The position numbers and the translations under genes were made by a program. The notes below the pieces were generated by a model, which was given only the letters and a program-made list of their open reading frames with translations, did not search any database and was not told the DNA's origin. Below, in pieces: positions 1-36,027 of a stretch of 36,027 nucleotides of DNA. This DNA is from Candidatus Saccharimonadota bacterium (lineage in GTDB: Bacteria > Patescibacteriota > Saccharimonadia > Saccharimonadales > 2-12-FULL-41-12). Positions within the stretch are counted from its first letter, which is position 1. Each line of letters begins with the position of its first letter. The stretch covers positions 1-36,027 of the forward strand of contig JALHOM010000012.1 in the NCBI GenBank assembly GCA_022842995.1, written 5' to 3'.

Positions 1-213
1 GAAAACATTCAAAAAATTCACACTTTGTTAACGTCAAAAAAGTTTACTCAGATAGAGGTTTTAGGCCCCTCACCGGCCTTCAAGTTCAATGAACATGGTG
101 CCTTCAACTACCAAATCCTCGTTAAAGCAGAGCGACGATCAACCCTCCTTTTAATCATTTCGCACTTACCTAAAAGTTGTATATATGACATCGATCCTTT
201 AACGACTTTATAG
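1..213 (+). CDS. priA: Primosomal protein N' (PriA), C-terminal fragment
   Basis: The frame is open from the first base of the window to a TAG at 211-213, so this is the 3' end of a gene that begins upstream. The 70 visible residues contain IEVLGPSPAF, a lysine-rich strand region (YQILVKAERR) and a terminal DIDP. This matches the C-terminal domain of PriA, the 3'-5' DNA helicase that restarts stalled replication forks. The helicase motifs lie outside the window. A priA-def-fmt order is common in bacteria, and def and fmt follow on the same strand, which supports the call. The TTG at 25 is not a real start, because the frame continues upstream of it. The assignment rests on a short segment plus context. 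Confidence 0.8.
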   Translation, partial: ENIQKIHTLLTSKKFTQIEVLGPSPAFKFNEHGAFNYQILVKAERRSTLLLIISHLPKSCIYDIDPLTTL

Positions 214-224
214 TTAAAATTGGC

Positions 225-230
225 TATACT
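225..230 (+). promoter_or_regulatory. Candidate -10 box (TATACT) giving a leaderless def mRNA
   Basis: TATACT ends 7 nt before the ATG at 238. Transcription would normally begin about 7 nt after the box, at or next to that ATG. No Shine-Dalgarno sequence precedes the ATG. No convincing -35 box is seen 17 nt upstream. The same box with the same 7-nt gap precedes the ROK kinase gene at 8876. Confidence 0.45.
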
Positions 231-237
231 GCTAGAT

Positions 238-810
238 ATGTCATTGAAAATGCTCACCACCTTACCAAATAAGGTTCTCCGAAAAAAGTCTGCCAAGGTA
301 CATATAATCGATGATTCCGTCGCCGAGCTGATCGAAAATATGGAAAATGCTACTCTCGAGTGGGAAGCCTCGCGGGAGCATGAAGTCGGCGTCGCTCTGG
401 CCGCGGTTCAGATCGGCGAACTTAAACGCGTCGTTGTGATTCGGAATAACTTTGATGACAAAAATGATAAGACGTTTCAGATTTTTATCAACCCCGAGAT
501 CACCAAGTACGAGGGTGACCTTGAGGAAGATTATGAAGGCTGCCTGAGTATCACCGACGTCTACGGTAAGGTTAAACGGAATAATAAAATACGAGTTAAA
601 GCCCTCAATATCCACGGTAAAGAAGTTCGGATTAAAGCCGAAGGCTTTTTGGCCCGGGTTTTCCAACACGAAATTGACCATACCAATGGCATCGTCTTTA
701 TAGACCATATCAAAGATGACCCTGAAGCATTCTACGAATTAACCGAAAGCGGCAAGCTAGAACCACTCGACTATGACACAGCCATCAAAAACAATCGTAT
801 TCTTTGGTAA
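238..810 (+). CDS. def: Peptide deformylase
   Basis: Removes the formyl group from the N-terminal methionine of nascent proteins, using a metal ion. Counting from the ATG at 238 (190 residues), all three family motifs are visible. Motif 1 is GVALAAVQIG at about 51-60, a variant of GxGLAAxQ in which the second Gly is Ala. Motif 2 is EGCLS at 100-104 with the metal-binding Cys102. Motif 3 is HEIDH at 144-148 with two metal-binding His and the catalytic Glu. Length is normal to slightly long for the family. ATG 238 is preferred over a TTG at 220 because TATACT lies 7 nt upstream of it; ATG 250 is another option. The end overlaps fmt by 38 nt, so the two are probably translationally coupled: Fmt adds the formyl group that Def removes. 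Confidence 0.95.
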   Translation: MSLKMLTTLPNKVLRKKSAKVHIIDDSVAELIENMENATLEWEASREHEVGVALAAVQIGELKRVVVIRNNFDDKNDKTFQIFINPEITKYEGDLEEDYEGCLSITDVYGKVKRNNKIRVKALNIHGKEVRIKAEGFLARVFQHEIDHTNGIVFIDHIKDDPEAFYELTESGKLEPLDYDTAIKNNRILW

Positions 811-1714
811 CGAACGACTTGCGACCGGAGTAACTACTGATGTACCAACCCTCAGAATGCTTATCGCTGAAGGCTACAATGTCGCGGCAGTAATTTGCAA
901 TAACCGAGATGCTACATCACGCAAAACAAGAGTTTTAGAGATTGAGGAAGTCGCTCAGAGCGCTGACATCCCTGTTTTAAAGCCCGATAAGCTGCGCGGT
1001 ATCGCCGATCAGCTAAAATCATTAAACGCTGAAATCGGGGTCTTAGTTGCCTACGGAAAGATAATCCCAGAGGATATTATTTCTATTTTCCCTCGAGGAA
1101 TTGTTAATATCCATCCTTCGCTTCTACCCGCACACCGGGGTTCAATCCCGATCGAAAGCGTTATCCTTGATGGCTCAAAATCAACAGGCGTATCGCTAAT
1201 GTCACTGGTCAAAGAGATGGACGCTGGGCCAGTTTATGCTCAAAGCACCGTTGATATTGCACCCAAAAGCACCAAGTCAGAGCTAGCCAGTGAACTGCTC
1301 GATGTCGGGAGCGAAATGCTCAGAGCGCTACTACCAGGAATTATTAGTGGCGAGGTCATCGCAAAGCCTCAAGACAGCTCGCTAGCCACTTACGACAATC
1401 TCATCAGTAAACACGACGGATACATCGACTGGACCACTAAATCAGCTACGCAGATCGAGCGCGAAGTCAGAGCCTACGCCGGCTGGCCCAAAAGCACGGC
1501 CAAAATCGGCCAACATTCAGTTATCATCACGGAATGTTGCGTGAGCGAAACTAACCTCGCACCAGGAGCAATCAAACAAGAAGATCGCCGGCTCATAATT
1601 GGATGCTCCTCTGGCAGTCTTGAGATTCTAAAACTCCTGCCGGAAGGCAAAAAAGAAATGCCTATTTCGGCATTTCTCGCTGGCTATGGGAGTACTCTAA
1701 ACATCAAGAGTTAA
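773..1714 (+). CDS. fmt: Methionyl-tRNA formyltransferase
   Basis: Formylates Met-tRNAfMet with 10-formyltetrahydrofolate to make the initiator. The 313-residue length fits the family. The N-terminal Rossmann-like domain begins TIVFFGNERLA. The catalytic triad is visible: Asn112 and His114 in NIHPSLLPAHRGSIPIE, and Asp150 in KEMDAGPVYA. The usual SLLPRxRGAAPI loop reads SLLPAHRGSIPI, so the first loop Arg is Ala here. The C-terminal OB-like domain starts near residue 220 with GYIDWTTKSATQIEREVRA and contains AGWP. The ATG lies inside def (38-nt overlap), which implies coupling. Downstream is a repeat-rich region, so this is probably the last gene of the unit. Confidence 0.95.
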   Translation: MTQPSKTIVFFGNERLATGVTTDVPTLRMLIAEGYNVAAVICNNRDATSRKTRVLEIEEVAQSADIPVLKPDKLRGIADQLKSLNAEIGVLVAYGKIIPEDIISIFPRGIVNIHPSLLPAHRGSIPIESVILDGSKSTGVSLMSLVKEMDAGPVYAQSTVDIAPKSTKSELASELLDVGSEMLRALLPGIISGEVIAKPQDSSLATYDNLISKHDGYIDWTTKSATQIEREVRAYAGWPKSTAKIGQHSVIITECCVSETNLAPGAIKQEDRRLIIGCSSGSLEILKLLPEGKKEMPISAFLAGYGSTLNIKS

Positions 1715-2020
1715 GAGTTAGAATTCGCTGTACAGCGAAGGAAATAGATAAAAGACCAAAGATTAAAGACTAAAGAGGTGCGACACATCAGCCATAGCTC
1801 ATAGCTAGTGGCTGATTTCTCGCAGTACGTTTTTCCTAAGGTTCATCCCTGAGAGGTGTTATTTTTTACAAGTTTTGTAAAATAACAGATATGGAATAGG
1901 CTTTGCTTGAATACAAGTAAAATCTTAAACTTGTATTTTTTTACACCTCTCAGGGATGAACCTTAGGAAACAATTAGAAAATGGGAATTAGAAATTAGAT
2001 GCAAGACGAAAGACTAAAGC
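1703..2020. repeat. Inverted repeat block, copy A (pairs with 8470-8803)
   Basis: This ~320-bp block recurs in reverse complement at 8470-8803. Matching features in order are GAATTCGCTGTACAGCG (1721-1737), a stretch reading GAGGTGCGACACATCAGCC, a small hairpin (ATCAGCCA...TGGCTGAT), CGCAGTACGT, the 139-bp element, and CAATTAGAAAATGGGAATTAG. Similarity is near-perfect in the middle and decays at both ends, where heptamer-like repeats begin. The two copies flank the minus-strand infB/rpsA block. Confidence 0.9.
1832..1970. mobile_element. 139-bp MITE-like element with 28-bp terminal inverted repeats, copy A
   Basis: The ends are perfect inverted repeats: 1832-1859 starts TTTCCTAAGGTTCATCCC and 1943-1970 is its reverse complement. 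The interior is AT-rich and holds smaller palindromes (TTACAAGTTTTGTAA; ATACAAG...CTTGTAT). It has no coding capacity. An identical-length copy lies at 8542-8680 in the other orientation. No clear target-site duplication is seen at either edge. It could be a non-autonomous transposable element, or a conserved cruciform or bidirectional terminator carried along with the larger duplicated block. Confidence 0.6.
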
Positions 2021-2048
2021 CTAAAGAGCAAAGATTAAAGATTAACGA
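1985..2048. repeat. Degenerate heptamer array (AAGACTA/AAGATTA type)
   Basis: A 7-bp period is visible: AAGACTA AAGCCTA AAGAGCA AAGATTA AAGATTA, preceded by ATTAGAAATTAGATG. A related tract (AAGACCA AAGATTA AAGACTA AAGAGGT) lies at 1751-1778 in the same repeat block. The 427 bases between fmt and the DUF5663-like gene hold only these repeats, the 139-bp element and the terminator hairpin below. Confidence 0.7.
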
Positions 2049-2061
2049 TAAAAAAGTTGTT

Positions 2062-2130
2062 GGCTTTCAGCTTTTCGCTACTAGCAACGAGCTTCTAACT
2101 CTTGACTCATAACTCTCATAGCTGAAAGCT
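2062..2130 (-). terminator. Rho-independent terminator with a heptamer-filled loop
   Basis: AGCTTTCAGCT and AGCTGAAAGCC form the stem on the minus strand, followed after about 6 nt by a run of six T. It lies 10 bp past the stop of the DUF5663-like gene. The unusually long loop (~47 nt) consists of degenerate heptamers (GAGTTATGAGTCAAGAGTTAG), the same word family as the intergenic arrays. Confidence 0.6.
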
Positions 2131-2140
2131 GGTAGCTGAT

Positions 2141-2755
2141 CTACTGCTGAGGTGCGCCGGCACCTGGTTGTGCGGGCGGCTGATAAGGGTACTGAGGCGG
2201 CTCAGGTTGTTGCAATGAGGGGTTGGCAGTCGGTGGCTGTGGTGGTTGCGGATACGCTTGTTGTGCAGCATCCACTTGGCCCGGCTGTTGGACTTGAGCT
2301 GCGGGTGCCACATTTGAGGCGGCTAATATCTGCGGGGCAGCTGTTTTTATTTCGTTCTTTAATTTTTCGAGCTCTTCGGCAACAACGTTCTTGTAGTCTG
2401 GGAAGTTGGTTTCGAGCCACTTCAGGGCGGCAAATTCGCTGATGACGGCATTTGAATTAGACTGAATACCCTGCTCCTGGGCAAAGCGACGCTCATTCTC
2501 TAGTGACATCTGTAATGTTTGATCACTCTGCCAATTTGGAAGAACTTTATTTAGATAGTCGGTCGCCTTAGTAGGGTCTCCGCTCATGAAGCCTTCAAAT
2601 TCAGTCAATTGCTGATCGGTCATACCACTTGCGAGGCGCATACCAACGCGCATTTCCAAAGTCTCATAGATATGAGCCTTCATTTTCTCTTTTTCGTCTT
2701 GCGGTAAGGCCGCAAGACCAAGGCTTGCTAAAAATTCATCATCTATCTGAAACAT
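2141..2755 (-). CDS. DUF5663-like protein with Pro/Gln-rich tail
   Basis: 204 residues. The N-terminal ~60 residues form an all-helical module of the kind found in CPR proteins and labelled DUF5663 (FLASLGLAALP, RVGMRLASGM, LTEFEGFM); the family name is from memory and the function is unknown. A second helical segment spans about 60-140 (ENERRFAQEQG; WLETNFPDYKNVVAEELEKL). The last ~55 residues are a Pro/Gln/Ala-rich tail (PQPPQPPTANPSLQQPEPPQ) that is probably disordered. There is no signal peptide or TM segment. Upstream, TTATACT at about 2800 could be a -10 box, and a weak TTGGAA may serve as the ribosome site. It is the last minus-strand gene before the inverted repeat and has its own terminator. 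Confidence 0.8.
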   Translation of the reverse strand: MFQIDDEFLASLGLAALPQDEKEKMKAHIYETLEMRVGMRLASGMTDQQLTEFEGFMSGDPTKATDYLNKVLPNWQSDQTLQMSLENERRFAQEQGIQSNSNAVISEFAALKWLETNFPDYKNVVAEELEKLKNEIKTAAPQILAASNVAPAAQVQQPGQVDAAQQAYPQPPQPPTANPSLQQPEPPQYPYQPPAQPGAGAPQQ

Positions 2756-2879
2756 ACTTTAATTCCAAGGCTCTTATATTACTTATTAGTTTCACTCTTA
2801 GTATAACATCCAAGTACGAGCAATTTATAGCCTTCGCCAAAGCTGTAAGTACAAAAAACGGTCTAAATATTCAGAGTCA

Positions 2880-4436
2880 TTAACGCGCCAGTGCGTAGGC
2901 CATAATGACGACCACCAAAACAATAACGGCCGCCAATACACCGAAAGTAATCGACTGCGTATACTGACCCTTAGCCGGTGGCTCAACGCGTGCAGGCATC
3001 GGTGTGTCCACTGGTTTTGGAACGATACTTTTAGTGGTTTGCGCCGGGAGATCTTGCGCCTGACTTCCGACATAACCTATCGGCGGAGGCATGGCGATAT
3101 CGGGCGAAGGATTATTGGATCTTTGGTTTTCATTGTCCAGCGCCTCAAAACGATTAACAATAGCGACGTTTTCTTGTTTAACCTCTTGGTGATTACGCTC
3201 TTCAATAAGGTTTTCATACGTATTCTCGGCCTTAACCAGAGTTTCGATGCTAGGCATAGTGGAATGAACTTCGGCTCGTGCTTCTGCGCGCTGGTCAATA
3301 TCAAAATTATTGATGATTTCAGCTTTACGTTGTATTTCTGTTAACTGAGTAGCCGCTGCGGGGGACTTCTCGGAATCCTTTTGCTTGCGATCTAAGGTAT
3401 AGATTTCAGTCTTTTGATGCTGACTTAACGAAGCCTGGGCTTCAGCTTGCGAAAGCTGTTTATCGGCGAGTTTTTCGATTTTTTTGCCCAATTTTTTGTC
3501 GGCTTCACGAAATTCACGCTTTATCTTGCGATCACGATATCGACTAGATAGCTCGGCAGCCACAAAAGCACCAACCGCACCCTTGTACGACGTTCGCTCA
3601 ATAACCGTCGTATCGCCTGTATTCGGACTAAGAACGTTCGGCGAAGGAGTTGGGGTCGGTGGATACAAATTCGGATTTGGTCGGGGGGTCGGTGGCGGCG
3701 GTGTGATGATATTAGGATTCAACGAAGGTGACGGAGGCGGTACATTTACGTTACCGCTAATAGAACTATTCGCCCCAGAGGTGGCTGAAGTTTGCGACGA
3801 CGTTGATCGAGTACGAGAAGTGGCCGATACTTGCTGGTCTTCGTCGTCATCGGAGTCCGCTTCTGGCGCTTCGGCAACTGATTGGGCTTCGACAGCCTCA
3901 TTCATCTGTGATTCGGGCGCACCCTCCGAGGCAACATCTTGAACCACAACCTCATTACTTATTGCGGCTTCTTGGGGGGTATTATCGAAAGCTTTTTGTG
4001 GCCCTTCACGTAATTGCTCAGCTTCGGCAGACCCGTCCGATAAGCTCGTTTCTGAAGTAATCTCTGCGACATCGGGTGAAGCATCGTTTTCAACAGGAGC
4101 TTGTTCGCTCCGAACACGGGAAGCCCCGAGTGAACCAAGTCCAAGCCCACCTAATCTTGCAGGACGTGGGGCTTTGGAACTTTTAGCGAAAGACCGAAAA
4201 AGACCTTTTTCGTCTTCTTCTTCATCGTCGTCATCATCCTCATTTTCGGTAGCAGATTTTTCTGCAGATTTAGATATGCCTAAATTCGACAGGAAATTAC
4301 CAGAACCGGCATTACTCCGACCTAATATTTCTGACAGTGGGATTGGTGGCCGAAGCTTAGATGACTCCTTCTGCGGCTGATCGCCTTCTTCATCATCATC
4401 GTAAGAATCGTATTTGCCGCCGGGGAATCTATCCAT
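2880..4436 (-). CDS. Acidic, Pro-rich tail-anchored membrane protein, function unknown
   Basis: 518 residues; no family recognised. Regions in order: an acidic low-complexity N-terminus (YDDDEEGDQ near 12-20; EDDDDDEEEDEKG near 66-80); a Ser/Glu-rich stretch; a Pro/Asn-rich linker at about 230-275 (PPPPTPRPNPNLYPPTPTP); a charged, probably coiled-coil region at about 285-440 (RYRDRKIKREFREADKKLGK; QAEAQASLSQHQKTEIY); and one C-terminal TM helix at about 492-515 (FGVLAAVIVLVVVIMAYALA) followed by a single Arg. With no signal peptide, this predicts a tail-anchored protein with a large cytoplasmic domain. It starts 23 bp after the infB stop, with AGTAGG 8 nt before the ATG, so it is probably co-transcribed with infB. 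Its position where nusA/rbfA genes often sit does not by itself indicate a translation role. Confidence 0.8.
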   Translation of the reverse strand: MDRFPGGKYDSYDDDEEGDQPQKESSKLRPPIPLSEILGRSNAGSGNFLSNLGISKSAEKSATENEDDDDDEEEDEKGLFRSFAKSSKAPRPARLGGLGLGSLGASRVRSEQAPVENDASPDVAEITSETSLSDGSAEAEQLREGPQKAFDNTPQEAAISNEVVVQDVASEGAPESQMNEAVEAQSVAEAPEADSDDDEDQQVSATSRTRSTSSQTSATSGANSSISGNVNVPPPSPSLNPNIITPPPPTPRPNPNLYPPTPTPSPNVLSPNTGDTTVIERTSYKGAVGAFVAAELSSRYRDRKIKREFREADKKLGKKIEKLADKQLSQAEAQASLSQHQKTEIYTLDRKQKDSEKSPAAATQLTEIQRKAEIINNFDIDQRAEARAEVHSTMPSIETLVKAENTYENLIEERNHQEVKQENVAIVNRFEALDNENQRSNNPSPDIAMPPPIGYVGSQAQDLPAQTTKSIVPKPVDTPMPARVEPPAKGQYTQSITFGVLAAVIVLVVVIMAYALAR

Positions 4437-4459
4437 GACAAAAGCCTACTACCCTCTTG

Positions 4460-6220
4460 TTAGAGAGTTCTTTGAATAACCTCTTGAGTATAGAGTTCGA
4501 TAACATCACCTTCTTTGAGGTCAACACGAGAAGCCGACTTAAAGCTCAAACCGCACATTTCGCCCTCGAGGACTTCTTTCGCTTCCTGCGGACCGCGTTT
4601 CAATCCGACGATCTCGACCTCAGCCAGCGTCTCGCCGTCTCTGGAAACAGTTGCCAGCGCCGGTACGACCAGCTTGCCCTTAGTTACCTCACCACCACAT
4701 ATGACTTCGTTCCGGGTAATCTTAAAAACTCCGCGGACAATCAAGCGACCCATGTCAGTTTTGATTACTTTTGGAGGTAATAGTTTAGTCAGTTCCGCTC
4801 TGGTATCATCGATTAGCTCATAAATCACCTTAAACATGCGCATCGGCACGTTATCTCGAGCTGCAAGCTGCTTAATCGTCGATGAAGCGGTAATATTAAA
4901 CCCGTAAATAACGGCGTTCGATGTGCCAGCCAAGTGAACATCTTTTTCAGTAACAGCACCAACTCCAGATCCCACAACACGAACAGCTACTTCCTCAGTA
5001 TCGAGGGCCTTAAGACTATCTATCACCGAGGTTAAAGATCCCTGAACGTCAGCCTTAACCACGATATTAAATTCTTTTAATTCGGTCTTGCGGTTAATTA
5101 TTCTAATTAGCTCATTGCCAGACATGGCACCTTTCGATGCAACTGATGCAGAATCTCGAGCATTTTGAGCAGAAACAGTCCGGGCGTCTTTTTCGGACGC
5201 CACAACACGAAATTCGTTACCAAATTCTGGTAAAGCTTTAAAACCAGTAATCACCACAGGGGTGGACGGCGATGCCGAGTCGATTGGTTTACCGAGAGTA
5301 GTTTCCAGATTTCGAAGCTTGGCATAGGTAGAACCTGCAACGACAAAATCACCCTTGCCTAAAGTACCGGATTCTACCAGAGCGACCGCCACCGGACCTC
5401 GGCCCTGTTCCATATGAGCTTCAATGATCAACCCACTTGCCGGACCGGCTGTGACCGCTCGAAGATCCTCAACATCAGAAACCAGCAAGATCATATCAAG
5501 CAAGGCATCGATGTTGGTTTTCTCTTTGGCAGACACCTCTACGACAACTGTGTCGCCGCCCCACTCTTCAACCAAAAGATTATTCTCTGACAACTGTTGT
5601 TTGACGCGATTTGAGTCGGCGCCTTCTTTGTCTATCTTGTTGATAGCCACAATGATCTTGACGCCGGCTTTGTTGGCAAAACGAATTGCCTCTAATGTTT
5701 GTGGCTTTATACCGTCGTCTGCGGCAACAACAATCACCACGAGATCGGTCAGATGTGCACCGTGTTCGCGGATCGCCGCAAACGCCTCGTGACCTGGAGT
5801 ATCCAAGAAAGTAATTCGTCGTTTATTATGATCAACCTGGTAAGCCGAGATGTGCTGGGTAATACCACCAGCTTCGCCTCGAACAATAGTTGTATTGCAA
5901 ATTGCGTCAAGCAGTGAAGTTTTACCGTGGTCAACATGTCCCATGACTGCGACAACCGGCGGTCGAGCGTCTCCTTCTCCATTAGTATTCTTTTTTGAAC
6001 GAGTAATTACTTGTTCGACAACCTTGCGCTCCAAAACAATATCGTCAATGCCGAGCTCTTCAACAATGATGGCCGCCGTATCGAAATCGATACGCTCATT
6101 TACGGTCGCCATAATACCATTCTTGAACAACTCACCAATGAGTTTTGTAACCGGAATTTGCAGCTCGTCGGCGAGGGCGCCAACGGTGATGCCGTCTTCT
6201 ATACTGATCGTTCGAGACAT
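4460..6220 (-). CDS. infB: Translation initiation factor IF-2
   Basis: GTPase that delivers fMet-tRNA to the 30S subunit and promotes subunit joining. 586 residues, a compact form with one short IF2_N domain at about 1-60 (VGALADELQIPVTKLIGELF) and none of the long linker seen in E. coli. G motifs are intact: GHVDHGKT 94-101, GGITQHI 118-124, DTPGH 140-144, NKID 194-197, and a VSAKEK G5 near 230. The IF2-specific domains II-IV follow, including KADVQGSLTSVIDSL and the C-terminal fMet-binding barrel (ICGGEVTKGKL...EMCGLSFKS). AGGGGAG 7-8 nt before the ATG is a strong ribosome site. The leader contains a long hairpin (6276-6342). The acidic tail-anchored gene follows 23 bp downstream. Confidence 0.97.
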   Translation of the reverse strand: MSRTISIEDGITVGALADELQIPVTKLIGELFKNGIMATVNERIDFDTAAIIVEELGIDDIVLERKVVEQVITRSKKNTNGEGDARPPVVAVMGHVDHGKTSLLDAICNTTIVRGEAGGITQHISAYQVDHNKRRITFLDTPGHEAFAAIREHGAHLTDLVVIVVAADDGIKPQTLEAIRFANKAGVKIIVAINKIDKEGADSNRVKQQLSENNLLVEEWGGDTVVVEVSAKEKTNIDALLDMILLVSDVEDLRAVTAGPASGLIIEAHMEQGRGPVAVALVESGTLGKGDFVVAGSTYAKLRNLETTLGKPIDSASPSTPVVITGFKALPEFGNEFRVVASEKDARTVSAQNARDSASVASKGAMSGNELIRIINRKTELKEFNIVVKADVQGSLTSVIDSLKALDTEEVAVRVVGSGVGAVTEKDVHLAGTSNAVIYGFNITASSTIKQLAARDNVPMRMFKVIYELIDDTRAELTKLLPPKVIKTDMGRLIVRGVFKITRNEVICGGEVTKGKLVVPALATVSRDGETLAEVEIVGLKRGPQEAKEVLEGEMCGLSFKSASRVDLKEGDVIELYTQEVIQRTL

Positions 6221-6275
6221 ATGTCTTCTCCCCTCGCCTAGTGCTTAACTTAAATGTTCTAAGCAAACAACTGAC

Positions 6276-6342
6276 GGGAGCGATCACTCTTCATCTTCTT
6301 AATGCCTAATTAACAGCAAAGTCAGATGATTTGATCGCCCCC
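6276..6342 (-). promoter_or_regulatory. Stem-loop in the infB leader
   Basis: On the minus strand GGGGGCGATCA and TGATCGCTCCC pair with a single G-T wobble, with further partial pairing inside (AATCATCT with AGATGA). It lies between the rpsA stop (6402) and the infB start, about 55 nt before the ATG. No T-run follows, so it is not an ordinary terminator. It may be a processing or control structure in an rpsA-infB transcript, or part of an infB leader. No strong promoter was found between the two genes. Confidence 0.45.
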
Positions 6343-6401
6343 AACCAGTAAATTTAACTGAAAACAGTACGTATCTTTAAGCAGATAGACTTGTTAATTT
6401 A

Positions 6402-7466
6402 CTATTTCTGATCCTTGAGGCTCAGCGCAATTTTTCGCGACTCGGCATCAATATCTATCACCTTGAACTCTTTCTTTTCGTTCAAGCGGAAAATCTTCTC
6501 CGGATCAGCAGAATCTTCGTCACTGCTCATTTCTGAAACGTGGACCAAAGCTTCAACACTTGGGCTCAGCTGTACGAAAGCACCGAAAGGTGTAATCCTA
6601 GTAACTTTACCTTCAACGGAATCGCCCACCTTAAAGGCTTTGACTTCTTTCAGCCAAGGGTCTTCCTTCATTTGCTTCAAGCTAAGGCTTAAGCGATCTT
6701 TGTCGATAGCAATAATCTTGGCTTCAACTTCTTCCCCGGTTTTGATGTAATCACGAGGGTCTTCGACGCGTTCCCATGAAATCTCAGAGATGTGAATCAA
6801 CCCTTCGATTCCCTGAACGTTCACAAAGACACCAAAATCGATAACACCAGTGACCAACCCATTGACTGTGTCACCAACCTTAAGCTTAGTGAATAATGCC
6901 TGGGTATCTTCCTTGACCGCCTCTTTTTCAGAGAAGATAAGCTTATTATCTTTACGGCTCACATCAAGAATGCGCACCTTGATAGACTTACCGGTTAGGG
7001 CATTAAGTTTCTGCAAGATTTCGTCCTTATCGGCACCAGAAACTCGTGGATAATGACCAGCGGCTAGTTGAGATACCGGTAAAAAGCCTCGTATGCCTTC
7101 TAGTTCTACTAGTAATCCACCTCTGTTGGCGTCGTACGGTGAAATCTCGATAGATTCGCCAGCCTCGAAAATACGAGTAAGCTCATCCCAGCCTCGATCT
7201 TTTGCTGCTCGTCGCACACTCAAAAGAGCGTGACCTTCATCGAGCTCAGGATCGACCACCGAAGTAGTTACTGCCTGACCTTCTTCTAGTTTTTGGCCAT
7301 GACCGATCTCTCGACGCATAACCACACCTACACCGTGAGGACCAAGATCTACCCAGACCTCATGCTTCTTGACCGATGTAATTGTTCCCTCAATGACATC
7401 ACCTGTCTTGAGGTTTTGGATATCACTGCTCGCAAGCAGTTCGTCCATAGTAATATTTTTTGACAC
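6402..7466 (-). CDS. rpsA: 30S ribosomal protein S1 (four S1 domains)
   Basis: Binds mRNA on the 30S platform. The GTG at 7466 is chosen as start (354 residues): GGAGG sits 11 nt upstream and a good promoter lies at 7534-7562. A longer reading from 7613 would place the promoter inside the gene and overlap its neighbour. An ATG six codons further in is possible but too far from GGAGG. Four S1 (OB-fold) domains are visible at about 17-85 (KTGDVIEGTITSVKKHEVWV), 102-170 (divergent, GGLLVELEGIRGFLPVSQL), 190-260 (GDTVNGLVTGVIDFGVFVNV) and 273-345 (GDSVEGKVTRITPFGAFVQL). The last two are closest to the RNA-binding consensus. Four domains is typical of Gram-positive and CPR S1 proteins, against six in E. 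coli. Confidence 0.93.
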   Translation of the reverse strand: MSKNITMDELLASSDIQNLKTGDVIEGTITSVKKHEVWVDLGPHGVGVVMRREIGHGQKLEEGQAVTTSVVDPELDEGHALLSVRRAAKDRGWDELTRIFEAGESIEISPYDANRGGLLVELEGIRGFLPVSQLAAGHYPRVSGADKDEILQKLNALTGKSIKVRILDVSRKDNKLIFSEKEAVKEDTQALFTKLKVGDTVNGLVTGVIDFGVFVNVQGIEGLIHISEISWERVEDPRDYIKTGEEVEAKIIAIDKDRLSLSLKQMKEDPWLKEVKAFKVGDSVEGKVTRITPFGAFVQLSPSVEALVHVSEMSSDEDSADPEKIFRLNEKKEFKVIDIDAESRKIALSLKDQK

Positions 7467-7533
7467 TTTAAAACGTGCCTCCTTACATTCTGCGGTACGC
7501 CGTAGCGTATTTTTCCGTTCAGACTTAAGGCTA

Positions 7534-7562
7534 ATTATATCTGTTTTACCCCTGAAAGTAAA
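7534..7562 (-). promoter_or_regulatory. sigma70-type promoter for rpsA
   Basis: On the minus strand TTTACT (-35, 7557-7562) and TATAAT (-10, 7534-7539) are exactly 17 bp apart. The predicted start is about 60 nt before the GTG of rpsA. It directly follows the stop of the upstream secreted-protein gene. Confidence 0.7.
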
Positions 7563-7566
7563 GTGT

Positions 7567-8250
7567 TTATGCCCTGGCTCTACAGCGCCTCGCCCGCTGA
7601 CCGTCATAATCACTCAAGCGAACCATGTTTTGCCCCCAAGCAACTCGAGCACAGGCCTGCTTACTCCTTCTAACTAGCACCGCATTCCTTGTATCTGAAG
7701 GGAAAATCGACTGATAATCGCCCAGCCTTCTGGACCCGCCTCGGATATTACCAATGATATTGCGATTTGACGTTGCCGAAAAGATTCCGTGTGTTGATGT
7801 AACACGCCCGCACAGACTAACGTCCTCTCCCCTGGAGCGATAGAGACCGTCATGCACATAACAAAGCGAAACATTAGCTTTATCCTGGCCATAAACATAC
7901 ACCTGCAGCGCATACTTTGGATAGTCTGGATTTCCAAATAGAATCTGGTTACCGCCTGCCACATTCATGATCGTATAAGCCCACCGGGTAGTGAATTCAC
8001 CGATACACGTCCTAACCCGTACCGGGCCGCCCGGATTATTAAGTAGACCATCAATATCTTTCGGATTTAAATTAATTCGCGGCTCGGGGTTCCATAATGC
8101 AAGATTATCTTTACATAGGTAATCCTGAGCCTCTGCGATCGTTGCTGGGTTCCTGAATTGCTCAGCCATCTCTACAGCGCTCGCCTGCGGAGCCCCCGCG
8201 CCTCCAAGAGCTGCAGCACAAAGTGATACAGTAAAAAATCTAGGACTCAT
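7567..8250 (-). CDS. Secreted cysteine-containing protein, function unknown
   Basis: 227 residues; no family recognised. A classical signal peptide is visible at 1-25 (basic MSPR, hydrophobic FFTVSLCAAALGGAG, then APQASA with cleavage likely after ASA). The mature part has six Cys (LCKDN, RTCIGE, LCYVHD, LCGRV, ACARV, RRCRA), consistent with three disulfides. The C-terminus is very basic (QRARRCRARA). It contains beta-rich stretches (YALQVYVYGQDKANVSLCYV). The ribosome site GAGGAG lies 9 nt before the ATG. It ends just before the rpsA promoter, so the two genes are probably separate units. It is the outermost gene of the block flanked by the inverted repeats, next to copy B. Confidence 0.75.
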   Translation of the reverse strand: MSPRFFTVSLCAAALGGAGAPQASAVEMAEQFRNPATIAEAQDYLCKDNLALWNPEPRINLNPKDIDGLLNNPGGPVRVRTCIGEFTTRWAYTIMNVAGGNQILFGNPDYPKYALQVYVYGQDKANVSLCYVHDGLYRSRGEDVSLCGRVTSTHGIFSATSNRNIIGNIRGGSRRLGDYQSIFPSDTRNAVLVRRSKQACARVAWGQNMVRLSDYDGQRARRCRARA

Positions 8251-8309
8251 CTACAAAAACTCCTCTGTTGTCTGGCTCGCCACAAGCCGTTTTATGAAAC
8301 AATCATGAA

Positions 8310-8339
8310 ATACTACACCATATCACTCGCAGTATGCAA
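8310..8339 (-). promoter_or_regulatory. Promoter for the secreted-protein gene
   Basis: TTGCAT (8334-8339) and TAGTAT (8310-8315) on the minus strand are 18 bp apart. They lie about 60 bp upstream of the ATG at 8250. Confidence 0.5.
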
Positions 8340-8367
8340 AAGCGGGATAGATAGTCGTGGCTACTGG

Positions 8368-8399
8368 CCAGGAACTAGTAGCTCGCAGCTAGTTTCTGG
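8368..8399. repeat. Small hairpin between the gene and repeat copy B
   Basis: CCAGGAACTAG and CTAGTTTCTGG pair over 10 of 11 positions with a 10-nt loop. It lies between the upstream promoter of the secreted-protein gene and the heptamer tract at 8430-8505. No T-run follows, so no role is assigned. Confidence 0.4.
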
Positions 8400-8429
8400 A
8401 GGCTCGTTACGACAAGCTAAAAAAGCCTA

Positions 8430-8505
8430 TAACTCTTTAATCTTGTGTCTTATATCTTTAAACTTTTGTCTTTAAACTTTCGTCTTGCATCTAAATTCTA
8501 ATTCC
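8430..8505. repeat. Degenerate heptamer array (CTTTAAA/CTTTTGT type)
   Basis: A 7-bp period is visible: CTTTAAT CTTGTGT CTTATAT CTTTAAA, then CTTTTGT CTTTAAA CTTTCGT CTTGCAT CTAAATT. This is the reverse-strand form of the AAGATTA/AAGACTA arrays near 2000. A further short tract (AATCTTT TGTCTTT AATCTTT) at 8841-8862 runs into the -10 box of the ROK gene. Confidence 0.7.
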
Positions 8506-8803
8506 CATTTTCTAATTGTTTCCTAAGGTTTGTTTCCTAAGTTTCCTAAGGTTCATCCCTGAGAGGTGTAAAAAAATACAAGTTTAAGATTTTACTTGTA
8601 TTCAAGCAAAGCCTATTCCATATCTGTTATTTTACAAAACTTGTAAAAAATAACACCTCTCAGGGATGAACCTTAGGAAAAACGTACTGCGAGAAATCAG
8701 CCACTAGCTATGAGCTATGGCTGATGTGTCGCACCTCTTTAGTCTTTGGTCTTTTATCTATTGCCTTTCGCTGTACAGCGAATTCTAGTCCTTGACTCTT
8801 GAC
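8470..8803. repeat. Inverted repeat block, copy B (pairs with 1703-2020)
   Basis: Reverse complement of the block at 1703-2020. It is slightly longer because TTTCCTAAG is repeated three times at the left edge of the 139-bp element (about 8519-8551). The far end again carries CGCTGTACAGCGAATTC (8769-8785). Beyond it come heptamers of the CTTGACT/CATGACT type. Confidence 0.9.
8542..8680. mobile_element. 139-bp MITE-like element with 28-bp terminal inverted repeats, copy B
   Basis: Same length and near-identical sequence to 1832-1970 in the opposite orientation. It begins TTTCCTAAGGTTCATCCC and ends with the reverse complement of that sequence. Extra partial end repeats (TTTCCTAAG) just outside its left end may mark slippage or repeated end-joining. 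Confidence 0.6.
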
Positions 8804-8862
8804 TCATGACTCGTGTCACCTAACTAATATTTTTTGATCTTTAATCTTTTGTCTTTAATCTT

Positions 8863-8868
8863 TATACT
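8863..8868 (+). promoter_or_regulatory. Candidate -10 box (TATACT) giving a leaderless ROK mRNA
   Basis: TATACT ends 7 nt before the ATG at 8876, the same arrangement as in front of def. No Shine-Dalgarno precedes the ATG. No -35 at 17 bp is convincing. Confidence 0.45.
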
Positions 8869-8875
8869 AAATCGC

Positions 8876-9685
8876 ATGTATATAGCTATCGACATTGGAG
8901 GGACAAAAACCCTTGTGGTTCTTTTTGACGAAAACAAAACAATACTCGGAGAAATTAGGTTTGAAACTCCAAAAGACTACAGCCTCTTCAAGGCAGAACT
9001 AGACAAAGCCAAGGCTGCGTTACCGGCATATGAAACAGTCATGACTGGTGCAATCGGCTGCAGAGGTGCAGTCGACCGAGAAAATGGAGTTCTACTCGCC
9101 GACAGTAAGCTCGGATGGCAAAATACCCCACTTTGTACAGACGCAAAAGCAGTTTTTGGTTGTAAATTCCATCTGGAAAATGATGCAAAATTAGCCGGCC
9201 TTTCTGAAGCTCATTTGCTTGACGAAGAAGTTCCAAAAGTACTCTATATCACCGTTAGCACAGGGATGAATGGAGCATTTGTTGTTGATGGAATACTGGA
9301 CCCAAATACTATAGATGCCGAAATAGGCCATTGGCTATTCGAGCACGAAGGAAAATTGAAACACTGGGAAGATTTTGCCTCTGGGACTTATTTAACGGAA
9401 ACATTTGGGCAGAGAGCGTCCGACCTAGAAGATGAGTCAGCCTGGCGAGCGTTTACCAAAAACCTGGCGATCGGGATCGTAAACGCCTGCGCGGCTTACA
9501 CTCCGAATATAGTCATACTCGGTGGCGGAGTCGGAGCGCATCATTATAAATATTCAAACTACCTTGATGATGCCGTATCTGAAATCACGCCATATATCGT
9601 AAAAGTGCCCGAAATTGTTCAAGCCAAAGACCCAGAACGAGCTGTAATCAATGGTTGCTATGAGCTTGCCAGACAAAAAGCTTGA
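8876..9685 (+). CDS. ROK-family sugar kinase
   Basis: ATP-dependent sugar kinase of the ROK (repressor/ORF/kinase) family, kinase branch, with no DNA-binding domain. 270 residues from ATG 8876; the upstream AT-rich codons are not natural for this family, whose proteins begin right at the phosphate loop. Visible motifs: DIGGTK 6-11 (phosphate binding), GCRGAVDRENG 61-71, LENDAKLAGLSEA 100-112 with catalytic Asp103, STGMNGAFVVDG 128-139, and EIGHW 149-153 (sugar-binding Glu and His). The usual ROK zinc motif CxCGxxGCxE is absent; the matching stretch reads HEGKLKHWEDFASG. Glucose or N-acetylglucosamine/mannosamine are possible substrates and the sequence does not decide. The 3' end overlaps the next gene by 35 nt. 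Confidence 0.88.
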   Translation: MYIAIDIGGTKTLVVLFDENKTILGEIRFETPKDYSLFKAELDKAKAALPAYETVMTGAIGCRGAVDRENGVLLADSKLGWQNTPLCTDAKAVFGCKFHLENDAKLAGLSEAHLLDEEVPKVLYITVSTGMNGAFVVDGILDPNTIDAEIGHWLFEHEGKLKHWEDFASGTYLTETFGQRASDLEDESAWRAFTKNLAIGIVNACAAYTPNIVILGGGVGAHHYKYSNYLDDAVSEITPYIVKVPEIVQAKDPERAVINGCYELARQKA

Positions 9686-10157
9686 GCATATTAAACAACG
9701 GCTTTGCGCAGATTACCCTGATATTTTAATTATTGAATCACAAAAGTCGTACTGGAACCCCCAAACGCGAACAATTTACTACAACCCGAACCATTCACAC
9801 CCTATCTGGTCGCTCCTGCACGAGGTCGGACATATGGTCTCTGGACATATCAACTACTCTGGTGATGTCGAACTTCTGATGATGGAGGCCGAGGCCTGGA
9901 AGACTGCCAAAGTTATCGCAAAAAAATACGGCATCATTATCGACCAAGACCATATCGAAGACTGTCTGGACAGCTACCGAGAATGGTTATACCGTCGGAG
10001 CAAGTGCCCGGGTTGTGGCTTAAACGGACTCCAGTCGGAGCCAACGCAATATACCTGCCCAAACTGCACTACCATCTGGAAGGTATCGAAATCGAGGTTT
10101 AAGAGAAGTTATCGTAGGACAATAAAAACACCCGCCAGAAAGAGTTCATCAAAATGA
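9651..10157 (+). CDS. Small HExxH (ImmA/IrrE-like) metallopeptidase with C-terminal zinc ribbon
   Basis: 168 residues. The zincin motif SLLHEVGHMVSGH has HEVGH at 57-61, followed by MMEAEAWKTA at about 77-86, which supplies a plausible Glu third ligand. This spacing resembles ImmA/IrrE (M78-type) peptidases, which often cleave regulators. A zinc ribbon follows, with CPGC at 119-122 and CPNC at 136-139, then a basic tail (FKRSYRRTIKTPARKSSSK). The ATG overlaps the ROK gene by 35 nt with no ribosome site, so translation is probably coupled; ATG 9660 is an alternative start. No regulator gene of the ImmR type is adjacent, and the substrate is unknown. The last codons form one arm of the terminator at 10131-10172. 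Confidence 0.75.
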   Translation: MVAMSLPDKKLEHIKQRLCADYPDILIIESQKSYWNPQTRTIYYNPNHSHPIWSLLHEVGHMVSGHINYSGDVELLMMEAEAWKTAKVIAKKYGIIIDQDHIEDCLDSYREWLYRRSKCPGCGLNGLQSEPTQYTCPNCTTIWKVSKSRFKRSYRRTIKTPARKSSSK

Positions 10158-10172
10158 ATTCTTTCTGGCGGG
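10131..10172. terminator. Bidirectional rho-independent terminator
   Basis: A 19-bp stem (CCCGCCAGAAAGAGTTCAT with ATGAATTCTTTCTGGCGGG, one mismatch) has a 4-nt loop. TTAAGTTTTTA follows on the plus strand and TGTTTTTATT on the minus strand. It separates the convergent peptidase and KGG genes and overlaps the last 27 nt of the peptidase gene. Confidence 0.9.
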
Positions 10173-10209
10173 TTAAGTTTTTACTAAATCTTAAGACTAC
10201 GCGAGTGAC

Positions 10210-10407
10210 TTAAGCGGTCTTTTTGCCACGTCGGCTAATTCGGCCGCCCTTGGCACCAGCTTCTCGAGCGAGGTCACGGTTAGCAAAAAAGCCACCAGTT
10301 CGACCTAACTTACCACCTTTAGCACCGATTTTTGCGTAAAAATCAGATCCATACTTAGCTTTGTTTGTTGCTGCAGCAGCTTTGCCGCCTTTACTTGTTC
10401 CAGCCAT
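10210..10407 (-). CDS. KGG-repeat stress-type protein
   Basis: 65 residues, very basic and Gly-rich. It holds SKGGKAA near residue 5, AKGGKLGRTGGFF near 30 and AKGGRISRRGKK near 53, the repeats that define the KGG (GsiB-like) family. Members are small hydrophilic proteins linked to general stress in other bacteria. Charge and disorder also permit nucleic acid binding; the role here is inferred. A strong ribosome site (GGGAGA) lies 7 nt before the ATG. The 5' leader of ~120 nt carries a strong hairpin plus T-run and a possible anti-ribosome-site sequence, pointing to regulated expression. Confidence 0.85.
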   Translation of the reverse strand: MAGTSKGGKAAAATNKAKYGSDFYAKIGAKGGKLGRTGGFFANRDLAREAGAKGGRISRRGKKTA

Positions 10408-10444
10408 TATTGGTTTCTCCCTATAAACTTCTTTACCTGATGTA

Positions 10445-10515
10445 AGGAGATATAAAAAGAGTACCTCCGGGCTCCCTAAGATTTACCTTAGAGGACCTGA
10501 TTGGTACCCTCGTTT
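10445..10515 (-). promoter_or_regulatory. Attenuator-like leader of the KGG gene
   Basis: On the minus strand GGGTACC pairs with GGTACTC (one G-T), GGTCC with GGAGCC, and CTAAG with CTTAG around a 6-nt loop. TCTTTTTATAT follows at once. The structure starts ~13 nt after the predicted transcription start and ~40 nt before the gene, so it is a leader terminator rather than only the end of the upstream gene. TCTCC just after the T-run can pair with GGAGA of the ribosome site. No known riboswitch class was recognised. Confidence 0.5.
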
Positions 10516-10534
10516 TTATCCCTTTAACACGCTT

Positions 10535-10563
10535 ATGATATCACAGTTATGTTAAAAGGTCAA
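10535..10563 (-). promoter_or_regulatory. Strong sigma70-type promoter for the KGG gene
   Basis: TTGACC (10558-10563) and TATCAT (10535-10540) on the minus strand have a 17-bp spacer. The predicted start near 10528 gives a ~120-nt leader. Confidence 0.75.
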
Positions 10564-10592
10564 TATTAATGCTTACGTATTGATTGAGTAGC

Positions 10593-11093
10593 CTACTGAG
10601 CGGTCACGCCGGCGCCAGCTTCTGGGGCTAAGGGGTTAGTCGCTGGTTCATCCTGGACGGCCCCTTCTGGAGTGTTTGCCTGCGCAGGAGCACCAGCCTG
10701 TTGATCTGCAGCGATAGATACCGTACCAGCATCAACGATCTTATTCAAAGATTCTCGGTATATTATGGCTTTTTTAGCCTTGGTAAATACAAAAACACGA
10801 TCCCCGTTCTCGGCCGACTGGAGGAATGGCTGGTCTTTCAACTTGGTTTTATCATCAACGGTTAGGATTGTTGGGGCTTCTTCAGCAGGTAAAATTATCA
10901 GATTCCCCACTTTAGCTATCAGCTCTTTATTAAGATCTTCTGGAGATTTTTGCTTCGTCGTATTAATATCTTTTTTCAACTTGGCATTCTCGCGGTACAT
11001 ATAGCCTGCACCACCAAGTCCGACAACAACCAGTAAAGCCATGACAATAATAGCGATATTTATTTTTTTAGATTTGCCGGTTAGTTTTGGCAT
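10593..11093 (-). CDS. Single-TM membrane-anchored protein, function unknown
   Basis: 166 residues; no family recognised. A basic N-terminus (MPKLTGKSKK) is followed by one TM helix at about 12-32 (NIAIIVMALLVVVGLGGAGY), then a short charged segment (RENAKLKKDINTTKQK). A small beta-rich domain at about 55-125 (LIILPAEEAPTILTVDDK; RVFVFTKAKKAIIYRESLNK) precedes an Ala/Pro/Gln-rich tail (AQANTPEGAVQDEP). The positive-inside pattern puts the domain outside the cell. The plan (basic N-terminus, one TM, small external domain) resembles the protein at 21295-22125. AGAGGT sits 5 nt before the ATG. It has its own promoter and lies 67 bp after the giant surface-protein gene. Confidence 0.75.
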   Translation of the reverse strand: MPKLTGKSKKINIAIIVMALLVVVGLGGAGYMYRENAKLKKDINTTKQKSPEDLNKELIAKVGNLIILPAEEAPTILTVDDKTKLKDQPFLQSAENGDRVFVFTKAKKAIIYRESLNKIVDAGTVSIAADQQAGAPAQANTPEGAVQDEPATNPLAPEAGAGVTAQ

Positions 11094-11122
11094 TAATGAC
11101 CTCTTATTTACTCTTTAAAACA

Positions 11123-11151
11123 AGTATAGCCAAAAACGTTAGTGGAATCAA
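11123..11151 (-). promoter_or_regulatory. Promoter for the single-TM protein gene
   Basis: TTGATT (11146-11151) and TATACT (11123-11128) on the minus strand are separated by 17 bp. They fill the gap between the surface-protein stop (11161) and the ATG at 11093. Confidence 0.7.
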
Positions 11152-11160
11152 ATGGGCTTA

Positions 11161-14100
11161 CTACCTAACGCGGACAATCTGAAGCGATGTTCCCGTAGCG
11201 CTCGTTGTGAATATCGACTTAGCGCCACCACTGTTGGAAGCGATTCGAATCGATATCTGCTGACCAGCCGTCATGGTGATCTTCCGACTACCGATGCTAG
11301 ACGTTCGATAAGCTGCACCACCCGTGTCGTTACTATCACCATCCCAAACCTGAACGATCGATGCCACCCCTGTATTGTTATAGATTTCCAGGTAAAAATC
11401 TCCAGCACCTGTGGGAGTCATACTGACAACGGCGGTTGCAGTAACCTCATAAACACCGGCTGCCGGGGCTGTAAAGACACCTGTCGTTGTATTGTAGGCT
11501 GTTCCGACATTAATTGTTGCGGTGTTATATGGAAGCGCAGCAACCGCGCCCAAGGCAAAGGCAGTGGTTCGGCGTGACTCAACCAGAATCTGTGGTAACG
11601 AACTCGAGCCTGAAACAATCTGCCAGTTCGTTCCATCTGACTGGACAATAACACTGTCGTTAGCATTAGATAGGATATGTGTCGCCGCTCCGTTAATAGT
11701 CCCTCCTGAGCTGGCTATGGTCGTGTTCGAGCCAGCCGCAGCATTCTTGATTGTATAGAGTCGACCAGAAACCGTGGTGGCATTTGGTAATGTCTGGGTT
11801 GTGTTGGCAGCGTTTACGTAAATAGCTTGCTGGGTCGCGTTCAGAGCAGACGTAGCAGTAAGAGTAACAACTGCGGTTGCCAATGACGTATTCACGACCA
11901 AACCGGAGTTAATTGTCCCGGCACCGGTATTTATGCCCACATTACCTGCGGCATCAATTACCATACGAATATTGCCAGAGGTCTCCATAATAAGCCGGAA
12001 GGCGTCGTTGGTACCTACTCGGGCATCAGCACCAAGAGAATTACCATCCTGACAAAATACATTCGTTCCGGCAGCACAGCTCGTTACACTGATACCGTCG
12101 TTAAACGTCTTAAGCCCGCCGATGGTTTGTGCTGCGTTTGTTACCAAACCTCGAGCTGCCGTCCCGGCATTTGGGAGATTAAGTGTGATCGTAGTTCCCG
12201 ATGGGGCAATGTTAAAGTCGGTCCCAGTCGTGCCCGTATTAATCGTGAGTGCTCCAGTGAGGCCGTTGACCGAATTAGTCGTTCCCTGACAAGCAAAGGC
12301 GCTACCGTTCCAGGTAGCTGCAAAACCTGTCGTGCCACAACTGAGGCCCGTCACGGTATTCCCCGTCCTGCTAAATAGTCCGTTACCGGTAAAGGTCAGG
12401 ACGTTTTCTTTGGCGTTGAAGGTGCTCCAGTCGGCTGCCGTTAGAAGACCATTTTGACCACTGGTTGCCGTTTGAATCGCCGTTGTCCCAGCTGCCGTGA
12501 GCTGACCTTGGGCATTCACCGTGAAGGTCGCAACACCTGTAGCGCTACCGTATGAACCGACTGCTACCGTTGTATTTGCAAGATCAATAGTTCCGATACC
12601 CGAGATAGCGCCACCGCTGAGCCCCGTACCGGCAGTTACACTAGTGACTGTTCCCTGTCTGGTCAACGACACCCAGCCCGAGCCATTGTAGGCCTCGAGA
12701 TCAGAACCATTCCACCTGATAGCACCAGAAGTTGTTGAAGCAGAGTTACCGACGACCAAACCAGCGCTGAAAGTTTGCAGCGCGGTGTAATTTGACGAGA
12801 AATTAAGTAGGCCAACATTGGAGCTGAGCTGCGAGTCGGCAATTGTTCCAGAGCTAATACTACTAGCACTTATATTAGTAAGTCCCGCACCGTCACCGGT
12901 TATTGAGCCAGTAATGTTGACCGTCCCACCTAGGTTAACCGTGCTTGAACCGCCACCTATATTAAGAGTTGTGGCGCTACCGCTCAAGAAATCAAACGAG
13001 GCGGCACTGCTCGTAATGCCGTCTTCACCGAAGAATGTCGTACCATTACCAGTTGCGATGCCGGAGATGAAGTAACCACGACCGTAGCGGCCAGAGAGTG
13101 GCTGAGAGGTGTTAACGCCGCCAATTTCTGGTATATGGTATTCGTTAACTGTCGACCCATTTGCCCAAGATAAAGCCGGCGATATAGTAAGAGTATTAAC
13201 CACTTTATTAGTAATCTTGGCGTAACAAGGGTTGACCCCGGCACCACCACAGTTAGCTGAGTTAACCTGGACGTAATTACCGATATCGAAGTTAGCGGCA
13301 TTCACTAATATAAGAGACGTCGAGTTGGCTCCGACGCCATTGGAAGTCGACGTACCGTTAAGCACGGTAGCCGCACCCGTGATATCACCGTCAGTATTAA
13401 CATTAAACTTAGCATTTGCCGCCGATAGCGACCCTTCGACACTTAGCCCGGCAAGGCCAGCGCCGCTGTTCGTTATATTAAGTGTCGTATTGGCGCCGTC
13501 ACTAAGGTTAAAGCTAAAGGCACCAGCGGCAACCCGCTGTAAACTAGTGTCGCTTGAAGCAATACCGAGTACGTTAGATGCTGAGTCAAATGTTAATGCT
13601 CCAGCTCCTCCTGAAGCTACTGTTAGCGCACCAGAACCAGTCAGGCTGGCGATGTTGGAAACCGCACCAACGGCCGAGATATCTATGCCAGAACTATCAA
13701 CTGCGAAAGTTCCGCCGTTGTTATTGAAGCTAAAGTTACCGGCATTTTGCGTAAAGCCCGTAATGCCACTGAGCGATCCGGCGTTAATGACCAAACCGTT
13801 GATTGTATCTGTCGCCGTAGCACCAGTGATAGCACCGCTAAGAGATAACGTTGTAAGACCAGAAATTGCACCAATATTCGTGATACCGCCGTTGTTATTG
13901 TCAATTCCTCCAGTGATATCGGCACCGCCAGCGGTTACCGTGAGCGCGTTTCCGACAGTGACACTGTTTACAAACTGTGCCGCCCCGGCGCTACTAATGC
14001 TCATTGCTTCGACGTTGTTGGTAATAAAGCTTAAACCTTGGTTATCGGTTGTGCCAATTGTTGCCGTTGATCCAAACGCGTTACCACTCTGGACGAAAGC

Positions 14101-15531
14101 CTGAAGGGTCTGGCCGGCACCAGCAACGCGAGTAGCAGTAAGAAAACTACCGGCTAACACTGAGGTATTGGCAGCATTGGCGGTGTTTTGAGCCCAGTTA
14201 AGGGTTACATTTCCAGCCGTTGCGCCATTGACTATAGTTCCAGCAATTTCAAATACATCTGTAGCCGTTGACATTGGCACCGAACCACTACTAACACCAC
14301 AGCCGAGGTTTCCGACGGCCAGAGCGTTTTCGGCCTCAGATACGCTGTTAATACATGTCGCTCCAGCAGGTGCCGTCACGCTGAATTTTACGTCTGGAGC
14401 TGTATTACCTGTAATCTGCAAGTGGAACCTATAGTGCCATGTCTCGTTCGCACCGACTGCGAAGAATAACTGGTCATCTGGTTGCAAAGTTGCTGTTGGG
14501 TTAAGGACGTTATTCTGGATCTCGGTAACTGTTTTTGACTTATTTGCCGTAGGAATAACGCTTAACGTCCCTGATAAGGTCAGCGACTTCCAAGACGTTC
14601 CATCATATCCTTCGAAATCAGTTCCGTTCCAGCGTATAGTACCGGCATTGGTGTTTGTCGTGTTGCCAATTTTAATTCCGCCGTTTACTTCTAGCTTTTC
14701 TACGGCATCTGCATTCGTACCAATACCAACATCACCCGACTGATCGATTCGCATAGCCTCAAGATTATCCGTCTCGAAAATCAAATCGTTAGTGTTGTTC
14801 GTACCGAGTGTGGCGGTTCCGCTTGCAAAGTTATTTCCACCGTTAGCAAAGCCGGTTGAGTCAAGCAGTACAGTGCCGTCGGCATCAGGAAGTAAAATAT
14901 TACGGCTCTGCGTAAGTGTTGCCCAAGAAAGATCTCCTGTCAGGGAAGCTTGTCGCTCGATCAAGCTCATGGCACTACCCGCCTGGAAAGCATATGGAAC
15001 TCCGGTGAGTTTCGTACGGGCATTGCCTGGAGCAAGCATTTCGCCGTCGTAGGTTGGAGTTGCTGTTTGGGCCGATCCACCGACGTTCATGGTCATCCAA
15101 AGCTCTTCACTCCAGTTGATTGTCCCTGGGAAGGCCGTTTGCGAACCGAGATTTACCGAAAAATATCCATTCACTACCCGAACGCGGTTATCGTTACCAG
15201 GACTAACACCGTTGCTATCGAAATAGCTTTCAGTCCAGAGCTGAGTACCGGCATTCGCTTGCCCTACACCTGCCGGTCCGCCCTGAGTGCCACCATCGTA
15301 GATCCTAAACTCCAGGTTGTAGAGTCCATCCGGTACAACGGATCCGTTCGAGTTGTAGATTCGCCCTTGGAAATTCAAGTTGCTACTGGTTGCTGCTTGA
15401 ACTTGCGAGGAAGAACCGATCACGCGCGTATATGTATATACACCGAGACAAGAAGAAAAAATCACGAGAACAAAAATCAAAAACCTTCTCAGGTATAGCC
15501 TATTCAACAGAGGTGAAAATAGTTTTTGCAT
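11161..15531 (-). CDS. Giant tail-fibre-like surface protein with C1q-like C-terminus
   Basis: 1456 residues. The N-terminus is a signal anchor or signal peptide (FLIFVLVIFSSCLGVYTYT, about 17-35, with a possible cleavage near VQAA). A beta domain follows at about 50-190 (LNFQGRIYNSNGSVVPDGLY...GVPYAFQAG). The long middle is a Gly/Thr/Asn/Ala-rich fibre with modules known from phage tail fibres and CPR surface proteins: DVGIGTNADAVEKLEVNGGI; GTIRWNGTDFEGYDGTSWKS and a second copy GAIRWNGSDLEAYNGSGWVS; and TSVTAGTGLSGGAISGIGTI. The last ~130 residues (FALGAVAALPYN...GVFTAPAAGVYEVTATAVV...QISIRI) resemble a C1q/TNF-like jelly roll, which trimerises and binds ligands. A host-contact fibre or adhesin is inferred. 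No catalytic motif was seen. No ribosome site is clear in the A-rich leader. Confidence 0.85.
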   Translation of the reverse strand: MQKLFSPLLNRLYLRRFLIFVLVIFSSCLGVYTYTRVIGSSSQVQAATSSNLNFQGRIYNSNGSVVPDGLYNLEFRIYDGGTQGGPAGVGQANAGTQLWTESYFDSNGVSPGNDNRVRVVNGYFSVNLGSQTAFPGTINWSEELWMTMNVGGSAQTATPTYDGEMLAPGNARTKLTGVPYAFQAGSAMSLIERQASLTGDLSWATLTQSRNILLPDADGTVLLDSTGFANGGNNFASGTATLGTNNTNDLIFETDNLEAMRIDQSGDVGIGTNADAVEKLEVNGGIKIGNTTNTNAGTIRWNGTDFEGYDGTSWKSLTLSGTLSVIPTANKSKTVTEIQNNVLNPTATLQPDDQLFFAVGANETWHYRFHLQITGNTAPDVKFSVTAPAGATCINSVSEAENALAVGNLGCGVSSGSVPMSTATDVFEIAGTIVNGATAGNVTLNWAQNTANAANTSVLAGSFLTATRVAGAGQTLQAFVQSGNAFGSTATIGTTDNQGLSFITNNVEAMSISSAGAAQFVNSVTVGNALTVTAGGADITGGIDNNNGGITNIGAISGLTTLSLSGAITGATATDTINGLVINAGSLSGITGFTQNAGNFSFNNNGGTFAVDSSGIDISAVGAVSNIASLTGSGALTVASGGAGALTFDSASNVLGIASSDTSLQRVAAGAFSFNLSDGANTTLNITNSGAGLAGLSVEGSLSAANAKFNVNTDGDITGAATVLNGTSTSNGVGANSTSLILVNAANFDIGNYVQVNSANCGGAGVNPCYAKITNKVVNTLTISPALSWANGSTVNEYHIPEIGGVNTSQPLSGRYGRGYFISGIATGNGTTFFGEDGITSSAASFDFLSGSATTLNIGGGSSTVNLGGTVNITGSITGDGAGLTNISASSISSGTIADSQLSSNVGLLNFSSNYTALQTFSAGLVVGNSASTTSGAIRWNGSDLEAYNGSGWVSLTRQGTVTSVTAGTGLSGGAISGIGTIDLANTTVAVGSYGSATGVATFTVNAQGQLTAAGTTAIQTATSGQNGLLTAADWSTFNAKENVLTFTGNGLFSRTGNTVTGLSCGTTGFAATWNGSAFACQGTTNSVNGLTGALTINTGTTGTDFNIAPSGTTITLNLPNAGTAARGLVTNAAQTIGGLKTFNDGISVTSCAAGTNVFCQDGNSLGADARVGTNDAFRLIMETSGNIRMVIDAAGNVGINTGAGTINSGLVVNTSLATAVVTLTATSALNATQQAIYVNAANTTQTLPNATTVSGRLYTIKNAAAGSNTTIASSGGTINGAATHILSNANDSVIVQSDGTNWQIVSGSSSLPQILVESRRTTAFALGAVAALPYNTATINVGTAYNTTTGVFTAPAAGVYEVTATAVVSMTPTGAGDFYLEIYNNTGVASIVQVWDGDSNDTGGAAYRTSSIGSRKITMTAGQQISIRIASNSGGAKSIFTTSATGTSLQIVRVR

Positions 15532-15575
15532 TAATTTTTTTGGTTTTTGTTTTAGTTATTTTTTTGTTTTTGTAA

Positions 15576-15790
15576 TAACTAAGTGAAATTATGCCCCTGT
15601 TTCAACAGAGGTTCAACCGAACTTGGGTACTATTTGTACTCAAAATGGCCTTTCTTGACGAATAACGTTGTTTTTCTTACTATAATAAATTGCATTTTCA
15701 TCTGTTACGGTTACGTTTAATTTTGTATTCGGTATGAAATTGTTATCCACAAGTTGTAAATTCTACATTTCGTATTTCCGGGACTGTTTC
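15576..15790. other. Upstream region of the giant fibre gene, with a lone DnaA-box match
   Basis: No gene is seen here. TTATCCACA at 15743-15751 is a perfect DnaA-box consensus, but it stands alone. AT-rich TTATTATAGTAAG on the minus strand could hold a -10 box for the 1456-residue gene, without a good -35. TTCAACAGAGGT occurs twice (about 15504 and 15600) as a short direct repeat. Confidence 0.3.
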
Positions 15791-15797
15791 CATTAAA

Positions 15798-15822
15798 AAA
15801 CGACCCTCCGGCGGGCCGTTTT
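15798..15822 (-). terminator. Rho-independent terminator after the 59-residue ORF
   Basis: AACGGCCCGCC and GGAGGGTCGTT form a GC-rich hairpin followed by a T-run on the minus strand. The plus strand also has a T-run, so it may work in both directions. It lies 22 bp after the small ORF stop. Confidence 0.75.
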
Positions 15823-15843
15823 TGTGTTCTTCATTTAAATATT

Positions 15844-16023
15844 CTACTTCTTATCTTTGCCGCGGACGTTAACCAGCCAATAAATCAAGAGGCCGATCAA
15901 ACTAAGCAGAAATCCTAGCAGCGCCCAAAGTTCTGCATTTTTCACGCCTCGTTTTTTAGCATCTTTATAAATCCAAATAGCAACAATAACGCCAACTACG
16001 AGACCGATTGTATAACTTCCCAT
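15844..16023 (-). CDS. Small two-TM membrane protein (59 residues)
   Basis: A short ORF with full expression signals. The product starts MGSYTIGLVVGVIVAIWIYK and ends in VNVRGKDKK. Two TM helices are visible at about 4-18 and 32-51 (LWALLGFLLSLIGLLIYWLV), joined by a basic loop (KDAKKRGVKNAE). Basic residues in the loop and C-terminus put both on the same side by the positive-inside rule. That fits poorly with two full crossings unless the first helix starts outside, so topology is uncertain. AAAGGA lies 6-7 nt before the ATG, a 17-bp-spaced promoter is at 16056-16084, and a terminator follows. No family is recognised; the size and plan resemble small superinfection- or holin-like or stress membrane proteins, but nothing decides this. 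Confidence 0.75.
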   Translation of the reverse strand: MGSYTIGLVVGVIVAIWIYKDAKKRGVKNAELWALLGFLLSLIGLLIYWLVNVRGKDKK

Positions 16024-16055
16024 TTGATATCCTTTTTTAAGTTATTTCTAAGCAA

Positions 16056-16084
16056 ATAATAATACGAAACCACAGGCTTCGCAA
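16056..16084 (-). promoter_or_regulatory. Promoter for the 59-residue membrane protein
   Basis: TTGCGA (16079-16084) and TATTAT (16056-16061) on the minus strand are separated by 17 bp, about 30 nt before the ribosome site. Confidence 0.65.
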
Positions 16085-16198
16085 TATCTTATCTTACCCG
16101 ACTAAGATATACTGCATTACCTTAATCCTGGTGGAATAGCTATAAAAAATAAGCGCATTATCAACTTTATTTTACGGGGACCCCCTTTCCTCCCAAGG

Positions 16199-16219
16199 CC
16201 CCTGGGATGATAGCACGGT
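16199..16219 (+). repeat. Inverted copy of the 5S rRNA 3' tail
   Basis: Twenty of 21 bases match the end of the 5S gene (16354-16374) but on the opposite strand: CCCCTGGGATGATAGCACGG here against CCCCTGGGAAGATAGCACGG in 5S. It lies ~135 bp past the 5S 3' end. The rest of this 265-bp interval (16085-16349) shows no gene. Confidence 0.65.
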
Positions 16220-16273
16220 AAATCATTGCAATAAAAAATGACCCCTGGTTAGGAGTCTTTCTTTATAAAACGG

Positions 16274-16294
16274 CACTCTTCGACAAGCTCAGAG
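16274..16294. repeat. Widespread repeat word CTTCGACAAGCTCAGAG
   Basis: CTTCGACAAGCTCAG (reverse CTGAGCTTGTCGAAG) is, from general experience, an over-represented short intergenic repeat in many bacterial genomes. Here it sits between AAAACGG and CCGTTTT, which can close a hairpin around it (about 16267-16307). Confidence 0.45.
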
Positions 16295-16316
16295 CAAGAA
16301 AACCGTTTTTAACAAA

Positions 16317-16338
16317 AAACCCTCCTTTCGGAGGGTTT
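16317..16338 (-). terminator. Rho-independent terminator of the 23S-5S unit
   Basis: AAACCCTCC and GGAGGGTTT pair perfectly around a 4-nt GAAA loop, followed by six T on the minus strand. It is 12 bp past the 5S 3' end. Confidence 0.9.
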
Positions 16339-16349
16339 GATGTTAAAAA

Positions 16350-16460
16350 CGGCACCGTGCTATCTTCCCAGGGGTAATCCCCAAGTATTGTAACCGCTAC
16401 GAGGCTTAACTGCTGTGTTCGGAATGGGAACAGGTGTTTCCCTCGTGCCATGGGCACCGA
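16350..16460 (-). rRNA. rrf: 5S ribosomal RNA
   Basis: ~111 nt. The conserved core CCCATTCCGAACACAG is followed by AGTTAAGCCTC on the minus strand, and TTGGGGATTACCCC forms the helix IV region. The ends pair as helix I: CGGTGCC at the 5' side with GGTGCCG at the 3' side, using two G-U pairs. Ends are set from that helix and are approximate to 1-2 nt. It lies downstream of 23S and is followed by a clear terminator. Confidence 0.93.
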
Positions 16461-17097
16461 TGCGGCGTTGCCTTATAAGACACCTACTTCGTAGGTTTCT
16501 CATCGTAAGCCTAGCGAAATAAATTCGCTACCGCTAAAGCGGTCGGCTTACTGCTCTTCCCAGTCTGTGCCAGGAAAAACAACGTCTTTATCGATACCCA
16601 TTAATGGACCGTTTGTGCTCTTCTAAGGGCTTAGCTTGTGGTTTTATCTCACCGTACATTAAGTACGGCTCGCTAAAATCCTCGCTGCCTTCGCGTAATC
16701 ATCTCAGGCGCAAAGCCCAAAATTCATTTCGGGACATATGCGTCTTCTAAGGGCATAAAACGATTTCAATCGGTGTCCACTTTCGTGGTGATCGTTTATT
16801 AAGGCTGACATGTTTATATAGATAAACATGCGGGTTTGGTGTTTTGGCCCTTCGATATACTCAGGGTCATCTGTTTGCAAGCAAACAGATGGTAAACACC
16901 AACAACTAGTCAATGCACTTGTTTCCAAGAGGGACACATATGGTTCTATAGCGAGGCGCCGTCGAGAACAGCAAAGGAGACGTACAAAAGTACGTCGACT
17001 GCTGGTCGCAGACGAGCAACAAAGCTAGAGAGCCATAAGCTGTTAGCAGTACTGGCTATGCCAGTGCTGATTAACAGCGGTGTGTTTCTCTTGGACG
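16461..17097 (-). other. Long 23S-5S spacer with strong hairpins, no tRNA
   Basis: At ~637 nt this is long for a 23S-5S spacer. No tRNA signature (GGTTCRANTCC) was found on either strand. Perfect or near-perfect hairpins include CATCTGTTTGC/GCAAACAGATG (~16867-16892), CATGTTTAT/ATAAACATG (~16808-16831), CCGTAC/GTACGG (~16652-16668), GACGTAC/GTACGTC (~16979-16998) and GCTGTTA...TAACAGC (~17039-17078). Positions ~16893-16918 pair with the 23S leader (see processing stem). CTTCTAAGGGC appears twice (~16620 and 16743). Confidence 0.7.
16886..16918 (-). other. Trailer arm of the pre-23S processing stem
   Basis: TGCATTGACTAGTTGTTGGT on the minus strand is complementary to the leader sequence ACCAACAACTAGTCGATGCA at about 20905-20928, giving 20 bp with one G-U. 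Further pairing continues through TACCAT/ATGGTA. Such leader-trailer stems are cut by RNase III in bacteria. Confidence 0.7.
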
Positions 17098-17308
17098 TAA
17101 AAAGTCAATGGGGCTATTAGTACCTCTCAGCTAAACACGTCACCGTGCGTACACTTAAGGCCTATCAAACAGATCGTCTATCTGTGCCCTCCATAGGGAA
17201 ATCTAATCTTGAGGTTAGTTTCGCGCTTAATATGCTTTCAGCGCTTATCTAGTCCGCACATAGCTACTCAGCAATGCCATTGGTATGACAACTGATACAC
17301 CAGCGGTG

Positions 17309-17341
<33 letters not shown>

Positions 17342-17377
17342 TCCTCTCAAATTTCCTGACGTCCACAGCGGATATAA

Positions 17378-17411
<34 letters not shown>

Positions 17412-17529
17412 ACGTACCTCTTTAACCGGCGAACAGCCGGACCCTTGGAAGGTGCTCCCCCTCCAGGATGAGATGAGCCGACATCGAGGTGCCAAACAGC
17501 GCCGTCTATGTGAACTATTGGGCGCTATA

Positions 17530-17562
<33 letters not shown>

Positions 17563-17776
17563 TGCGCTGTCGATCCCACATTCATGTACAAATGTACGGA
17601 CAGCGGATCACTTACTCCGACTTTCGTCCCTGATTGGATTGTAATCCTCACAGTCAAGCTGGCTTATGCGTATGCACTATCACTACGATTTCCATCCGTA
17701 GTTAGCCAACCTTTGAACGCCTCCGCTACTCTTTAGGAGGCAACCGCCCCAGTTAAACTACCCACCAGACACGGTC

Positions 17777-17905
17777 CCAAGACCAGAAACTGAGGATCAA
17801 TTTCTGGATAGTTATCGGTAATCCGTAATCAGTAGTCCGAAAATAACGGATAACTGAAGACGGATACCTGACTACTCCAAAATTGCTCCGCAATTTGTGG
17901 CCTTG
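17777..17905 (-). other. 23S expansion 1 (near E. coli ~2200, H79 region)
   Basis: Between the conserved segments around CAGACACGGTCCC and ACAAGGGTGGTATTTC the standard gene has ~40 nt; here there are ~130. The insert has its own pairing (GTTATC...GATAAC; AATTGCTCCGCAATT). The helix assignment is from memory of the E. coli map. Confidence 0.6.
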
Positions 17906-18027
17906 GTAAGAATAAAACTACAACAAGGGTGGTATTTCACATTGCGACTCAGCTTAGACTGGCGTCTAGGCTTCAAAGTCTCCCACCTATTCTACACATG
18001 TTGCAGCTCGATCCAATGTCAAGCTGT

Positions 18028-18059
<32 letters not shown>

Positions 18060-18348
18060 GCGGACAGACGGCATCTTTACCGTCAATGCACTTTCACCGA
18101 GCTCTTCGTCGAGACAGTACCCAAATCATTACTCCATTCGTGCGGGTCAGAACTTACCTGACAAGGAATTTCGCTACCTTAGGACGGTTATAGTTACCGC
18201 CGCCGTTCACCGGGGCTTCAGTTCGCACCGTGAAGCACTCCCCTTAACCTTCCGGCACCGGGCAGGAGTCAGCCCCTATACATCCACTTTCGTGTTAGCA
18301 GAGACCTATGTTTTTGGTAAACAGTTGCTTGGGTTCCTTAGCTGCGGC

Positions 18349-18554
18349 CCCGTCACACTATTTACAAAGTATTTAGTGATCAGTTGACCTAGCTTTTTTG
18401 GTTACTTTTAATTTTTACTTCTTTAAAAAGTAAAAATTACTCGACATACTTGGTAAATAAATATACCTGAAAAGTTGTTAAAAACTCTCAGGATACAGTT
18501 TTTATTCGTTCCAAAAAAACTAGCAAGTCACAGTTTGTAAACACTGTGACGGGG
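18349..18554 (-). other. 23S expansion 2 (H63 region, ~206 nt)
   Basis: CCCCGTCACA (18349-18358) and TGTGACGGGG (18545-18554) pair perfectly, and TTTACAAA/TTTGTAAA extends the helix to ~20 bp. The 3'-side arm can also fold alone as GTCACAGT/ACTGTGAC. The interior is AT-rich (TTTTTACTT...AAGTAAAAA). No ORF for a homing endonuclease is present. Confidence 0.7.
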
Positions 18555-19049
18555 CAGACCTTATCCCGAAGTTACGGTCGCTATATTGCCGAGTTCCTTG
18601 ACGAAGAATCACTCGTACACCTTGGTCTACTCGACCTGAGCACCTGTGTCGGTTTACGGTACGGTCGACTATGTACACGCGCTTGTAAGCTTTTCTGGTC
18701 AGCACTTTTACTGAAATTCAACTCATAAATGAGCCGTTTCATTCGTAGCCATTTCTACTACTTAGACGGATATAACCATGAATCCGCTCCAGCTAATATG
18801 CCGCGCACTACAAACAATACATAATCGGTACGGGAATATTAACCCGTTGTCCATCGCCTACGCTACGCGCCTCGGCTTAGGCCCGACTAACCCTGGGACG
18901 ATTATCGTTGCCCAGGAAACCTCGCTCTTTCGGTGGGCAGGATTCTCACCTGCCTTATGGTTACTCATTCCAACATTCTCACTTCATACCGCTCCACCGA
19001 ACCTCGCAGTTCGACTTCAACGCTGATATGAACGCTCCTCTACCACTCA

Positions 19050-19168
19050 TGCGCCTCACGCAAGCGAGAGTCGCAGAGCTAAGAGCTATAAGCTATGAGC
19101 TATGAGAAAAAATCTCATGACTCATGACTCAAGGCTCATGACTCTGCGTCTCACCTATGTGAGGCGCA
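19050..19168 (-). other. 23S intervening sequence in helix 45, made of heptamers
   Basis: TGCGCCTCAC and GTGAGGCGCA (19050-19059/19159-19168) close the insert at the helix 45 position, a classic IVS site in other bacteria. Inside, two 35-nt arms beginning at GCAGAG and ending at CTCTGC pair as a long imperfect hairpin around a short A-rich loop. Each arm is a run of 7-bp units: AGAGCTA, TGAGCTA, TGACTCA. The units are AGCTATG-type in one arm and AGTCATG-type in the other, so each repeat contributes the same two-base wobble/mismatch. Confidence 0.8.
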
Positions 19169-19783
19169 CAAATCCATATCTTCGGTGCTATGCTTAGCCC
19201 CGTTACATTTTCCGCGCAAGATCTCTTGACGAGTGAGCTGTTACGCACTCTTTAAATGAATGGCTGCTTCTAAGCCAACATCCTCGTTGTTTAAGAAATC
19301 TCACCTCGTTTCCCACTTAGCATAGACTTAGGGACCTTAGATGATGGTCTGGGCTGTTTCCCTTTTGAGCGCCGATCTTCGCACCGACGTTCTAACTGCC
19401 GTAGTTCCACAATTGGTATTCGTAGTTTGTCAAGGGTGGGTACGCTTGCGCGCCCCAGTCCGAAACAGAGCTCTACCCCCAATTGCTACCGTACGACGCT
19501 AGCCCTAAAGCTATTTCGAGGAGAACCAGCTATCTCCAGGTTCGATTAGCATTTCACCGCTAACCACAGGTCATCCAAGCGCTTTGCAACACGCCCTGGT
19601 TCGGCCCTCCACGTGGTTTTACCCACGCTTCAGCCTGCCCATGGTTAGGTCACCTGGTTTCGGGTCTACTGATAGCTACTTATTCGCCCTATTCAGGCTC
19701 GCTTTCACTATGCGTCCGCCAAATGGCTTACGCTCGCAACTACCAGTAACTCGTTGGATCGTTCTACAAAAAGCACGCCGTCA

Positions 19784-19902
19784 CCGGGATGAGACAAACC
19801 TACGGTTTTTCTCATCGCTCGTCAGCAAAGCTGACCCTAAAGGGCAAGCTCGCTGCTCTTTTCCCTTAGGAACGACGAAAAGGTAGATTTACCTAATCCC
19901 GG
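19784..19902 (-). other. 23S intervening sequence in helix 25 (family member d)
   Basis: CCGGGAT and ATCCCGG (19784-19790/19896-19902) close a ~105-nt insert at the helix 25 position, the other classic IVS site. It begins TGAGACAAACCTACGG on the plus strand and contains CTCGCTGCTCTTTTCC, both shared with the inserts at 20077 and 20445. A ~26-nt extra piece (GTCAGC/GCTGAC hairpin and CCCTAAAGGG) interrupts the shared part. Confidence 0.8.
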
Positions 19903-20076
19903 CTCCGACTCCTTGTACGCACATAATTTCAGGTTCTATTTCACTCCCCTTCCGGGGTTCTTTTAACCTTTCCCTCACGGTACTTGTTCTCTATCGATCA
20001 TAAGATATATTTAGCCTTGGGAGGTGGTCCTCCCAGATTCAAACAGGATTTCTCGTGTCCCGTCCTACTCGACAAC

Positions 20077-20215
20077 TACTGTAATGAGACAAAACCTAAA
20101 GGTTTTTTCTCATCGCTTCGCTGCTCTTTTTCCAAAGCAGACATAATTTTACCGAACTAAATTCGGAAAAATTAAGAATATCGATAAGCCCTCTGGGCTT
20201 AGTCTCACTACAGTA
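20077..20215 (-). other. 23S intervening sequence, family member e (139 nt)
   Basis: TACTGTAATGAGAC (20077-20090) and GTCTCACTACAGTA (20202-20215) close it, 13 of 14 pairs. It lies in the 5' domain (about E. coli 270-365). On the plus strand it shares TGAGACAAAACCTA, GGTTTTTTCTCATCGC and TCGCTGCTCTTTTTCC with member f. Confidence 0.8.
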
Positions 20216-20444
20216 TGCAGCGCAATTGCTGCTTGTAAATATAAGGTTAGCGAAACTTAATGTACTAGGCTTTCACTATCTATGGCCTGACTTTCCAGAC
20301 AGTTCCACTCGCCTCGCTGATTTTTTACCTTATGCCGGATAATGGTAGCTCCAGCTTCCAAATCCCGATACAGTCAAAGACTGCACCAAGACTTGGTTGT
20401 TTACAATGTCACAACCCTTTTTAAGTATTCGTCTACCAACTTAT

Positions 20445-20584
20445 CTACAATGAGACAAAACCTACGGTTTTTTCTCATCGCCTCGCTGCTCTTTTTCCCT
20501 AAAAGCAGACAAAATAAATCCGAAATAAATTCGTATTTTATTTTGAATTAAACGATCAGAACCATAAATTTGGTCTCACTGCAG
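20445..20584 (-). other. 23S intervening sequence, family member f (140 nt)
   Basis: CTACAATGAGAC (20445-20456) and GTCTCACTGCAG (20573-20584) close it with two G-U type positions. The first ~65 nt on the plus strand are near-identical to member e and share most of member d; the second half differs (AT-rich hairpin AATAAAT...ATTTTATT). Confidence 0.8.
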
Positions 20585-20904
20585 AAACTTAAAAAGTTTG
20601 GGCTATTCCAATTTCGCTCGCCACTACTTTCGGAATCGTTGTTTACTTTCTCTTCCTCGGGGTACTAAGATGTTTCAGTTCCCCCGGTTACCGCTAACAA
20701 GCCTATGTATTCAACTTGAAGTGCAATGGACATGACTCCATGCGGGTTTCCCCATTCGGATATCTTCGGTTCAAAGCTTGATTGGCAGCTCCCCGAAGCT
20801 TATCGCAGCCTTCTACGTCCTTCATCGGTATCTTATGTCAAGGCATCCGTTATGTGCGCTTGAGTAACTTTTTACGTTAATTTCGAGTGATCGAAATATG
20901 CATC

Positions 20905-20935
20905 GACTAGTTGTTGGTGGCTACCATATTCTTAT
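20905..20935 (-). other. Leader arm of the pre-23S processing stem
   Basis: ACCAACAACTAGTCGATGCA on the minus strand pairs with the trailer at about 16893-16918. It is ~30 nt before the mature 5' end, so it would bring both ends of 23S together before processing. Confidence 0.7.
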
Positions 20936-21221
20936 ACGAAAAGGTTTTCAAATTAAAAACTTGATCACTTAATCTTAAAGAAGTAATGATATTCACTTCC
21001 AACATATGCCGTTTATCTACTTTCACATCTGTATTCTCATTGTCTACAGATGCTACTTCTTTTATGTCAGCCAAATTTTTAATTTACAAAACTCGCAGAT
21101 CATCTAAACAGGCGCTCATTAAGTACCCATTATTTAGTCGAGATCTCAAGTTTACGCTTTGAAGCATTTCTTTTCGTTTCAGCCACTGCTCCATGGCCTA
21201 AACTTGATACGACTGCGACTA

Positions 21222-21250
21222 ATCATAGCAAGTCTAACAGATTAGGTCAA
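21222..21250 (-). promoter_or_regulatory. Promoter of the 23S-5S unit
   Basis: TTGACC (21245-21250) and TATGAT (21222-21227) on the minus strand have a 17-bp spacer. The start would be near 21215, ~340 nt before 23S. The leader (20876-21215) contains a hairpin closed by ATCAAGTTTA/TAAACTTGA and another, CATCTGTA/TACAGATG, but no tRNA and no 16S. Confidence 0.75.
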
Positions 21251-21294
21251 GCATATAGGGCTGTTAAAAATACATCGTTTTAATAGGTGTAGGA

Positions 21295-22125
21295 CTACTC
21301 AAAATTCCCAACGTAAACTTTTAGAGCCTCTTTATCTACGGCTTTTGTGGTCGAAACAAAGACGAGATTCCCATTTTTTGCAAAAATCATAGTCATCGGA
21401 CCTTTTTCATCTTGACCGAAGTAAACTTGCTGACCATCAACACTGATCAGTTCTGAGGCCCCGAAATCTTTGGCGATCTTCGCTGCTCCATCCGCCGGAT
21501 TTGTTCGATATATTTCAGGCAACGGCTGTTGGCTTATTATCGCCGGAATACCGTTGATCTCATCTGTAAACTTGGCAAATTTTCGTTGTGGATCAAATAT
21601 AACATCCTCTTTCTTTAACTCCCTCCCGGCTGGCTTTATGATTTCAAAAAGAGGTTCATTAGTCGGGGCATTCGGATCGGCGGTACTGTTTGTAGAGGTT
21701 CCAGCAACACTCTGATCTGTCTTTTCGCCCGTCTCAATTATAGTCAATGGCACAACAAGTACCGCGATCAAACAGATCAAAAGCGCTACTGCTTGTCGAT
21801 AATGTTTTTTTATATAAAGAAATTTAGCAGGAGCCGAAGGTAAACCCTTCACAAACTTATATATAAGATTAATCTGCTCTAATACGAACCGAGTAGCCCG
21901 CGAGGATCTAAACTTCGTATAATACTGCCCCAGATTAAGCGATGGCTTCTTGAAATCCCTCCGCACCTTAGAGACGCCAGAATCATCTCGTTTTTTAGCC
22001 GGCCTATCTGTCTGGACCGCGTCGCGACGTCGAGTTTTTTCCCAGACACTATCATCAAGCCACCGGGCAGATGGTATATCATCAAACATCGGCTTACGCC
22101 GTGGGCTGCGGTTTTTAAACTCCAT
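21295..22125 (-). CDS. Single-TM protein with basic cytoplasmic N-terminus, function unknown
   Basis: 276 residues; no family recognised. Residues 1-110 are strongly basic and probably cytoplasmic (SPRRKPMFDDIPSARWLDD; SVWEKTRRRDAVQTDRPAKK). One TM helix lies at 111-130 (QAVALLICLIAVLVVPLTII). A Thr/Asn/Ser linker follows, then an external ~110-residue domain (LKKEDVIFDPQRKFAKFTDE; PADGAAKIAKDFGASELISV; TMIFAKNGNLVFVSTTK). TATAAT lies 9 nt before the ATG and no ribosome site is visible, so the mRNA is probably leaderless or nearly so. The gene is divergent from the serine hydrolase and reads toward the 23S promoter. The adjacent cell-wall-type enzyme suggests an envelope role, which is inference only. 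Confidence 0.75.
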   Translation of the reverse strand: MEFKNRSPRRKPMFDDIPSARWLDDSVWEKTRRRDAVQTDRPAKKRDDSGVSKVRRDFKKPSLNLGQYYTKFRSSRATRFVLEQINLIYKFVKGLPSAPAKFLYIKKHYRQAVALLICLIAVLVVPLTIIETGEKTDQSVAGTSTNSTADPNAPTNEPLFEIIKPAGRELKKEDVIFDPQRKFAKFTDEINGIPAIISQQPLPEIYRTNPADGAAKIAKDFGASELISVDGQQVYFGQDEKGPMTMIFAKNGNLVFVSTTKAVDKEALKVYVGNFE

Positions 22126-22134
22126 ATGCTTAGT

Positions 22135-22169
22135 ATTATAATGCAGTAACGCGACAATAGTTATATAAT
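22135..22169. promoter_or_regulatory. Divergent -10 boxes for the two flanking genes
   Basis: TATAAT on the minus strand (22135-22140) serves the 276-residue gene. TATAAT on the plus strand (22164-22169) serves the serine hydrolase. The boxes are 23 bp apart. Neither has a convincing -35 at 17 bp. Confidence 0.55.
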
Positions 22170-22209
22170 TTTAATGATTAATCATTGGGGAATGAGCAAA
22201 AGGTACTTA

Positions 22210-23178
22210 ATGCTTAGAAAAAAACACATTTTTATCGCTGCAAACATACTGGTCAGTTCAGTTGTGCTGGCTATTGGCTACAGTCTTCACGCTCGTTTAG
22301 TCCAGAAAGACCCTGAAGTTAACGCCATCCAACAGGCAAATGCCACCGCAGCCCAGTACCCTTTCCTTGCAAAACGAATATTCATCGACAGCCCAAGTGA
22401 TACCAAAATCAATTTCGCCCCACTACGCCAACAGGTCAGACAGTACTTCACCAATCAAAATATTCAGGGTAGTTTTTATTTTGAGTACTTACCGACGGGT
22501 ACCTCAGTTAGATATAACGGAGATACAGAATACCGAGGCGCATCACTCTTTAAGATACCGGTGGCCATGGAGCTCTATCGGGCGGCCGAGCAAGGCAAAG
22601 TAAACCTCGACCAAAAGGTCAAAATCAAACCAGAGCATCTTGATAGCAACTTTGGAGAGCTCTATAAAAAAGGCGCCGGCTATGAGCTAACGCTTCGCGA
22701 AGCAGCGAGGATTATGCTGAGCGACTCCGACAACACGGCTCTCTATACTGTGGCGGCCAGCACCGAAGGCAAAATAGAGCCAAAGGATAGCGTCTTTAAT
22801 TCACTTGATGTCTCGGTAACGACCGTGGAAGACCAGGGAATGGATATTGGGTCTCGCTCCTATAGCTCTTTCTTAAAGTGTTTATATTTCTCATGCTATA
22901 ACACTAAGGAAGACTCCCAAGAAATGCTTAAATACCTAGCCGAAACACAACATAACAACAGACTAAGAGCCGGGATCGCCGACAAGAATGTCAAACTAGC
23001 TCATAAAATTGGCGTCTTTAATACGCAAATTCAGTCCGATTGTGGAATAGCCTATCTTGATAAGAAGAATTACGTGATATGCGTGATGCTTGAGGGCCCT
23101 AATAACGAATCGACCGACGAACACATTGCTCAATTATCAAAACTCGTCTACACATACGTAAAAGACGATCGTAACTAA
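22210..23178 (+). CDS. Class A beta-lactamase-fold serine hydrolase, membrane-anchored
   Basis: 322 residues from ATG 22210, chosen because AAAAGG is 6 nt upstream; an in-frame ATG at 22174 would add 12 residues. An N-terminal signal anchor (HIFIAANILVSSVVLAIGYS) places the enzyme outside. Active-site motifs of the beta-lactamase/penicillin-binding fold are present: SLFK (nucleophile Ser112, Lys115) in RGASLFKIPVAMELY; SDN at about 173-175 in MLSDSDNTALY; and HKIG at about 265-268 replacing the usual KTG. No canonical ExxLN omega-loop Glu is seen (NFGELYKKGAGYELTL occupies the region). A peptidoglycan peptidase or transpeptidase-like role fits better than antibiotic hydrolysis. Two Cys pairs may form disulfides. 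Confidence 0.85.
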   Translation: MLRKKHIFIAANILVSSVVLAIGYSLHARLVQKDPEVNAIQQANATAAQYPFLAKRIFIDSPSDTKINFAPLRQQVRQYFTNQNIQGSFYFEYLPTGTSVRYNGDTEYRGASLFKIPVAMELYRAAEQGKVNLDQKVKIKPEHLDSNFGELYKKGAGYELTLREAARIMLSDSDNTALYTVAASTEGKIEPKDSVFNSLDVSVTTVEDQGMDIGSRSYSSFLKCLYFSCYNTKEDSQEMLKYLAETQHNNRLRAGIADKNVKLAHKIGVFNTQIQSDCGIAYLDKKNYVICVMLEGPNNESTDEHIAQLSKLVYTYVKDDRN

Positions 23179-23266
23179 GATCCGTTGACCTACATTCAAA
23201 GTAAACCGTTATCTTGTCTTTGGGATAATAATTCAGCGAGCTAGACTAACGACATTTTCCTACCGT

Positions 23267-26200
23267 CTAAGGTAATGGACAGTCAGCATCGACAGACTGC
23301 CGACACGGTGTGTCCAGCGGCTGTTGCTCGCCTCCCGTAAATGTCTTGCCGTGGCGCAAACGCTTAGATGGATCAGAGGTAAAGAACAGCGAAAGGTCAC
23401 TAATTGTCGGACCCCTGTTGACGTCTTCTGGATATCCGAATGTCTGGGATGCATCGATAGTCACATAGAAATAATAGTAGCGAGCACAGTTGATGTTCCC
23501 TCCACCACTGTTTCTGGCCGTATAGGTAGAGACGTTACCCAAGATTACGTTAGCTGCCGTACTTTCCTGGCCCCAGCCAGTCATTGGCGCCATGGTCGCG
23601 GACGTACCACAGTCTTCATTAGGATTTTGCTGCAAGGTATACGTTGATGGAGGCGTAGTTAACACGGAATCACTGCCACCAGAAACTGGGTTAATGTCAT
23701 GCATACTTCTATACGACATGCGCCACCGTGCCCCGATAGAGTTATCGAGACCGTTCATAAGCCATGACGTTGGGAAAACGTCGGTGTCGGTGTCGATCAT
23801 CCTCGAATACGAAGCCACCTGCGGCTGAGAATACAGACCAGACTGTACCGTACGATTTCCCTCAGTATATGAAACGCCGGCAGGACGAATTGCTATGGTC
23901 AACGCAACACCATTACTGTTTGAAGGCATGGTAAAAGCTGCAGGGTTTTCACTCGCAACCCGCGATTCTCTGCGAGCTGAAGACGTTGTTGCTCTATCTG
24001 CAGCGACACCGCCCGTGCTGCCAGTGTGTGTACCGTTGGTGTAATTTGTCGGGTAAGTCGTGACCGAGGCATATTCTGATCCAGCTGAATATGCTAGCCA
24101 GAGCGTATTCTGCGTTCCCCAGCTTCCAGGGTCTAAGTTAGGAGGGTCAGGAGTTGTTGTTGTTCCACCTGGGTCAACAGTAGCCGCATTAACACCGGTG
24201 GCGACCGTTCCATGCCATCTATTTGCCGGGATCCTATATACTTGAGCTGACGCTTGCTGAGCATTTGCCGTTTCAAAATTAACATTTGTACCATCTTCCG
24301 TCCCAACTGCATCAATAGCAAAGACCGAGCCCCGAATATTAGCACCTCTCGTAGCTGAAGCTACAGCCGTCCAGCCGGCTGGCGTGGTCACCGCAGCATC
24401 GGTATCACTGCTAAATAATACAAGTAGTAAATCTCCCGGATCGACGGTGGCCGGCATGGTGACGTTATGCGGTATCGTATCCGTATTGAATGCCTGCGTT
24501 GACACCGAGCTAACGGATGGGAATAACTCGCAGCCCCCACCGGTTACATACATCTTACCGTTGGCATACGCGACGGCGTTTCCGTACCGATCACCGCTAT
24601 AGCGGGCATTTGTTTCATACCACTCACCAAGACCGGTCGAGTTATTCCCTGTTGCAATCGTCGTATTTGCACTGATTGGTGCCAGCAAAGTATTTGGCAC
24701 ACAGTCCACATCAGAACTCCTTCCGCCAACGAGATACATATACCCATTGGCCGCAAAAGCATCGGCCTGAATAATTGGCTCTGGCAGACTTGTCGTATAC
24801 GACCAAGTACCCAGCGAGCCATCGAGCACCGTATACCCTGTTCCGGACGGTAAAGTCTTAGAAACACTAACCGTCATGCTCGTACCACTAGGGACGGTCA
24901 AAATTGTGGCAATTTCCCCATCTCGATATTGCAACGTTGACCCTATCATGGCGGTCGTCCATGCCGTACCCGTTCCGGTGATTGCACTTCCTGTTTGCTG
25001 GATAGTACCGGCCTTATAGCCGATAGAAGTATACTGGACATCACTCAAATACTGCGTACCGTTTGAACCACCCATAATATAGATATTGTTGGCATAGGCA
25101 ACCGCCGAATGCCCAAATCGAGCGATATTAAAGGTATTGGTGCTGGTTGTCCATGCCGCCCCGATTATACCGCCCGTTAACTTAGGGCTGATGTACGTTA
25201 CGTTAGATACTGCCCCTGTGGAATCGTATCCTCCGGTTACGTATATTCGATCGTCCCAAACTGTCGAACTAAATTTTGTTCGACCATCTGGCAGATCATT
25301 AGCCGCTCCAACAGTACCCCACGTTGGGTTTCCCGAGGTAATACCGGTTGTATAGTAGATAGTCTCATACTCATTCGTAGCTGTGTTGTCCTGGCCACCG
25401 ATGTAATATAGCGTGTTTTGGACAGCCTCAAGCTGACCCCAAGCCCTCGTTGCCGGCAATGCACCACCCGTATTCCAAGCATTGGTCAGATTTCCATAAT
25501 CATCGATTTGCGTATACTGGACGCTGTCAGTGGTCGTCGAACAATCATCATTACTTGTACAGCCACCGGCTACATATAGATAACCGTTTAAAATCACGCT
25601 ACTGGCGCCAATTCTATCAGTCGCAAATTGGTTGGTGCTTGCGGTATATCCAATCGGTGTACCACTGTCGTTGTTATATAACTGGAAGGTCTGAACCTCT
25701 GGCTGCATCGCCGTACACTGATCGGGCGCACCACCAGTACCACATCCTCCGATAGCATAGACGTAGCCGTTGCTCACAATAGTCCTCAGATCCCATCTTG
25801 GCGTCACCACAACGCCTGAGCTATCCCAAGCACTCAACTGGCCCGTACTCACATCAATTTTTGAGAACAAAAGATCCTGCAGTGAAGCAGAGCCACTAAA
25901 TCCGGCCAGAGAATAGATATAGCCATTGTAGCCAAAGGCTACTGCACGACGCCGAACAGGGTCCATGAGTGCCGTAGCAAACGTCCAGTTTGACCCCCCA
26001 TCAGTACTAACAATATCATTATTGTTATCTATTGCTGCAAACATCGTTACCTCACGGTTTGCATTGAATGGTGACCGACAAGGTCCGAGCGTTCCTGCTA
26101 CCGGACATGCCCCGCCAACCAGATAAACCCGGTTAGCGTATACCGTTCCACTCATCAGCCCGATTCCTTGATTACCTGTAGCGCCTGCAGTAATGTCGGC

Positions 26201-29200
26201 ATCTACCTGAAGTTGTCCTGCTGTTGTGCAATCATTTAGATCATCTTCCTCAAGCAGCCCTGATGGCAATATATTACATTTATAAACACCGTTGAAATAT
26301 GTATTACAGCCAATTCCATTTCCAGCAGTACCGAGGTTGCAGCCTCCGATAACATATAAATTACCCGGGTACGTGCTGGCTGCTGAAGGGTTAGCTCGGG
26401 TAAAGGCATAGGAGTAGCCTCTGGCCGTTCCCAGATCCAGATTTGCAAACGTCTGAGTAGACCATGCGCCAGACAGTGACCCATCTGCGTTTAAAAGTAC
26501 ACTCCATACGTTGGCCTGCCAGTTGTCGCCGTTAGTTCCTCCGACAACATACACATAGTTATTAAATACTGTTACCGCACCTGTTCCCACCCCAGTAGTC
26601 CCATTAATCCTGTTGGTATTATCGACACACCATAGTCCATAACTCGTATTCGGTGAAGCACAGACAGCCGGCGCAACCATCTGGCCAGTTGAGCTTAACG
26701 CAGCATATGCAACATTGCCGCTCATCTCAGAGGCACCGTTATAGCATTCTTCAGTCGTTCCAATATTCGTACAACCACCGATGTTATATATAAAGCCATT
26801 ATTAATTACTACCATGCTCGACATCTGGCCACCTTGTCCAGCAGCGTCACCGGCTGGTGGCAAGTCACAGTTCACCGGACTAACACCACTACACGGGGCA
26901 AACGTATCTGGCTCAGAGTTACTCACGGTACTGGCGTCACCAGGTGGGTTAACGGCACCGAACTCCACGTTACGATGTGTCGCAAAACAAACACCGGTTG
27001 AGGTATTTTGACGATTGCAGCCACCGGCCCGATACAGACCACCTTGCCAAGCCATGAAGTTATGCCCAATTCGTTGATTGCTCAAGGTTGCGATGGAGTT
27101 CCACGGTGATAAACTGCCATCGGCATTGATGCTTGCCAGCTGCACATCACTCGCCACCGTGGAACAGAAACCACCCGTTAAGGCCGTACAACCCCCAGAC
27201 ATATAAATATAAGCACCCCAAACAGCGGTCATTTGGCCACCAAAACTGGCTCGGGCAGTCGTAAAGTTACTGGTGGCCTGCCAGGCGTTCATCCCGCCCG
27301 TACTGGTTAACTTGCTGTAGAATACGGTGTTGCGGAGTGTGCCGTTATTGTTGCCACCGATGATGTACATAAAGTCGTTATAGATATGTATTGAGTGGCC
27401 AAAACGTGCCGTCGGGGTTGTTAGGTCCTGCATATTGGTCGTCGACCAGGCGGATATATCCCCGGTCGGCAAAATATCGGCGGCATGAACAGTGTTTATG
27501 CTAGCACCAGCAGTGTCACGACCACCAACTAGATACAATTTGTTTTTATAAGCTGCAATAGAGGTATATGAGCGTGCGCTGGGTAATGTATTGGATGAAG
27601 CAAACCAATACGCAGGTGTCCCGCCCATCGGGTGCCATAACTGTGGTTCGCCATTGGCTCCGAGTTTCGCAACCCAAACGGTGTTCGTGCCATTTGCTGC
27701 AGTTCCATTAGTCGTCCCGCCAAGGGCGTATAAATAACCGTTGTAGGTGGTCATCGACATCCCCACCCTATTGGCCGGCAAATTATACGCCGAGTTCGAA
27801 CACCAACCGTTGCACGTACCAGTTCCGGGGTTTGGACTATCAATGGCGTATGTTGTGTCATTGAACTGGGCCCACTCTACCGTATTTTGATACCCTGCAG
27901 TCACCGTAGCAGCCCTGATCGGCAAAGAAGAGGAGCCATATGAATCAACCAAGATGCCGTCACTGGCTAAATTTGCGGCCGCAGCTGCGTTGGTTGCCAA
28001 TGGAGGCTGATCAAGCGTTGCAACAACCAGCCCAGCGCTGTTTGCATTCGCCACCAAACTCGCTCCTGAAAACACCTTGGTATGGCCCGAAGGTAGCCAC
28101 GTATATTCCGAAGGGTCATCATCATCAATCGCGGCAGCCCGTAAAATTAATGAAGCATCTGTATTGGGGGTTACCGCTGGGAACTGCGGTATCCCATCCG
28201 AAGCATTGAAGCCACGTCCTGTACAACTCGGCAACGGCGTACAGGCGATAGGGTTTACTGGGTCAAAACCTTTTATGCGAACAATTACCCCGACCCATTG
28301 CTCGGAGGCAGCCCCTGTCCAGACATAACTTGCAGCCTCATTACCGCCGCCGGCGTCTGTGCCAATTTTGTAATATGCAGCATGCTCCCTGGTGCTGCCA
28401 CCGCCGGCATCATTATCGGCATATTCGGTCCATCCAGCCGGTGGCGTTACCGTCATCGCAGCGTCGTGAGCAATCAATGCAACGTAGAGATCTCCTGCTG
28501 GTCGAGTCGTCGGCATATTCATGGTAAAGGTTGTGCTGTCGGTTGTCTGAACCGAGGACTGTTGAGAGGCAATATACGGCATAGTCGGGTCAATTCTTCC
28601 CCCCGCCCGATACACATAACCCCCAGCAGCAGCCATAGAGTGGTCCCATAAGCCCGCGGCCATATCTACACTGTCAACCCAGCCGTCGATTCGCGCACCC
28701 GTAGTCTGGCTCTTCTGGATGAGCTGATTTGTTGTATCAAAATCGATGTTCGTTTCGTTATTTCCCTTCATCAACTTCCGGGCAGATTCAATATAGATGG
28801 TCGGGTCGATACTCAAAGGGTAATTAGCTTGATCAAGACCCATTGCCTTGATAGTCAAGGTATTTCCGACAAGCGTGTACTGGGCCGAGGCTTTACTCTC
28901 TTTTTTAATTCCTTCTAAAATTACCGGCTTAGGAATCGAGAACACGAGTTTTGTTTTAGCCCCATTCTTGCGGGCTTTTTCAAGTAATTGAGCATCCTTT
29001 TCAGTTGCTGTTTTTACATCTCCCAACATCGGTGAATCAATTCCATAAACCCCTATCGAGCCATCTGGTTCTAGGCGAGCTTCAGTGCCTGCTGGTAAGC
29101 CGAGTTCGTAATCAAAGCTCATCTCCTTTTCGTGAAATTTATGCAATATGATGTCTTCTTTAACACCAGTGGCCTGCAACGAGTAAACCTTCGTAGCGTC

Positions 29201-29812
29201 CATGCCCGTCACCGGATAAACCACTCGACTCTGATTTTTTTGAGGCAAACCAACGTTAAAACCTGGTTTCATTGTCAAAGAGATATTATGAGCCAAATCA
29301 ATAACAGAAATGCCCTGCTCTTTGTCGCCAAACTCGGCACTAATTTTCGGGCTTGATGTATCGCCGACCAATTCTCCGAGGTTGGTATTATCTTTATTGA
29401 AAAAATATTTTTTATCTTTTTGTGAATAAACCAACTTGGCATCATATTGCTTAATAGGTTCAGTCAATAAAACTGATTCAAATTTTGCTAAATCATATTT
29501 GTTTTCGTCTTGTCGACCCTGAATAATTGGAAAAATGATTTCTGCTAAAATTAACAAAATCATAACCCCGATAACAACCCTGAAGAGGAGTGGGACACTT
29601 AAAAATAAACGAACAAACCGCGTTTTATCCTTGGCTTGTCGCAGTACCTTCTCTCCAACGACAGCGGGTTTAATTGGTCTGGAAGCTGAATTTTGCTGTT
29701 TTGAACCATGCGATACATGCGAATTAACCGGCGCATGACGATATACGCCTTCATTAAAACGCGGCAACGGTCTTCTCAGCCGATTAAAGTTATGGTCTTT
29801 ATTTCGGTCCAA
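23267..29812 (-). CDS. Giant membrane-anchored Kelch-repeat surface protein
   Basis: 2181 residues, starting at TTG with GAGG about 10 nt upstream. A basic cytoplasmic N-terminus is followed by one TM helix at about 68-95 (LLFRVVIGVMILLILAEIIF). A ~250-residue beta domain comes next (to about 345, YPLSIDPTIYIESARKLMKG). About 18 Kelch motifs follow, of the form YxYxxGG (YVYRAGG, YLYALGG, KLYLVGG, FMYIIGG, NIYIMGG, KMYVTGG), enough for two or three propellers; many read GGC and may be disulfide-linked. Two related beta-sandwich modules interrupt the propeller (GDLYVALIAHD...TPPAGWTEY near 440 and GDLLLVLFSSD...TTPAGWTAV near 1800), and a GTGTAWTTAMIGST module is inserted in one blade. The C-terminal ~200 residues form another beta domain. 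Adhesion or carbohydrate binding is inferred. Confidence 0.9.
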   Translation of the reverse strand: MDRNKDHNFNRLRRPLPRFNEGVYRHAPVNSHVSHGSKQQNSASRPIKPAVVGEKVLRQAKDKTRFVRLFLSVPLLFRVVIGVMILLILAEIIFPIIQGRQDENKYDLAKFESVLLTEPIKQYDAKLVYSQKDKKYFFNKDNTNLGELVGDTSSPKISAEFGDKEQGISVIDLAHNISLTMKPGFNVGLPQKNQSRVVYPVTGMDATKVYSLQATGVKEDIILHKFHEKEMSFDYELGLPAGTEARLEPDGSIGVYGIDSPMLGDVKTATEKDAQLLEKARKNGAKTKLVFSIPKPVILEGIKKESKASAQYTLVGNTLTIKAMGLDQANYPLSIDPTIYIESARKLMKGNNETNIDFDTTNQLIQKSQTTGARIDGWVDSVDMAAGLWDHSMAAAGGYVYRAGGRIDPTMPYIASQQSSVQTTDSTTFTMNMPTTRPAGDLYVALIAHDAAMTVTPPAGWTEYADNDAGGGSTREHAAYYKIGTDAGGGNEAASYVWTGAASEQWVGVIVRIKGFDPVNPIACTPLPSCTGRGFNASDGIPQFPAVTPNTDASLILRAAAIDDDDPSEYTWLPSGHTKVFSGASLVANANSAGLVVATLDQPPLATNAAAAANLASDGILVDSYGSSSLPIRAATVTAGYQNTVEWAQFNDTTYAIDSPNPGTGTCNGWCSNSAYNLPANRVGMSMTTYNGYLYALGGTTNGTAANGTNTVWVAKLGANGEPQLWHPMGGTPAYWFASSNTLPSARSYTSIAAYKNKLYLVGGRDTAGASINTVHAADILPTGDISAWSTTNMQDLTTPTARFGHSIHIYNDFMYIIGGNNNGTLRNTVFYSKLTSTGGMNAWQATSNFTTARASFGGQMTAVWGAYIYMSGGCTALTGGFCSTVASDVQLASINADGSLSPWNSIATLSNQRIGHNFMAWQGGLYRAGGCNRQNTSTGVCFATHRNVEFGAVNPPGDASTVSNSEPDTFAPCSGVSPVNCDLPPAGDAAGQGGQMSSMVVINNGFIYNIGGCTNIGTTEECYNGASEMSGNVAYAALSSTGQMVAPAVCASPNTSYGLWCVDNTNRINGTTGVGTGAVTVFNNYVYVVGGTNGDNWQANVWSVLLNADGSLSGAWSTQTFANLDLGTARGYSYAFTRANPSAASTYPGNLYVIGGCNLGTAGNGIGCNTYFNGVYKCNILPSGLLEEDDLNDCTTAGQLQVDADITAGATGNQGIGLMSGTVYANRVYLVGGACPVAGTLGPCRSPFNANREVTMFAAIDNNNDIVSTDGGSNWTFATALMDPVRRRAVAFGYNGYIYSLAGFSGSASLQDLLFSKIDVSTGQLSAWDSSGVVVTPRWDLRTIVSNGYVYAIGGCGTGGAPDQCTAMQPEVQTFQLYNNDSGTPIGYTASTNQFATDRIGASSVILNGYLYVAGGCTSNDDCSTTTDSVQYTQIDDYGNLTNAWNTGGALPATRAWGQLEAVQNTLYYIGGQDNTATNEYETIYYTTGITSGNPTWGTVGAANDLPDGRTKFSSTVWDDRIYVTGGYDSTGAVSNVTYISPKLTGGIIGAAWTTSTNTFNIARFGHSAVAYANNIYIMGGSNGTQYLSDVQYTSIGYKAGTIQQTGSAITGTGTAWTTAMIGSTLQYRDGEIATILTVPSGTSMTVSVSKTLPSGTGYTVLDGSLGTWSYTTSLPEPIIQADAFAANGYMYLVGGRSSDVDCVPNTLLAPISANTTIATGNNSTGLGEWYETNARYSGDRYGNAVAYANGKMYVTGGGCELFPSVSSVSTQAFNTDTIPHNVTMPATVDPGDLLLVLFSSDTDAAVTTPAGWTAVASATRGANIRGSVFAIDAVGTEDGTNVNFETANAQQASAQVYRIPANRWHGTVATGVNAATVDPGGTTTTPDPPNLDPGSWGTQNTLWLAYSAGSEYASVTTYPTNYTNGTHTGSTGGVAADRATTSSARRESRVASENPAAFTMPSNSNGVALTIAIRPAGVSYTEGNRTVQSGLYSQPQVASYSRMIDTDTDVFPTSWLMNGLDNSIGARWRMSYRSMHDINPVSGGSDSVLTTPPSTYTLQQNPNEDCGTSATMAPMTGWGQESTAANVILGNVSTYTARNSGGGNINCARYYYFYVTIDASQTFGYPEDVNRGPTISDLSLFFTSDPSKRLRHGKTFTGGEQQPLDTPCRQSVDADCPLP

Positions 29813-29960
29813 CTCTTTAGCTTTCCTCTAATGCTAATATCATATCAAATTCTATAGCCGTTTACTACAGCTTTACCCCCGTTTTTGACTTAAACTCGTT
29901 GAGTCGAAAATGTATTCAATATTTCATTCAGAAGTCACCGAAAATAATATTTTGAAATAA

Positions 29961-30029
29961 AAAACATTGCAGCCATTTTTTTCGTAATTTAGGCCGCAAA
30001 TCCTAAGTTACAAGAGGCTGCAATGTTTT
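29961..30029 (-). terminator. Long-loop terminator-like hairpin with nested CCGCAAAT stem-loop
   Basis: AAAACATTGCAGCC and GGCTGCAATGTTTT pair over 14 bp, followed by TTATTT on the minus strand. The ~41-nt loop holds a second stem, GTAATTTAGG/CCTAAGTTAC (29984-29993/30002-30011), around the octamer CCGCAAAT. It lies between the Kelch gene and the upstream region, so it may end a transcript from about 30330. Confidence 0.6.
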
Positions 30030-30065
30030 ATAAATTCCTACCAGTTTGACCCCAAAGAGATTTCC

Positions 30066-30105
30066 TTAATTCAAGTCCTCCTTAAGGAGCAGTCCATTGA
30101 ATTAA
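30066..30105. repeat. Stem-loop with internal palindrome
   Basis: TTAATTCAA and TTGAATTAA pair around a loop that contains the perfect palindrome CTCCTTAAGGAG (30078-30089). It lies between the two CCGCAAAT-containing segments. Confidence 0.5.
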
Positions 30106-30186
30106 TACGCAAAGTGGAAAGGTCATTTTTGTTTCCTTTTTGTATTTGTTTTTAACTAAGCCGCAAATCCTAAATAAAAACCAAAG

Positions 30187-30318
30187 AGGAAGAACGAGGG
30201 CGACAGATCGATGAATATATTAAGTATTTTTGAAGCAGCATTCTCCGCAAATAGAATGATACTTGACTTAATGTGGTGATCGATCTAAAGAGAACGATGC
30301 GCCCTCGCCGTAGTTCCT
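30187..30318. ncRNA. Rod-like structured RNA candidate (strand unknown)
   Basis: Nested complementary segments close a ~132-nt rod. They are AGGAA/TTCCT (30187/30314), CGAGGGCG/CGCCCTCG (30195/30300), AGATCGAT/ATCGATCT (30205/30279), ATTAAGT/ACTTAAT (30219/30266) and CATTCT/AGAATG (30239/30253), with loop CCGCAAAT. Perfect matches in five consecutive stems are unlikely by chance. The minus strand is favoured because the terminator-like hairpin at 29961-30029 would end such a transcript. It does not show tmRNA, RNase P or SRP RNA signatures. A 6S-like rod is conceivable but shorter than known 6S RNAs. Confidence 0.5.
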
Positions 30319-30338
30319 GGTAGTGCCAAACAGCTTTT

Positions 30339-30385
30339 TAAGAAAAACCGCTTGGCGTCCTCGGCGGAACAAGCCCGCCGAAGGA
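30339..30385 (-). terminator. Possible terminator downstream of the propeller protein
   Basis: TCCTTCGGCGGG and CCGCCGAGGA pair around a short loop on the minus strand. A TTTTTCTT run begins about 10 nt after the stem, further than usual. It lies ~320 bp past the stop of the propeller gene. Confidence 0.4.
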
Positions 30386-30407
30386 GTGGAAGAGAAGAAT
30401 GTTGGTT

Positions 30408-30494
30408 AGCTGTGAGCTGTGAGCTGTGAGTCGTGAGCTATGAGACATGAGCTTTGAGCTATGAGTCATGAGACATGAGTCATCAGTTGTATGG
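30408..30494. repeat. Degenerate heptamer array (AGCTGTG/AGTCATG type)
   Basis: About twelve consecutive 7-bp units: AGCTGTG x3, AGTCGTG, AGCTATG, AGACATG, AGCTTTG, AGCTATG, AGTCATG, AGACATG, then decaying. Consensus is AGYYRTG. The same units build the helix-45 insertion of 23S at 19078-19147. The rest of the 30386-30704 interval shows no supported gene. Confidence 0.8.
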
Positions 30495-30704
30495 CATGAG
30501 ATATCAGAGTAGGCATATGCAGATTTTTGATTCATTATTGTAGCCAGCCCAATAGTCGGTAGCAACGGACGAATTTGAGTGCAATTTGGAATGAAGGCCG
30601 AGCGATAAAGCGGAGACGTATATGAAATACGGCGAGCTTTAGAGTCGAAGGTCTTCGTCCAAAGTGTGCCAAATCTCGTTCGTTGGTCAGTTATATAGCT
30701 CATC

Positions 30705-33700
30705 TTATCGTCCCGTTGTTACAAAGCTTAAGGTTGACACATAGGCATTCGCATTACTATTCGCCTTCACATTGATCTTGAAGATAACGAAGTTACCTGC
30801 CGATGAGTTTGTGAAGCTACAGCCCGTTGATTCATTTCCATTCACGCCGACAGATTGCCATGTATTGGCGACAGTCACTACTGTTGTTTCGCCGGTACCA
30901 CATCTCGTGACTGCAGAACCGGTACTCTTGAACATCTCATAGGTAACGGCCGCATTTGCTATGCTGTCAGTGCGAGCGACCAGCTGTACGGTATCGTCAC
31001 TTGAGAAGCCGTTAAAGGTGGTTGGCAGCTGGTACGAGACGTAGATGCTGTAGGTTTGCTGGGTAGCCTGAGGTGATGTCCATTTGTAGAAGTTGCGTGA
31101 TTCACCAGAGCTACAAAGGCTGGTATTTACATCGAGGACGCCCGTCTGATTAGAGCAGAGATCGGCCGTCATTGTACCTACGCCAGAGCCATTCAAGACG
31201 GCGCCTGAGTATTCAGGGTTCAAGTTCACGAAGTTATCTGGTGCAGCACCACAAGCACCCCAACCATCAGCTTCGTAACATTGGATGCGACCGGTGATGG
31301 TGTCGTAGTACATAGAGCCAAGGTAGGCGTCGTTGTTATTGGCAATTGGAGCACCATTTGATCGATCGAGCGTGAAGAGTGTCGTAGGTCCACCCCTACT
31401 ACCACCACCGATCTGGACATTAGAAGAGTTATTGGTGTTCAAAGTTACTGTTAAGGCGTCAATATAGAATGTTCTCGTCGCACCTGGAGCTGTCGGCTGG
31501 TAGATCACCAAATCTGGGTCTGTAATACCAGATCCTGGTGTCGTAATAACACAAGTTATTTTTGTAAATGCGGTCGTAGAAACAGTCTGGGTGTTATAGT
31601 CTGCGCATAATTGCGCTGCGGCAGGCGTTCCACTACCGCCAGCCGGCAAGAAGCCGACGCGGATATCAGACCATGCCGTCGTACTTCTCGCATAGAAAGT
31701 AACGAGATACTGAGTATTTATACTTGGAATGATTGTTAAGTTATTGCGAATACCTTGGTTGATATGGTTAGTGACGTCCGCCTGAGCCGAACCACTCGTG
31801 TCATAGATGACGGATGTACTTCTCGATACAGTACTTGTTCCGGCACCACCATCGGCATCATAAGCTTGCCAGTTGGTACCGACCGCTAAATCGACGCTTC
31901 CATCAACTGCATGGTTAACATCTGCATTGACCGTGACACTGAGGTTATCAATATAGAATATGCGTGATGTCGTGTCTGTCTGTCTTATGAATATGGCGTT
32001 TCCCGCTGTTATCGTCGTACCATTTGGCGCCGCAGTAAAATTACAGCTGACTCGTGTCCATGTTGTTGTATTAACGTTAAAGCCTGCTGTGTAAATACCA
32101 TAGTTCTGAGAAGTTACTGCTTGGCTCGTGCCAGCTGTTAGTTGCGTTGCGCTCGTAAAGCCGGTGATCACGGTCGACTGACCATTAGCAAAGACGAATG
32201 TAGATCCGACCATTGAAGCGGTCCAGGCGGTTCCAGTTCCAGTAATCGTCGTGGTTGTCTGGCTAGCGGTACCGGTGCTATAAGTCGGCAAACCAGCAAC
32301 ACAGTGGCGAGCATTGGCAACGGTGCCATCAAAAGAGTACATGACGTCCATAGCGCTAAAGCCATTTGCGGCAGCCCTTGCAGTAAAGGAAACTTGGTAT
32401 TCAAGGCTGTTGGTAAGTGTCGACGTTAAGGTGTTTCTAATACCTTGCGTTGCTACACCAGTTGTCGAAACAGACGCAGAACCCTGCCCTGTTGCTACAT
32501 TAGTTGTTTCCCGACCAGTAGTTTCTAAACCACCAGCCGATGCGTCAGCCCACATCGTGTAGGTCGCACTCTCTGAACCACCGTTATTGGCAAATTCACG
32601 AGCATTATTATTAACCGTAAACAAGTTAGAGCCAATTGACGTCTGGACTTCCAAAAGTCCACCGGTGATTTCGTCGGCACCGGTACCATTTCGGACGGTT
32701 AGACCGTTAGATGTAGCGGTATTCTTAAGGACGAGCTCGGCGGCACCAGCTGAAGACGCAGTGTTGTTATAGGCAGCCTGAAGGTCAGTTGAGCTTGAGG
32801 CACCGGCAGCGGTCCAGTCAGTACCGTTCCAGATCAATGTTGCTGTACTGTTGGCCTTAAGCACGATATCTATCGGTGTTCTACTACTATTAAGTCGCAA
32901 TGTGAAGTCCTGAGAGCCACTTCGAGCTGCGACGTATAGAACTCGACCGATAACAGATTGACCTGGGTCACCGAGTGTCGCGATAACGCCACTGACAGAT
33001 GCCGTAATTGGTAAGGTGCTGAAGGTATTTTGGTTGCCAGCAGTTATAGCCTGCACACCGGTACTGGTGATGGTTTGGATTGGAGCTGTCGAGAAGGCTG
33101 TCGATGAAAGATTAACGATACCCTGGAAGCCGCTACCTGTTGCCGCACCACCAGTAATCGTGACATCACCACCATTGGCATTTGTTCCACCGGCAGCTCC
33201 ACCCTGTAGACTCAAGGTTCCACCAGTGTTTGCCCCAGCCCCAGCACCACCTGCACCAGCAGCAAAGGTCAGGCCGTTACCAACCGCGTTGGTTGTACGA
33301 GTCTGAACGTTAACTGTTCTGGTAGCGCCTTCGCCGAAGGTCAAATCAGCCGAAGGAGCTGCTGTATTAATACCAATTCTACTATTAACTGTATCAACGT
33401 TAAGGACGCCCGAACCGCTGCTGTTCTGTACCTGGAAGGCCGAAACAGAGCTGGTGCCCCTAAATACTGTCTCGCCTGATCCATTGATCCTTAATCTTTC
33501 TACGCCATTTGTACTGAGAGTGAATGGATCTGTAATCCCGTTAACGAAGATGTTCTGCAAGAATACATTGTTGAAACCAGCCGTGCTTGAACCGATATTT
33601 ATACCGCCGGTTACTACTCCGCTAGCGGATGCTAGACTACAGGTTATGTCTGCACACTTTAGGGTACCGAGGTTATTATCGGCATTTGCATTGAAATCCC

Positions 33701-36027
33701 AATAGGAAATAAATGGTAGCCCGTCTGGCGCAATAGTGAGTGAGGTGTACTCCGCAGGCTCACCTATCGCAAGCTCTGTAACTGTATTGCCAGAAGAACA
33801 GCCTAGGTTTCCACATTTAATGATTGTCAGGTTGTCAGATGCGGTGCCCGCTTCATTTCTCCACGATGAGAAGATGGGCAGGCCGTCGGTACCGATTGCT
33901 ACCGAGTTCCATTGCCCGTAGATTTTAGCCCCGTCGGTAAGCGTTGTTGTAGAATTCCCAGTCGAACAAGATGGGTTACCACAAACAGTGACTTCCGGAT
34001 CAAAACTGGTGTTGTTATAGTGCACGATTATTGGGTTGCCGTTGGCCGATATAACCATCGACGAGTCAAAGCCAACATTATCTGTATCGGCAATTACTGT
34101 CGTGTTAGCACTTGTCGTAGTTGAACATGAAGCAGTTGAACATTTTGTTACCGCCAAATCAGTTGTTGTGGCATGACGGTGAGATATAACCGGTATGCCG
34201 TCGGCACCGATCTTGAGTGTTCCATAAGCGCCATTCGATGTACCAGCATCTGTAACTTGAGTTCCAGCGTTTCCACCAGTCATAGCTGTACAGTTAATTG
34301 TCGTACATTGGCTAATCATCAGGTCAGTATCAGTTAAGTTATAGCTAGCGATAATTGGCAAGCCGTCAGCACCGATAGCTATTGATGAGTACTGACCGAT
34401 GTTGTCGTTGTCTGCAGTGTTAAATGTTGTTGTCGTGTTTGAGCTACAGTCAGCTGTCGAACATTTTGTTACTGATAGATCAGTAGTTGTTACGTTGTAG
34501 TGCGAAATCACAGGGAAACCATCCGTACCAATTGCGAGAGATGTCCACTGACCCCAAGTTCCGCCCGAGGCAATAACGGTGTTAGTACCAGATGTACAGC
34601 TACTGTTTGCACACTTGTAGACTGCGAGGTCAGTGTTGGTCTGGTCGTAGTATGAGATAACCGGCAAACCATCACTACCGATTGCTACCGAGCTAAACTG
34701 CCCTACGCTTATGCCACTGCCGGGGATACTTGTGATGGTGCGCGTTGCCGATGTTGACGTATTGATAATGCCCGGCAAGATATCTCCCCCGACAGTTAGA
34801 TTCTGGTTAGTTGTGTTTGCCGTTAACAAGTTGGTTCCGGCTGCGTTTTGAATCTGAAATGCCGCGAGTGAGTTAGCCTGGTTTCGGAATGTACTCGCAC
34901 CGCCATCAGCAATCGAGAACACTGCGGTTGCAGAGCCAGAATCTAAGAACTGCGCAATATTTCCTGTACCACCGTTCGTAACACTGAGGGCTGTGTTGGA
35001 TGCGGTATCCGTTGTTCGCCCCGTAATGGTTGTCGTACCCCGAACAGCCGTCGTCCCTGCAACAGTGCTACCAATAGTTGTGTTAGTGGTAGACCCTGCC
35101 GCACCGCTAGCACCAATATTAACTGTTTGGGTGTTGCCTGTTGATGTAACGCCATTACCAATATTAATGGTATTAGTAACCGTGGAGTTCCCTACCGTAA
35201 TCCCACCCGTATTGTTAGCCGTACCAATTGTGTAGGTTGCACCGGCTGCACCTTGGAGTAGAACGCTGGTTGTGTTGGTGGTACCACCGATGGTTACACC
35301 AGTTGCTGTTGAAGTACCGAGAGATACACCGCCGGTGATGGAGTCAAACAATGGTGAGGTGAAGCTGGTGTTAGCTCGACCAGTGCCAGAGATACGGAAG
35401 TTGGCGGTTGTCTGGTCAGCTGCGTTCTGGTTCTGGATGTAGTTGTTGCTACCGCCGTCCATACCAGCGAATACCCAAGCACTACCATTCCAGAACATGG
35501 TAGCTGTACTGTTGGTACCGAAGAGTGTTGAGCCAATGGTAAAGGTGTTGGTAGCGTTAATGTTACTGATGTAGAGAACACGACCGATGGTTGTGGTGGT
35601 TGGGCTTGGGATGGTGTAGGTTCGACCAGCAGCTGTTGGGCTAATGCTGATGCTGGTGTAGATATCAACAGTAGTTGCAGCGGTACCAAGAGAACCAGCA
35701 GCCAAGTCACCGAGGGCTAGTGTTGTATTGCGAGTTGCACCGTTGTTTACAAACAGACCAGAACCAGCAACGTTACCAAAGGTTTGGTTAGCGTTTCGAA
35801 CAGTGAGTGTACCAGTGGTTGCACCAAGGCCGATGCTAGTTCCGGCTTGGAGGGCGTTTACTGTTGCAGCGTTGGCGTTGAAGAGGTTGAGGGTTGTAGC
35901 GGTTGTAGCAACGGTACCGGAGTTGATGTTGGTGGTAGCAGAGTTGATGGTAGTAGAACCAGCGTTCACGTTGTTACCAATGGTTATGTTGGTAAGGCCA
36001 GTTCCCGCTGGAGTACCAGCACCGATG
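30705..36027 (-). CDS. Giant surface protein with seven-repeat beta-propeller (5' end outside window)
   Basis: The frame is open to the window edge (a GTG at 35969 is internal), so at least ~1773 residues are visible and the N-terminus is missing. The first ~400 visible residues are Thr/Asn/Gly-rich fibre repeats (TVNIGASGAAGSTTNTTIGS). Seven ~54-residue repeats follow at about 420-780 from the GTG, with consensus (V/I)GQxSSxAIGxDGLPxISYY...DLxVxKCxxxxC. Seven repeats predict a seven-bladed propeller with one C-X4-C pair per blade. Then come more fibre modules. Two carbohydrate-binding-like jelly rolls span about 1190-1590 (RIFYIDNLSVTVN; RTFYIDALTVTLN), the first split by a GTGTAWTASMVGST module. 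A C-terminal ~170-residue domain (NFVNLNPEYSGAVLNG) ends the protein. Surface attachment is inferred. Confidence 0.88.
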   Translation of the reverse strand, partial: IGAGTPAGTGLTNITIGNNVNAGSTTINSATTNINSGTVATTATTLNLFNANAATVNALQAGTSIGLGATTGTLTVRNANQTFGNVAGSGLFVNNGATRNTTLALGDLAAGSLGTAATTVDIYTSISISPTAAGRTYTIPSPTTTTIGRVLYISNINATNTFTIGSTLFGTNSTATMFWNGSAWVFAGMDGGSNNYIQNQNAADQTTANFRISGTGRANTSFTSPLFDSITGGVSLGTSTATGVTIGGTTNTTSVLLQGAAGATYTIGTANNTGGITVGNSTVTNTINIGNGVTSTGNTQTVNIGASGAAGSTTNTTIGSTVAGTTAVRGTTTITGRTTDTASNTALSVTNGGTGNIAQFLDSGSATAVFSIADGGASTFRNQANSLAAFQIQNAAGTNLLTANTTNQNLTVGGDILPGIINTSTSATRTITSIPGSGISVGQFSSVAIGSDGLPVISYYDQTNTDLAVYKCANSSCTSGTNTVIASGGTWGQWTSLAIGTDGFPVISHYNVTTTDLSVTKCSTADCSSNTTTTFNTADNDNIGQYSSIAIGADGLPIIASYNLTDTDLMISQCTTINCTAMTGGNAGTQVTDAGTSNGAYGTLKIGADGIPVISHRHATTTDLAVTKCSTASCSTTTSANTTVIADTDNVGFDSSMVISANGNPIIVHYNNTSFDPEVTVCGNPSCSTGNSTTTLTDGAKIYGQWNSVAIGTDGLPIFSSWRNEAGTASDNLTIIKCGNLGCSSGNTVTELAIGEPAEYTSLTIAPDGLPFISYWDFNANADNNLGTLKCADITCSLASASGVVTGGINIGSSTAGFNNVFLQNIFVNGITDPFTLSTNGVERLRINGSGETVFRGTSSVSAFQVQNSSGSGVLNVDTVNSRIGINTAAPSADLTFGEGATRTVNVQTRTTNAVGNGLTFAAGAGGAGAGANTGGTLSLQGGAAGGTNANGGDVTITGGAATGSGFQGIVNLSSTAFSTAPIQTITSTGVQAITAGNQNTFSTLPITASVSGVIATLGDPGQSVIGRVLYVAARSGSQDFTLRLNSSRTPIDIVLKANSTATLIWNGTDWTAAGASSSTDLQAAYNNTASSAGAAELVLKNTATSNGLTVRNGTGADEITGGLLEVQTSIGSNLFTVNNNAREFANNGGSESATYTMWADASAGGLETTGRETTNVATGQGSASVSTTGVATQGIRNTLTSTLTNSLEYQVSFTARAAANGFSAMDVMYSFDGTVANARHCVAGLPTYSTGTASQTTTTITGTGTAWTASMVGSTFVFANGQSTVITGFTSATQLTAGTSQAVTSQNYGIYTAGFNVNTTTWTRVSCNFTAAPNGTTITAGNAIFIRQTDTTSRIFYIDNLSVTVNADVNHAVDGSVDLAVGTNWQAYDADGGAGTSTVSRSTSVIYDTSGSAQADVTNHINQGIRNNLTIIPSINTQYLVTFYARSTTAWSDIRVGFLPAGGSGTPAAAQLCADYNTQTVSTTAFTKITCVITTPGSGITDPDLVIYQPTAPGATRTFYIDALTVTLNTNNSSNVQIGGGSRGGPTTLFTLDRSNGAPIANNNDAYLGSMYYDTITGRIQCYEADGWGACGAAPDNFVNLNPEYSGAVLNGSGVGTMTADLCSNQTGVLDVNTSLCSSGESRNFYKWTSPQATQQTYSIYVSYQLPTTFNGFSSDDTVQLVARTDSIANAAVTYEMFKSTGSAVTRCGTGETTVVTVANTWQSVGVNGNESTGCSFTNSSAGNFVIFKINVKANSNANAYVSTLSFVTTGR

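Follow-up and report, generated by a model that had tools for sequence, protein, structure and literature searches.

Degenerate 7-bp tandem repeats of a Saccharimonadota bacterium and their probable origin by slippage-type duplication

The degenerate 7-bp repeats found in a 36,027-nt stretch of DNA (hereafter the window, which is contig C12 of the assembly) belong to a population of degenerate tandem repeats that extends across the genome and is specific to its lineage. The best explanation for these heptad arrays, and one that we consider reasonably likely, is recurrent slippage-type duplication of 7 nt, accompanied by mutation and by the copying of composite blocks, with the repeats surviving at sites where they are harmless.

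The genome comprises 1,111,147 bp on 30 contigs and was read as stretches; contig C30, which is entirely N, is excluded from the array lists. Gene calls come from a simple ORF caller that scores hexamers, and gene starts are therefore approximate. Strict arrays were defined as windows of 28 nt in which at least 75% of the positions are identical at lag 7. By this definition, the 190 kb of intergenic sequence yields 67 arrays, compared with 0.0 in ten dinucleotide-preserving shuffles. The same scan gives 34, 14, and 8 arrays at lags 14, 21, and 28, which are harmonics of period 7, and 0–2 arrays at each of the other lags between 2 and 30. An origin by chance or from base composition is excluded by the shuffles and by these other lags. 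The period-7 signal that the original prediction proposed to look for in intergenic DNA thus extends beyond the window and is absent from shuffled sequence. Only 10 strict arrays lie within called genes. Relaxed settings recover 73 arrays in 46 clusters across the genome (∼63 per Mb). In their excess at exactly 7 nt, their intergenic location, and their dispersal through the genome, the arrays correspond to intergenic heptameric tandem repeats of the SSR/STRR type.

In the window, the heptads in question lie in the 426 bp that separate fmt (773–1714, Formyl_trans) from a convergent DUF5663 gene (2141–2755, minus strand; PF18908 match, E=4e-18). The features of this gap and of related loci in the window are as follows, with the strand given where one is assigned.

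1706–1722, plus strand: GAGTTAA/GAGTTAG heptads that begin at the fmt stop codon (TRF period 7)
1724–1739: 16-bp palindrome TTCGCTGTACAGCGAA, whose 4-nt flank duplication is decayed here (AGAA/GGAA)
1742–1777, plus strand: AAAGAYT heptad array
1786–1816: hairpin TCAGCCATAGCTCATAGCTAGTGGCTGA built from AGCTA-type units
1832–1970: inverted doublet of 139 nt with outer AAGGTTCATCCCTGAGAGGTGT (−68.6 kcal/mol, z=−12.4)
1972–1999, plus strand: AATTAGA-type heptads
1997–2052, plus strand: AAAGAYT heptad array
2063–2129, minus strand: stem-loop 3′ of the DUF5663 gene, with three GAGTYAW heptads in its loop
2093–2119, minus strand: GAGTYAW-type heptads
8380–8870, minus strand: inverted second copy of the 1700–2050 composite (85% identity over 408 nt)
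8435–8500, 8736–8754, 8791–8812, and 8830–8868: arrays of the second copy
8767–8782 and 8545–8677: palindrome and inverted doublet, respectively, of the second copy
17814–17860, minus strand: heptad-like hairpin in the 23S rRNA gene (z=−5.1)
19070–19144, minus strand: GAGTCAT/GAGCTAT arrays that form the two arms of a long 23S hairpin (−74.7 kcal/mol, z=−11.2)
30400–30490, plus strand: GAGCTGT/GAGTCAT heptad array flanked by two large genes

The heptad units reported to recur in the gap were all located, as AAAGAYT, AATTAGA-type, and GAGTYAW-type arrays. The description of a 47-nt loop holding heptads is exact: a stem formed by 2120–2129 and 2063–2072 encloses a loop at 2073–2119 that carries GAGTTAT, GAGTCAA, and GAGTTAG. 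This structure had been called a terminator after a DUF5663-like gene. The gene and the stem-loop are both present, whereas a terminator is plausible at most, since the fold just modestly beats shuffled sequences (z=−2.2) and the T-run begins ∼8 nt past the stem. An Rfam search of the window returned no known structured RNA other than the 23S and 5S rRNA genes. The minus strand of the window also carries very large reading frames at 11161–15531, 23267–29812, and 30705–35969 (1456, 2181, and 1754 aa).

The arrays are built from several unit families: AAAGAYT, GAGTYAT, AAATTAG/GAATTAG, GTAGCTA, CTAGAAA, CAGTTAT, AACGGCT, and AACAGCT. CAGTTAT is the TAACTGA repeat on the opposite strand (C1:132166–132233). 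Single gaps hold several families side by side and in both orientations. When the units of this genome are aligned on AG, the mismatch between adjacent units is.13,.05,.31,.35,.32,.19, and.11 for the seven columns. AG (CT on the opposite strand) is the best-kept dinucleotide, and the middle columns vary (.31–.35), which agrees with the earlier view that the arrays are not a simple microsatellite and keep a first A(A)G around a variable middle. Since AG had also set the phase of the arrays, the dinucleotide was retested against permuted units. AG/CT is present in 73 of 78 consensus units from this genome, compared with 56 for permuted units, and this excess is the largest among all dinucleotides. 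In eight other genomes, AG/CT occurs in 53 of 65 consensus units where 44.6 are expected. This merely moderate excess rules out AG as a universal anchor. A shared AG register over whole composites was likewise ruled out, since coherence is lost past ∼80 nt.

In three separate data sets, units are more alike when adjacent than when far apart. In this genome, the Hamming distances at unit separations 1–4 are 1.53, 1.87, 2.09, and 2.44, compared with ∼2.0 when unit order is shuffled. Part of the effect at separation 1 is ascertainment, because detection by lag-7 identity favors similar neighbors, whereas the gradient over separations 2–4 is not directly forced by the detection rule. Stop codons on both strands are found in 21 of 40 consensus units, compared with 8.5 for permuted units. 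This excess hints at selection; it is a hint only, because the units are not independent of each other.

Larger blocks are also copied. A ∼300-bp composite occurs in ten copies that share the core CCAACCACAACCGAATAAAACATACTCAG, followed by a variable count of CTAGTTT or TAATTCC heptads. When the copies are aligned, they differ in unit number, and the CTAGTTT tail ranges from ∼2 to 8 units.

Arrays of different unit families are interrupted by the 16-bp palindrome TTCGCTGTACAGCGAA and its close variants. Palindromes within arrays were observed at 1724–1739 and 8767–8782 of the window and at C1:31738, C2:38779, C5:7701, C5:46549, C7:51396, C7:52119, C25:4299, and C16:15887. Exact 4-nt flank duplications accompany seven of 20 members of this palindrome family, and the duplicated sequences include TTCT, TCCT, TCAT, and TCAC. 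Among 264 intergenic palindromes collected by a sequence-independent search, only five have a 4-nt flank duplication, and all five belong to the TTCGCTGTACAGCGAA family. At six sites, deletion of the palindrome plus 4 nt (16+4 nt) restores the 7-nt register with 6–7 of 7 junction matches, compared with ∼2 matches for most other deletion lengths. These results show that the arrays are older and that the palindromes were inserted later. A search for a full-length transposon bounded by the 8-nt palindrome halves (TTCGCTGT...ACAGCGAA) and 4-nt duplications found none.

The inverted doublet at 1832–1970 has 44-nt arms that are 86% complementary. Its sequence occurs in 15 copies and forms three inverted doublets, all located in gaps with heptads (two on C12 and one on C21). 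Copies in inverted orientation, at 3814 (plus) and 4485 (minus), also flank a RAYT-like gene on contig C14 (3870–4478). Nine AAGGTTCATCCCTGAGAGGTGT copies lie within 22 kb around this gene (L044, 986–22293), a cluster that suggests a recently acquired element. With its dispersed copies and its inverted copies flanking a RAYT gene, the doublet resembles REP/REPIN elements, but it does not carry a GTAG/GTGG head beside a short palindrome. We therefore name AAGGTTCATCCCTGAGAGGTGT a RAYT-associated inverted repeat rather than a REP.

The arrays favor gene 3′ ends. Of the 39 clusters that lie outside genes, 21 come to within 40 nt of a gene 3′ end with one edge, whereas random intergenic placement gives 5.1±2.1 (300 draws, highest 13). 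Thirteen of the 39 are near a gene 5′ end, where 5.7 are expected. Arrays are found in 12 of 76 convergent gaps (16%), 23 of 374 tandem gaps (6%), and 4 of 105 divergent gaps (4%), and heptads occupy the whole distance between the two stop codons of several convergent pairs. Of the two locations raised in the original prediction, gene ends are preferred, whereas stem-loops hold only some of the arrays.

Heptads also reach into conserved genes. The 23S rRNA gene (17096–20874) is 3779 nt long, ∼850 nt above the 2925-position Rfam model, and heptad hairpins are among its insertions. In the long 23S hairpin, GAG lies opposite CUC every seven bases. In-frame heptad arrays are found in genes for Fpg (C1:96236–97189), TilS (C11:7548–8468), ribosomal protein L1 (C6:49581–50603), a membrane protein (C3:63314–65287), and a glycosyltransferase (C3:73195–74334), all named from sequence alone. 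In Fpg, AAGAYTA heptads encode an insert of ∼23–25 residues, which is placed in a loop between MTGQMVYV and ERFGAGHP. This loop has 2–4 residues in 14 of 15 aligned relatives, and in one relative (G016, locus L288) it carries an unrelated insert of ∼26 residues. Heptad insertions are likely in TilS, the N terminus of L1, and the membrane protein. For TilS, a clean insertion is doubtful, since the segment is replaced instead of plainly inserted. An rRNA explanation for the arrays in the C3:63314–65287 reading frame was rejected, as this frame has no Rfam match. Rickettsia-type RPE are palindromic sequences inserted in frame into protein genes; here an in-frame insert is clear in Fpg, and its sequence is a heptad array and not a palindrome.

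The repeats are nearly absent from sister genera. Saccharibacteria relatives (109 loci, 1.45 Mb) contain 4.1 lag-7 arrays per Mb, compared with 63.4 in this genome, whereas the values are similar at lag 6 (6.2 and 8.4) and lag 9 (6.9 and 7.5). The pattern GAGTYATGAGTYATGAGTYA has 90 matches in this genome and six in G042, whereas 57 of 60 relatives have no match. Inheritance from the order is ruled out by the near absence of arrays in sister genomes. The fmt/DUF5663 convergent pair is kept in 78 relatives, where the gap is mostly short compared with the 426 bp observed here; the median gap estimate falls below 0 because the C terminus of the DUF protein varies.

Across the phylum, 380 genomes were scanned for seven AGs at an exact spacing of seven, for which the chance expectation is ∼0.008 per genome. 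Such arrays occur in 117 of the 380 genomes, with many different units, and spacing 8 occurs in 40 of 380. The genome studied here has 93 matches at spacing 7 and 0 at spacing 8. G202 has 30 period-7 arrays in 100 kb of sampled stretches, and G351 has 12 period-7 and six period-8 arrays in 84 kb, although its stretches were partly picked for known arrays. Degenerate AG-anchored period-8 arrays were observed in G351, G352, G343, G188, G140, G110, and G419, and some of those in G351 and G352 are hairpins of AGCT-type units. Within the phylum, the arrays thus turn up in a patchy manner, and each recurrence brings new units.

The data establish the abundance of the arrays, their period, their lineage restriction, their positions, the insertions into them, and the composite copies, and slippage as the generator is inferred. 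In this process, 7-nt units would duplicate in tandem repeatedly, with seven as the favored step, by slipped-strand replication or unequal exchange, and the duplicated units would diverge through point mutation. Composite blocks would be partly re-copied elsewhere in the genome. Arrays would survive where they are least harmful: just past stop codons, within convergent gaps, in protein loops that are exposed, and in stems of the 23S rRNA, whose oppositely oriented arms pair. Once present, the arrays took up small palindromic insertions, namely the 16-bp palindrome with its 4-nt duplications and the inverted doublet. This origin is favored because the excess is limited to period 7, neighboring units are similar, and unit counts differ among copies. 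It is favored also because the fmt/DUF5663 gap is short in relatives, the Fpg insert is absent from 14 of 15, the arrays lie at 3′ ends and in convergent gaps, and removal of the palindrome plus 4 nt restores the register. In published heptamer arrays, indels come in steps of 7 nt (PMC4679880), and closeness to stop codons and inverted pairs have likewise been described (PMC4692102). According to a proposal reported in PMC4692102, a step of seven mirrors the stretch of DNA that the polymerase holds. Slippage alone does not predict the retention of AG/CT across different families or the period of 7. The positions of the arrays would reflect harmlessness and not function, although the stop codons on both strands hint against pure harmlessness.

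The retention of AG/CT would be expected if a RAYT/TnpA-REP transposase (an HUH nuclease) made or spread the arrays by cutting single-stranded DNA at CT and joining it at other CTs, since this would keep CT/AG constant while the remaining bases vary. Cleavage of single-stranded DNA at CT next to hairpins is known for TnpA-REP (PMC8266576), and RAYT genes have inverted palindromes on both sides (PMC2817692). AG/CT is indeed the most over-represented dinucleotide of the units. The genome has five Y1_Tnp genes that meet the PF01797 cut-off, one of them flanked by inverted copies of the window's doublet, but the 4 kb on either side of each gene contain no array. The four that were scanned match NF047646 REP_Tyr_transpos (E 6e-12 to 3e-9), although with scores of 37–46 bits, under the curated cut-off of 80. 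Among the 380 genomes, a RAYT-profile match is found in 37 of 49 array-rich genomes (at least five matches of the period-7 pattern) and in 128 of 331 others (OR 4.9, P=2e-6), whereas canonical IS200-type transposases show no link to arrays (OR 0.78). However, the RAYT association is not significant once stratified by family (p=0.12), and 12 of the 49 array-rich genomes have no RAYT match, including G405 with 60 array matches. Furthermore, the published GGGAATC and GGGGATT arrays have no CT/AG, and the known RAYT reaction offers nothing that sets a 7-nt step. On balance, we regard a transposase origin as unlikely. The broader proposal that, throughout Patescibacteria, a RAYT-type HUH transposase generates and diversifies CT/AG-anchored heptads, making the arrays the footprint of a domesticated transposase and not of slippage, is somewhat more doubtful still.

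Two further alternatives give the arrays a function. The preference for gene 3′ ends, the enrichment in convergent gaps, the several arrays in or beside hairpins, and the stop codons on both strands could reflect selected 3′-end elements, such as terminators or RNA stabilizers that are partly bidirectional. However, most arrays are stemless runs in a single orientation, only 12 of 76 convergent gaps hold them, and related genera have none at the equivalent fmt/DUF5663 junction. Some arrays are inside Fpg and 23S rRNA, and merely tolerated insertions would show equal positions, as REP elements do. A selected function of this kind therefore appears improbable, about as much so as transposase involvement in this genome. 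Fixed 7-nt spacing, an invariant AG, and a variable spacer would also suit binding sites with one heptad per protein subunit, for example for a cold-shock or CsrA-like RNA-binding protein, and there is a precedent in CspB, which binds as one protein per heptamer (cited in PMC4679880). However, the unit families have little in common except AG, whose register fades past ∼80 nt; the arrays run in either direction and lie at 3′ ends instead of translation starts; and different genomes use unrelated units. Protein binding is thus very unlikely to explain the arrays.

Intergenic heptamer arrays are a kind of repeat that is already known, and the earlier statement that no named family matches does not hold. 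Calothrix, Nostoc, and Xanthomonas have such arrays (PMC4692102), as do Beggiatoaceae, Cyanobacteria, and Bacteroidetes (PMC4679880), and a Nostoc tRNA-Leu intron likewise contains heptads (PMC4476775). The Xanthomonas GGGNATC, Nostoc GGGGAYT, and Calothrix STRR repeats (PMC4692102) also have a 7-nt unit and are intergenic and genome-wide. As here, their positions are fixed or variable, they lie near or overlap stop codons, they often occur in inverted pairs, and heptamers are over-represented while other unit sizes are normal. They differ in forming one G-rich, G-quadruplex-capable family, whereas the present genome has several A/T-rich, AG-anchored families. Runs of G in its common units are no longer than two residues, compared with a tract of 3–4 G per unit, and its arrays are more degenerate, are mixed within one gap, and have embedded palindromes.

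The TAACTGA repeats of Beggiatoaceae, Cyanobacteria, and Bacteroidetes (PMC4679880) are intergenic direct repeats represented here by one array only (C1:132166–132233), and in Microcystis and some Bacteroidetes they are mixed with other heptamers, as in this genome. In Beggiatoaceae, however, they are near-perfect, consist of a single unit, and lie upstream of start codons, whereas the arrays studied here are degenerate, use many units, and favor 3′ ends. In Nostoc, degenerate TDNGATT/NNTGAGT heptads form the P6b stem of the tRNA-Leu intron (PMC4476775). The 23S hairpin is built alike, and GAGTCAT and GAGTTAT fit NNTGAGT in rotation. The Nostoc heptads form one intron stem, whereas those reported here are a genome-wide intergenic population that also enters 23S rRNA; the window contains no tRNA-Leu intron. 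REP, BIME, and REPIN elements with RAYT (PMC2817692; PMC8266576) are likewise extragenic mosaics at gene 3′ ends that contain palindromes. In contrast, the heptad arrays are non-palindromic and do not flank RAYT genes, and the doublet has no GTAG head. As far as the literature we searched shows, the host phylum, the AG/CT-anchored degeneracy, the mixture of unit families, and the insertion of palindromes into arrays are new.

The over-representation of heptamers among bacterial repeats is a long-standing unanswered question. Patescibacteria offer many independent outbreaks with differing units, a shared period, and some period-8 arrays, in tiny genomes with little non-coding DNA. The many independent outbreaks mean that polymerase geometry, selection, and transposases can be compared across lineages. 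To judge from the 16-bp palindromes and their 4-nt duplications, arrays appear to serve as targets for a very small insertion unit. Finally, the process reaches conserved genes, as shown by the heptads fixed in frame in a gene for DNA repair and by those in the 23S rRNA.
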